Assembly (NCBI GenBank): GCA_037355855.1
Contig: CM074762.1
Location: 1,860,001 to 1,924,000, forward strand
DNA length: 64,000 nucleotides
Source: Pseudo-nitzschia pungens
Lineage: Eukaryota; Bacillariophyta; Bacillariophyceae; Bacillariales; Bacillariaceae
Direction of reading: 5' to 3'
The position numbers and the translations under genes are program-made. Every line of letters begins with the position of its first letter. Position 1 is the stretch's first letter. The notes beneath the pieces were generated by a model, which made no database searches, was not told where the DNA came from, and was given only the letters and a program-made list of their open reading frames with translations. Positions 1-64,000 of this stretch are shown here, in pieces.

Positions 1-656
1 AGCAGCTGTTTCCAGTCCCATTGCCACATTCAGTCAGTGGAGACTATCAAATTTCATCGTTTTGATTGTAAAATGCATCACTGATGAGACCAGAATCCAC
101 TATGGATCCGCTGCCGGTACGGTACGGATACTTGTATCCTCTCTTGTGCCACATGCTGATGAGATGATGTGTGACCAACACTCGTAGTCCCGTCGACGAC
201 TCAGAACGTGCGGAGGAAAGTTAGAATTAGATAACTACTTCTATTTTTTACTCCGCAACAGTAACCTTATTTCATTCGTATGACCTGTAGAAAACAATCC
301 ACCGGTTTTTTTGAAAGATTTCCCATCCACTCCAGATCTACAAGCAATTATTGTCTATTGTTGCGAATTGCCGGATTGTGTACGACAACTTCGGTGTTCG
401 TCGCACTAGAACCTAGCACCAAAACAAATCCTCTTTTCCGGACGAGTCAATGGCAAAGAGAGATGTAACATACATGCAAGCAAAATTCCGACACTCATCA
501 ATAGCTTGGAAAGAATAGGACGCAACTCTCCATAGGCTGTGTGCTTGTCCTTGTGTGTGTTTGTGTGGAGGGGCGGGGGGGAGAGAGAAGCACTCGTTTC
601 TAGAGTGTCGAAACGTCCAACCAAAACGGGGTGTGGGACTTCCGCTTGATTGCACC
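1..656. other. Gene-free left flank
   Basis: No open frame here has a recognisable product. The stretch ends in the probable 5' leader of the AlkB-like gene, which contains a T/G-rich run and a G-rich run near 546-585. The few frames longer than 60 codons have no similarity I recognise and no good start context. Confidence 0.5.
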
Positions 657-1820
657 ATGGAAGCTCGAAAACGAAAACACGGAGATCATCCGAACAATAA
701 TCCCACGCGCTCTACCGATAAAGAAGTTCCGCGGCAACCAAAAGATCTCTCGGCGGAACAAAGGGCGCTCGCGCAATCCGAGGCCGAAGATCTGGACGAT
801 CTGAAACTCATCGCATCCGAGGCAATCCCTATCGAATTCGACAATCGCACCGGCCGGCCGATTCCCGGTCCGCAAAACCGCAGCAACGACAAACCGATCG
901 AGGGCATCCTGAAGCTATCCCGGGACATGCTTCTGAAACACGACAAGGATCTCTTAACGGAACTGAAACAAATCCACGGCATCGTCAAACGCCGAGTCCG
1001 TCTCGACAAAATGGTTCCCTGGGCGGGATTGGGTGGCGACACAACCCGTCTTCGTGCCTTTGGCTTTCTGGGAGCCGACGCCCTGGCCCGCTTGGACAAT
1101 TCGGGGGCGGTCCGGCTCCACGCACCCGAAAAGCAGGGCGCGGAAGCCCTGGAGGACGAGAGAGCGAACCGCAGAGCTATTTGCGTGTTGCATCCGACCC
1201 GTGAGCGCCTGCTCGGAAACGGCACGGACCGGGACACGGGAGGAGGGAACCGCCCGCTAAAACCCGGAGCAACGCTTGCGACGAAACGAACACGGAGGAC
1301 GGTCAACCCGACGTTGGTGGCGGACAAGCTGTGCGCCGCGATACTTGCGGGCAACCAGGTGGGGATTCCCGAATCCGGGTCGACCGTGCCGACGAGTGCG
1401 GTGTTGTCCTCCGAGGAACTCATTGCCTATCAGACCAATCTCCACAACGGTGCGAAGCATCTGGGGGCGCATCTCGATGCGCCGCTGCACGAAGGCTTTG
1501 GAAAAGTGATCGTGACGGTGGCGATCCGGGGAAGTGCCACCATTCTGTTGATCGGAAAGGGAGACGACGTTGACGACGACAAGGACGACGAATCGGAACA
1601 ACCAGCGTGGAAATTCCGCGTAGAAGAGGGAGAAGCCTATGTATTGTCCGGGAACGCGAGAAACATATGCCTCCATGCAGTCCTGGCGGACGACAACGTG
1701 GACCGGAGTACCGATGGCGGCGGCGGAGGGGACCGAGAATCGCTGAACCTTCGCTTTGGGATTCATACCATCGAGGAAGCCGAGAATGAGATCAAGCGAC
1801 ACTGGCCAGATCTCTGGTAG
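657..1820 (+). CDS. AlkB-like 2-oxoglutarate/Fe(II) dioxygenase
   Basis: Predicted 387-aa protein. The C-terminal part (about residues 250-375) looks like the AlkB double-stranded beta-helix: an HLD iron-binding motif (H272, D274), a distal His (H340, in CLHAV) and an Arg in LNLRFG (R366) placed to hold 2-oxoglutarate. AlkB-family enzymes use iron and 2-oxoglutarate to demethylate DNA, RNA or protein; which substrate applies here cannot be read from sequence. The first 200 residues are charged and match no domain I know. The frame is open 34 codons further upstream, but the ATG at 657 has a good context (gcaccATGg) and begins a basic stretch (EARKRKH) that could be a nuclear signal. An acidic insert (DDVDDDKDDESE) separates the two metal-binding halves. 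It converges on the Sec14-like gene. The superfamily is fairly clear, the subfamily is not. Confidence 0.75.
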   Translation: MEARKRKHGDHPNNNPTRSTDKEVPRQPKDLSAEQRALAQSEAEDLDDLKLIASEAIPIEFDNRTGRPIPGPQNRSNDKPIEGILKLSRDMLLKHDKDLLTELKQIHGIVKRRVRLDKMVPWAGLGGDTTRLRAFGFLGADALARLDNSGAVRLHAPEKQGAEALEDERANRRAICVLHPTRERLLGNGTDRDTGGGNRPLKPGATLATKRTRRTVNPTLVADKLCAAILAGNQVGIPESGSTVPTSAVLSSEELIAYQTNLHNGAKHLGAHLDAPLHEGFGKVIVTVAIRGSATILLIGKGDDVDDDKDDESEQPAWKFRVEEGEAYVLSGNARNICLHAVLADDNVDRSTDGGGGGDRESLNLRFGIHTIEEAENEIKRHWPDLW

Positions 1821-2771
1821 CCTGATATCGTTAAAAACTCCAATCTGATTTAGTGTCGACTAATCTAGATGAATATGGTATCTTGCTTACGCCGAAATGG
1901 ATCACGAGCCGCACTACCAATGCCTATAAATCGTGCTATCGCGGGTGTGGGAGTCCCGGTGACTCGATCAGCATTTTTTTGCATTTGGAGACGAGGCGCT
2001 TCGTTGCTGTGGTTCATGGAGAAAGAAGGATCCCAGCCACAGAGTTTGCCTTCCGATATCGCACTATCGTCAAGTAAACCGTCGCAACAGATGCAAAGTA
2101 TCTATGCCGGTGACACGCCCGACGTCAGAGCCCCAACAATGGCAGTAATTCGGTGAAAAAAAAGCACCAATCCTGAGAGCAGTTTGCTTTGTTATGTTCG
2201 TGGGTATGTTTGGCATGTTTCCCTCAGCGAAAAGCTCGATTGGTGCACGTCAGATGGAGGTTCTCCGAACCAAAATTAAGTTCATCCTACGATCCCCGTA
2301 CGAAACCCATTACGAGGAGGGGTGAAAAATTGACATGCTACAAGCAGTAGTTTCGGTGCAAATTAGGTTCAGAAACCACGTCAAAAACAACATTTATCTA
2401 AGAATCTTGAGTGCGGAATGAATCGCAAATTGGCGGAGTTTTTCGAAAACGGATTCATTTGAATTCATGTGATCAACACTGAAATCCTCTCAATCTATTT
2501 CCTCCGAAGTATTCTGAGACACGACTTTGATCCTGACTTTCTACACTGTCATGATGGCGGTAGCCGCTAAATTTCCCTTGCGGCAGTACACTAGTCTTGT
2601 TACCAATTTGAGGACAAAAATCATTGAGTGGCCCTTTTCTTGTTTCTCCACGACATGATGCTACATCCCTAAGCATGTTGTACAGTTACCTGATCGTTGT
2701 TTGCATTCCGAAGGCTGTAATTTCGTTCACCATCTACGTGCTACGTGTTTGTTTCTTTTGATCAATCCCTT
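1821..2771. other. Gene-free interval between convergent genes
   Basis: About 950 bp separating the 3' ends of the AlkB-like and Sec14-like genes. It should contain both 3' UTRs. I see no coding frame, RNA gene or repeat that I can support. Confidence 0.5.
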
Positions 2772-4391
2772 TCACTTTGTGGCGATACTTACAGCCACCA
2801 AAAAATTGTCTCCTTTGATTCCTTGTTTTGTGTTCACAACAAATGAACCAGCAGGGGCTTTGATGAAGTCTTTGGATGATGCAATTTCGACAGCATAGCT
2901 ATCATCTGCGTTGCCATTCTTCTTATTTTTGCTCGCAGATCTTTGGACTTTGGTAGACTCTACAATTGAATTCCCCCGGTTATCGATAACCGCGATTTCG
3001 CAACTGTTGTTCGATCGGCTGTAAACAACAATGGAATCCACCTTTTCATTGCCAGAAAGTTCAAAAGTGAAGCCCTTGTCCCTTCCACTCATGGTCAAAT
3101 GTTCCACGACGTACCGGACAATGCCTTCCTTATGGGCAAGCTCCTTCTGACGTTTAGCCAAAATTTCCTCGAAAGATTCCCCGGTTCCTCCATAGCTCGA
3201 AAGAAGCTCAAAGGATTCAATATGCTCGAGAAAATCCGATTTTGCCTTGGCGATGGACGAAAAGAAACCAACTTTCTTGACCGTCCTTGGGTCTAGAAGC
3301 TTCTTTAAGACGGCCCATAATACCGAAAACGAAAAAGGTGCGTTCAAAATATACGTTCTATTAACGGTTTCGGGAAAACAGCTCCCGGCGATCGGGCCTA
3401 CCTTCAAAAAATCCATTCCGGTCGTCAATGCCGCGTCGCCATTCAAGTCGATGACGATGATTTTTTCGGACAGTACCACCGTGCTTGAAGCGTCAAACCG
3501 GGTGATTTCCCGTTCCATGGCACTTCGAGTGCCATGATAAAGCCGGTTCCAGACAAAGGGCAATGCGTTCGCTAGATCCCCGACGATGCATTCGATTCCC
3601 GGAAAGTTGATCTCGCCGGCCTTGAAATACACGACGATGGCGCCGTTCTTGCCAATCCCAGAGTGGATCAATGGAAATTGCGTCAAAACGACGGGCAATG
3701 GGCAGCCATTGAATGCCAGAGCGCTGGTGTCGAAGTCTTCGTAAAAGTTGACATTATTTGCAGCGCGCCAGTTTTCGGGCTGGTTCGATTCGCTCATCAT
3801 TTCGAAAACACCGTCAACATCGAAATCACGCGCGCGCAAGAATCGACAGAGAGCAAATGCCTCCGGTTCGTGTGGGTACATTGACATCACCATTTCCTTG
3901 AATGCCGGATCTCTCTTCTTCAATTCATCACGAAATTCAAGACAGATTTCCAATTCGTATTCAGTCAATTCGCCGGGATATCCTCGTCCCTGGGTACCCG
4001 AGGTTTCTGTAGCAAGACGTTCGGAGATAATCATAACCGATTCCCTGGTTGCTCTCGAACTTCCGTTAGATGTCGGTAGAACCGAAGTTCCTCGGGATAG
4101 CAGCCGGCGACTGCTTTCACACAAAAGCAGTGGTAGAGTACCTTGTCGTTCCAGATCTACATCGGCCGGAAGTTGTCGCATGCTTTGAGCGGGAGGATAT
4201 AACATGTCTTCTTGCGGCGGAAATTCATCAATTGCGTCGAAAAAAACGACAGCTTCGGAGTCTTTTCGAACGAACTCAACATCATTGTCGACGTCTAAAG
4301 TTTGTCGGGCGCTGCGAAATCTATCCAGTGGCGTGTCCTCCACCTGGATGGCCTCCTTTTGGGCATAGGCGTTGCAGCAAGCGTTTCCCAT
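2772..4391 (-). CDS. Sec14-like CRAL-TRIO lipid-transfer protein with C-terminal GOLD-like domain
   Basis: Single-exon gene for 539 aa starting at an ATG. The N-terminus MGNACC is a textbook dual-acylation signal: Gly2 for myristoylation and Cys5/Cys6 for palmitoylation, so the protein is probably membrane-anchored. Residues from about 150 to 200 hold the helical CRAL-TRIO-N segment (CRFLRARDFDVDGVFEMM). The lipid-binding domain follows, with IIVIDLNGD and the helix YILNAPFSFSVLWAVLKKLLDPRT typical of Sec14 (part of it quoted as ILNAPFSFSVLW). The last ~110 residues are a beta-rich GOLD-like domain (FTFELSGNEK to VNTKQ). Family members exchange phosphatidylinositol or other lipids between membranes and support phosphoinositide signalling. 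The first ~150 residues are Ser/Arg-rich and probably disordered. Ligand unknown. A large near-perfect hairpin lies about 310 bp upstream. Confidence 0.85.
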   Translation of the reverse strand: MGNACCNAYAQKEAIQVEDTPLDRFRSARQTLDVDNDVEFVRKDSEAVVFFDAIDEFPPQEDMLYPPAQSMRQLPADVDLERQGTLPLLLCESSRRLLSRGTSVLPTSNGSSRATRESVMIISERLATETSGTQGRGYPGELTEYELEICLEFRDELKKRDPAFKEMVMSMYPHEPEAFALCRFLRARDFDVDGVFEMMSESNQPENWRAANNVNFYEDFDTSALAFNGCPLPVVLTQFPLIHSGIGKNGAIVVYFKAGEINFPGIECIVGDLANALPFVWNRLYHGTRSAMEREITRFDASSTVVLSEKIIVIDLNGDAALTTGMDFLKVGPIAGSCFPETVNRTYILNAPFSFSVLWAVLKKLLDPRTVKKVGFFSSIAKAKSDFLEHIESFELLSSYGGTGESFEEILAKRQKELAHKEGIVRYVVEHLTMSGRDKGFTFELSGNEKVDSIVVYSRSNNSCEIAVIDNRGNSIVESTKVQRSASKNKKNGNADDSYAVEIASSKDFIKAPAGSFVVNTKQGIKGDNFLVAVSIATK

Positions 4392-5817
4392 CCTTGCCGT
4401 CGGTTTATTTCACGTGGTCGTTTCCAATTTGATTCTATGATGTTCAAACGATGTGAAAAGATTCGAAGATGCGCTGCGGTGTTTCGGGCAATGTTATATT
4501 TTCGGCGCCAAAGATGCATTCGTCGTCGTCGTTATTGTTGCGTTGCTACACTCTCGGCACTTATGCCAAAATGGGAAAGACAATCGTACTGGTAAGGTTA
4601 ATTACCCTCGTGCGCATGAGATCTCACCATTTTTATCGGTACGAGTATGCGTGAGATTGTCTAATATCTTCCAAAATATCTTCGCCTCGACCGGTACAAC
4701 AAAATTCCTATCAGCTGTCCCCCGGTTCTACATCCCCAACTACTAATTTCTACGGAAACCTGGGGACAGCTGATAGGAATTCTGTAGTACATAAGACTTA
4801 CGAGTACCGTACGGACCCCGTTTGTATCTTACTTGAGTTTGGATGGAATAGACCAGGTCGAGTTCTAAATTCAACAAAAAATGAAGCTTCAAGATAAAGT
4901 TCGTCGTGATAGAAAAACGTTAAAGCTAGTGTACTACGTAGTATTTATTAGCACTGGTTTTCCAATGACGTAGGAGCACATGTAGAAACATTACAATGGT
5001 TGTTTACTAAGTAAACCTTATTTCTCATTTGTTGTTTTTAGATGTTTGTCACCGCTCTACCGAATTACAACACAATAATTTTTACGTTCTACAGTACAAG
5101 TACTTGTAGTAGTACGTGGTCGTATTAGTATCATTGTCAGTTACGTGAAAGGTTCAAGGTTACTTACGGTACATGACCAATTCCAGACACTTTTCCATCA
5201 ACAATTCAAATGCCCTTCTCTTTGATGAAAGCGATAGCAATGATACTGGTAACACAAGCAATAACGGTGGATGTGAAACACAAAAATAAAGGAACCCAAA
5301 AAAAGTATGAAAAAATATTCGAATCCCGACGACGAGCATGCTGGGGGAAACGGAGTGAAAACACTTCGACTACGTAGCCGTTACACTGAAATAAATAATA
5401 ATCTAGTGGAGCTGTCCAGTCGAATTTAACCTTGTCAAACAAAGATCCCGGTGTTCCGTATTACAGCGAAGAAATCAAGAAGAAAATGGCGGGTAGAAAA
5501 ACCAATCATGCTATTATTATTATTTTTTCATTGATGTTCAAAAATGAGATGTGCAGTTTGATGCAGATACTACACAATTTTTTGATGATTGTGTGTAATT
5601 GTACAACAGATCGTATCTGCGTAGTGTCAAAATTCGTCTTCCATTCGTTAGTACAACTGTTTGCCCAACATTGCCGTCACTCGTGGTTCCATTCAAAAAT
5701 TGTATTTCGTTTTCATTTCTCGTGCCTTTATATTGCTTGGTAGTGGCTATGCTTTAATCACCTGTCGTTTTCTGTCGTATTGATGTCCACGTAGCATATC
5801 TTACCATCCACTCTCAA
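4392..5817. other. Gene-free interval with hairpin and dispersed motifs
   Basis: Upstream region of the Sec14-like gene and downstream region of the CRAL-TRIO/DUF6824 gene. It holds a strong inverted repeat (4703-4781) and several short GTAAGGTTA and GTACGAGTA-type motifs. Open frames are short, start at arbitrary codons and are not supported. Confidence 0.5.
4703..4781. repeat. Near-perfect inverted repeat (25-bp arms)
   Basis: Arm 4703-4727 (starts AATTCCTATCAGCTGTCCCC) is the reverse complement of 4757-4781 (ends GGGGACAGCTGATAGGAATT) with one mismatch. The loop is 29 nt. It could be a small MITE, the stem of a small-RNA precursor, or a cruciform regulatory site of the Sec14-like gene. 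Confidence 0.85.
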
Positions 5818-8023
5818 CTATTTAGGCTGCAACATGCGGGATCGGGGGTGGGTTCTCCCGTCGTTGTTGACAATTTTGCGCCGTTTCGATTTGTCCAATT
5901 CCGTGAACATGGTCGTACCACCGCGATCTTTTTGAACCTTCAGTTTTGCTGCCAGTCGTCGCTTGTGATCGTAAAGCGATGTAGCGATGCGATCGTGTAA
6001 ATCAGGACCCTCTTGGATTTCTGTCCAACAGTATCCTCCGCGCAATTTCTTATCAAGTGTCAAGAACCGACCCCCTCGTGCTTGCACTTCATCGACAATT
6101 GATTGACGGATAGCTTTTCTCATCTTACGGTTTTGGAGAGGAGTTCCTTGAACGTATCGCATCAAGGAGCGTTTCATCAGATCAGTGAACTCAATGTTCC
6201 CGTAGTGAGTAACATTCTTCCCTCCCTTGCTGAATAAAACATCATTGATCATGGGATGAATGATTGGCTCTTCACCGTGGTGCAAAAGAAACTCATCATA
6301 TGTTGGGAAAACACAAAAGTCAGTGTGTGGTACTGTTCCAGCTGCACGCTGTTCCTTTTCTTTCTCTTGTCGTTGCCTAATTTTGCCGTTGTAACATCCT
6401 TCCAAAGATTTCATTCTTGATGCATCAAGTGCCTTTCGCGTTCTAATCCATTGCAGATGATGCTTCGTCTTAATACCACCAGTGCTCGTGATCGGCAACT
6501 CTGATACAGGAATTCCGAAGGTCATCAATTTGTATTGCGTTTCCACGGTCAATCCTAATAATTTTAAAACAGTTGAAGATTTCGGTGTCATGAGATCAGG
6601 ACGAAGGTAAACAGTTGAGTGATACGAGATATGAAAGGTGTTGTCTCCGACTCGACAACGCTGTGTCCTTTAGTATCGTTTCGTCCCAAAACGATGGCGC
6701 TCCCAACAACTTACCATCCATATGAATACGTGTTCGGATTCGCTCCTCTCGAGGCATGGCGAGCATCATGACGGCCCGAACAACCTTCATTTTCGGGTTG
6801 TTTTCAGGTAGACAAAAATGAGTACAGGATCTCCGTACTGGACTTCCTTCCCTGTACATGGTATATAGCATTTTATCGTTTGGATCTTGTAGTACTCGAA
6901 GAGCTTCTTCACTTGTGGAGAAGACAAAAATAACACCGCGCCTTTGTGTTTCGATGTCTTCGCTGACGACGGAAAAAATATAGGTGAAAAGTTTGATGAT
7001 CATCGCCATATTATTCCCCGGCCCATCATTAAGGGCGGCTTGGGAAACAACGACTAAACGCCCCGCTCGATCTCTAGATGGTAAGATCTGTAAATATCCG
7101 GACTTCGCGGCGTCTTGACATTCTTTCCCCAAATCTTCGTACATAATTGGGCGTTGTAAAGCATAGCTACCGAAGTATTTCAATAATCCCTCGAGGCAAC
7201 GAAGATATCGGTGTGCGGCCTTCTCGACATCAAACAAATCAGCCCTCAGAAATTTTAAGCGAAAATCTGGGTGGAAGATGTATGAATATAGCAACCGTGT
7301 TCGCGAGTTGACGGTAGCCGCAGAGGGAGACGAACCTTCTTCTTCTACCGCCAGGTAAGACCATATGGAATCATCGTAAGTGTTTCCTACCCTCGACTCT
7401 CCGAAAGGACTGACCAATATCTCTCGTCGTATGGCACGGATTTCTTCTTCAAGGCATTTCAAGGCCTCGGCTATTTTTTCGTCGTTCTCCAGAACGGCAC
7501 AGGTCGAAACGCCGTGAATTTCCTCCTGTACCAAACCGCGATCCGCAACGCTCATTCCTTGAAGTTCCTTTATTATCATTCTATCGACTTCGCTGACATT
7601 GGCTTCATTCATTCGATTCACCTTATCCCTTATCTTCTTATTGGTGCTACTACAGGACGTGACACTTCCAGAGCTGCAGACACTGGTCACAGATGATGGG
7701 TCCCTACCACCAACTCCACGGCTATTTGTAGTCGTATCAGTTACAACAGTATCACAATCATAATCATTTGGTACGAAAGACGCTGCTGTAACCGTTGCTT
7801 CCTCTTCGTCAGTACTGCTGTACGAGGCATCTTTAACACAGGGTCGAGGGGAAAAGCCAGGGTTTCCACTTGCTGATGCTGTCGCTGTCATATGGTCAAT
7901 GTTCACTTCCACATCTTTGGGCACAGCGCTGGAAACTTCTCTTCTGATTCTTGTGACAAGAACATCTTTCGGTTCAGAACAAGTTGGTGGAGAGTGCTTG
8001 GGACAAGAGTCCATCATACCCAT
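5818..8023 (-). CDS. CRAL-TRIO + DUF6824-type domain protein, one intron
   Basis: Two exons, 8023..6715 and 6554..5818, joined across a 160-nt GT-AG intron (donor GTAAGT, acceptor TTATTAG). They give 681 aa. The joined residues (HMDGLTVETQYKLMTFGIP) align with the uninterrupted paralogue at 56285-58147, which supports the splice. The frame opens 5 codons upstream at TTG, so I take the ATG at 8023; ATGs 2 and 3 codons on are alternatives. N-terminal ~170 residues are Ser/Thr-rich and disordered. A CRAL-TRIO-like core follows (FRLKFLRADLFDVEKAAHRYL, in part; LPSRDRAGR). The C-terminal part carries the DUF6824 signature (NDVLFSKGGKNVTHYGNIEF). CRAL-TRIO domains bind lipids; DUF6824 has no known role. 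The fusion suggests a lipid-regulated scaffold, which is inference. Confidence 0.8.
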
Positions 8024-10205
8024 CTCGCAAACTGACAAGTGTTAGAGGGATAAGATAAAATAATGGTCGTTGTTGCTTGTCAATGAGTGTCGACGTCTTT
8101 GGCTCTTTGCAGGATTTTAGTGAATGGAATGCCACACAAACCCCAATCAACCTTGTTCTGGTTCCCTTTTGCTTTTCCGAGGATAACAATGAAACTTGTT
8201 GAGACTTTCGAAAAAGAACAAATGTCGCATGCATTTGATATGAGGATCACAACAAACCAAAAGAGAGCCTGGTCTCGGGAAGATCTATACTTCGGCTTTC
8301 GATTGATTGGATCCTTGTTCCTTTCGAAAAAAAAAAAACGAATTCGGTTCTACTTTGTGTGTAGTTGTGTTTGTACCGTATGTGATGGGCACCTCCAGAA
8401 TGGAAAGATGTAGATTCTATGGCACCGAATATCGGGTCTGCTGATGAATTCACTCCGTCGACAGGGTGGTGAAAAAGAAAGCACACAAAAAATGAAGAAA
8501 GTGGGAGAGGATGTTGGTTGCTAGTCATATTTATATAGGCCTGGAAATGGATTCCCATAATAGCTGAATGTTTAAGGAAGGCTTCATCAATCGAAGTTAC
8601 ATAACGTGATCTAGTTTGAAGATGGATAATAATGATCTGTCGTCTTCAATTAGGCTTAATTTCTGAATTCCGGAAATTCAATATACATTTGGTATTACTT
8701 AATGAGATTGCCTTTCCGAGTTGTCGTTGTTCTGGTCGTAAGATTCAGTATTGGCTCAAAAGCCCTGTTAAAAGGCTCTATTTTGTAATGGCCTATTTTG
8801 TAAAAAAGAATCCTACGCTTATCAAGAAAGCTGCATACAACTTTAGAACAGTCCATAAGAGAAGAAGATAAGTAGAACGTGATCAGACTCACAGGGCCGG
8901 GATTCTCAGTTATAAAAAATCAAAGGTTATCGATAAGAAGAAGAATGTCTGACTCGTACGAAGATGTTTTCGTTTTGAAAGTGCGACTTCTGGGTTTCGA
9001 CATATTCTTGTTGATGTGTGAATGAAAGAGAACTGATTCTAATTAAGTCAAATATTTTTATTTACCAAACTACTATTGCAGGTCTGGGAATACTTATCTG
9101 ATCTGATTTTAGATGTAAAACATTCTTTCGATGCAACCTCAGATAATTCAATTTTTAGATCGTTATATAGAATTAAATACTTAACAGATCTGATTTTGGA
9201 ATTTAGATTTTTAAATGATTTGTCCAAATCAAGTCGTAGTTACATACTCCCTTCATTTTGAACGTACTAGTAGAATCCTAATTCATAAAAATTGATACGC
9301 TGTATTACTTATGGGAATTTTCGTTTCTGTACCACGTCGGTATCTACATAATAGCATCAATCATTCTCAAAGAGAACAACAAACTTCAGAGATTGTTATG
9401 TAGCATATAGTGAAATGTTCCGTGACACATTAAACTTCAACAACAACAATAAATCCTTTCGTTGCCTCGTCCTTGGTCCAACTGTATGATGTCATCCCCG
9501 GAGTGACGGATATCAGCAAAAAAATAATATAAGATGCCTAGCGGATGATTCCATGTGACCAGAAAATAGATTGCGTTCAATTGACTAAGATCCTTAACTA
9601 GGTTACTAAGCAGTCTGTTGCCCTCGTCAAGAATACAGTAAGATCTTACCGGTACCTTGCCAAGGTCCTTCCCAAATACCGGTACGGAACTCGTACCGGT
9701 AGAGGAAGAGGTGAATCTTCAAGATTCATGATTCAAAAAGATTGATTCAATCTTGAGTAAGGTAAGGTTAAATACATTCTCTAGCCTAAGGTTACCGTAA
9801 CCTTACTTCCAGATGCACTTTTGAGATAGTAAAACCTTTACTTCAATCATTCACTGTTATTTGCATCGAAATAGAAGAAGCCTCCTCCTCCTGCTCTCGC
9901 ACAAGGAGACTTGCTAAACAGTTAACAACCAATGCCACGCACAACCAGATATCAAATCATCATTGATAAGCAATCCTGAGATGGGTAAGTTTGATGAACT
10001 AAAAAAAAATAGTGATTCTATTGTTTTACTCTATCTTACTCATCAGCAGTATCAGATTTTATTCATGCATTCAGGTGTGTCACCAAGCGTATAGAATTGA
10101 TTCTTCCCAAACGGTACGCTTAGGTATCCGATAAATTGTAGTTAGTTACTCGTGGCTTCATCATGATTAGTTTGGTCAGATGAAAAAAAATCCAACAGCG
10201 ATTGA
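8024..10205. other. Gene-free AT-rich interval
   Basis: About 2.2 kb with no supported gene. The stretch 9060-9260 is AT-rich with repeated GATCTGATTTTAGAT-like words, and 9640-9800 is dense in CGTACCGGTA and AAGGTTA-type motifs. It includes the promoter of the CRAL-TRIO/DUF6824 gene on the right of 8023 and the 3' flank of the F-box gene. Confidence 0.5.
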
Positions 10206-12634
10206 TCACCATTTGCAATCATTGTCATCCAATAACAACGAGTTGTCATCGAACGGGAGTTCACCCCTGTACATCTGACTTCTAAAGGCATTGGCCCTAG
10301 CTTGTCGTTCCCCGGCGGGTGAATTCATGATAGTTTGTAGCATTCGTTGCATGGCGACATCAGTATTTTGTCGGCATTGTTCTGCTTGTTTGTCTGTTAC
10401 TTGTTCGTACGATACGCGTCGTGAATCGATAGCCAATCCACGAAATGACGATGGATAACCCATTCGTCCTCTAAATGTTGGGCACAAGTCTAGCACATCC
10501 ATCGTTCCTATCGTGTCGTGGTCTTGGCTACAATACCCTCCGTGAGTGATGATGTATCCATCTTCTTCCAAGAATGCGGCAACACCCGTAAATCGTGGCT
10601 TTGGGAAAGTTCCCTTGATGTGCACCCCCCCACTACTGGTAGACGACGATGTTATTTGTCGTGGAGCTTGCTGCTGACGAAAAAAAGTATCGGTTCTTAG
10701 ATCATATGCTATCACTCCATTCGTGGAAGGTCTACCGGATCCAAAAAATAATAACACTGTGTCTCGGGATATCTTGATTCCGTGGTGACATCGTCCAAGA
10801 CAAAGTATTTCCGACGGAGACAGTCTTGACGCAAATTTAGTACTATCAACGTGGCAAGATTTACATCGATTCTTTTGCTGCCTATCCCTATTGCAAAAAG
10901 CAGCAGTGTCAGTGGCTTCTTTGCTGTCGCAATGTAATTTCTTCCATTTCCAAGGAAAAGATTCCTCAAATTTGTTGTGCTTATGCCAGTTATCACCAAG
11001 TTGCAATTCCCAAACCTCACTATTATCTTCGCCAGATCTCAACAAGTCCGCTCCGGAACCACCCCCAAACAACACTAATCGGTTTCGAGTGTCATCCAAT
11101 ACAACGGAATGGCCGTATCTTCCTGTTGGTCTACTGTTTTCGCCATCAGCTCCACACGTCAATTCACAATTTCTAATCCATGTCCAGGTGTTGGTGTCTA
11201 GGATTGCTTCGTTCAATATAGAGCCATCAGCTGCCGAGAAAGATAATAACGTGGAAATGTTCGCATTATAAAGAAAGACGCAATGGAAATGAATGGAAGA
11301 ATCATGGAAGGTGAGCAAAGGCATGAAGTAATATTTCACTTTCGTAAGAAACATGGAAGCGTACTTTTCATTCCGCCAAGTACAACCATGTAACGGTTCA
11401 ACAACAATGTAGATGTATGATATGCACGAGAAAGAAAATGCCGTTCCGGTGAGTCTGGATCGTCATAATCGCCTGGCGGTACTCCATGGGTGACAACATT
11501 CGACCATTCGACTTGGAGTTTTGAGTCCCATTGCCACTCCCAATTGATCAAACTCTCGTAATGATTGTAACCTCTAGTATTGACACTTCGTTGTCGATCT
11601 CTCTTTTCTCGTCGGTGTTGCCGTCGGCCATATGCTTCCTGTCGTAATATCAAAATAGAAACCTGAGAGGTCTCACTCGAGTACCCTCCAGCCCTGAATC
11701 CACCAAATCGAAGGGCACGCATTCGAACAGTCAATTGGGGCGAATCTCCATCGTTTCCAAAATCATATTCTGTCGGCAGTGGAGTTAGTGTCGCACCATA
11801 GACAAACGACGGACTTCTTTCAGATTCTAGTCTCTTCAACTTCCAAAGATGGTGCCTAGGCCTTGAATCATCTCGATTAACATCGTCTTCTCGAGTCCCA
11901 GTACCTGCATTAATGACGTCTTGATCATGGTAAGTGCGTGTACAAAAAATGAGGCACAGAAACAAAAATAAAAATGAGCGAGTTGAAGCGGTTCAGTCTC
12001 AGACAGCATTCAGCATGGCACCCAAATCTTTTCAATAATCACGAAGGCACATACACACACTGTCGTCTTCACAAAAACCACCTGTAATCACGACGATCCG
12101 TTCTTTCGATTTTGCTCCACGTCTTCCTCCTTCCGGAGAAATTAGTGGATCATGAGAAATCGTGCTTGACAATTTTTGCCTTGATAAGACACACGAAATA
12201 TGTCCTTCTCTCTCTGATATTCCGGGAAACCGCCCGTACGGTCGAACCGGGTACCAGTGTATCCCGCCCCCACTCGTGGTTGGATCGGCCTTGTGACAGC
12301 GGAACAAAAACGAATTTTTTGCGTCACGCCAACGATCGCACTGGTGATTGAGGCTTCTTTTCATTTGCTGTCTCTGCGACTCGCAGTCGTTGCGTTCGTA
12401 GCAAGATGCACCGTCTCGACCAGAAAGCATTTCCCAAAAGTTTGTGGATTTTCCCATTCCATTGTGAAGACGTCGATTCACGCTCAGCAGGGACAGAATA
12501 TCTCTCGCGTGTAGGTACATGGCAGTATTTTCCCAAATTTCTTCAGGAAGGAAGTTGTTGCGACATTCTTTCTCTGCTGTAGAGCTTCCTTTCGAATCGG
12601 GCCTGGAATAATCATCGTCGGACGAGCAATGCAT
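10206..12634 (-). CDS. F-box / Kelch-repeat protein, two introns
   Basis: Three exons: 12634..12061, 11904..11365 and 11230..10206, giving about 712 aa. The second intron (134 nt, donor GTACGC, acceptor TCGGCAG) is well placed and keeps the Kelch motif intact (VVLGGMK then DGSILNEA). The first (about 156 nt) has a weak GTGTGT donor beside a better-looking GTATGT that would break frame, so this junction may move by a few codons. Exon 1 encodes an F-box (LPEEIWENTAMYLHARDILS). Kelch blades follow: IVVITGGF, TSTLLLNRYMVVLGG, GHSVVLDDTRNRLVLFGGG and GYIITHGGY. F-box/Kelch proteins usually act as substrate receptors of SCF ubiquitin ligases. CAND1, which recycles such receptors, is encoded 40 kb away. 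The open frame begins at TTG, so the ATG at 12634 is chosen; an upstream exon cannot be excluded. Confidence 0.75.
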
Positions 12635-13941
12635 AGCTTTGTTTCTTCTTTTCAGCAAGTCCCGAGGACTCGACGAATTATTTTTTGAAATGTTCAGTGA
12701 TCAAATCCAGGCGCAGATGGTTATTGCTAGATGATGCTTCAGCTCCGTAGTGTTTCTGAATCTCTAGCGGCGTGTACCAATCTCAAAATCGGTGACAAGT
12801 GACAAGTGGGTTGATATTCGCAGAGTTTAATTTTTGTACGGGTAAGGCTTACCGTAGTTTTCGAAGCCGGGATGTAAATCGTTCCGTAATCTTACTCCTA
12901 CCGTAATTGTTCTTTACAAAAATCTTTTCTGGGTCGGAAGTCGCGAGTGCCCGCTCAAAGATTTAGATAAAAACTGTAATACGTACGAGTTACGAGTAAC
13001 TTAACCTTACTTGTAAGGTTATTACGGTACCTCGTTCCTTTTACTGTAAGGCTAAGGCTAATTACCGTATTGAGATTGAGAAAGAAAACAAGGGGTCATG
13101 ATCAATGGTACAGATCGTACGTAAGACACCATGCTCCAGCACGCCCCAGAACCCAGGACCCGCCACCAACCTCAACCATCAAAACACAATCCACAAGGGC
13201 TCGAGGATCCTGGAGTTCCGATGATGTTAGTGGCGTGTTGACAAAGTGCGCACTTCACATTCTCATGTTAGTAAGAGCTGTCTATTATCACCCGTGAGTA
13301 AGAGTAAGGTTACGACTACAAAAACTCGTAGGTCCTACTCGTAATTATTATCCGTAAGTTACCGGACGATGATTTTTTGATTTTTCCTTCGGAAGGCCGT
13401 CGGCTTAAATAGCGTAATCAGTCTTTTTTGTCCAATCGTTCTCATCTTTTTCTTCTGTGTGGTTGACAACGAAAAGATCTCGCTAAGTAGTGTGTGTCAT
13501 CAATCCAACATCAGAACAGAAAACATGCGAACAGTACAGTAATTACGGTAGATGATGATGACACGAAGATATTATCATCACTGAAACCGATAAACGCGCC
13601 ACCGTAGATCTTACAAAGTGCTAGTAATTTGTATGTACGGTGTCAACTGTACGGAAAGATTACAGAACTCATTACAAGAACGTACCACTTCCGTACGGTA
13701 ACCTTGCCTACTCGTACTACAACATGTAGACAGGTGTAACTTGTGACATGAGCGAACCTATCATCGGATGGCAAAATTCCGATTGCATCAAAACAATGGT
13801 GGCATCACTTCGTAAATCTTACCTGCTTACAAGGTAAGATTATTTGCCATAAAATCAAAATCACACGAAAACTTATCACCGTGTGCTTTGTCTTCTCTTG
13901 TTGAAACATTTAAAGAACAACTCAATACAAAACTCATCACG
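12635..13941. other. Divergent promoter interval dense in dispersed motifs
   Basis: 1.3 kb between the divergently transcribed F-box/Kelch gene and the symporter gene. It has one of the densest runs of the GTAAGGTTA / TACGAGTAA motif family (12,840-13,060 and 13,290-13,360), and a short inverted repeat CTTACC...GGTAAG near 13,830. No gene supported. Confidence 0.5.
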
Positions 13942-15839
13942 ATGTCCGAGATGTACGGCGTCGATGCCACGGATGCCTGGCTCGTCCTTTTTGGCGTCTG
14001 CATTTTCTTCTTTATTCTGGCCGTTGGGTCTATGGACAGGCTTGGGTGCCTTCCATCCTCCCTAAAGGGTTTGTGCCTCCTCAACAAGAGCGGGAGTGAA
14101 GCCCAAACTGTGGATTACTTCCTGAGTGCAAGAAATTCGGCAGGCTACTGGTCCATCGCACTGAGTTTCTTTGCATCCGGAATGGGTGCCTGGGTGGTCT
14201 ACGGTACCACCGAGATGGGTGCAAATCCTGCCCTTTCGTGGCTCGGTGTCTTAGGGTACAGCGGTGCCTCGGCTTTTCCAGCGATTGTCGTTTGTCTACT
14301 TGGACCATACATCAAGGAAAAAACCGGCGAGAATGCCTTCTCTACCACCGATTTCGGACGTAAGCGATACGGACGTCTTATGCAGCTCTCGATTTCTGCC
14401 GTTTCCATCTTTTACATGTTCATCTACATGGTTGCGGAATTGACAAGCATCTCAAATGTATTCGGTCTGTTGACTGGCATCGACAAAAATTCGTTTGGAA
14501 TCGGGGTGACTTGTGTGATTGGTATCTTCACCCTTTCATATACCGGAATCGCCGGGTTGCCGGCTTCAATCGTTACTGATCGCTTTCAGGGATTGATCAT
14601 GGCATTTTTGGTGATTATATTGACTATTGCGGTCTGTTCTTTTGACGAAAACCAGGTCACCCGAGAAGAATTCAAGCTGGCATCTTCATGGACCGTTGAA
14701 GGCCTGATGGCGATGGTCACTTTGGTAATTGCGATTTTGTGTGCCGAACTTTTCAACCAAGCCACTTGGCAGCGTGTTTGGGCAGCGGAGAGTGTCCCAG
14801 CGATGAGAAAGGTAAGAATCTCCTCTGTATTCTTGCCATTGCCATTGCCTTGTTTCCAGGTTGATTCAAAACGTAGCATTCGCAAAAACTTCATCCATAA
14901 CATTTTTTCCGCCCATACTTTTATTCTACGCGTCTCTTGCCGACACAGGGGTTCGCTCTTGGAAGTGTCTTCGTCTTCATGTTGATGATGTTCTTCGGAA
15001 TCATGGGAATGATCGCGTACTCGAAAGACCCTGTATCTTATGATTCGTTTGAAAAGTTTTCATTTCTCGCCTTTTTCGACTTGCTGTTGCCGCTCGGAAA
15101 CGCATGGCACATCGTCGTCTTGATTTTCATTACTGCACTCGCGGCATCCTCGCTCGATTCATTGCAAAACGGACTCAACTCCATCTTTTACCGTGATGCC
15201 CTACGTGCTGGATACAATGCCCACGTCACTGCATCCGTGCTGGTCACCCTGATGAACATTCCCGCTATTGCATTGGCTTCGAAAAAAATCTCGGTCCTTG
15301 GATTGTTTTTGGTTGCCGATTTAGTCTGCGCCACTGCTGTCTTCCCAACCTTTTTGGGACTGCAGGAAACCGATAAGCTCGGAGGATTGTTGCCCGCGCC
15401 GACTGAAAAAGGTGCCTTCCTAGGGTTCATCTCTGGAATTGTAACCGTTTTGATCAATGGTAAAATCAACGGCCAACCTGGTTTCCAATATTTCTGGCTC
15501 AGAAATGATGGTATCTGCGCCCTTTGTGGAGTTGAGACCATGGTAACTTTTATTGTGACCCCCTTGGTTGCCGGGGTAATGACCTATGTCTTCACTCATT
15601 TGGACATTTTGATTTTTGGCGAAGAACGTGCCAGACGCCCCTGCTTTTGCACGGGTGACGAGGATGGCGAAGAGGCGGTTGCCACAGGTGAGGAAGATGC
15701 CAAGGATGTTGAAAAGGCTGTCGCCGATGATGGCAAGGATGTTGAAAAGGCTGTCGCCGATGATAGCAAGGATGTGGAGAAGCCCTTGGACCAAGATGCT
15801 GTCGAGAAGGAGGCTGTAAGCCAGTCTGCCTCGGCCTAA
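13942..15839 (+). CDS. Sodium:solute symporter (SSS) family transporter
   Basis: Two exons, 13942..14811 and 14949..15839, with a 137-nt phase-0 intron (AAG|GTAAGA ... CACAG|GGG), giving 586 aa. The protein has about 13 hydrophobic segments. It carries SSS-family features: a DYFLSARNSAGYW segment after TM1, a glycine-rich TM2 region (ASGMGAWVVYGTTEMGA) and GIAGLPASIVTDRFQG. Members use the sodium gradient to import sugars, amino acids, urea, vitamins or anions; the substrate here cannot be called. The cytosolic tail (about 15,650-15,830) is acidic and contains a tandem 10-residue repeat of the form DVEKAVADD(G/S)K. The frame opens 18 codons earlier at TTG; I choose the ATG at 13942. It is separated by 1.4 kb from the next gene on the same strand. 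Confidence 0.85.
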
Positions 15840-17209
15840 GTGAATTCATGTCGATATTCTTGCACCTTGCGTCGACTGCGTCGAGGTGACTATTATTTGA
15901 TCTTTCACAATGGTCCTTTTTGTTTGTTTGCGGGAGCGTACCGGTAGCTGAGATCCAATGTATCATTTCATTATTACAATGATGATATCGAAAACCGCTT
16001 GAACCTGATCATGGTAATTCATGCGTGAGGGAAGAACAAACACAAAGGCTTCATTGTGAATTTGTTTGTATGATTGATTGATTACAGTATGAGTGAGGCT
16101 TGGTATTATTTTCTTCTTGCGACACAGCATGAGTGGTGCCGGCTTAGTTGATCACGAGAAGAATCGTTTTTCGACTTTTATTGACTCTTGATGAGTATTC
16201 TCTCCCAGATGAAACAACTTCAAGAATGATTCAATGAGAGAATTTCATCCAAGTAGGTTTTCTAAAGATAATGATACCTTTTCTTACAAAATAAGTTCAC
16301 GTTCAATTGTATCGGCATACGTAAGGGGTAGGAAAAGGTATAACATATCGAATATGACATCACTCGTGGTAAAACGTTATTCGAACTGCCCCTTATTCTT
16401 TATCTTCTCCGCTGGAAGACATCCTTCCACCAGGTAATAGTACTTGTGTGTCTCTGGTGAGAACAGACAAATCACTGTTGTGAGTGAACCAGGGCTTCGA
16501 CCATGCGTACCCTCTTATTTACCCCGTTTGTTCGGAATTCCGTCAGAATGTTTTTCAGTGGATTGCCGCACTGCACCAAAACATAGAACATTCAACTACC
16601 AATACTCAATGGGTGGCATTTCGCCATGCTTTCGTTTGTTTGACCACTTGATGACTTATTGGCCTTGGTTTGGTGTGATTTACATTACGAAGTACGTAGT
16701 ATTATTTATGGAGCCTACACGTATAGTCCTTGCATTCTGCAATACGGTACGACACCTTGGACGTTGCCATCTTCAAATCTACAAGAATCTAGTGAATAGT
16801 CAATAAAATGTTAGAATGATGAATGATGAATGATGAATGAACGTAGAAAAGATCGTAAATTCAAAATTTTGAGAATTTCATCCGATTTTGATTTGGGTCT
16901 TTTTAACGCCTTTCGAGCATATTTTTCCATCTGACTCGTGAACGAAGATCAATTCGATGTCATCTAACAACAGAGCAGTCAGCATCCCATCAATACACAC
17001 CTCGATCGTTACTGTTACTGTTATTGTTTTCATCTACAGTTTAACGACAATAATTGAAGTCACAACCCCGGTGTATTCGATACACAACGAAAACTCACTA
17101 CTGTACGTGTAAGGCAATCGATCCCATCTCATCACATCGGAACGGATCAGGCTCACAAATCTTGGAAAAGTAACATTTTTCTTTTGCAAGTAGAGTACAG
17201 TGTGGTGAC
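15840..17209. other. Gene-free interval
   Basis: About 1.4 kb between two + strand genes. It holds a short tandem repeat at 16,815-16,842 and the promoter of the PTAR1-like gene. A 120-codon frame at 16444-16806 has no recognisable content and is not called. Confidence 0.5.
16815..16842. repeat. Short tandem repeat (GAATGAT)n
   Basis: Four copies of a 7-nt unit, GAATGAT, in the gene-free stretch before the PTAR1-like gene. Confidence 0.8.
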
Positions 17210-19102
17210 ATGGCTGGAGACGACAACGATGGGATTTCCGACTCGTCGGCTACTACTGGTCGCACCGGCAATCAAAGCTACACTTCCAAGGACCTCGTCG
17301 GAACGCTGTTGATCCAGCGGATCGTTGGATTCTTAGATCAGGGACCATCCGATTTCGCAATCACTCTCCTTCCCGATGCGGAACCATCCATGGTGGAAAC
17401 GAAGGAGGAAGAAGTAACCAACGCCGAAGAAGGAGAGGCCAACCCGCATCAGGCTCTTTCCAGTGACGAGCGTTCCCTGTTGCAAACTTCTACGGTATTG
17501 ATGCAGGAACCGACGTGCGATGATTCTGCAAAACGGGGTGGGCACCTGGGATTAGACGCCAGACACTTGCCCCGGATTGCTAGGATTATTCGCAAAGCGT
17601 ACTTCCAAGCCAAGGCAACGCTGAGAACAGCATCATCGTCATCGTCATCGTCATCGTCACCATCAACCCCACCATGGCAGGAAACCGAAGAATTGTTTCG
17701 CGTAACATCTTGTCTGTTGCTGATCCAACCGGATCACGCTACGGCCTGGGCAGATAGGCGCCGATGCCTGCTGTCCTTTCAATACCTCGACGTGGAACCC
17801 GCCAACCGGTTGGCTCCTGCGAGTGAGACAAACGGTGAAGGCGATAACGGTAGCAAACACGATCAAGAAGCCAGGGCGTCGTCCCTACTGTGGAACAAAG
17901 AGATGGAATATCTCGATCTCCTCGTAACTCAGCACTCAAAGGCGTGAGTATTGCAGAGTATTTATTCCTTTGCGCGCGGTTTTGTTGCGATGCTTTCCAA
18001 TTCGTTCCTTCCATTGTTGATTGACTTCGTTTCTTGTGTCTTCTATTCTCCAAACCAACCAAAAAACAGACCATCGTATTGGGCCCATCGAAAATATGTT
18101 CTCCGGCAGTTGATGCAAGACATCCAGAAATCCGACCAATGCCGTGGCGTCCTCGACAGGGCAAACAAAACCAAACATAACTTGTTTTTGCGGGAAGTCA
18201 AGACCTGCACCGACGTTGCCGAAAAATTTCCAAAAAATTATTACGCTTGGACCCATCGGAGGTACTTGTGGGATAAGATTTTCAGAGAGGATCGGGTCGA
18301 TGTTGGTAACGCTGAAAACAAAGGGTTCTGCGTTGAAAACGAGCGAGAATGGGAAGATCAACTACAAGAACGAAAAATGTATCGACAACTCTTAGAAACC
18401 GAGTTGTGGGTGAGAATGTTGCAAGAATGGCTCCCGAGGCACCCGGCCGACCACTCGGCGGTCCATTACTCGTGCCAGATTCTAGACCTTCTACTGAAAG
18501 CCACCATAACACAAGAATTTGGCGACCAACGGGAGCAGCAAGCAAACATCGAATCGATCTGCAAGGCAGCCCTGGAAAAGGTTCGGTCTCTCCTGTCCAA
18601 GTATTCGTGCGAAAATTACGAGAGCCTGTGGATTCTTCGCCGACTGACGTGTAAAATACTTTGGAAGAACATTTTTTGTACTTGCATGGCGGAAACAGGA
18701 ACCGCCACGACGGTACTGCTCACGAAACGGAAAGGCCTGGCTAGTCGACTGGTAAAGGAAGATCTGGTCAGGACCCTTTCCTCTTCGCTGGGCATGAACA
18801 TCCAAAGCCTTCAACAGCTGGGTCAAGATGGTGCAATCCAGGATGATCCCAGAGAGCAAAAAAATGACAACATTCACGCCTGGACCTTCCTTGCATGGTG
18901 CCTCGAAAATCTCGATGGAATCGATAATGACCATGTTGATGACGACACCAAATTCTTTACCCCGTGGCTCCGAGAAACCATCTGGAGGCACATAACATTG
19001 TCCAGACCGACTGGATCAAAGCAACACAATGCTCTAATGTATACCTCGCCATCGTCGCCATTCTCGGAAATCCTGACAAGGGCGAATGCGACGATTACAT
19101 AA
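17210..19102 (+). CDS. PTAR1: PTAR1-like prenyltransferase alpha-subunit repeat protein
   Basis: Two exons, 17210..17943 and 18070..19102, with a 126-nt intron (GC|GTGAGT ... AACAG|A) giving 588 aa. The join reads HSKAPSYWAHRKYVL and restores the first clear alpha repeat. Repeats of the protein prenyltransferase alpha type are visible: DHATAWADRRRCLL, PSYWAHRKYVLRQL, FPKNYYAWTHRRYLWDKI, HPADHSAVHYSCQILDLL and NYESLWILRRLTCKI. PTAR1 family members resemble the Rab/farnesyl transferase alpha subunit, and in animals PTAR1 is the alpha subunit of a geranylgeranyltransferase (type III) that acts on SNARE Ykt6. That role here is inferred. Start context is gacATGg. A Ser run from (TCG/TCA)n lies in exon 1. 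It ends 141 bp from the patatin gene, which is transcribed toward it. Confidence 0.85.
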
Positions 19103-19243
19103 CTAGCTACTACCACAAAGACATAGTGCGTGTACAATAGAATATCGTTGTTCTATTGTTTTCCCATTCGTTATTCGAATCGTTCCAGCAGGTCGTAGGT
19201 GTACTCGCGGGGCTATTTCCAAAAGGTAGCAGCAAAATTATCG

Positions 19244-20767
19244 TCAACCCAACCGGACCTCTTCGTCGAGAACGGACGACGCATCGATCTGGAGCACGTA
19301 ATGCCGTGATTGCGATTGCGATTGTGATTTTGATCGTCCTCGCTGTCGCTGTCGCTGTCCCCGACTCTCTTTTCCCGTTCCTTCCCCGTCCGCCCCCGTG
19401 GCGACCGCGGCAATGGGACGATCCATGGCCTCCCTCAGCGCGGTCCGGGCCGCTCGAACGGCGAGGGGCCCGTTCGCCATTGCCAGCGGCCCGCACCTCG
19501 GCAGTCCGTGGATGGAGAGCGACAAGACCGAATCGAGGTCCGCCTCGTCGATCCCCAGGCTCTCGGAGATTTCCCCGGGTCCGGGGGGGGCGGATACAAA
19601 GCCTCCCACCACCATGTTGAGGACCCGGATTTTTGTGTTTGCCGCTGGTCGATGCGATTCGTCGTCGTTGTTGTCGTTGTTGTCGTTGTCGTTGTTGTTG
19701 TTGTTGGTTTGCAGTATGTCCCGCAACCCATTGAATCCGGCCCAATCGAAAATGCCACCGTCGATCAGCAAGGAGTAATGATTGGTTTCCGCGGAAGAGC
19801 CGTCCTTGTTATCATCGGTGGTGGTTGTGTTGCCGCCGCCGGGAGATCGTTCCAGCCAACCCACGGGCTGGAACAGCCCCGGAAAACACGCCGAGGCCCG
19901 CGCGGCCCGCGCCATCGACCCCCGGCTCAGGATCTTGGCGGTGGGGAGGTAGGTCTCCGCGAGGAAGCTCCAGGGAGCCGTCCACCGCGAGCGCCCCCCG
20001 GTGGTCTCGGTCGGGAGAATGTCCACGGCCGATACCGCCACGGGGACGAGGGACTGCTCGAGGTGCAGCTGCGCGAGCGGCCGGGAGGCGGTGGTTGCGT
20101 TCGCGTTCGCGGAAGAATCCGCACCGCCCAAACTTCCCGACGACAGAATGGGCGAGGCGGACCGCAGAAAGTCCGCCATGATCGATTCGAAGCGGTCTCC
20201 CTTGAGGAAGCCCCCCAGGCCGCCGGGATCGGCAAAGTCCGCCAGGCCGAGCGTCGACACAAAGTCGGAGGCGCGGTGGGGCGAGATTCCCGCCGCCAGC
20301 AGGATGGCCGCCATGGCGCCGGCGGAGGCACCGGCGACCCCGCGAAAGACCTTTCGCTCGACCAGCTTGGAACCGCGCGTGTTGCCGCGTTCGGCTTCGC
20401 CCGGGTCGTCGTCGTCGTGGTGGTCGCCGCCGCCAAAGAGCGCGTCTTCCATTCCGGCGAGCGCGCCAAAGTATCCGAAAAATCCGAAGAATGCGGGGCC
20501 CATGGCCAGGTACACGTCGAAGTCACCACTAACCTTGCCACTCTCACTATCATTGTTTCGGTTCCCGTTTTTTCTGTCATTGTTTGGCATCAAGTACTCC
20601 CGGAGAGTCGTCACGGGGACGGAAGGGGTGCTTTCGTCGGATGCCGTTGGAACCGCCGGCGCCGCCAAGCAAGAACCGTTCCGTGCGGATGATTGGAACA
20701 GTGCCAAGAGTCCCAGTGACGATAGTAGCAACCTTTTGTAGGACACGGAATCGAGTGTTTTCGTCAT
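19244..20767 (-). CDS. Patatin-like phospholipase, secreted or plastid-targeted
   Basis: 507-aa frame. The catalytic dyad of patatin lipases is present: Ser in GASAG (VAGASAGAMAAI) and Asp in DGG (LLIDGGIFDW). A Gly-rich oxyanion-hole region (GPAFFGFFGYFGAL) precedes it. Patatins cleave acyl chains from phospho- and galactolipids. The N-terminus (KRLLLSSLGLLALF ... SCLAAPA) looks like a cleavable signal peptide; the usual diatom plastid motif with Phe at +1 is not evident. The open frame extends further upstream but without ATG, so I start at 20767. Two low-complexity inserts break the fold: an Asn/Asp run encoded by (GTT)n-type DNA near 19,660-19,700 and an Arg/Gln/Ser-rich run near 19,310-19,390. 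The gene is strikingly GC-rich, so long antisense frames exist that are not genes. Confidence 0.8.
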   Translation of the reverse strand: MTKTLDSVSYKRLLLSSLGLLALFQSSARNGSCLAAPAVPTASDESTPSVPVTTLREYLMPNNDRKNGNRNNDSESGKVSGDFDVYLAMGPAFFGFFGYFGALAGMEDALFGGGDHHDDDDPGEAERGNTRGSKLVERKVFRGVAGASAGAMAAILLAAGISPHRASDFVSTLGLADFADPGGLGGFLKGDRFESIMADFLRSASPILSSGSLGGADSSANANATTASRPLAQLHLEQSLVPVAVSAVDILPTETTGGRSRWTAPWSFLAETYLPTAKILSRGSMARAARASACFPGLFQPVGWLERSPGGGNTTTTDDNKDGSSAETNHYSLLIDGGIFDWAGFNGLRDILQTNNNNNDNDNNDNNDDESHRPAANTKIRVLNMVVGGFVSAPPGPGEISESLGIDEADLDSVLSLSIHGLPRCGPLAMANGPLAVRAARTALREAMDRPIAAVATGADGEGTGKESRGQRQRQRGRSKSQSQSQSRHYVLQIDASSVLDEEVRLG

Positions 20768-22103
20768 TTTCTTTATCGTTATCGCTCCGGTTTCGGAGGC
20801 ACTTGCACGGAACAAATAATAATAAGAGATAACAATTACAGTAAGTAAGTATTTATTTTGGAAACACAAAACGAATTAACATGGATTGTGCGATTCCAAA
20901 TCGAACGACGTCATCATTGGCGGAAGGATGGAAGAGTTTTTGCTCTTGCTCATACGATTTTAAGACTTGCGCGCAACACGCCGATGAAATAGCGGAGCAA
21001 TCAGTCAGTCACCCAATGTGATAACTTACTAAGGTCTTACTACATCCCCTGAGTTTAATAGCCTCCATGCACGTATCAAGAACGTACTTTGATGACCTAC
21101 CGGTACCAGGGTAACCTTACCCGGTACTTAAGATACGTAAGTACTCGTATTACAAAGTACTATGAGGAGTGGGCCTATGAGTCAGATAGTAGTCATACCT
21201 ATAAAATTTATTACAACATAATACATACCAACCTTGTGTTAGAAATTACGAAGTAAGTTCCTTCAGTTTGATCAATCCGTACATCCGGGTTTTTTTGACA
21301 CTTATACCTATACATCCGGGTTTCTTTTACATTTATAATTCTACATCCGGTTTTTTTGGACAGTTATATATCCGGGTTTCTTTTACATTTATAATTCTAC
21401 ATCCGGGTTTTTTTACACTTATACATCCGGTTTTCAGCATCATATTTACGGTAGAAGGTCAGACATAGTGTGGAGGTGTATGGCTGGGGAGAAAGGAATA
21501 GGTTTGTTGATCCGCTCCCACAGGGAACAGCACTCCTCATTGTCGTCGGCTTGGTGTTGGCCAAGGGACAATGAGGTGAGCAGATGGGGAAGGCATCGTC
21601 CCGCACCTCCGTGCCCGGTAGCGGCTGCGTCCCTTGTGCGGGCACCGCATTGTGCCCGTCTACAGTACGCGCGCTGTCGGCCCTCTCGTGACACTTACCT
21701 ACCTACCATTGGGACCTTCCTCACATACGTCGTAGTGCTCGTCACGGCGCGCGCGGCAAGTTCACAGGTGGTGCGCGTGGAGGTGCGGGCGTGTCCCCCA
21801 CCCGCATCCTGCAGTTGCGGTGACCTGTGTCTTGCCCAACAGCAACGCTTTTGCCGTTGACATTATTTGGGTTGGAGCTCCAAGCCTCTCGATCCTCGAT
21901 GAACCTTCGACAATGAGAAAATTGTACGGTAATCTTAAGGTTTACCGTAAGGTTACTGTGCTGCATCGGTTGATACAAGCACTCGAATGAGTCAGTCAGT
22001 CCCAATACTCGTACAACATACCGTAATTACCGTAACTCGGAACAGCGGTGTCAAAAAGTAGTAAGATTTACAGTAAGGTTACTTCGTAATAGTGTGACAT
22101 GTC
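20768..22103. other. Divergent intergenic interval
   Basis: 1.3 kb between the 5' ends of the patatin and ARL6IP4-like genes. It contains a tandem CATCCGGGTTT repeat (21281-21435), a GC-rich patch (21,470-21,860) with no convincing gene, and clusters of the dispersed GTAAGGTTA-type motif at 21,100-21,160 and 21,920-22,090. Confidence 0.5.
21281..21435 (+). repeat. Tandem CATCCGG(G/T)TTTTTT repeat
   Basis: Six copies of a 24-31 nt unit containing CATCCGGGTTTCTTTTACA or close variants. Two adjacent units share an identical TTTCTTTTACATTTATAA stretch. Non-coding. Confidence 0.85.
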
Positions 22104-23264
22104 ATGCCGGTGTCATCCGAGTATCTTACTGTTTCATGTACGGTAGTGCTCCGACCTCAGACCCCAACATCGAGCATGCCAGGAAAGCAAACCGACCACA
22201 TTACACCAACAACGATGAATTCCGTAGATCCATCCAGCGAACGCGGCGGAAAATTGGGAGGTACCGGGAACAGCCGTGACGGCAATGACGACGGCGACGA
22301 CAACAATCGAGGTGCACGCAAGCGCCGAATTTCCGTCCGCGCCCATCCGTCACACCCGGACTCCAACTCGGACTCCAACTCGAACGATGCCTGCGACGAT
22401 TCTCGCAGGCAGCGGCGAAATCGCAGCCGATCCAGGCGCGAACGCAGCCGCGGGGGCAGAGACGAAGACGAAATGAAAAGCAAAATCAGAAGCAAAAGCA
22501 AAAAAAGCGACGGAAACGGAAAGAAATCCGGATCAACACGCCACCGGAACCGCACCAGCCACCGCCGGGACAACGACGGCCACAGCGGGGAGAGTTCGGA
22601 CAGCTACAGCGACGGCGACAGCGACAGCGACAGCTACACCCATCGCAAACGACAGAAGCGACAACGCTAGCGAGAACGTGAACGAGAACGAAGGAGGGAA
22701 AAAGAACGGCGGCGGCGAAAACAAAACCGAAAACGAAAGGACCACGAGCGACGCAAAAAAAGAAAACGAAGGCGATCCCATTCGTCGTCATCGTCATCGT
22801 CATCGTCGTCCTCGTCTTCTAGCTCGGACCGAGCGGTCCGTCCAAAACGACCGCGCAACCCAACGGCCGTGGAGCCACCGGCGAGCGCGGGCAAGGAACA
22901 ATCCCGCGTTGTGCGTTCGCGATCGGAGACGGAATCGACCGCGACCGCGATGCCCCACGGAGCCGCGGTCCCCTCCGCCGACGACCATCCCGCAGCGGCA
23001 ACAGCAAAAGCAACGGCAACAGCAAAAGCAACGGCGAGGGCCCGATCCATGGCGCCAATGTCCAGGGAAGAACACGACCGGGAACAATCCAGGATTCGCG
23101 AGGTGTACGATCCGCTGAGCGGACGGGTGCGACTGGTCCGCGGGAGCGGCGAAATCATCGAGCGGATCGTCTCGTCGGAAGCCCACAAACGCATCAACGC
23201 GGTGGCCACCACCGGGGACGGCCGCGCCTTTGCTCGGGGGATTTGCGACAAGCTGCGCCGGTGA
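22104..23264 (+). CDS. ARL6IP4: ARL6IP4/SRp25-like SR protein, frame interrupted by an in-frame TAG
   Basis: One reading frame of 387 codons, open except for a single TAG at 22668-22670. The C-terminal ~65 residues match the conserved ARL6IP4 (SRp25) domain: APMSREEHDREQSRIREV, YDPLSGRVRLVRGSGEI and EAHKRINAVATTGDGRAF. In animals this is a nuclear-speckle splicing regulator. Upstream lie Arg/Ser/Asp/Glu-rich stretches typical of SR proteins, and they run on across the TAG (HRKRQKRQR, stop, RERERERRREKERRRRK). A single C-to-T change in a Gln codon (CAG) would create this stop. No intron can remove it: the only GT in the 190 bases upstream is at 22594, is not a donor consensus, and would shift the frame. 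It may be a null allele, a sequence error or a readthrough site. ATGs at 22104 and 22176 are both possible starts. Confidence 0.75.
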
Positions 23265-23271
23265 GGGGGGG

Positions 23272-23513
23272 GAGGGAGGGAACGAACGAACGAACGAACG
23301 ATCCATGGAACGATCCATGGAACGATCGAGCGAGCGATGCCGTCGCGAACGGAAAAAACGGGTTGATTCTTGACACGATGCCGTGCCGTACCGTCGGTGG
23401 GGTCGACACTGTCCAGCATGGATGTAATACGTATCTATGAACGAATGAACGAACGAACGAAGGAAGGAACGTACAGACAATCGATGGATGGATGGATGGA
23501 TGGATGGATGCGT
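23272..23513. repeat. Tetranucleotide repeats (GAAC)n and (GGAT)n
   Basis: Just 3' of the ARL6IP4-like stop codon are GGGA and GAAC runs (23,272-23,300), a repeated GATCCATGGAAC unit (23,299-23,323), a further GAAC run (23,438-23,470) and a (GGAT)n run (23,482-23,508). Simple-sequence DNA, probably in the 3' UTR. Confidence 0.85.
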
Positions 23514-24129
23514 GAAGAGATGACGAGGCATGTGCGTTTCGTCGTGCTTGAACCAACTCTCTCGGATGCGTTCCTCCCGAAGCGATTCCGGTCGTCCGGT
23601 CTGCGCATCCGAAGCAACGCACGGATTCATTCATCTCGGTCCGATGAAAAAAAAAAAGAAAGGGCGGGCGCTGCGTTGACGAACAGCAGACTTCGCGTCG
23701 CGAATATCGAGGAATTGCCTCCCTCCGCAAACAAGAGTCGAAAAATTGGTTGCTCGGTACGGTGCCGTACTGTCTGCGGTCGAGCAGAGTCCGGCACGAA
23801 CGAATCATCGAAAAGCATCGAATGCCATGCGCTAACAATAGATTCGATTCCAATGAAATTGCGGATACATTTAAGGTTGGAATTTCTAGTGTTTCATGTT
23901 GGTGGTGGAGATGTCTATGATACAGTATTGTTTACGAGTGCTGATGGTACGCATCGAGTGTGCATGCGTGCTCGATGCATTCGGTCGCGTCCCGGTAGTT
24001 TGGCCGGACCAGTTCCTGGCTCGTGCCGTATCCGACGCAGCGCAACGCATGGAACTGCACTGCACTGCACTGTGCGCACGGGTGCGGACAAGCACGCACC
24101 GTACCCGCGCGTCGTGTGTCGTGCCTTCG

Positions 24130-26403
24130 CTAGAAGAAATCCACGTCGTCGTTGTTGTTGTTCACGAGAGCGGCATAGTCGACCATGCCAAACTCGTCTT
24201 CGTCTTCCTCCTCGACCTCGTCCCGGATCTCGCTCAGGACTCGCAGCCAGTCGGAATCGTCCTCGTCGTCGTCGTACACGAAATTCGTCGTTTTGGCAAT
24301 CCGCTGGGTGCCGGTAATGGTGACCGGGGGATCGTTGTCGAACAGCGAGGATTTCTTTTTCGGTTGCTGCTGTTGTTTCTTCTCTTTCACGCTTGCGGCT
24401 TCCGCCAGGGCATCTTTCATTTCTCGTTCTGCGGCCTGGAGCTTGTTGGTGAATTCCTCCTCGGCATCCTTCAGATTTGCTTCGTCCACGTCGTCGGGGA
24501 TTCCTTCCAGCCGTTCCTTGAGATTGCCCATCTGTGACGAAACATCGGTAGTTTTGGTGGCAGCGTCGCTCTCGTTGCTTGCATCGGTCGCAGTCGCAGT
24601 CGCTCCGACCGAAATAGTGCTGTTGGTTTCAGGCACATCCAACAGAGAAGCTGAAGCGGGAACGGGTAGGGCGTGGGCGTTGGCTCCGGTCGGCGTCTCG
24701 ATTTCGGCTGCAGGAATCGCCGAGAGGTCCGCCGTTGTTGCATTCGCCATGGCGGATTGGTCGTCGTCGTCGTCGTCGTCGTCGTCCCCCCCACTCGTCT
24801 TAGAAAGCACGGTGCTGCTGTCGCTCTCTGCCTCCTCACCGCTGCCCCCCAACAGCGCAGCCGCTCCCACGATTCCGACGCCGGCGGCACCCAGGACGAC
24901 CGGCGACAAACCAAAGGGCGCGGGCGAGGCATCCGAAGAGGAGGAGCCTCCGGCCTTGGCGGCCGCGGCCGCGTCGGCTTTTTCCTTGAGGGCCTGCTTC
25001 TTGGCGACGTAAGCTGCCTGTTGTTCGGCCTTGCGCTTGTCGGCCAGCTCCTTTTGTTCCCGGAGCTTCTGTTCCTTCTTTTGCTGGACGGCCAGTGCTT
25101 CTTGGCGACGCTGCTCTTCCTTCGCCGCGGCCCGTTCTCTCGACAGACGCAGCTGCTCCTCCATCGCGGCCTTTCGTTCTTCTTCCGCCTTGAGTTTTGC
25201 GGCGGCCTCCTCGCGCTGTTTTTCGTAAAAGGCCTGGTTGTCCAATTCCTGTTTTTCGTTGGCCATGCCGTCCTTGAAGGAAACGGAAAAGTCCTTCGCC
25301 TTCATCTCGCGGAGATCCTTCAGTTTCTCCTTTCCTTCCTCGATCTTTGCGAGGTAGTCCGGGTCGTTTTTGCGTTCCTCGTAGAGCGCCCGAACCGATT
25401 CCGGCGTAATGTCCATGCGCAATTCTCCGGGTTGGAATTCGAGGGAATGGACCTCCTGGTACGGGATACCGGCAATCATGCACGACAACAAGGCCGGTCC
25501 GGTCCCGTCGGGAAAGATAATGAGAATGATGTCCCCGGCGGTTCGGGATTCCTGCAGGGACAGGAACTGGCGGAGGCGGGTGAACTGGTCGTGGAGGGTG
25601 TCGTTGGGCGTTCCGTCCGTGTTCGCCGGGGGCCGGGCCCCAAAGCCCTCCGCGCCGGCTTCCATGGCGTCCATGGCCCAAACGGCCGGTCGCACCACGG
25701 TTTCGTCGGAGGAATCCCACAGGCCGATTCCGCGTTGATCGAGGTAGGTAAATTCTGGGAGCAAACGATCCCGTCCCAGTCGGAGTTCTCGCGCGATGTA
25801 ATCCCCGGTGTCCATTCCGTTCGCGGCGAGCGAGTGGTAGACAACCGTTGGCGGCAGGGAGGTCTTTTTGAGCGAGGATATGGCGTCCTTGAGGCAATCG
25901 TACCCCTGCTGAGACATGGCGTTGTCGCGGTTGGTGAGAAAGAGAGGGTTGGTGCTGTAAATTCCCTCCAGTTCCAGCTCGGACGTTCCGGCCCGCAAAA
26001 AGTGGTATTTGTTTTTGAGTGGCTGCGTGCTGGGATCATTCACCGGAAATCGCAGCAGCAAGGCATTGGCCGGGTCGTTGCCGAGCAAAAAGGGTGTGGC
26101 GAGTCCTCCGAAGAGGGCCTTGGCGGAGTTCGAAAAGACTTCGCGCCGATTCATGCCGTGCTTGTGATTGGCGTCCGGCGGCGACGGCCCTACTCCGTTA
26201 CCGTTCTCTCGAAGGGATGACAACGACGTTCGCTGCCGCCTTCTCGAAACTCGATGCGTTGACGACGGAACAAAGGACCGTGATCCGGTCGTCGAAAAGG
26301 AATTGATGCGTGCATTGTCAACCTGGAGTGATGAAACAGCGGTATAAGAGTGACAAAAGTGGCAGAGTAGCAGCGACAAGAACACCGCTCGTCGTTCCCT
26401 TGC
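24130..26403 (-). CDS. Plastid-type protein with degenerate histidine-phosphatase domain, coiled coil and acidic tail
   Basis: The core frame runs from 24130 to at least the ATG at 26154 (674 aa) and stays open upstream. A TTTTTCAG acceptor at 26404 suggests a first exon further upstream, which I cannot fix. Upstream residues contain a hydrophobic signal-like segment (VFLSLLLCHFC) and a Ser/Arg-rich transit-like stretch. From 26154, NRREVF followed by a hydrophobic run ending PANA resembles a twin-arginine thylakoid leader. The next ~230 residues fit the histidine-phosphatase fold, but the catalytic RHG is RAG and the second His is Asp (FPDGTGPALL), so catalysis is doubtful. A long Glu/Lys/Ala coiled coil follows, then one hydrophobic segment (VVLGAAGVGIVGAAALLGG) and an acidic tail ending DDVDFF. 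Role unknown. Confidence 0.7.
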   Translation of the reverse strand, partial: ARERRAVFLSLLLCHFCHSYTAVSSLQVDNARINSFSTTGSRSFVPSSTHRVSRRRQRTSLSSLRENGNGVGPSPPDANHKHGMNRREVFSNSAKALFGGLATPFLLGNDPANALLLRFPVNDPSTQPLKNKYHFLRAGTSELELEGIYSTNPLFLTNRDNAMSQQGYDCLKDAISSLKKTSLPPTVVYHSLAANGMDTGDYIARELRLGRDRLLPEFTYLDQRGIGLWDSSDETVVRPAVWAMDAMEAGAEGFGARPPANTDGTPNDTLHDQFTRLRQFLSLQESRTAGDIILIIFPDGTGPALLSCMIAGIPYQEVHSLEFQPGELRMDITPESVRALYEERKNDPDYLAKIEEGKEKLKDLREMKAKDFSVSFKDGMANEKQELDNQAFYEKQREEAAAKLKAEEERKAAMEEQLRLSRERAAAKEEQRRQEALAVQQKKEQKLREQKELADKRKAEQQAAYVAKKQALKEKADAAAAAKAGGSSSSDASPAPFGLSPVVLGAAGVGIVGAAALLGGSGEEAESDSSTVLSKTSGGDDDDDDDDDQSAMANATTADLSAIPAAEIETPTGANAHALPVPASASLLDVPETNSTISVGATATATDASNESDAATKTTDVSSQMGNLKERLEGIPDDVDEANLKDAEEEFTNKLQAAEREMKDALAEAASVKEKKQQQQPKKKSSLFDNDPPVTITGTQRIAKTTNFVYDDDEDDSDWLRVLSEIRDEVEEEDEDEFGMVDYAALVNNNNDDVDFF

Positions 26404-27376
26404 CTGAAAAATGCATCGGCGTTTTTGGTGTCGTCGTCGTTTTGGCCATGTTTGTTCGGGTGCGGAAGATTCTGACTCTGTGAGACGATGATGAACTTTT
26501 CTTTTTCCGATTCCAATGCTTCGTTGGACGACTTGTTGTTGCAACGAAAAAGAAAATGAGTGTGCACGTTGGTTTTCCTCTCTGCCCTGCCCCTTGCTTC
26601 GATGGATTGCGAGCACGGAAAAATGGTCCTCAGGTGCATGTCGAAAACATGGACGGCACGCTGGGAACGTAAGATTTTTTTACACATACCGGTTTTTCAT
26701 CGCCCGTATCTTCGGTCTTTTCTTCGTGAAACATCAAGTTCGAAAACGAGAACCACGAGAACACTTTGGCGTATTTTTGTGGAAAGAAAAGAAGAGAATA
26801 AGTGAGAAGAATTATGGGACATTCGACATGTGCGTTGGTAAACTGTGATTGGCTTTTTAGTTTGCGAAAACGATGTCATTCTTTCTTCCAAATGAAAAGA
26901 AGCACGCTCATAACCCAATCAAGAAATTCAACATGAAGAAACAAGAACTAAAATACTGTTTTAGTCCCGCACATTCGAATTCGTGACTAACCAAACATCC
27001 GCCAGAGCCAGTCAAAAACATAAGAGATGATGGGCTTGTTTTTTATTTTGTTACCGCGGTCCAAACATATCCATAATCGGCCATACTTCACGTAAGATCT
27101 TACGGTAGATAAAGAGTAATTAATTACCGGTACAGTGCCGAAGTATGTGTTCGATGGCGGTTGTCTTACGATTACACATCAAAATCGAAGCCACAAGCCT
27201 CGACACAATGTTGTACGGTGTACTGTGAGACTTGTTGAGCCTACTTGTACGAGTAACTTACTCGTAGATTCATCACGGACTCTCTCAGCAAGCCAAGGAG
27301 CGAACGAGCACCTTTGTGACCAAACCACCCAAAAAATCAATTTCGACGAACCGATTGATTGATTCATTCATTCGCC
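26404..27376. other. Divergent promoter interval with probable upstream exon of the - strand gene
   Basis: Lies between the histidine-phosphatase-like gene (-) and RRP4 (+). The first exon of the - strand gene probably lies here. Motifs of the GTAAGATCTTAC / ATTACCGGTAC / TACGAGTAACTTACTCGTA type occur at 27,090-27,265. Confidence 0.5.
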
Positions 27377-28309
27377 ATGGCGACCGCGCATTTGGTGATC
27401 CCCGGGCAGGTGATTGCCACCGCGTCCACAAACCAGGAGACGGACAATCAAGACGAGGGATTTTTGCGCGGCCACGGGACCTTTGTCGAGCACGATTCAT
27501 CCAGGCAAGAAGATCGGCTTGTCGCTAGCGTCTGTGGAATCGTTCACCGGGTCAACAAACTGATCACGGTCGTTCCGTATTGTCCGTCTCTGTACAAGGG
27601 AAACGTCGGTGATTTGGTGATCGGGCGGATTTCGGCGGTGGGCATCTCGCGATGGTCTGTCTCGCTGCACGAGGCCAGCAAGGATGCGGGTCTCCCCCTG
27701 AGCGGAGTTCATTTGCCGGGTGGTGCGCAACGAATGCGAACCTCCCAGGATTCCCGGGACATGAGGTTGTTTCTCAAAGAGGGCGATTTGGTCTGCGCCG
27801 AGGTCCACAAGGTCCAGCAATCGGACGGTTCGCTGAGTTTGCACACCCGGTCGCATCGGTTCACTAAACTGGAAAATGGACTCCTGGTCGAAATTCCGCC
27901 AGCCCTCGTTCCACGCCGCAAGAACCACGTTGTATCGCTGGTGAACGACACCATCGACGCCCTGTGGGGCGTCAATGGCAAGATTTGGTTGCAGCGCAAA
28001 ATGGGGGACGACAAATCGAGCGGCAACAACAGCAGCACGCTTACGAACGAAGGCATGAAGGACGTTGCCGACCTGCAGGAAAAAATGCGCAAGGATCACG
28101 CCGAGACGCCCGTTGATGTGGATCTGAGACGGTCCCTGGCGCGGCTCCGGAATGCCATTGAATGCCTGCGAATGGTCCACGCCCTGTGTGCTCCGGAAAA
28201 TGCAGAGGCCGTCTATCAAAAGTCATTTGAATTGGGTCTGGCCAATCCCTCGGACATGCTCCTACCGGAGCACGTCTTGGTTCTGACAGAAGAGTTTCGG
28301 TCGGCATAG
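27377..28309 (+). CDS. RRP4: Exosome complex component Rrp4 (EXOSC2)
   Basis: 310-aa single-exon gene starting at gccATGg (the frame opens six codons earlier at TTG). The N-terminal motif LVIPGQVIA, then GFLRGHGTFVE, is typical of Rrp4. The S1 domain follows (KGNVGDLVIGRISAVGISRW, EGDLVCAEV, SLSLHTRS), and after it the KH-type region (ALVPRRKNHV, IDALWGVNGKIWL). Rrp4 is one of the three S1/KH cap subunits of the nine-subunit RNA exosome and guides RNA into the channel in nucleus and cytoplasm. Length agrees with the family (about 290-360 aa). It converges on the giant gene with a 904-bp gap. Confidence 0.95.
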   Translation: MATAHLVIPGQVIATASTNQETDNQDEGFLRGHGTFVEHDSSRQEDRLVASVCGIVHRVNKLITVVPYCPSLYKGNVGDLVIGRISAVGISRWSVSLHEASKDAGLPLSGVHLPGGAQRMRTSQDSRDMRLFLKEGDLVCAEVHKVQQSDGSLSLHTRSHRFTKLENGLLVEIPPALVPRRKNHVVSLVNDTIDALWGVNGKIWLQRKMGDDKSSGNNSSTLTNEGMKDVADLQEKMRKDHAETPVDVDLRRSLARLRNAIECLRMVHALCAPENAEAVYQKSFELGLANPSDMLLPEHVLVLTEEFRSA

Positions 28310-29213
28310 GAGATCTACGGGAATGCCAGGGAAAGCAAGACAACAAGAATCTCCAACGGTGCGATTCTGCACTGGAATTGGTTCGGATCTTTCGTGGACA
28401 CCACCTGTATGTCATTCGAGCGGTGTGCAAACAAGCAAGCAAACGAATGAACCATACACCAATGCATTTGCGAATCTATTGGTAATAGAACGCATGGGAG
28501 GTTCCCAGAGATTTCCCCGAGAATGAAACGCTACCGGTGACCGGACACTCCTGAAGGGTGAGATAGCTGGGTGGTTTAGGACTTGTCTCGCGTTTCTAAA
28601 TACCTCAAGAAACCAACTTGATCCGCTTCCACCTGAAATTTGATTTTCTGGAACAGAATGCAACCAAACTGAAATCCAGTCTCTCTCATGAGAATAGAAA
28701 GAGTGGTGACAATAGAAAAAATTAGTTTTCTCATCATATGGTATGAAATTAAAAACGAAGTTTGTTGCTCTATCACCGGGTTTATTCTGCGATATGAAAT
28801 TGAATACGTTGCTCCTGTGGGCATGATTGAAGCAAAAACTCTCATTCTGTGTACTGCATGTCATTCTGCTTCTTCAGGTAACTTGTTGAGGTGTATGCAT
28901 ATTATTTTGTTGATGAGCAATATGCGATTTAGAATTATCGAAGCCTTCTTCTGCCTATCAAAAACAGGGTCGTCAGGGCACGAAGTGCTGAAGAAGCACT
29001 CGTGAAACCGGAACACAGGAAAAAGTTAGAAGGCAGTATCAAATACTCGTAGCTATCTGAAAAGCAAAACTTAGAAAGAATAAATACACATATCCCGATG
29101 TAACAGTTGCCAGTAGTAGTATTTTGAAAATGGTTGCACTATCGATAGCTTTCAATGTTACGGTACTTCTATTCCATTGCTCTATAATAAATTGAAGGAC
29201 TTGACTTCGTCGT
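28310..29213. other. Gene-free interval between convergent genes
   Basis: 904 bp containing the 3' flanks of RRP4 and of the giant gene. AT-rich between 28,600 and 29,210. No supported gene, RNA or repeat. Confidence 0.5.
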
Positions 29214-30640
29214 TCACGTGGATATGTTTGGGTCTTGATAACCGTTATAGCCCTTGTTGCTCTCTTGGTCTTGGACTGCTGATTGCGTCTGGATTTGAAG
29301 TTCTTGGTTCGTTGAAATACACCCGAGGCCTTCTGAGCAACATGTAGTACAGCAGGTACAGCTCGTTTTTCTACAGTCAGCCCAGAATTCTTTCAAGGGA
29401 ACCGGTCTCAGCGCATCGCATATAACCGCAGGAATCCCCTGGCATTTGTCGGCTTGTTCGAAAGTTATTCGAATCAAGATACAACAATTCCAGGAGGGAC
29501 AAGCCAGAGATTGAGTCTGGCACTTGACCACTTAGGTTGTTGTCAAAAACGCTTAGTCCCGTGAGTTTGGTGAGGAAGCCAATCTCGGTGGGCAGGGTCC
29601 CGTAGAATTTATTGGAGCCCAGATTAAGCACCTTCAATTTGGAGGAGAGAGGTGAGCTCTCGCCCCAGACATGAGAAGGTAGAGTTGTCTCGAAGGAATT
29701 TCCGTAAAGATCTAGATGAACCAATGATTGCATATTTTGTAGTCCCGAAAGGAAATTGTTTTTGTTGTTACCCCTTGTTTTCCTTGTACCAAAAATGTTG
29801 TCGACTGATACATTTTTCTCCTCGTTGTAGTCATTGCTATTCCATTCCTTTGTATAGTGAACCAATTGGTTTGAAGACAGATCCAAGTATTCTAATCTCG
29901 TCAAACCCGTTACATGTACTGGGATGCTTCCCGTCAGCGCATTGTTCGGCAATCGTATTATTCGGAGGTTGGTCAACAGGTAGATTTCGTCCGGAATACT
30001 CCCAGTCAAACCGTTATGGCGCAAATCCAACTCTTCATACATATTACCAATATTGCTTCTGCCGCTCTCATCTGTGGAATTATCTGTGGAATTGGCAGTG
30101 CACACATCTAGCGACGCACTACTGCTGTACCACTTACATTCATCGCTATCAGTAAGCCACGACGAAGATGTCGTCCAAGTGCTGTTGTTTGGATTGGTCG
30201 CGAAATACAATGTGGCCAATGCATATCGTTGCAGCAGTCGAGACTCGGAAAAACCCTCATTGATCGGATCCAACAACCAGGAGAGAGCAGCAAATTGAGG
30301 GGATTTGGGGTCTTTCAGAGAGACACCTCCATCAGGAGCTTTTGCAAAAATCAAATCAATTAGAGCCTTCTTAGTCTCCTCGATACCTGAGGATGGGGCG
30401 GATGTAGGAATTCGTGTCGATGGCGACTGAGGGCTTGAGGTTGGCGGTTGGGAAATCGGAGACAGAGTTGTGATGACAGGTGGCAAAGTTGGTGGGGAGG
30501 GTGCGGGTGAAGAAGATGTATTCTCGTCATCCTCTTTCAGAAGTAGGAGCGCTGTTGCTACGCCGCCACCGATTAGACCTAGTAAGAGTATGCAACAAAT
30601 GATGGAGACCACAAACCATTTACGTCTCCTCCTGGGAGAT
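29214..30640 (-). other. LRR ectodomain, membrane span and Cys-rich cap of the giant protein
   Basis: From the membrane span (30,618-30,540) the frame runs through a Pro/Ser/Thr stalk, a cap region with several Asn-X-Thr/Ser sites and about six leucine-rich repeats (YEELDLRHNGLTGSIP, RLEYLDLSSNQL, SLVHLDLYGNSFETTLP, KLKVLNLGSNKFYGTLP, KLTGLSVFDNNLSGQVP, LLELLYLDSNNF). At 29,467 an extra C puts the original frame on a path to a stop at 29,377. The +1 frame carries KCQGIPAVICDAL, EFWADCRKTSCTCCTTCC and ends at 29,214. Such a Cys-rich end is common in diatom LRR proteins, so the +1 frame is the likely ancestral C-terminus. Confidence 0.75.
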
Positions 30641-33600
30641 TTAGATTGGTCCTGTAAGGAATGTATGCTCGGTATGTGATCAGGCGGTTCGTCGAAGTAA
30701 TCTCCCATTGGCACATCGTTATCCTCGATGCTGCTGCTGCTGCTGCTGCTGCTGCTATAGTCACTCATAATACTACCAATTCTGGGACTGTCGTCATTGC
30801 TGCTCTCCTGTTTAGAGACACTTCGTCCCGAATTCGAAACTGATGGAACAAATTCAGACTTTGAATACCCTGATTCCAGATCCAAGTCATCGTCAGGATT
30901 TGAACTTTTTGAAAAAGAGTCCTCAGTACCAACAGACTCAGCGGTGCTGAAATTTCGTTCACTATTTCCATCTTCGGTATTGATCAGACCCTCTTCCATC
31001 TTATTAGGGACATCAAATGATGGTGGAACATTCGGTTGTAAATGCTTTCTTGTTGGGACAACCCATGGTAATTCTTCATCTATGATACTGACAGGAGCTG
31101 TGCTTTGAACCACCGCTTCCTTGAATGACCTTGTTTGCTCCTCTTCAGATTTTACGTCAAGTATTGGAATACCCCATGATGACAAAAGCAACTCCTGGTT
31201 GAAGCCTTTGAACTTCTCTCCATCAGAGGGTGTTCTGTCCTCTTTTTTGGGTTGTCCGTTACTCATTATTTTTGGCAATGCATGCAGCTGTTGTGCCACA
31301 AAAGAAATCGGTTGCTTGGAAGACTGTGTTTGGGTCCTTCTCGTCACATCAGTCGACACTTGATCGGATTCCTTTGCAGACAAAGAAGGCTTAGGAAACA
31401 CTTCGAAACGTTCTTTTCGATGAACATAACTGTACTTTCTATCTTTTTCCTTTTGCAGAAGTGAAGGTGGCCCCCAGTTTGACGTAACCGAAGAATCGTC
31501 TGGCATTCGATTTACATACATAAAGCCCGGTTTTCGAATGTCGGGAACAACTATTTGTGATTGTTTTGGTTTCTGGGAACGACGCAAATACTCCTCAGGA
31601 GGGTCTGGCTTGTTATGCAGCGAGTCAACGTCTATCCCTGATCTGGGGATGTGCGCAAAAGGGTCCAAATCAAACGGTGGTGGTGCCCATGATGCATGTC
31701 CTTTCTCGATATCTTCGACGGCGATAACTTGTTCTCCAACCTTTTCCGAACTCTGCATAGACTGACTGTGCAAAGAGTCCCAAGCTTTCAAAGCATTGAA
31801 TCCCTTTTGCACTTGTTCACTCATGAGCTCCTTTTGCTCGCTACCATCGCTATTTTCTTTTGAACCATTGGAAATCAGTCTTTGTCCACCCATCGATTGC
31901 CCGCCCATCGACTCGTTCTTTCGAACCGCTGAGGCCCGTGTTTCCGTCGTCTTAGATTTTGTTGAGAGATCTCGACTGCTACGGCTACCTGACTTCGACT
32001 TCCCACTTGAAATTAGAACGACATTTTGTTCCTCTTCCGGGATGGATTTTCTTTCAATCGAGTCTTGCTTTCGAACTTCAATTTTTTGTTCACTAGGCGA
32101 AATTGATACTTTCTCAATATTTGAAATGATCGACTCGGTCCCAGAAGAGACATCAATCTCATTCGGTATCTCTCCAGCGTCCTCGTCGATCTGGGAAGTC
32201 AAGGAATTCAGAACAGTTGGTATCAAGATATCGTCGCTTGCTTCATTCTTTTCTTTCGTATGGGTTTTGACTATAATTTTCGATCCTGAGTCGACAAGCA
32301 CTCTTGGGATAGGTCGCCCGCTTTTACTCGAAGATGAAGGAGACAACAGTCTTTGTTTTCTGCCATCAGCCGAAACATGTCTTTGCTTGACGTCAGGCGA
32401 AACCAATGCAGATGGATGGTCGTCGCTTTCTTTCAAGCTGAATACATCGCCATCCACCAAGGACTCGGACGATGAAACGGACGCTGAATTCGACGATGAG
32501 TGGGATGGCGAATCATTGGAATGCGTCTCGCTTGAAAATGACGCTGAAGAAAAAGATGCAGGGGGAGGATCTTGAGGATGCACAATGGTTTTGTCATGTG
32601 GGCTTTTTGCACTCAAAAGCGGTCCCTCTATAACTTGTTGTCCCGTCCTAACTTTATCAGAAAAAAGTTTCGTTTTACTAGACGTCTCCTCCGGATCCTT
32701 TGGATTACTTTGTTGAATTGTTGGGATAAGACTGGAAAAATGTTCTTGATTGTCTTGGACATTTGGCTCGTGCTGTGCTTTTATATGCCGTGGCGACGCC
32801 TGCATTTGATTTGTTTTACCATTGTTGTTCTTCGTGTTTAGTCCTGTATTCGTTCGTAATCTTCTTCGCTCTCTCCTGAACTTTTCAAGATCTGCCATCT
32901 CTTCTGCATCGAGTTTCTCTCCAACTTGATGTCGACTGAAAAGATCAAGTTTATAAATCCGATCTTCGTCAACACTTTCGCCGCTTTCCTCTTTGTCTAA
33001 AAGATTGCTCAATTCGTCCATTTCTGTGATTGACAACATCGATTCTTTCGAGATGCTAATATCACCAAGGGGAGAAGCTGAAGTTTCTTCACTCGATGGG
33101 ACACCAAAATCGAGCGCATTCCGTGTGGCGATAGCATGATCCTTCAGTTGTTTCTTTATGGCTTTTCTTTCTGCTTCCTCTTCAGCTCTCTTGCTTTCAA
33201 CCAATCGATTCATATTGCGAAGCCTTTCTTCTTCCAATTCTAGCTTTTTCCGCTCGGCCTCCTTTGCAACCCTGCTTTCTTCTGCAAGCAGGGCTTCCTT
33301 CTCGAGTTTTTTCCGCATTCCTTGATTTGCTAGCATCTTCTTCTCAACGATTCGAGTGTCTTCGAGGACCCTTTTTCGTTCAGCCTCAATCTTCATTTGC
33401 TCTTGTGCGAGAATACTTTCTGTCGCTAATCGTAACTTTTCTGCCTCCTCCTTTTCACGTCGATCTTTTTCCTCTTTCGCTCTTTTCAACTCCAATTCCT
33501 TGATGAGCTGAACTTCCTTCGAGATACGTGCCTCTTCTTCATTTTTTTTTTTTTTAGCCAGTTTTGCAAGTTTTTTCTCTTCAGCAAGCAATCTTTTCGT

Positions 33601-36600
33601 GTTTTCTAGCCTTTCTCTTTCGACATCGGTTTTCTGTTGCTCCAGTTCTTTCATGTTTTGAATCTTCTCAGCTAGGCGACTGTCAGTTTCAAGTTTCTTC
33701 TGAACGGTAAGTTTGTCCTCTTTCGCAACCGAGCTTTCTACAGGTAGACGCCTTTCGTCGTGGAGTTCTTTAGAGGCAAGAGTGTGCTCTTTATCGAGCG
33801 TTTTTCTGCTTTCCTCGTTTGCTGTCGCTTTCTTTTTCGCGCCTTGAATTTTTTTATCTTTATTCTTATTGTGCATCGTTACTCTTTTGGGCATCATCCC
33901 CTCGACTTTTGGTACCGATTCGTCGAAATACGAGTCGGGTGGGTTCGACGTAGGGTCTGGTGAGAAATATTGTCCGCCCTCTTCTCCTTTCGAGTATTCT
34001 GCATCAAATGGTGCTGTCGCAGTTGGTTTACTTTCCTCATCTTCGGAAATCTTTGAATCTACATTATTGAAGTCACTTTCAGTTTCAAAAGGGATTGCAT
34101 CGTGGAAAATTTGACCGTAAAAATCATCCTCATCAATGCCATTAGCCTCAGTGGGGTTACTATTCTGTTTGAAATCATCATTATCTGAGAAGTTTTCATC
34201 TTTTTCTCGATTTCTTCCTCTTTGTTTTTTTCGCCTTGCCTTGAAGTCATACAAATCTACAAGCTCGTCATTGTCGAGACTTTCACCGATTTCCCATCGA
34301 CTGAGAAGATCTAGCTCGTATATACGATCCTCATCGACACTTTCACCATTTTCTTCCTTATCAAGGAGCTCATTCAATTCGTCAATTTCACCAGCAGAAA
34401 GCATTGATTGTCTTGAACTTAAACTATCGTCGGTCGATGCGGCAGAAGGTGCTTCTTCGGACTTTTTGTCTGTCGTATCAAATTGTTCATATTCGCTGCG
34501 TTTTTTCTTTTCAGGAGTTTCAAAAAGCATCGAGTCAGAACGCTTCTCTCGCGATTGATAACTTGTCAGTGAGCGTTCATCATGTGGTGGAGCACTAAAC
34601 CTGTGGGTCCTTGAATGAATCTTATCAGAATACGAATGGTAATCAGCGGTAACGGAATCTGGATCAGAGACGTTCTGATTGCTCTCACTTCTCCTACTAT
34701 CGCGCCTTCTATGAGAGCTCTGATTGGAATGGCAACTTGCATAATGACTACTCCCATCGTCTGCAACGACTCGACTTGATACTATGTCTCTCAAATCGAA
34801 TGGATTCCTGGACTGGTCTTCTGGGTGAACATAGGACATGGCTTCCAAGGATTCAGATTTCCTTCGTGAATGATCTGACCAACTTGGGCTCCCCATGGCC
34901 TCCGAAGATTTCTGCTGTAAAACGTCACTAAATGCTGATGACTCAGTGTATTCATCTCCGTTCTCCCCAACACTTATCTCTTTTGAGGATTCGGATCTAG
35001 TACTTGAATGGTCAGACCAACTTGAGCCCTGAACAGTCTTCGGAGGTTGGTGTGATATCATACCACTGAATGCTGAAGATTCTGTGTGCTCATTTCCTTC
35101 TTTGTGTTCTGTCGCATATGTCTCTTCTGGTGGTTTGGATCTGCTTCTTGAATGGTTGGACCAACTTGGGCTGCCAAAAGTATCTGAATGTTTGTTTGAC
35201 ATTGCATCACCACCAAATGCTGAAGCTTCCACTGTGTGCCCATCTTCTTCTTCTTTGTGTTCCATCACATATCTCTCTTCCGATGATTCGGATCTGCTAC
35301 TTGAGTGATCTGACCAACTTGGGCTACCAAAACTATCTGAAGGTTTGCTTGACATTGCATCACCACCAAATGCTGATGACTCAGTGTGTTCATCTTCTTC
35401 TTTGTGTTCCGTTACATGTCTCTCTCCTGATGATTTGGATCTGCTTCTTGAGTGATCTGACCAACTTGGGCTCTCCAAAGTCTTTGAAGGTTGTTGTGAT
35501 ATGATACCACCACCAAATGTCGAAGATTCTGAGTACTCGTCTACTTCTTCTTTGTGTTCCGTCACGTGTCTCTCTCCTGATGATTCAGGTCTACTGCTTG
35601 AATGGTCAGACCAACTTGAGCTCCCAAAAGTCTTGAGAGGTTTTTGTGGTATCATACCAACACCAAATGTTGAAAACTCTGCGTACTCGTCCTCTTCTTC
35701 TTTGTGTTCCGTCACATATCTCTCTCCCGATGATTCGGATCTGCTGCTTGAATGATTTGTTGAGAAACTTGAGATCCCAAAAGTCTTTGAAGGTTTCCTT
35801 TGTACACTGGCACCAAATGCTGATGACTTTGTGTGTTCATCTCCTTCTTTGTGTTCTGTCACATATCGCTCTCCGGATGATTCAGATCTGCTTCTTGAAT
35901 GATCTGACCAACTTGAGCTCCCAAAAGTCTTTGAAGGTTTCCTTCTTACACTGGAACCAAATGATGATGACGTTGTGTGTTCACCTCCTTCTTTGTGTTG
36001 CCTCACATATCTCTCTCCCAATGATTCGGATCTGCTTCTTGAATGATCTGACCAACTTAGGCTGCCAAAAGTCTCTACAGATTTGTCTGACATTACATCA
36101 CTACCAAATGCTGAAGATTCTCTGTAATCGTCTTCGTCTCCTTTGTCTTCTGTCTCATATCTCTCTTTTGATGATTCGGATCTGCTTCTTGAATGGTCGG
36201 ACCAACTTGGGCTACCAAACGTATCTGAAGGTTTGTTTGACATTATATCACCACCAAGTGCTGAAGATTCTGTGTGCTCATCATCATCTTCTTTGTGTTC
36301 CGTTACATATCTCTCTTCCAATGATTCGAATCTGCTTCTTGAATGATCTGACCAACTTGGGCTGCCAAAAGTATCTGAAGGTTTGTTTGACATTATCTCA
36401 ATACTAAATACTGAAGATTCTCTGTAATTGTCTTCATCTCCTTTGTCTTCTGTTGCATATCTCTTTTCCAATGATTCAGATCTGCTTCTTGGGTGATCTG
36501 ACCAACTTTGGCTACCAAAAGTATGGGAAAGTTTTTTTGACATTACATCACCACCACCAAATGCTGAAGATTCTGTGTGCTCATCATCATCTTCTTCTTT

Positions 36601-39600
36601 GTGTTCCACGACATATTTCCCTACTGAGGACTTGGATCTACTGCTGGAATGGTCGGACCAACTTGCTTTCTCAGAAGTCTTCAAAGGTTTTTTTGATGTC
36701 ATACCATCGAATGCTACTGATTCTGGGTGCTTACCATCATCTTCTTCATGTTGCAGTAAGAATTTCTCTACTGAGGACTTGGATCTACTGCCTGAATGGT
36801 CAGGCCAACTCGGGCTCCCAACTGTCTTGAAAGGTTTTCGTGATGTCATACCATCGAATCCCAATGAAATGCCAACTGTTTCAGAGGGTTCTTTCGATAC
36901 CCCACCATCAAATGTAGACGATTCCGCGTGTTCTTCTTCTTTGATGACATGTATCTCCCCAGAAAACTCAGATCTGCTACTTGACCAATCTGACAAGCTT
37001 GAGCTGCCAAGATTCTGTGAAGGTTTCTTTGATACCTTACGATCAACCTTGGATGCTTTCTCGTTTCCTTTTTCTCTGTGTTTTGCAACACGCCTACCTC
37101 CCGTGGGTTCAGACCTACTACTTGAATGGTCTGACCAACTTGAGCTGCCAAGATTCTTTGAAGGTTTCCTTGATACCTTACGATCAACCTTGGATGCTTT
37201 CCCGTGTCCTTCTTTTTCTTCGTGTTTTGCAACACGCCTTCCTCCCGTGGATTGAGACCTACTGCTTGAATGGTCTGATAAACTTGAGCTACCAAGATTC
37301 TTCAAAGATTTCATTGATGCCTCTCGACCAACCTTGGATGCTTTTTTGTGTTCGTCTGTTTGTTCGTGTTTTGCAAAACGCCTATCTCCCGTGGATTGAG
37401 ACCTACTGCTTGAATGGTCAGACCAACTTGAGCTGCCAAGATTCTTTGAAGGTTTCCTTGATATCTTACGATCAACCTTGGATGCTTTTTTGTGTTCGTC
37501 TGTTTGTTCGTGTTCTGCAACACGGCTTCCTCCCAAAAATTCAACACTGCTTCCTGAATGGTCTGGCAAACCTGAGCTGTCAACTTTCTTCGAAGCACTA
37601 AAATTGAATGCTGGTGATTCAGACTGGTTATCTCCTTGCATGTCACGCCTTTCTCCAGAAGACTCAGATCCGCTGCTTGAATGGTCTGACCAACTTGAGC
37701 CACCAAGATTCTTCAAAGATTTCATTGATGCCTCTCGACCAACCTTGGATGCTTTTTTGTGTCCTTCTGTTTGTTCGTGTTCTGCGAACACGCCTTCCCC
37801 CCATGGATTTAGAACTGCTGCCTTGAATGGTCAGACCAACTTGAGCTGCCAACATTCTTTATAGATTTCTTTGATACCTTTCGACCAACCTTGGATGCTT
37901 TCTTGTGTCCTTCTGTATGTTACGTGTTCTGCAACACGCCTTCCCCCCATGGATTTAGAACTGCTGCCTGAATGGTCAGACCAACTTGAGCTGCCAACAT
38001 TCTTTGTAAGGTTTAATTTCTGCACTTAACATTGAATGCTGGTGATTCAGATTGGTTACCTTCTTGCATGTCAAGTATTTCTCCAGATGACTCAGATCCG
38101 CTGCTTAGACCAATCTGACAAACTTGAACTACCAACAATCTTTGAAGGTTTAATTTGTGCACTACCACCGAATGCAGATAACTCGATATGTTCGTCCTCG
38201 TCTTTAATGTCATATCTCTCTTCTAAGGATCCAGAGGTACTGCGTGGATGGTCAGACCAACTTGAGCTATCGACAGTTTTGGAAGGTTTGTACGATACCT
38301 TGCCACCAAATGTAGGCAACATGGTTTGTTCACCCTCTTCGTCCATGATATATATCTGTTGTGAGGAATCAGAACTGTTCTTTGAATGGTCTGACAAACT
38401 TGAGCTATTGACACTTTTGGAAGATCTCTTTGAGCCCTTGCGACCCCCTTTCGACACTATCTTGTGTTCGTCTTCTTCTCTCGCTGCTGACGTGTCTTCT
38501 GGGAATTCCAACAGAATCTGCGAAGGGCTACTCGTCTCGGAAGGTCTTGATGCCTTGCGACCCAATTTAGATGTTTCCTCAAGTTCAGAGGGCTCTTGTC
38601 CAGGGAGGTTTCCACGCTCCACATGATCACTTGGAGAGCTACCAGAGCTTCTGGAACTGTCATACTTTGTACTACCCTCGTCGAATTCACCCCTACGGTC
38701 TTGATTGACACTTGACGAACGTTCTAAGTTGCTTGATTGGGTGAAATCGTCTGGCAATCGACCTTCTATTTCTGATTCACGGCATTCAAATTCATGCAAA
38801 GCATTCAACTCGCTTTCTGTCAGCTCTGCCCCGGACTGATGTCGTGAAAGGAGCTCTAATGTAGCTAAACGATCGGCATCGAATTCTGCTCCTCTGTTTT
38901 TGGCATCGATCAGGTCCAAAAGCTCACTTTGATGAGCCCGGTGTTTCTTTCTCGCATTTTGAAATTTCTTCAAATCTTTAAGATCCTCCGTATCAAATGA
39001 TGACACAGAACCTGTTCTGCCATTTATCAAACAACTCCAAGTTGCGCAATCGATCTTCAGGATATGGCTCGCCATTATCCTGCAAGTCGATCAAATGATC
39101 TAATTCCTCTAGTTCCCATGTTGAAAGGCTCGAGAAGCTGCCTTCGTGTATGTTTATCTGTACATTGTTCGCTCCGAGGTCATGTCCAGACGGGTCGCCG
39201 GTTGCTACAGAAGGACTTTTGGATTTTGGTGCCTGTTCTCTGCGTCCCGATGCTGTGGCAAAAATTGGTTCCTGCGACATATCCACGTGAGGATCAGGCA
39301 TTACATCAGATCCCAGCGCGATTTTCTCAAGAGCTCCGGAAACATTCTTTAGGTCCTCGACGTTCTCGTCCTGATACATGCGGTTTGAAGTATTCTCTGA
39401 TGATGGTATTGATGGCTCAGATATATTCTCGGGAGGATCTAACAAAAGACCGTGCCTTAGACCAATTTCAGTATTTTTGTCTTCCTCGTCGGCTTCTGAT
39501 GGGCTCAGATCTTCCAAATGAGCAGGTAGGCTGGAAGTATGGTATTCGTTCGATTTCAATACTGCTGGAAATAATGACTTGTCCGATATATTCTCAGGAG

Positions 39601-42600
39601 GATCCAACAAAACGTTGGAACGCAGAGGAATTTCTAGTTCAGTTTTGTCATCTTTTGGCTTCTTAAGATCCTCAAGATGAGCGGGAAGGCTTGAGATGCC
39701 GTCTTTTTTCGCTATAGGTGCCGAAGCTGATGGTTTTTGGTCCATCTCCTCTGGAGAATCCTCCGGAGAATCAGACAAACCGCCAGATTTGACAGGAACC
39801 TCAGCATCTCCTTTATCATCTTCTGGATTTCTTTGAATTTTTAGATCAGAGTTCGTTGCATCATTTGTTTCCGGAATTCCAAATAATCTCTGTTTTTCCA
39901 ATCCTGCGCCATACTCGATCTGATCTCTTCTCCTTGCCCTGAATTTGTTCAGATTACTCATCTCTTTCTCGGTAAGCCTGTCGCCATTTTGCCATCGATC
40001 GTACAAATCCAATTCATAAAGCCGATCTTCGTCAAATTCTTCCCCATTTTCTTGGCAATCTAACAAGTGGTCTAGCTCCCTAACTTCTTGTGATGAGAGG
40101 CTGTAGGAATCACTGACGCTTAGTAGCAATCGCTGTCTTCTTGAGGTTTCTGTCTCATCAGATGTATTGGGAGATGAGCTTGTGTTTTCCTGCACGGTAC
40201 TCGTTGATTCCATTCCCTGGAAGTTTGTGCTGGGCTCCACTTCTCTTGCACCCTGTACAGTGTTGACAATGTCATTGTTCAATCCTGGGTCGCTCGGTGT
40301 GAAAGAATTTTCTGTGTCATACGTTAAATGTGTCGATTGTGTTTCATTTCGAGACTGGTCTTCGTGTTCATGCGACTGTGCTTCTGTTTGAATCACCTGC
40401 ATTGAGAGTTCAGCAATGTTTCCAACTTCCTCGAATGTGTTCAGAGAGAGTTCCTCATCATCGACTGAGCTTACGTCAGATGTGCGTACAATGTAACTGA
40501 AAGTATCGTTTGGACTATCACTTCCAGAAGACTGTGAGCCTGAATTGTCATTACGTGGTAGGTCATGATAACTCGCGATTTCTTTTACATTGGTCACGAT
40601 GTTTCTAGCTATTTCACTGCCAGAATCTCTTCTAATGGAGTCATTTTCGGAGATATTCTCTAGTGAACGGGTCGATGATTCTTGGCCTGCAGTGTAGTCC
40701 CCTTCTCGACTGAGAACTGCGTTCTGGACAAGATTCCGAGCTACTGCACTGAGAGATTCATTGTCTACCGACAGTTTTGATGTGGAGGCTGATCCTCCTT
40801 CATCATCCTCCGTTTCCGAATTAACTGTATTTCTGGAGCTCAACGGTAAGATTGCGTTATTAATGAGCTTCCGAGCTGTCTCACGTACATATTCGCTTTC
40901 CACCGAAGTCGCTGGAGTACAGGTGGAGTCTTCTTCGGCTCCCTCAACATTGCGATGCGGTGACTTTCTTTCATTCTCTATATCACCTGTGTCTGCATAA
41001 TCCATAGCGGCGTTTACGATGTTTCTCGCGATAGCAGCAACATTGCTACTTTGCTCGGGTGTTGATGATGCTTGACGTAGATTGTTTGCATTTTTCACCA
41101 TCTGCTTCCTCTTGAGAAGGCATCGTATCATCCAAGTTTCTATCCAAAATTGAAGTTCCGATTGCCTTACTCAAAATATTACGAGCAATACCACCAATAT
41201 CTTCACTCTTCACGGAAGAATCACGCGTCGAAACAGAATGATCTTCCTCTTCCTTTTTTTCCATAGGTGCATTTTCGTACGTGCCAAGGCTAGACCCTTC
41301 ATCAGCGCTTCCGTCGAAAAGTGAGGCATCGATCAGCTTTGTTCAAAATACTTCGAGGGACATCCCCAATAGATTCGCTCTGAAAATTCATCATCGAAGA
41401 ATCATATGCCATACCAGACTCTTCGCATTCGTCGTCAACTTCATCTGTTTCACCTCCCAGTTTTGGCACTATTTTGCTCGAATCAGACGGATTTGTCATG
41501 TAAGCAGACAAATCGTCTTCGTCAGAGGCCTGAACTGCAGCGTTTACGATGCTGTGGGCGATCTTACCGACATCATCACTCCTTACGGAGAAATTTGATG
41601 TGGCGACAGACTCTTCGTAAATGCTGTCGTTTTCAGTTTCTATTCCAGCTCCCAAATCAACACTGACTTTCGAACTCTCTTCTTCATGCTTACTCTCGTC
41701 GGGGACGTAACCTATCATCATGTATTTCCGAAGGCTCAAATGCTTTTAACAAAATATTTCGGGCAATATGAGTGACATCGTCATCTTTCGTGTGCTCATT
41801 TGCGTCATAAGTTGCTGTTCGACTAGAGTGTTCATTATCTGACGCTCCGGACTCGATGTTTGCGATATCGCTTGATTCTTCCCCTTTCTCGTCGATGACT
41901 TCAAGGGCCGAAAAATTTTCATCTACTAGAGCGGTTCCAGCAGCTTGCTCAATAATGTTTTGGACAATATCATTTATATCGTTGGAGCTGGAAGCGACGA
42001 TCGCAATTGTGTCTGAGTCGTCATCACATCTCTCACTCTCATGAGAGAGAGAATCTTCGTCTTCGTCTCCACTATCGGGGGATCCTCGTCTGTCAAGTAA
42101 ACTATTTCCAAAGATTTTACCACGGCCGTCATTCCCAGATGTCGGAGAAGAAGTGTCAGTGATCCATGCAGAAGATTGACTGCTAGTTGATTCATATATG
42201 CTTCCATCTTCTTCGTCATCAAAATCATCTTTGTACGTCTCCGATGTGTCAACATGGGGAATGCTTCGTGCGTCACTCTCTCCTGCGGACGACGTCTCAT
42301 CACCTCTATTATACCCCATTGTAGTTGCTCTGGTGACAAGATTTAATGCGATACGTCGAAAATCCTCATTTTCCCCGGATGTTCTCATTTGATCGACTGT
42401 GCCCTCCGGTTGACTATTCGATTCATCATCTGAGGCAATTATTGAACCCTGGGACCCACTTACCATGGAGTGCGCACTCTCATTGTTTGCTCTCCTTGCA
42501 ACTCCCTGACCCTAGACCAATCTGATACTCTCTAGCACCATTGCTTCTATCAGAATCTAATCCATAGTCTCCCCGCTCGAGGTTTTGCGTGGATGATGAA

Positions 42601-45600
42601 TGGATATATCCACTTTCCTCTTCATCACTCGACAGCACTTCTTCTTCCTCGCTATACCCCCCAGTTGACTCGCTGTCATCAGTGTCTTCTTCGGAAGAAT
42701 AAGTGCTTGGTTGAATCAAATTGGTTTCCAGCATTTGGGATTCCTGCGTATCACTTCTTGCATCATCAGAAGAGTAATACGATGAATCGTCGTCCTCGTT
42801 TACTGGTACTGACGAATGGAAAGTAATCGAAGAATCCATGTGCGTGGATGAACCGATGAGGGAGCTTCTCATATTCGTTGATTCAGTTGGTTCTTTACTT
42901 GTGTTTTCCATCGGTTCCGCGCTAGTGTTTCTCAATTCACTGGATTCGGTTGGTTCGGCTGTCGTTGTTGATAACATCTCAACCATGCGTGTACTAAAAC
43001 TTTTTGATGTGCTGCTACCGCTGCGTGAGGTAGAGGTATCTTGATTTACTTTCGAGAATGGTTGCTTATGTTGTGAAATAATGTCAAAATCTGATTCATG
43101 AGCCTCGTCACAGGTAGGTAGCGAGGTTGTACTGGAAATTACATTCGCTGGCTGCAAAGTCATCTCATTTTCCTCACTGGGTGACTTGTGAATCGCATGA
43201 ACATTTTCCTCTCTTCTCAAATTTTCATCACGCCTTTCGTCAGTTTCGGAGTTTTCGTCATCATAATACTTTGCATCATCACTTTTCCCTTCTTGCTGTT
43301 GAGCATTCCGGTCTACACCATGAGTCATTTGTCTGATGTGTGCAGTGTCGATGCTAAACGCGAGAGCTAGAATTTCCAAATGAAGCCCTAGTAGTCGCAA
43401 TTGAATGATTAGATGTCATCGAGTATTGTAGGGTGCTATCACTGGTGACTATCATGATTTTGATGTTCATAGTCTTCCTCGTCGTGGTCTTCGAAAACTT
43501 GAGCCTCCCCGCTGCTAGGTGTGGAACCCAGCTCCCCACTAAGCATTTTTTCCACTTTCAATGACTGTCCTCCACGAGAGGAAGACGACCCTTTCAATGA
43601 CCCTGATTGGGACTTTTTGTGATCACTTGGCGGTTCTGATAAGTCTCTCATGGGGGTTGAAAAACGTTCATCATTTGCATTGCCATCTTCGCTTTGTTCA
43701 AATTTAGTCGACTGCTCGTTCTCGATTCCGCTCTTCTTCTTTGCTTCATCGTCTAGACGATTGGGAGGCGAGTATCTAGCACTTCGGTCCACAGAGCCCT
43801 CCCTCTCTTCGTTGATGATGTTTTTTTCTGCTTCACTGTCGTCATCTTTGTATCTACCGTCGCTGCCGTTTGCGTAGTCAGAGTCATTAGAGTCGTCGGA
43901 AATATTATCAGAGACTTCGTCGTCAGTGGACCGGTCGGAAGAAGAACCAGAATGCCTGTTCGGTGACGAACGCCCCGGACTACTATCTTGTGCAGTCAAG
44001 TATCCTTTCGGAACGGAGGATGACGAAACACGGTTTGACGCGTCGATTGCTTTTCTCTCAGCTTCATAGTGTAGACGTTGAGGCTTTTGCGGGCTATCTG
44101 TATCTTCCGAATCTTCGTCTTCTGATCGAGGTGATGAAGTACGCTTGGAGGGTGATTTTATTCGCCCTCTTCGTGGTTGCTCGGTGTCTTCTTCGGAGGA
44201 GGGTGGAGAAGGTACGCTTCGCCGTGTTGCAGCTTCCAGTCGACTCCGAAGTTCATTTGTCCTATTTGAAAACTGCTCAGATGATCCAGCACCAGCACCA
44301 GCAGACGACGACAAGGACGACGACGACGACGACGATTTAGAGGGCGATGACACATGCCGGGAGGGATTACTGAGATTTCGACTCATCTCGTGTGGCAGTG
44401 CTTGAATTAGAGGAAAATGTGGGGCGTTTGGGAGTATAGAATCTTCATGGACTCTGTTGTCGTCACTTTTCTGTTCGTCTAGATTGATAGTTGAAGATGT
44501 CAACATAGGTTGCTCTCGAAGAATAGCTGTCACATTACGACGGGATGCTGTAGGGTAGGACGCCTACCGAAGTCGATGATTCGGAAAATTCAGATTCGGA
44601 ATTCCATCTGGTCTCACCCAACTCTGTGGAAGATTCTCCACCCGTATGATCACTATCGTCATCGCCGTCATCGCTGTCGTCGATGTAGTCGCTGTGGTCA
44701 CTACCGTCACTACCGTCACTACCGTCACTGTCGTCACTACCGTCACTACCGTCACTGTCGTCACTGTCGTCGCTGTCGTCGCCGTCGTCGCCGTCGTCGC
44801 TGTCATCGTCGGCGATGGCAATAGCAGATTTGGTGGTTGCTCGTCGCTCCGTCGATTCTTCCTCGAATGAAGCCATCAAATCGTTCCCAAGTGGCTTATT
44901 CTGATTGATTTTCTCAAGAGCCTCATTCATTTTGAGAACGCCGACATCTGCCGGTAAATGAAAAGTCGACGTGTTGAAAATCGATGTTTCTACGGCTTCA
45001 GCGATGGTATCAAATTCATCGTCCATATCACCGTCTTCCTCATCGTCCTCGCTGAACGATTCAGGCTGCTGGGATCTGAACCGTCTTCGAGACGAAAAAG
45101 ACAATCGATCTATTAATCCGCTATCTTCCTCAGTTGCCATCGTCATGGTGATCGCTATCGCTGCCATGATCTTTGCAATCTTCGGGACCATCATTTTCAC
45201 TTTCATCATTTTCATTCACTTCGGCATATTCTTCATTTTCGGAAGCAAAAATTGTTGTTCTATCTAATTCAAGCTGTTGCTGTGCTTGTCGCCAAGTAAC
45301 TTTGGTAAGATCCTCCTCTGTAAGAAGTCGGTGAGCTCAGGGAGAATTCATTAATCGGTGAGCTCAAGTCAGAGTTGGTCGTATATAATCCTCCATCGAC
45401 TGCTTCAATTTGCTCGCCTGCCTCCTCCTCATCTTCTTCGAAAAACGGCATGTTGTGTTCAACTCCTGTCCGATTCAAGTATTCAATTTCTTTTTCCTCG
45501 ACTTCGTTGTTGGTTTCATGTTCATCATCCATTGAGGCTTCATGGTAGAGTTCCTTGTATGTGTCTCCTATTCGGTCCATAAATTCTATTTGTTCCTCTT

Positions 45601-48182
45601 CAACGTTCTTCATACCACTGTTGATCTCACTCTCACTGAACATTCCGTCACTATCTTTCTCAAGTTTGGTTCGTATTCGGTCTGTCAATCTTTGATGGAC
45701 AAAATCCTCATGCTCGTTCTCATCGCCGCTGTCGTGCTCGCTAGACTCGGAGTCGTACTCTTCACCGTACTTGGCCCTCATTTTGTCCATAAAATTGATT
45801 TCTTCTGTTGTGACGTCGTCGTCATCATCACAAGCGTCCGTGCTAGTCATGTCACCATCATAATCTTCATTGTATTTGTTTTCTGTTGGATAGATGAATT
45901 CTATTTCTTCTTCCTATGACGTGGTCACCCCCGTCATCCTCATCCTCATCATCATAAGACCCCACAGTTTCATCATCACTGTCATCATCCCTGAAGTCTT
46001 TAGTGACACCCTTACTTGACACATTATCATCATCACCACCATCACTATCATCTTTGTATTTTGGTTTTAATTGGTTCATGAAGTCAAGTTCCTTTACCAA
46101 AATACCGTCGTTATCGCTGTCGTCTTCACTGGACGTGTCATCGCCATTATTCCTATTGGAATTAATCTCATCATTGTTTTTTCGCTTTCATTTGGTTCAT
46201 TGATTTCATTTCATCTACCGGGATGTCTTTGTTATCGCTGTCATCCTTGAGAGACACTGCTATCATTATCACTACCATCATCTTCATATTTTCGGTTTCA
46301 TTTGGTTTATGAATGTCATCTCATCCACTGCAGCGCGTTCATCATCACTGCCATCCTTGCTGGACATTCCATCATCGTCATTGTAATCTTTGTATTGTGC
46401 TTTCATTTGGTTCATGAATTTAATTGCTTCTTCTATGGCATCTTCATCTTCATCTTCATCGTCACCGTCATCATCATCATCATCATCATCACTGGATGTG
46501 ACATCATCGCTATCCTCATCTTTGTATTTTGCTTTTAATTTGTTCCATAAAGTCAAGTTCATCTACCATGCCATTATTGTTGTCACTATCATCCTTCACT
46601 GGACATGCCATCGCCAGTATCATCATCATCATGCATATTCATTTGTTTCACAAAGTCAAGTTCATCTACCATGGTATCATTGTTGTCATTATCATCCTCA
46701 CTGGACATTTCATTGCCAGTATTATCATCATGATGCATATGTTGTGCTTTCGTTTGGTTCATGAATTTCATTGCTTCTTTTGTAGCATCTTCATCACTGT
46801 CATCACCATCACTAGATATGACATCATCGCTACCCTCATCTTTGTATTTTGCTTTCATTTGTTCTATAAAGGCAAGTTCATCTACCATGGCATCATTGTT
46901 GTCACTATCATCCTCACTGGATATGCCATCGCCAGTATTATCATCATCATACATATATTGTGCTTTCATTTGGTTCATGAATTTTGTTGCTTCTTCTGTG
47001 GCATCTTCATCATTACTGTCATCATCATCATCATCATCATCACTGGATGTGACATCATCGCTATCTTCATCTTTGTACCTTTGCTTTCATCTGCTCCATA
47101 AATTTAAGTTCGGCTACCGCAGTGCTTTTATTCTTGGTGGACGTTGCATCATCAATATTGCCATCCTTATGTTGTGCTTTCATTTGGTTCATGAATTTCA
47201 TTTCTCCTTCTTCGACATATTCATCATCACTGTCATCATCACTGGACATGTCGTCATCCTCATCTCTGTATTTCGTTCCGACTCGGGCAGCCAGTTCTAT
47301 TGCTTGTTTTGTGATGCTAAGGCCGCCATCCTTATCATTTTTGCTGGAGCGACCATACGCTTTGACGGAAGTTTCCTCTTCGTTGCTTTTATCGCTTTCG
47401 CCTGGGTCTGACGTATCATTGAATTTGTACTCGTCGTCCTGTAACGACAAGTAGTCCCGGACTCCTGCTTTTTCTGTGTCTACAGACGTGTCGATCACCG
47501 ACCCCTTCGTTGTTTCGTCCTCGTTGTCGTTACTGCTGAAATAGTCAGCACCGACCCCGCTCTCCGTCCCCACGATATGGCTTTCGGATAGTTCTTGCTT
47601 TAGCTGTTGATTGGAAGCTTTTCTTCTAGCAATGGCGGCGGCTAGAAATTCGTTCTCGAGGTCTTCACCCGGCTTTGGCACAGATGGAATAGAGTCTTCA
47701 AATGGAGGGAACAGATTGTCGTCGAAGTCGCCCATCGACCTCGATCCGCCGCCGGCGTCCTCTAGTACCGTGTTGTCTGTATCGATAGAATCAAAACGAT
47801 GCAATGGAGCGGAACTATCTTCGTCTTCGTTGTCGTCTTCTCGATCGTGAGCATGCCCATAGCCACGATGATCGTCGCTACCCCTGCTGTCCCTGCCATC
47901 CCCGTCGTCCCCGTCGTCGCCGCTTGAATTATGGGCTGTTGTAGCTGCTGCGGCCCGGGTCAATAGATTCAACGCCAAGTTTCGAATGTCATCGTCTACC
48001 GTCCTGCTGGCAGCTGCTCTTCTTCTTCTTCTTCTTCTCCTTCTTCTTCTTCTCTCTTCCTCATCGGTGTTGTAGCTACCTCCCGAACCGATGCCAGTAC
48101 TACTGCCACTCCCACTTTCACAATCCGAATCGTCTTCCTCGCTGCTCGAGAATTCATTCCCGCTGAATTTTGTGCTACTCAT
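29214..48182 (-). CDS. Giant (about 6,300 codons) one-pass membrane protein with LRR ectodomain and many +1 frame changes
   Basis: Starts at ATG 48182 and ends at 29214. Order: acidic N-terminus with poly-Arg; about 15 acidic modules (FMNQMKAQYKD-like); a Ser/Asp tract; about 10 IARNI(V/L)xxA modules; five ELDxLLDxxExGE...DEDRLYxLDL modules; about 25 SSSWSDHSSSRSESSGE modules; a Lys/Glu coiled coil near 33.1-33.75 kb; a basic stop and one membrane span (WFVVSIICCILLLGLIGGGV) at 30,540-30,618; a Pro/Ser/Thr stalk; and leucine-rich repeats (LTGSIPDEIYLLTNLRIIRL) with a Cys-rich cap (SCTCCTTCC). The frame changes 24 times, always +1, near 47.08, 46.59, 46.54, 46.29, 46.25, 46.18, 45.92, 45.28, 45.14, 44.54, 43.44, 43.37, 42.49, 41.72, 41.33, 41.09, 39.02, 38.11, 38.03, 38.00, 37.92, 37.82, 37.79 and 29.47 kb. 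Function unknown; the topology suggests a surface receptor or adhesin with a huge cytosolic part. Whether it is translated is open. Confidence 0.7.
32870..34440 (-). repeat. Two ELD/DEDRIY modules flanking a coiled coil
   Basis: Copies at about 34,390-34,230 (ELNELLDKEENGESVDEDRIY) and 33,030-32,870 (ELSNLLDKEESGESVDEDR) each run into LDL(L/F)SR and a basic FxxxRR end. Between them (about 33,140-33,750) is a 200-residue Lys/Glu-rich coiled coil. Three more copies lie at 40.1, 39.1 and 38.9 kb. Confidence 0.8.
34750..38430 (-). repeat. About 25 tandem ~150-bp coding repeats (SSSWSDHSSSRSESSGE units)
   Basis: Each unit is close to 150 bp (49-50 codons): a Ser-rich SWSDHSxSRSESSGE core, then an acidic stretch (RYVTEHKEEDEHTESSAF) and a KPSxTFG linker. 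Neighbouring units at 35.0-36.6 kb are very alike at DNA level, which implies recent unequal exchange. Units at the 5' end (37.8-38.1 kb) are more diverged and contain six of the +1 frame changes in about 320 bp. Confidence 0.9.
38780..40110 (-). repeat. Three ELD/DEDRLY modules
   Basis: Copies at about 40,100-39,950 (ELDHLLDCQENGEEFDEDR), 39,110-38,980 (ELDHLIDLQDNGEPYPEDR) and 38,930-38,780 (ELLDLIDAKNRGAEFDADR). Each is followed by LxLxxRWQxGxxL and an acidic helix ending in a basic patch. A frame change falls inside the second copy, between KWQN and the DTEDLKDLKKF helix. Confidence 0.8.
40580..42390 (-). repeat. About ten IARNI(V/L)xxA modules
   Basis: A short helix motif recurs every 50-70 codons: IALNLVTRAT, IVQNIIEQAA, IARNILLKAF, IAHSIVNAAV, VPRSILNKAD, IARNILSKAI, IARNIVNAAM, TARKLINNAI, VARNLVQNAV and IARNIVTNVK. 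It is set in acidic Ser-rich linkers. One further copy (LALNLLTRAA) lies in the N-terminal segment near 47.97 kb, which ties the segments together as one gene. Confidence 0.8.
44640..44820 (-). repeat. Ser/Asp/Gly triplet tract
   Basis: Nearly pure GAC/AGC/GGC-type codons giving a DDSDGSDGSDDSDGSD run of about 55 residues. This is simple-sequence coding DNA inside the giant gene. Confidence 0.85.
45440..47210 (-). repeat. About 15 acidic FMNQMKAxYKD modules
   Basis: A short amphipathic motif recurs every 35-45 codons, separated by Asp/Ser-rich spacers: MKFMNQMKAQHKD, LKFMEQMKAK, LAFIEQMKAKYKD, IKFMNQMKAQYKD, LDFMNQLKPKYKD, INFMDKMRAKYGE, IEFMDRIGDTYKE and others. Seven of the frame changes lie in this array, and in several a sister copy shows exactly one base less. 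Confidence 0.85.
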
Positions 48183-49556
48183 AGTCGGTTTCTCTGTTCT
48201 GTTCTATTCTATTGTATTCTAAGATTTCTATTTCGGTCAGTCTTCCTCCAACTTGTTGATGGTGTTTGTCTTACTTGTCTGTTGCTTAGCTGTAGGTGAA
48301 TGATAGACCAACTCGACCTTCCAAGACTTGCCAACGTACGCTGGTTCCGAGTAAGTTACCAAACAAACCGAACTGGAAGCTTTGTTTTCACAACACATTC
48401 GTTTCGGTTCACGTTCCCGGAAAATCTGGCAGAGCATCAATCTGTCACTGTCACGCCTTCCTTCACAAACTTGGCCCAACTTTTGTCTTCGATCACGACC
48501 GGAAAATCGTACGTAAGGTACAGTACAAGTTTACGATACATGGAGTATCGGGGAATTTAGACAAATGGACGAATGCTTGTACATATCATGGGTATGTTGC
48601 AAACGGTATGTTACGAATCTCAAACCAAGACTCGAACGATGCAAAAATCTATTCCACTGTGCGTTCCGCGCGTTGAGTCGTATCGAACAGAATTGCCCCC
48701 AAAAATAAAGAGATCAATCCATTCGTATTTTCGGGCAATGAAATGTAAGACTTACTGGTAGGTCCTACCCAAACGTTTTCCTCATTCACAAGGCCTAAAA
48801 AGGGCAATTCTTTTGATGAATGGTCTATAGTCGACACAACATTTCAGCATTAGTAAGATACGTATCGGTACAATGATTGCTATTCGATTTTTGTAGTGTG
48901 TTGTACCGGTAATTTGTGATTACTACGGTAAGGGGAAAGGTACAGAAACACGTGACACACAGCCGAGACTAAACACACGGAATCGAAAATGTCAAAAGCG
49001 ATACGAAGGAGTAAAACGTCCGACAAGCAAATGCGCCGGAATGCGCCCCGGCGCATTTGATTGTCGACAGGCTTGTCACTCGGTAACTTACTTTTATCTC
49101 AAAATCGATACCAGTCCTACGGTATTCTAACTTTTCTTCATCGATTCAATCAAAAAACAGTTGTCGCAAAATTTGTCATTATTTCTGTACTTTTCTACAT
49201 CAAGTGCATGTTCATCACTTGCTGGTGGAGTGCAAGCTGCGTATTTACTGGTTTTACTCAACTTCTACAGCAGGTACTGAACTGCACTCTTCATTCAGAT
49301 TGATATTTATTGTCTATGAGAGGGACGAAGAGTAACGTACTACGGTATGAGTATTAGCAACAGTAACTGATGGCTAAGCGACAACTGTGTGTATAAAAAC
49401 CAACATTGGATATTGCTATTCCTTCCTGACTCTTCCATCTCGAACCAAGTCATTGGATTCAGTGAAAGAAGTACAAACTTATTGATGGGACCACACGGGA
49501 ACAAGACAAAGCAATTTACTCTTGGATTCATATTTTGGAAAAATACTTTCCGACCT
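48183..49556. other. Gene-free interval: promoter side of the giant gene
   Basis: 1.37 kb between the 5' end of the giant gene and the 3' end of CAND1. It contains a strong hairpin (49021-49066) and several TACCGGTA/GTAAGGT-type motifs. Frames on either strand have no recognisable product. Confidence 0.5.
49021..49066. repeat. Hairpin with 19-bp arms
   Basis: 49021-49039 pairs with 49048-49066 with a single mismatch (core CAAATGCGCCGG / CCGGCGCATTTG) around an 8-nt loop. It is GC-rich in the stem and stands about 840 bp upstream of the giant gene. It could be a cruciform regulatory site or a transposon remnant. Confidence 0.9.
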
Positions 49557-52500
49557 CTATCGTTCGTCTGCAATAGCTTCGAGGGCCGGAATAAAACTTG
49601 CGTTAGACTGCGTCCTTTGAACGAAATCGGCAAACTTTTTATTGTTCATAGTTCCCTCGACCCGTGAAAGCGCAACCATTGCCCTGAGGGATGATTTTTT
49701 CCACTCGATGAGTCGCTCCAGTTCCGTCCCAGTTTTCGATCCCTGCTTTTTGAACAGCGTCTTCTCTAGAGGTTCTACAAAGCTCTCTACCGCTGCTACA
49801 ACAGCATTGGGCTGGCGAACGCACATCGTTACGACGATCTGGTGAGCCTTTAACTGAATATCTTCCACATCCTTCAAAGTTGCAGCAAGCATTGGCATAA
49901 ATGCCGTGATGTCTAGGCTTCTGGGGAGATTCTCAATGCATGTCGCGAATATTGAAAGGGCCGCCTTACGGAGAGGGAGTGCATCATCGACTGTGTGGCT
50001 AAACGGTCCCAGGTCAATTTTCCGCTTCAGCTGGAAGGTGGCCACTTGGTACAATTCAGGCATGATCTGATCCTTCATGGCACCCGAAACAAGTTGGGGC
50101 ATGTGGTGCACAGCGGAATAAATCATCAACAAAGTGGCATTGCGGACCCCCAATTCCTTCTGGTCGAGAAGTTTCAAAAATCGAGGAACAAATGCCGATA
50201 GTTGAGAGGCATCAGCCTTGCCGGCAATCGCAAGCTTTATCGACACGGCAACCGTAGAGCACACGAAGGCGTTCTTTTTAGAAATGGCATCTTGCGGATC
50301 CACGGCACCAGATTCGTTCACTACAATGGCAGAGTGATCCTCCGCCATCTTGCAAAGTTGTTCCAACATGGCGGTCGGCTGAATACATGTTAGACTCCCT
50401 AAGCACTCTGCTACCATGGACCGGACGCCTTCTTTACTGTCCGAGGCGTGAGTGGCCAGGTGAGGCATGATTACAGGAAGGTTACAGGCGATATCTTCTC
50501 CGCCGGATCGTTGATAGGATGATTTGATAAAGCTACGAAGTGCCGACAGTAGCAAATATTGTTTCTTGTCGCTATTGTTGGATTCTTCCAAAGAATCGAC
50601 AATTGCTGGTAAAAACACGGATTGGGTACCGACAGCAGCCTGCCCCATAGCATACGACGAAGCGTTTTTGAGCTCTTCAGACTCTGATTCAAAGTACCCC
50701 ATATACAATGTTTTGAGTTTTTCTGGAACGTCCGCCGAGACCGATCCCAAATCGACCATTCGGCCAATATCACCCAATACCAACAAGGCGAACTGGATTT
50801 TCTTGATTTCGTCAATGTTATCCTCGCGTAGAGTGGGTGTTGGGGAATTTTCGAGCGTTTTCAGAGAATCAATAACCACTCCCTTTAGGTTGTCCGGAGA
50901 GGTTGCCTTCGAAATTACGGCAATACACTGAGCCAAGTTGTAAACGGCGTGTTTCTTTTCCGAAGCCTGGCCTAAACGCCCGCGAAGCATTCCCAAAAGA
51001 TCAGTGAAGTCCACAGCATTTGAAATCACAACCTGCTCGAGGAGGCCCAGAAGTGATTCAAGTGCCAGGTCTTGCAGGAGGGGGGATGACGACAGTGTAA
51101 GGACATTAGGCAGAAGGTCGTCTTGCACTCTCTTCCCACAGTCGGGGCATATCTTGAGAGCCGAAACGGAGGCTCGACTGTGGTCACACAAACAAAGCAA
51201 AAGAAGACATTCACGTGAGAAGTTTCCATCCCGTGATACATCGGCGATTTCCCTATTCTCATCAATAGCTGCACTTACAGGGCTAAATGACTCATGTGTA
51301 AATCGGAATCGACGACAAGGTCCGCGAGTTCTGCCAACAGCTCCGCGAATAATTCCGTCTCGCCAACAATGGTGTTCCCATGGTGAATGACCACAGCATC
51401 CAACGCTTCCAGAGCACTTTGTCTCAAGGACCTTGCAGCAAGCTTCAAAAATCCGGCCATGGTTTTAATCGATTCCGAAAGGATTCCCTCACCGAAGACC
51501 AACCCGGGATTGGACGATGACACTGCGCTCAAGGTCTTGATTGCGGGAATTCGCGTCGTTTCGTTCTTGAGACGTTCCAACAAGAGAGAGGTCAGACGGT
51601 CGGTCTGGCTCTGCGTCAGGTGATGTTGTTTTGCCTCGGTTCCTTTTGCCAATTCGCTAAGGAGATTTCCGGTAGCCGTTAGAGCGCATTCTTTTATTTC
51701 TTGGTCGACATCGTGGGCCACCAAGAGCGGTTCGACACTCTCAAATAGCTGAGTGGCGACAGAGGGTGCAGCGCTATCCTCGTCCCCTATATCTGAAAAG
51801 AATTTGGGGACAGCTGCCAATGCACGGAGGGCCTCGGCGATGACCTTGTACCATTGTTCCTTCACCGCAGCGCACAATTGCGGCATGAGGGAAACCGATA
51901 GGGCCTTTCGAATGTCTTCCGGATCATGATTTGAAGATTCGAGCGCGGCCACTACCAAGCTGAGAGCATCCAGCTTCAGAGCCTTGCTAGAGGATGCAGT
52001 ACTTCCTTGGTTGCTGTTGGATCCTTCACCGGGTCCCAGCAAACTTTGAACGTGCTCCAAGACCGATAGAATCTCGGCGTGTCCACCCAGCCCCCCGGGT
52101 GCCTTGCACAAAGTCGACAGCAAGGCCAAGGCGTGAGTCTTGGAGCGTTCCCCTACTCCCTTGGTTTTTTTATTGCTGTCCAACAGCTTCTCGCAGGACT
52201 TCACCACTGCCTGAGCGTACTTGTTGCGCAAGTCCACCACCACGACATCATTGTTGTCTCCGTCTTTCATTTCTTCGTCGTCTCCGACAGCTGCAAATCT
52301 CAAAACTGTGGACGAGAGTACACCACCATCGATCAATGAGGTGGATGAGCTTGTCGTCGACGCAGCCTTTTTCGTGGTGACCTCCAAGAGTTTGGCAAAA
52401 GTTTCAAGAACACCAACGCGACAGTTTTCTTCCCGTTCCTTAAAGCGGGCCACCAGAGCCGATGCGACACAATCGACCGATTTATTTTTTCTCACAACGT

Positions 52501-53968
52501 ACGAACGTGACCACAAAAATCCAGGATTGTCTTGCTTCGCTTCCACGATAGCAGTTAGTGCCCGAATGGCACTTCTGCGAACCTTCCAGGATTCATCGTC
52601 GTCGTCATCGTCATAGAAATCGTCGTCTTCATCACCGTACACATCGTCGTCGTCGTCGTATCCATACTCATCATCGTAGTCGTCATCTCCATCGGCTCCG
52701 TCTTCCATGCCCTCCTCATTTTCTTCGATGCCGTATGAGTAATTCGGATCGTAACTCATGTAGGCCAGTGCTGCCTGGACAATCTTGTCGACATGAGGTT
52801 CTACCTGAGATGGGCATTTCTGAACAAATGACTCAAATCCCATGAAACAGGATTCTCTCAACTCATTGGCCATCGCCAAACTCGCATCGTTGGCATTGCT
52901 GCTAAATGAAGCGTCGTCGTTATCGTCCATGCCATCATCTTCGCCATCTCCGTCGTCGTCGTCGTCTCCGGTCACTGCCTTTTCCGGGTTGGTAAATCTC
53001 AGAAAGATTGGAATGATTCGATCGATCTGGGGCTGCTGCAACCTGTGACCAACAGATCCGGAAATAGAGCACATGGTCCGTATAAGCGCCCGAGTGTTTT
53101 CGTTGCTGGTTGTGGAAGAAGATGATTGAATCGTGGATTTGCTTTCCGACTCTTCGATTTGGCTCAACAAACGCTCTACAGCACTGACCAACAGAGCATC
53201 GCTCAACACGACACTCAGGCACCCCAGAGCGTTTCCGGCGCGCTTGCGAACCACAGCCGAGGCATCGTCTGCTGTCAACAGCCGAAGACAAATCTGCAAG
53301 ATGGGTTCGTGCTGGCGTGTCACGCTGACCGATGTGGCCCCGAACCGTCCCAAGAGATCCGTCAGGATGTCCAGGCAAGACAAAACGATTTCCTCTCTTG
53401 CGTTGTCGGAATTTCCGCCTTCCGCGCTGAATGTCGAAGCCGCTGCACTCGAGGTGCTGGCACGAATCCCCTCCAGCAGTCGTCCCACCAAACGCTCACT
53501 GGTTCTGTCTCCCATTTTGGAAGGAATTGTCTTGACCAGAGTTCGCAATCCAATCGCGTAGACATCTCGCAATTCGGACCGGTCGGCATCCAAAACTCGG
53601 TCCGTTAACGAGTCGGCAATCTCCAAAACTAGTTCCTGGGGTACGGTTTGGAGCAGTACGCCAAGGGTCTTGACTGCTACTGCTTGGACATCGTTTGATT
53701 TGTCGTGCAACAAACGGAGGACGGCTGTGCAGATGCGGCGTTCGGTGGCCGAATCAAACGAGGCGGGCTGTTGGTGTTGTTGCGGTTGGTTGAGGCTCCC
53801 GCTTCCTCTCTCAGAACTGCTGTTGTTGCTGTTGGAGCGCTTCAAGAGCTCGCACAAGTCACTCGTGGCCATGTATCGTTCGTCCTTGTCGTAGTGATCC
53901 GTCTTTTCCAGGAGGGAATGGATCGAACCCGACGAGGAAGACGAGGAGGAATGCCGGTTGCGGCTCAT
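49557..53968 (-). CDS. CAND1: CAND1 (TIP120), cullin-associated NEDD8-dissociated protein
   Basis: Two exons, 53968..51279 and 51177..49557, with a 101-nt intron (CCCT|GTAAGT ... ACCACAG|T), giving 1,436 aa. The join reads SDLHMSHLALRASVSALK, as expected for CAND1. HEAT repeats run throughout. Diagnostic parts include LLEKTDHYDKDERYMATSDL, SELRDVYAIGLRTLV, VRKRAGNALGCL and DDESWKVRRSAIRALTAIVE. CAND1 wraps around unneddylated cullins and exchanges the substrate receptors of SCF ligases, so it is a functional partner of F-box proteins such as the one at 10-12.6 kb. Animal and plant CAND1 is about 1,220-1,230 aa; the extra length comes from acidic inserts (two Asp-rich tracts near 52.6-52.95 kb) and a Ser/Gln-rich N-terminal loop. 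The frame opens at TTG; the ATG three codons on is used. Confidence 0.95.
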
Positions 53969-55390
53969 GGTTGCCAATTTTTACAATGGTTCGGGTGTTA
54001 CGTGTACGTATACGTGTACTGCTTGCTTTATGTTTCTTTCGCAAAGCGATATTCTTTCAGAATCGCTTTTTGCCTTCTGATAGTACCTTTCTATCGACGC
54101 ACGCTGCACGGGGCTATCGAGAAGGGAGGGTTAGAAAACAATTGACGTAGAACAGTACAGAGTAAGTGGATTCAATGACAATCCGCAACCAAAGATAGAG
54201 AACAGGAATGTGTTCTAAGAAACGAAACTTACGAAATGTCGCAATGTATGATACGAAGTAGTAGCGAATGCAGTAATGCAAAGAAGATGTAGTAAATAAT
54301 GGTGATTGACTCGCAATGATCGACGAGGATTGATCGCCCCTATTTTGACAAATTGTCGACACCAAGCGAATCGCAATGAAAACCGAAGAGGCCCAAGATC
54401 CAAAAAGAGCAAGCAAGCAGTAGAATTTTTCAGCTCGTACACGACCGGTTCATACGAGGACGTATGGTGTTTTCACCGTACCGTAGTGTCTGGTGCTGGT
54501 ACGTGCGTCCGGTACCGGTAGTAGCTAGTACGAAATCGTACGAAGTAAGGTTAATCTTACTTGTACTTCGTATTCGCACCTGGTAATCTTACTAGTAACT
54601 TTTTCTTACCGATACACCGTATTAGTACAGTAATTACTTCGTACTTCGTATTAGCTAAGGAGTCATCATTCAGAATTCTCTTCTATTATGCATATGTACA
54701 ATAGACACAATACGTACGAGTACGCAACTCTGCGTCGTGGTGTCAATTACTGTGAACCTTAATTACTGTTAGTCAGGTTTCAGCCAAACTGTCTCGCCCT
54801 TTGAATCAAATAATAATACGAAGCAGCAGTAAGAGTAATCAAGATGTAGACGAGAATGTACAATCTTCCATCTGACGAAAAAAAAAGATCGGAATGAATT
54901 ACTACGTAGTCAACAAACCTAGTAGTTCTTGAAACAAGATATCAAGATTGTACAGCAACGAAAGTCGCACTGCGCTCATCGCCGATGGACGTAACAAGAC
55001 TTGTGATGGGCGTATCTCCATCGAGTAATCAGGTCTTCACTGCATGCGCAAATCTTGGGATCGATTGTATCCTTCACCATTGTAATTTGTATGTTGCTGC
55101 AAAACACACTGGTTCTGTTCTGCGTTGATATTGCTCGTCAGCAACCTTCGTGGAACTTGAATCGTCTCGTAGATAAACATCTTGTACTGGTCTGGAAAAT
55201 AGGGAAAGCCTTAACAATAATAAGACGTAAAGTCCTGGCAAATCGTGAGTCTACAGTGGACTGTTCAAGGTCTATTGCATACGCTCAAGCAATACAAGGC
55301 ACTTCCCTAGAGGTACATCGGAATCGATCGAAAGGAGGGCATGATAGGCGTGTTTATTTTAGAGTAAAACATAAAGAGTGAATAAAAGGG

Positions 55391-55414
55391 GAGCTGAGCC
55401 AAAGCGCTCAGCTC
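55391..55414. repeat. Perfect 9-bp hairpin
   Basis: GAGCTGAGC (55391-55399) and GCTCAGCTC (55406-55414) with a 6-nt loop, at the left edge of the TAGC-rich island. Confidence 0.85.
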
Positions 55415-55839
55415 TGTATCGTATCGTGACATCGATTCGCTAACTCGTATAATAACAGAGCTTCCGTAGCTCTGGTACTGTATCCTACGAGTAGCGTACC
55501 GTATCGGAGTATCGTAGCGTAGCTTCGCTTAATTATCCAATCGTGTGCTAGCGATAATAACTCGCGTATGCTAGCGCGTTGGGTAACTGTTTGGGCCGGG
55601 TATTCGGTCATGGTACATATTATACACCAATGACCCGACCCCGGCGGTAGCATCATATCTTAGCATTGGTATCATGGTAGGTTAGCATCTTCCAGTATCT
55701 CGTAGCCTTAGCAACCCTAACCCTGTAGCATTTAGCTACACCATAACAGGTGCTTTACTCGGGGTACGTACGATTGGTACAAATCGTACGCGGCGACCCT
55801 AGTAAACTCTGCTAGCATCCATACTAAACAGGATAGGTC

Positions 55840-55926
55840 TGCTGCTAAGCCTGCTGCTAAGCCTGTTGCTAAGCCTGTTGCTAAGCCTGTTGCTAAGCCT
55901 GTTGCTAAGCCTGTTGCTGAGCCTGT
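55840..55926 (+). repeat. 12-bp tandem repeat (GTTGCTAAGCCT)n
   Basis: Seven consecutive units of GTTGCTAAGCCT or GCTGCTAAGCCT, the last changed to GTTGCTGAGCCT. Frame-neutral length, but no open reading frame uses it. Confidence 0.9.
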
Positions 55927-56284
55927 ATGCTAGCAATTAGCACACAGCTCTAGCACTCAGCTCAGCACCTGTTAGTCAGTTACTGGATGTTGCTGTCTGT
56001 AGACCCAGTAGCCCTTCTACACAGGAGCCTTGCTAGCACAGATCATAGCACCACCATGAACATCTTCATAGTTCTAAATTGTGGACACGGATTTTGTATG
56101 AACTAACATCAATGATCAGATCAGAACAGATCGTCCTGAGCTCGACAAAAGAAATTATTGTCACAGCCTTTGCTCTCCTATGATTATCATTCCACTGCAT
56201 GACCAGTCTTTCATGGTACGACTTTTGTGTGTATTGTGACTCGAAGTATGTCTAAATGAAAGAACTTGCACTTCAAATTATTTT

Positions 56285-58147
56285 TCACCTTCTGCAACAA
56301 CCTGATTGTGGTCTCTTTTTTAATCGCCTGACCGCGCCAAACCCCATTACGGAACTCCCACTCGTATCGATTTGGTTGTCAAAAGTCGACACTTTGCTCG
56401 GGTGATACCCGCATTCTTCATCGTCTTGTTCGTCTTGTTTTCGAGCTTTTCGTTCAACCCGCAAGCGCTTCCTCTGATCCCGGAGTGCCTGTGACACTTT
56501 GTCGTAGAGTTCCTTGGGATCGTCCATGTCTACAAAGAGCCATGTTCGCTTGTCGACTTTGAGGAAACGAAATCCATACTCCGGCGATCGAGCGGTTTCG
56601 ATGATGCTGTGGACGAATTCTTTCATCGAGGAAACGTCGTCCTCGCACCTTGCAATTTTCTCCTCGCGATTGATTTCCATAACCTTGACCATCTGCCGAA
56701 ACTCCAGGTTCGTATGATTGTACTGGGATCTAGTTCCGAGGATGACACAGTTCACGTCTGGACACTCAAGACCAGGCGATGGTAGTGAGGTTTCATATGA
56801 TGTGATTCTTTCGTGTCCTCGTTTCTTTTTCTGGAGTACACTCTGCTGACGTTCTTCCTGGTCTTGATGTGCTTGGTACCATACCTTTCTACTCATCTCA
56901 ATTGCTTTTCGCGCGGCAATAAATTTGCCAATATTCTTGGTTTTGATTTGTCCGCTGGTCGTGATCGGAACGTCGTCCGGAGGTATGCCAAAGGACTTGA
57001 GACTGTAAACACATTCGATCTGTGATCCCCCGTGAAAACGCAAGATTTTACGGTCCTCTTTCCCCAGTAGAAACAAGATCAATGAACTCCCAATTACGTA
57101 AATGAACGTATCGGGACCTGTGTAATGAATCGCCGATGTGCGCAGTGGGCACCCTTCAGAGAACTTGTGTAAAAATTCTCGTTCGTTGAGGCCTCCAAGA
57201 GATTTGTGTCTTGTCATCTGCAATGCCATTCCCGTCTCACCGAATGGTTTCCTTCCAGGATCGATTCGGGGGGATACCAAACTAACGAGCCCCAGCTTTT
57301 GGGTCGTTTCGTCCTCAGAGCAAACGTCATGCAGGTATATGGAAACTCTGTACTTTTCGCGGACGTCAAAAGTCCGGTCTTCGCGTCCCGAAAAGGCAAA
57401 TATTCTTCGTCCAGCGCGATCTCGACTTGGCAGCAACTGCATTTGTCCCTTTTTCAGATACCGGAGTTCTCTTTTGGTCAAATCCTCTAGCATCAATGGG
57501 CGTTTCAGAGCAACATCGCCAAACAACCCATACATCAGGTCGAGGCACCGAAAATATCGCAGAGTAGCTTTTTCGATATCAAAAAAGGATGCTCTCAAGA
57601 ATTTGAGCAAAAACGAGTTACGGCGAATATAGCAAACTTCATCGGATTCACTCTCCTTGTTGATGGCGAACGAAATACCTCGTTTATACGCGGCCTTCGT
57701 GATGGGAGGAACAATGCTGTCACCGTTATCGAGATCTTCGTCAAGAGTTCGGTCGATGTATTCTTTCAAAGACTGTATTTTATTGTCGATAAATGCCGGA
57801 GTTTCTGTGATTGCACGTTTGCTTCGGACGCCGTGTATCTCGTTGGTGATATCTTCTCGCTCTTGAGGATCCATTTCATACAATTCTTTTGCCCAAAGTT
57901 TTTCCATTGATGCTCGTACTGCTAACGATGCCAGATTTTTTGCCTGGTCTGATACGAAATCATCCTTGGTTCCATCCCCCTCCTCGGAACTCGTTCTGCC
58001 ATGATGGTTCATATCGTTGTTGTTCTCGTGGTACTCTTCATCTGACCACCACAGCTTTGCCATTTTTCTCGTTAATTCGTCTACGCCAACCATTTCGTTG
58101 TCCGTTGAATTTCCCTCGCTCTGTTTTGGAGTGTTACTGAACAACAT
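56285..58147 (-). CDS. CRAL-TRIO + DUF6824-type domain protein, intronless paralogue
   Basis: 620 aa from the ATG at 58147 (the frame opens at GTG 25 codons earlier). Same order as the 5818-8023 gene: a variable N-terminus, a helical segment with the shared EIHGVRSKRAI / IHGVSTCAV motif, a CRAL-TRIO core (LLKFLRASFFDIEKATLRYF, LPSRDRAGRRIFAF, FIYVIGSSLILFLLGKED) and FGIPPDDVPITTSGQIKTK. Then comes a DUF6824-like C-terminus (NCVILGTRSQYNHTNLEFRQ, TWLFVDMDDPKELYDKVSQAL). The NDVLxxxGG start of that domain is altered to NCVILGTRS, so this copy is more diverged there. There is no intron where the other copy has one. Lipid binding is inferred from the fold; the cellular role is unknown. Confidence 0.8.
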   Translation of the reverse strand: MLFSNTPKQSEGNSTDNEMVGVDELTRKMAKLWWSDEEYHENNNDMNHHGRTSSEEGDGTKDDFVSDQAKNLASLAVRASMEKLWAKELYEMDPQEREDITNEIHGVRSKRAITETPAFIDNKIQSLKEYIDRTLDEDLDNGDSIVPPITKAAYKRGISFAINKESESDEVCYIRRNSFLLKFLRASFFDIEKATLRYFRCLDLMYGLFGDVALKRPLMLEDLTKRELRYLKKGQMQLLPSRDRAGRRIFAFSGREDRTFDVREKYRVSIYLHDVCSEDETTQKLGLVSLVSPRIDPGRKPFGETGMALQMTRHKSLGGLNEREFLHKFSEGCPLRTSAIHYTGPDTFIYVIGSSLILFLLGKEDRKILRFHGGSQIECVYSLKSFGIPPDDVPITTSGQIKTKNIGKFIAARKAIEMSRKVWYQAHQDQEERQQSVLQKKKRGHERITSYETSLPSPGLECPDVNCVILGTRSQYNHTNLEFRQMVKVMEINREEKIARCEDDVSSMKEFVHSIIETARSPEYGFRFLKVDKRTWLFVDMDDPKELYDKVSQALRDQRKRLRVERKARKQDEQDDEECGYHPSKVSTFDNQIDTSGSSVMGFGAVRRLKKRPQSGCCRR

Positions 58148-58677
58148 CGTTGCATGAAGTGGGATGGCTGTGGTCGCCCGAAGAATAAACGCAATTGATA
58201 TTGGTGTTGATAACTGCCCCACCTACTACTACCCTGGTTTTGTCCTGCTACTCAATCAAACAAGCAGGCTATGTTGATGGTGGCGATAATCGTCACAACA
58301 ACTCTCCAGTAGAATTAGTTACATCGCGCGCAATATCCATTCAATCGTTGTTGACAATAAGCACCAGTATGTGATTATGGATGCCTGGCATCAGCGCACC
58401 TTCTCTGACGATTATGGCGTTCCAGTACCAATAACGAAGTAAGGTTACTGCTATTTGAAAGCAGTGTGCATTGGAAATGATACATCGAAATGAAAAGTTG
58501 CAATTACAATGCTTCGAACAAAGGAATTGTGGAGTACTTCGTATTGAGTCTGCGGGAATTTATCACTTTTCACGAAAGTAGTACAAATATCTGCCAAAAT
58601 GAATGAGTTGCTCTTAAAAATTACTATTGCTCCCCTTACCGTTTCTCCCTAAAAATAAAAAACTCCCGCAGCTGATT

Positions 58678-58780
58678 GCTTCTGAGGGAGCGTTTTTTGC
58701 TTCTACGGGAGCATTTTGAATGCTGAGGGAACGTTCTTAAATGCTGCGGGAATGTTTTTAACTCTACGGGAATGGTTAAG
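58678..58780 (+). repeat. 21-bp tandem repeat, five units
   Basis: Four units of exactly 21 nt and one of 19 nt, sharing CT(G/A)CGGGA(A/G)(C/T)GTTTT: positions 58678, 58699, 58720, 58741 and 58762. Confidence 0.9.
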
Positions 58781-58837
58781 TGTAGTACTACGTAATACTA
58801 CTACTAGTACATTTGAACGCCGCTACTCCAATTTGTT

Positions 58838-58946
58838 TGATAAGCTTGCTCCAGTTTATCTAAGCCTTGATCCAATATATTAAAGCCTGATCCAGTGTAT
58901 TAAATCCTAATACAATTTTTTGATAAGCTGGTCCAGTTTTTTCGAA
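58838..58946 (+). repeat. 20-22-bp tandem repeat (TAAGCcTGaTCCAgT units)
   Basis: Five diverged units around TAAGCTTGCTCCAGTTTATC, TAAGCCTTGATCCAATATA, AAGCCTGATCCAGTGTATTA, AATCCTAATACAATTTTTT and TAAGCTGGTCCAGTTTTTT. Confidence 0.75.
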
Positions 58947-59161
58947 CTTTCCTGCAGCCTGCCGGAATTTTTTTAACACATGTTTTTTGGAGGACCAACT
59001 GTAGGAAAATAATTTCCCGCAGACTCATTACGGTAAATCCTTACGCCTAAAAATTGCACAGAATTATGTTTTCATGATTATTATATTTACCAAAAACTTT
59101 TCGTGTGTCAGATACATGGCTCCTGTGTCAGATACATGCGCGTGCGCGCTTTATAAAAGCA

Positions 59162-59220
59162 GTAATCAATAAGTTAACTTATTGATACTCCTACAATTAA
59201 TAAGTACACTTATTGATTAC
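59162..59220. repeat. Nested palindromes
   Basis: 59165-59186 is a perfect 22-bp palindrome (ATCAATAAGTT/AACTTATTGAT). 59162-59174 (GTAATCAATAAGT) also pairs perfectly with 59208-59220 (ACTTATTGATTAC), so two alternative cruciforms are possible. Confidence 0.9.
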
Positions 59221-59334
59221 TGTATCAGCGTATAATTAGTACGAGCTAATAGGGACTTCTTATTTCGTACGAAGTAGTGTTTTGATAAGAGACAAGAAGA
59301 AGAACCAAGGGCATGCGCGAGGAGTTCATAGTTA

Positions 59335-59715
59335 GGACACACAAGAAACAAACTATTCACTAGAAACAAACACTGTTTCTACTCCAACTCCACCGGGGGG
59401 GGGGGGCAAACAGCAACAAAAATAACAAACACATACGAAAGGCCGAAACGCAAAGACGACGAACACACAACAACAAAAAGAACAAACACATAAATTTCGA
59501 AACAACAACAACAACAACAACAACAAGAACCACAACAAGTACAGCAGCTAAAAACACCCATTATCCTCAACAAAAACACTCCCTTTTGTCTCCAGCAAGC
59601 AAACCTCCAACAAACAAGAAGGAAACAAGCGACGAAACAAGCAAAGCAAACACCGAAACAAGCAAACGCCGAAACAAGCAAACGCCAAAACGCCGCAACG
59701 CAGAAACGCCGAAAC
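59335..59715 (+). repeat. Left inverted arm of the Crypton-type element
   Basis: Reverse complement of 62101-62452. A stretch starting at 59436 (CGAAAGGCCGAAACGCAAAG) is identical for about 85 bp to its partner, which begins at 62366 on the other strand. Other shared blocks are AAGTACAGCAGCTAAAAACA and TTTGTCTCCAGCAAGCAA. The arm is rich in CAA and GAAACA words and has a G12 run at 59395-59406 not seen in the right arm. Confidence 0.9.
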
Positions 59716-59788
59716 AACACCAAAACACAACGACGAAACAAAACACCAAAACACAACGACGAAACACCGAAACACGAAATCTCCAGCA

Positions 59789-62056
59789 ATGTCTTACACA
59801 AGTGGTTTATTTGCCCAAGCAGCAAGGCAGGTCCAACAGGATGACATCGATGGTGTTCCAGAGAATACAAGACTTGCCTACGCGAGGAAACAAGCAGAAT
59901 TCAAAGAGTACTGTAGAACTGTATTTGCTTTCCTGGATTATCCCGAAACAGTGACAGAGGAAAAGGTGTTTGGCTTTGTTTTCTACCATGCCTATCGTGC
60001 AAGAAGAAAAAGAGGACGCAAGAAGAAAACCGACGCAGTACAACCGATCTTCGACGTCGACGATTTCAACGCCGTCATGGACAAGTACAACAGCAACAGC
60101 AACGAGGATTACGAGGCCAAACTCTACCACGAAAGCGCCGAAGATCCTGTAGGACTTGATGTAGTGAACCACACCTTATGTGCGTGTCTCAGATTGTTGA
60201 AACACCAGCAAAGTCAAAACGCCAATAATCTTACGTCAGAACAGGTTCGATCGGAGAGAGTTAATCAGTTGATGAAGGTTGTGAGTGAAAGAAAAAAAAA
60301 AGTGAAAAAGGCGCGATATGACGAAAAGATAGACCACATGCTGTCACCGTACATGAACGTTCAGAACATCGATCGCATCGAAGATTTCTTGTTTGCAAAG
60401 AATCGCAACAGAGACTATTACCACATTGCTGCGTTGAGGGATCGATACTGTTTCCTTATGACGCATGGTGGTGTGTTGCGAGGTGAGTCGTTATTCAAAT
60501 GCGAACTGTCTGACCTCTGCAATATCCTTAAACTTGACGAAGGCGTCCATCCCTGCCAAATCTTGATCATGCAAATCGCCACGGGGAAAACAAACGGTAA
60601 CAAAACATTGTACGGGCGAGTGATAAGGAATAAAAAGGTTTCCATGTGTCCAGTCGGCGCGTTGGGCTTCTACTTGATGGCACGATTCCACCTAACGGGG
60701 GAGCTTTCAGTGTACGACTTTGGAGAGAACAAATCGTGGTTTGACGTCAAATTACTCACCGACTGTACCAAACCGATGAGCACGAAATCCATCACGGATC
60801 AAGCTTATGCAAAAACCATGAAGAACGCATGCAATACCTTGCAAATCGCGTCCAAGCATTTCGTCCACTTCGGTCGTGGCACAGGTGCGGTTGATTTAGA
60901 GTTGAAAGAGGTTGATCCACAGTACATTAAGATGCTCGGAAATTGGAATCTTAATGTACGAGAGGATCGATATTCCGCTAAGCTACCGTTGAAGGCGATG
61001 CGAGCGATGGCTGGTCATTCGCAAGACAGAGGTGGTTTCTACTTGCCACGAAGTACGCTGGACCCACCGCAAGAGCTTCGAGATCAAGTTTTTCCATTCC
61101 TCGAGAACGCAATCAAGACAGTTGATGGGAAACCGGAGCGAACAACAGCCAGAGCATTCTTCGACCTTCTACTCAATTTACAGTGTGTCGTACTGCAGGA
61201 TGCTGCCATGTTACTCCACAAGGGTAGGAATCATAAGGTCTTCTCCTTGCCCGTTTTCAGAACGCAGTTGTTCAAGGATTATCAAGATGCACTCGTGGCC
61301 AAGGTGATGGTCGTCGAAACAAGATCTGGCTCGCAAACTATGTCGATCGAACGCAGTATGGATGTTGCTCTTCCAGGATTTCGTGACCGGTTGCACAACA
61401 TTCATTCCGAAATCTGTAATTTGTCAAGGGACTATCAACAAGGCGTTCAACGTTTAGAGCATTCAGTTACTGAAATCAGAGCTCAGCAGGATACGAGGAC
61501 CAATGAAATCATCGATTTTATGCAGCACATGTTTAGGCACCCACTCATACAACAAGTCGTCGCAGCACCAGCAACAGCAACAGCAACAGCAGGAGTCGAC
61601 GCGGGAACGAGCGCGACGAGGACTCGTGGTACCCTCGTCGTGGAAAAAAGGAAAACATTGTTCCGTAATCACGCGTCCGTTTCGTCGATGTGGAATGAGT
61701 GGTTTGGGCTTGGCGAGTTCGAAGACGGGGACTTTCCTGGTGGGATTGAAGAGCTTGAGAAGAAGACTCGTAACAAATGGCGAAAGCATTACAACGCTGC
61801 TGACCAGAAGCAATTCTCAAGACTCAAATACATAATGGAGTTTGTGAAGGGGCGAGTTGCTGCCGGGGAATCATTGGATGCAGTGCTGAAAGAAGGGGAT
61901 CAGTTCATGGCAACCACCAATAAGAAGACTCTTTCAACGCTCCACAAACATCTCGTAAAGACTAAGTCGTTAAGTCCCCAGGTATCGGCAAGGGTGGCAA
62001 GGCCAGCAGCTGCACGCCCGGTGCAACACACCAACCAAATTCTTCAAACAATTTAA
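59789..62056 (+). CDS. Crypton-type tyrosine recombinase with GCR1_C-like DNA-binding domain
   Basis: 755 aa starting at ATG 59789. The recombinase core shows the catalytic set: Arg231 in THGGVLRGES, a beta-hairpin Lys (K267, IATGKTNG), HxxR (His360, Arg363 in HFGRGTGA), Trp386 in MLGNWN and the nucleophile Tyr395 in REDRYSAKLP. The N-terminal ~170 residues with TRLAYARKQAEFKEYC match the core-binding part of Crypton/Ndc10-like recombinases. The C-terminal ~130 residues (VSSMWNEWFG, KWRKHY) look like the GCR1_C DNA-binding domain found in Cryptons. A Gln/Ala/Thr-rich linker joins the two. The frame is intact with no missing catalytic residue, so the element may still be active. It lies inside the two inverted arms. 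Confidence 0.9.
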   Translation: MSYTSGLFAQAARQVQQDDIDGVPENTRLAYARKQAEFKEYCRTVFAFLDYPETVTEEKVFGFVFYHAYRARRKRGRKKKTDAVQPIFDVDDFNAVMDKYNSNSNEDYEAKLYHESAEDPVGLDVVNHTLCACLRLLKHQQSQNANNLTSEQVRSERVNQLMKVVSERKKKVKKARYDEKIDHMLSPYMNVQNIDRIEDFLFAKNRNRDYYHIAALRDRYCFLMTHGGVLRGESLFKCELSDLCNILKLDEGVHPCQILIMQIATGKTNGNKTLYGRVIRNKKVSMCPVGALGFYLMARFHLTGELSVYDFGENKSWFDVKLLTDCTKPMSTKSITDQAYAKTMKNACNTLQIASKHFVHFGRGTGAVDLELKEVDPQYIKMLGNWNLNVREDRYSAKLPLKAMRAMAGHSQDRGGFYLPRSTLDPPQELRDQVFPFLENAIKTVDGKPERTTARAFFDLLLNLQCVVLQDAAMLLHKGRNHKVFSLPVFRTQLFKDYQDALVAKVMVVETRSGSQTMSIERSMDVALPGFRDRLHNIHSEICNLSRDYQQGVQRLEHSVTEIRAQQDTRTNEIIDFMQHMFRHPLIQQVVAAPATATATAGVDAGTSATRTRGTLVVEKRKTLFRNHASVSSMWNEWFGLGEFEDGDFPGGIEELEKKTRNKWRKHYNAADQKQFSRLKYIMEFVKGRVAAGESLDAVLKEGDQFMATTNKKTLSTLHKHLVKTKSLSPQVSARVARPAAARPVQHTNQILQTI

Positions 62057-62100
62057 CATAGTTCAAAGTTCAGCGTTTTTGCGTTTCGTTTCTGCATTTC

Positions 62101-62452
62101 GTTTCGGCGTTTCTGCGTTGCGGCGTTTCGGCGTTTGCTTTGCTTGTTTCGGTGTTTGCTTGTTTCGTTGCTTGTTTCCTTCTTGTTTGTTGGAGGATTG
62201 CTTGCTGGAGACAAAGGGGAGTGTTTTGTTGAGGGTAATGGGTGTTTTTAGCTGCTGTACTTGTTGTGGTTCTTGTTGTGGTTGTTGTTGTTGTTGTTGT
62301 TTCGAAATTTATGTGTTTGTTCTTTTTGTTGTTGTGTGTTCGTCGTCTTTGCGTTTCGGCCTTTCGAATCGAAATTTATGTGTTTCTTTTTAAACAGTGT
62401 TTGTTTCTTACTACATATGGAGTTGTTTGTTTCTTAATTTGTTTCTGTGTCA
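62101..62452 (-). repeat. Right inverted arm of the Crypton-type element
   Basis: Mirror copy of 59335-59715, differing by a few substitutions and small gaps (for example CCTCAACAAAACAC against CCTCAACAAAAACAC). Near its outer end the AAATTTCGA block is partly duplicated, unlike the left arm. It begins 45 bp after the recombinase stop codon. Confidence 0.9.
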
Positions 62453-64000
62453 GCAAATTTGTTTCTTTGAAAGTATTCTTCTCATAAGCACCTCGAGGGC
62501 GTGCGATCGCGCGAATTATGGTTGAATTTGATTGGTTAATAATTAATCTCAAGCACTTACGATATTGTGTCAGAGAAAGGGATCGTAAGGATTAAAAGTG
62601 CACGCAAATCGTTAAGAGAGGTGTCAGATACTGTTTAGATATACCAATAATAATCTCTTATTATTTTTAACGTGCATCAGGTAAGTTATGCAATACAATG
62701 GTGACGATACGTGTACGAAGAGAGAATCATTTTAAATATCGAAACAATAGCAAACTAGGTGTCGTGGTATTGAATACGGCAGGAACATTAATTATCGTTG
62801 TCCCATGAGACCCAGAATAGATATTACGAAGAACAGGTAAGTTACTGATACTCGTACGAGAACGTAAGGTACAGCGCAATTCCAATCGCCAGCATCCCTT
62901 GCCTCAAATACAGATACCGATTCGTTGCAAGGACCACGGGTAACCTTACCTGGTAGTACTAGTATTCAATAATTACCCGTGGAAGGAACATCAACTTCAG
63001 TGCCATGTCTTATGAGGAAGAGACCCAGAATAGATAACCTTACTGTGCAATTTCCGCTACCAGCATCCCCTGCCTCAAAAGTAAGGCTACCGATTCGCCA
63101 CATCATCTTGTAGCTAATTATGACTCGGATAATCCTACCGTACATCATTCATGTTGTGGACAGTTTGGTTCTGGGTGTCTCGCTGGATAGAAGAATAAGA
63201 AGCATGACAGCAGTGTTATAGAAACTTCCATTCAGAAATCGTTACGAGAAGAATCAAAGGGTATCCTGAGATGTAGAAGGAGCTTGAACTGTGGTGTCAG
63301 AACATAGACTCAACAAAGTTCTTTCCAATAGGCAGAAACAAAAAAATCATGTAGTTGCATTGTATCATGAATATCAGCAACTACTGTAGTACTATGATTG
63401 TACTAGTAAATCACACGATGAAAGCATCAGTTACAGACGAGGAATCTCTACCATCAGCAGCTGACCCAAAATTCTACATTCCACAGTACGAAGTTCTGAA
63501 AGAAAAGTGGGTCAGCTCATAGTAGGAGTTCCGTACTAGTGCGTGAGAATGAAATATTCAAGAACGAGATGAAATATATAGAAGTAATAATCAATAACAA
63601 CATTGATCTCATCTGAATTTTGTGCGACAGAAGGTTTTTTATTTCACCTACCTTCCTGACCATCCCAAAAGTGTTTTCTATCGTTCCCAATTCAATTGGA
63701 AGACCGTTGTGGTCGAACAATGACGGATGGCCACACCCGGCTCGCAATGGGGCGACCATGTTCGTGTCGGTTGCGCTATCGTGGATTGATCGAACGAGTC
63801 AGTCAGTCAGTTCCAATCGCGAATGTTGAACTTGGCACCCTCCAAAGACACCCAACCGGAAAGTGCGCGATCCTACCGCAGAGTATCTGTCGGGATGTAC
63901 CGGTACGAGGTAAACCTTACGTCAATGTACGTTGCGTTGTGATTTCGTGTCTCTACCGTTGAAGAATCGTATCCGCAGTAATCTTACTAGTAGTACGTGC
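62453..64000. other. Gene-free right flank
   Basis: 1.5 kb with no supported gene. It holds a duplicated ~85-110-bp block (62806-62918 and 63018-63100), a 10-bp inverted repeat AGCTGACCCA/TGGGTCAGCT at 63,460-63,518, and several GTAAGGTTA-type motifs. An 80-codon - strand frame (63517-63759) has no recognisable product. Confidence 0.5.
62806..63100 (+). repeat. Duplicated block (two diverged direct copies)
   Basis: Copy 1 at 62806-62918 and copy 2 at 63018-63100 share, in the same order, GAGACCCAGAATAGAT, GCAATT(C)C, CCAGCATCCC(T/C)TGCCTCAAA and TACCGATTCG. Confidence 0.8.

Follow-up and report, generated by a model that had tools for sequence, protein, structure and literature searches.

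Single-base indels in a long-read assembly can break many of its conserved genes, as described in the available part of the Kastor paper (PMC12007338), in which insertion errors are not tied to particular homopolymers. Genes that truly need a forward step have also been described. The accessible portions of two papers report that many genes of the Euplotes octocarinatus genome need +1 steps, which occur at a slippery stop, mostly AAA-TAR (PMC4759687), and that Perkinsus mitochondrial cox1 and cob need several forward steps within one reading frame, at every AGG and CCC codon (PMC3101222). Here, we analyzed a 64,000-nucleotide stretch of Pseudo-nitzschia pungens contig CM074762.1 (the window) containing a giant gene whose reading frame changes repeatedly, and looked for the same changes in genes elsewhere in the genome assembly (66.9 Mb, 28 contigs).

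The original prediction of 24 frame changes, all +1, at 29214..48182 was borne out by a codon-usage dynamic programme together with sister repeats and a leucine-rich repeat (LRR) paralogue (Table 1). With one-base and two-base steps at equal cost, the programme returned 19 events at penalties 8-13, of which 16 were single +1 changes and three were two-base steps; at penalty 6 it returned 23 events. Sister-repeat DNA split two of the two-base steps, one near 46322 and one near 38024, into two +1 changes each, did the same for one near 37823 seen at penalty 6 only, and revealed an additional +1 near 37921. The paralogue located the last change as a +1 near 29460, not as the two-base step at 29382 where the programme had put it. 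The resulting 24 changes, all +1, lie within one coding signal that runs throughout from the ATG to the stop. Sister repeats or the paralogue support 13 of the 24 sites, and ORF overlap with codon usage the other 11; overlaps at the changes span 10-128 nt (19 events). In an Arg-rich stretch (48053-48001), penalty 6 additionally yields a +1 step followed by a +2 step.

Table 1 Features of the giant gene in the window.
Feature	Position	Strand	Details or basis
Giant gene as assembled	29214..48182	(-)	18,969 nt, ~6,300 codons; ATG 48182, stop 29214; 24 +1 frame changes
Broken tract with 23 of the 24 +1 changes	~37786..47087	(-)	Codon usage, ORF overlap, sister repeats
Unbroken frame of 2,817 codons	29377..37830	(-)	Long tandem repeats, hydrophobic stretch, leucine-rich repeats; sole +1 (~29460) inside its end
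Six +1 changes in acidic repeats (~47075, 46594, 46530, 46290, 46250, 46173)	46173..47087	(-)	Each against a sister repeat
Eleven +1 changes (~45914, 45331, 45138, 44561, 43444, 43362, 42482, 41713, 41331, 41069, 39022)	38995..45914	(-)	ORF overlap and codon usage only
Six +1 changes in 145-nt repeats (~38103, 38024, 38008, 37922, 37823, 37787)	37786..38106	(-)	Each against a sister repeat
Last +1 change, C-terminal LRR end (~29460)	29456..29466	(-)	Placed by the paralogue at C5:927751
C-terminal frame with Cys-rich end matching the paralogue	29217..29531	(-)	Paralogue comparison

The chance of 24 changes sharing one sign is 6e-8. The sites are also clustered: 23 fall within 9.3 kb, with neighbors as little as ~20 nt apart, followed by 8.3 kb of the gene without any (gap P = 1e-5 if uniform), with no change in the tandem repeats at 34988-37595. 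The frame changes aside, no in-frame stop interrupts the coding pieces over ~6,300 codons. The product is an LRR protein, with LRR_8 scoring 46.7 bits against a curated cut-off of 27. Like the paralogue at C5:927751, it has leucine-rich repeats and a C-terminal 'CTCCTTCC' end, as well as a hydrophobic stretch visible in the translation, but the open frame that holds the paralogue has 1,305 codons, whereas the giant gene has ~6,300, among them repeats that are long and acidic or Ser-rich. When the DNA of positions 38000-48200 was searched against the assembly, with simple repeats and very common words skipped, 18 matches of 32-65 bases were returned and no second copy that might be an alternative haplotype.

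The same fault, which a consensus error would be expected to leave in unrelated genes, was found elsewhere in the assembly. By homology, 17 intron-free +1 changes were identified outside the giant gene, together with one ambiguous step (+2 or -1) and no clear -1. They lie on contigs C2, C3, C4, C5, C11 and C12, in a TPR gene (four, three of them within 135 nt), a 'GHSAAAGHGN' (GHS) gene (one), chaperonins (four), a kinesin (one) and HSP70-like genes (seven); the genes affected include CCT theta, delta and zeta and Cpn60. A survey of four Pfam families gave 13 steps not of intron size, 12 of them +1 and the thirteenth +2 or -1, while 26 intron-sized junctions gave steps of 0, 1 and 2 in 13, 8 and 5 cases. 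Five of the 12 clear events (the four chaperonins and the kinesin) were read at the DNA level, and the seven HSP70 events, five of them in one gene, were taken from match coordinates only, modulo three; for the AMP-binding family, 14 of 30 candidates were scored. The TPR alignment contains no in-frame stop, and the predicted proteins of relatives are unbroken across the TPR and GHS sites, the two genes compared. The GHS alignment also gives one -1 step, adjoining a 46-codon unaligned stretch taken as an intron. Pooled over the giant gene and the rest of the assembly, none of 41 events is a clear deletion (upper 95% limit 7%).

The claim for the genome as a whole rests on homology because a permissive scan of the flanking sequence by codon usage showed no sign bias (24 one-base against 26 two-base steps, gene ends and introns included). 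A stricter scan outside the giant gene gave eight one-base against three two-base steps, the latter in a CAND1 intron, in low-complexity sequence and near 117104. By eye and codon usage, further changes at C5:1961.8, 1971.5, 1977.0, 1977.1, 1978.2 and 1982.3 kb appear to be +1 and were left out of the counts; the stricter programme merges the pair near C5:1977 kb into a single -1 step. In the 264 kb surveyed, non-coding repeats intended as a control had too few copies to fix a direction. It had been claimed that no other gene in the window changes frame. This agrees with the eight window junctions inspected (6640, 11370, 14940, 17940, 22489, 26638, 28307 and 51285), which are introns or intron-like, gene ends, low-complexity or ambiguous, but it does not extend to the genome.

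Signals at the sites were sought at 23 positions located at base level, the set comprising neither the 11 giant-gene sites that have no reference peptide nor the seven HSP70 events. Their 11-mers carry 1.28 bits of information and those of random positions 1.29 (P = 0.49), so that no shared motif was detected, and 19 different codons occur at the 23 sites, in place of the fixed codon of the Perkinsus type. The frame-0 stops at giant-gene sites are often TGA. A frame-0 stop lies within one codon at four of the 23 sites, all in the giant gene and all TGA, and the Euplotes-type slippery stop WWW-TAR was not found there.

These results bear on the idea that the bases are present in the DNA and that the frame is restored in expression, by programmed or tolerated +1 frameshifting genome-wide or by deletion of single bases from the mRNA. 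That 41 events supported by homology or by frame all share one sign would fit it, as would the position of sites in conserved genes whose downstream frames are still conserved. However, no motif, codon or stop coupling is shared, the sites are as crowded as described above, and the relatives show no break at either the TPR or the GHS sites. We consider such restoration very unlikely, and programmed frameshifting in particular improbable. Motif-free extra bases in many diatom nuclear genes, chaperonins included, would call for a sign-specific frame-correcting machinery acting through decoding or mRNA base deletion with no slippery site, unlike Euplotes or Perkinsus, and the odds of this seem very low.

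Decay of a pseudogene is even harder to sustain. One 712-aa piece of the giant gene found no close homologue among the 7,986 best word-sharing candidates scored, in a search to which full-length relatives of a cut piece are not returnable; this could suit a decaying gene, but accumulated frameshifts would hardly all be +1 (24 of 24) with no nonsense change in ~6,300 codons, and chaperonins and a kinesin show the same pattern. Real extra bases, arising by polymerase slippage or another insertion-only mutation and neutral or tolerated, are also very improbable. The earlier statement on frequent copying of the neighboring base holds for 14 of the 23 located sites, which can be read as copies, yet this is not above chance (~10 expected, P = 0.07). 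Such mutation would moreover break conserved genes, and it would have spared the clean tandem repeats. Introns of length 1 modulo 3 are the least credible explanation: nearby junctions are indeed introns, for example in CAND1 and a symporter gene, but the alignments of sister repeats and homologues continue across the sites and leave a single base over, and the introns of the survey show mixed frame steps. Introns at the giant-gene sites were therefore rejected; the CAND1, symporter and kelch junctions, by contrast, are introns or intron-like.

The observations to be explained are thus 24 +1 changes in the giant gene, the same change in conserved genes on several contigs, clean tracts in between and no motif. 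Because the same one-way bases occur in other genes and no shared signal was found, the extra bases are most likely assembly errors. We put the probability at nearly nine in ten that they are single-base consensus errors, insertion-only and patchy, and not a property of the gene or of its translation; judging from the sequence, the living cell likely carries an unbroken gene. Two of the options raised at the outset are refined by this result. Insertion-biased error in a gap-filled region was close to the mark, since insertion-only error is the best supported option, but six contigs are affected and not one region. The lean towards slippage or sequencing error likewise stands as to insertion-only error, while plain slippage cannot cover all sites, because nine of the 23 have their best-scoring position at a base that does not duplicate its neighbor.

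Within the reading as consensus error, two causes were weighed. In the heterozygous tracts of a diploid genome, the consensus step might write the two alleles of a SNP in succession. All errors would then be single-base insertions, no motif would mark them, and homozygous tracts would be free of them. Alleles in series are our favored cause, at about even odds. The allele test had a mixed outcome: synonymous two-allele pairs were possible at 11 of 23 sites against 9.4 expected at tolerance 0 (P = 0.31), 18 against 11.7 at tolerance 3 (P = 0.005) and 18 against 14.2 at tolerance 5 (P = 0.067), and the counts for synonymous transition pairs were 8 (5.3 expected, P = 0.14) and 11 (7.1 expected, P = 0.058). 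Alternatively, long-read insertion errors unconnected with alleles may have gone uncorrected in patches, for which we see somewhat less than an even chance. They too would be single bases, patchy and without motif, and at tolerance 0 the allele test does no better than random insertion; however, with 0 of 41 clear deletions, the bias towards insertion would have to be almost pure, and neighbor duplication does not exceed chance. Single-pass PacBio reads lean to insertions. To our knowledge, a sign this pure exceeds the profile of any read type. An ordinary error profile fails to explain it, because none of the 41 events is a clear deletion, and in the nanopore draft treated in the available part of PMC12007338 the errors are mostly false deletions. 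The portions available of three papers on insertion bias (PMC9713900, PMC8672642 and PMC7265644) contain nothing that settles the sign.

If the extra bases are an artefact, conserved genes in this contiguous assembly are broken in patches and with one sign only, and gene predictors would turn the broken genes into false introns, split genes or pseudogenes; the one-sign pattern would then be a simple check for other assemblies. If they were real, they would amount to an extensive set of signal-free frame corrections, the first in diatom nuclear genes as far as a limited literature search, covering its sources in part, can say.

Among the systems described, Euplotes octocarinatus resembles P. 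pungens in that +1 steps are called for in many genes across the genome, but its slippery stops differ from the sites here, which lie mostly off stops and share no motif (PMC4759687, as far as available). Perkinsus cox1 and cob likewise combine several forward steps in one frame, but at fixed codons, whereas 19 codons occur at 23 sites in this nuclear-type genome (PMC3101222, accessible portion). The assembly of the Kastor paper, in the part available, is alike in that single-base indels break many conserved genes; most indels in its nanopore draft are false deletions, whereas the P. pungens assembly shows no clear deletion in 41 events (PMC12007338).

In the giant gene, frame changes were placed with a dynamic programme in which codons were read by the usage of CAND1 and a long clean frame, and one-base and two-base steps cost the same. 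The programme called 16 one-base and three two-base steps, with open reading frames overlapping by 10–128 nt at these 19 steps. Comparison of neighbouring repeat copies resolved two-base steps near 46322, 38024 and 37823 into pairs of one-base steps and revealed a further one-base step near 37921, and the end of the gene fits its leucine-rich repeat paralogue (C5:927751, on the same contig as the window, C5:1860001-1924000) only with a +1 step near 29460. Together, these results reproduce the original prediction of 24 changes, all +1; 13 of them are supported by a sister copy or the paralogue and 11 by open frames and codon usage alone. The sites are patchy: 23 of the 24 lie within 9.3 kb, and none in the following 8.3 kb of the gene, long tandem repeats included (P = 1e-5). 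The protein of ~6,300 residues has acidic and Ser-rich repeats together with leucine-rich repeats at its C-terminus, and a hydrophobic stretch was read directly from the translation by eye; from this predicted layout we would guess a surface protein.

Features of the giant gene, the window and related loci (window coordinates unless a contig, C5 or C7, is named)
Feature	Position	Strand	Remark
Giant gene	ATG 48182 to stop 29214	-	
Poly-Arg stretch near N-terminus	48001-48059	-	Poly-Glu in another frame; shift placed by the programme only at the lowest penalty
Old internal repeat	38993-41131 and 32581-34470	-	33-37% identity
755-aa open frame	59789-62056	+	NDC10_II and GCR1_C domains; presumably akin to a Crypton-type mobile element
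Flank and end stretches of 755-aa frame, recurring ~90 kb off	-30189 to -28223 (C5:1829.8-1831.8 kb)		
DUF6824 gene	5818-6591	-	
DUF6824 gene	56285-58222	-	Slightly under curated cut-off
Direct repeats, 338 and 278 nt	C5:1935790-1939462 (75790-79462)		100% identical; perhaps a recent mobile element
Inverted copy related to these repeats	21468-21841		97.6%
HSP70 genes	C5:5971903, C5:5986854, C7:5076679		Identical scores; perhaps recent copies
Three equal HSP70 fragments	C7		107 codons each

The +1 changes are not confined to the giant gene, and others lie elsewhere in the genome (66,883,101 bases, 28 contigs), which by its nearest named relatives appears to belong to a pennate diatom of the Bacillariaceae. 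Some of the abrupt frame changes in the 200 kb surrounding the window were introns, with GT-AG stretches seen in CAND1 and a sodium:solute symporter. Alignment of the TPR gene at C5:1987.4 kb with a metagenome homologue (73% identity) and a Pseudo-nitzschia multiseries homologue (67%) required four +1 steps, three of them inside 135 nt, and no -1 step. The gene with the GHSAAAGHGN motif required one +1 step by comparison with the homologue P0067; a -1 step was also called there, adjoining a 46-codon unaligned stretch taken to be a putative intron.

Codon usage alone showed no sign bias outside the giant gene in scans of the surrounding sequence. In the lax scan, 24 one-base steps and 26 two-base steps fell outside the gene, against 15 and 3 inside; the scan was dominated by introns and gene ends, with low-complexity sequence also included, as judged from the part inspected individually. 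Stricter settings left 8 and 3 and then 3 and 2, the last two-base steps both being introns. The genome-wide claim therefore rests on homology-supported events.

A whole-genome search with four Pfam families matched kinesin 31 times, Cpn60_TCP1 20, HSP70 34 and AMP-binding 17 (14 of 30 candidates scored), totalling 76.7 kb with overlaps counted twice. Adjoining matches ≤2 kb apart formed 39 pairs. Introns at the sites would yield mixed frame steps; the 26 intron-sized junctions had steps of 0, 1 and 2 in 13, 8 and 5 cases, and the other 13 were +1 (modulo three) in 12 and +2 or -1 in one. These +1 steps comprised one in kinesin, four in chaperonins, seven in HSP70 and none in AMP-binding; an HSP70-like gene at C5:5852 kb has five of the +1 steps and the single +2 or -1 step in 1.6 kb. 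For the chaperonins (four sites) and the kinesin (one), the DNA itself was read; conserved residues flank the break on either side, and Protein Data Bank searches matched CCT theta, Cpn60, CCT delta, CCT zeta and kinesins.

Every possible extra-base position was scored wherever a reference peptide was available, which covered 23 sites: 13 from the giant gene, four TPR, one GHSAAAGHGN, four chaperonin and one kinesin. Frameshifting of the Euplotes type, which the excerpted account in PMC4759687 places at a slippery stop, would require such a stop; a stop codon lay within one codon at 4 of the 23 sites, all in the giant gene. Perkinsus-type decoding, tied to a fixed codon in the excerpt of PMC3101222, would require one here, but the 23 sites spread over 19 codons. 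No motif was found at them (11-mers, 1.28 bits vs 1.29 at random positions, P = 0.49), and at 14 of them the extra base could be taken for a duplicate of the adjacent base (~10 expected, P = 0.07). Decay of the gene would produce deletions and stops.

Consensus error would be expected to leave insertions of this kind: single bases, all in one direction, patchy and unsignalled, in conserved genes whose relatives are unbroken at the sites where comparison was possible. The purity of sign needs a cause, and we favour one in which, assuming a diploid genome, both alleles would have been written in succession at heterozygous SNPs, leaving one extra base. Compared with random insertions at three tolerances, the extra base made synonymous two-allele pairs at 11 of the 23 sites vs 9.4 expected (P = 0.31), 18 vs 11.7 (P = 0.005) and 18 vs 14.2 (P = 0.067); transition pairs numbered 8 vs 5.3 (P = 0.14) and 11 vs 7.1 (P = 0.058). 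The test favours alleles in series at one setting, which is suggestive and short of proof. In the nanopore draft described in the excerpt of PMC12007338, false deletions made up most indels, so that error profile misfits the sign seen here.
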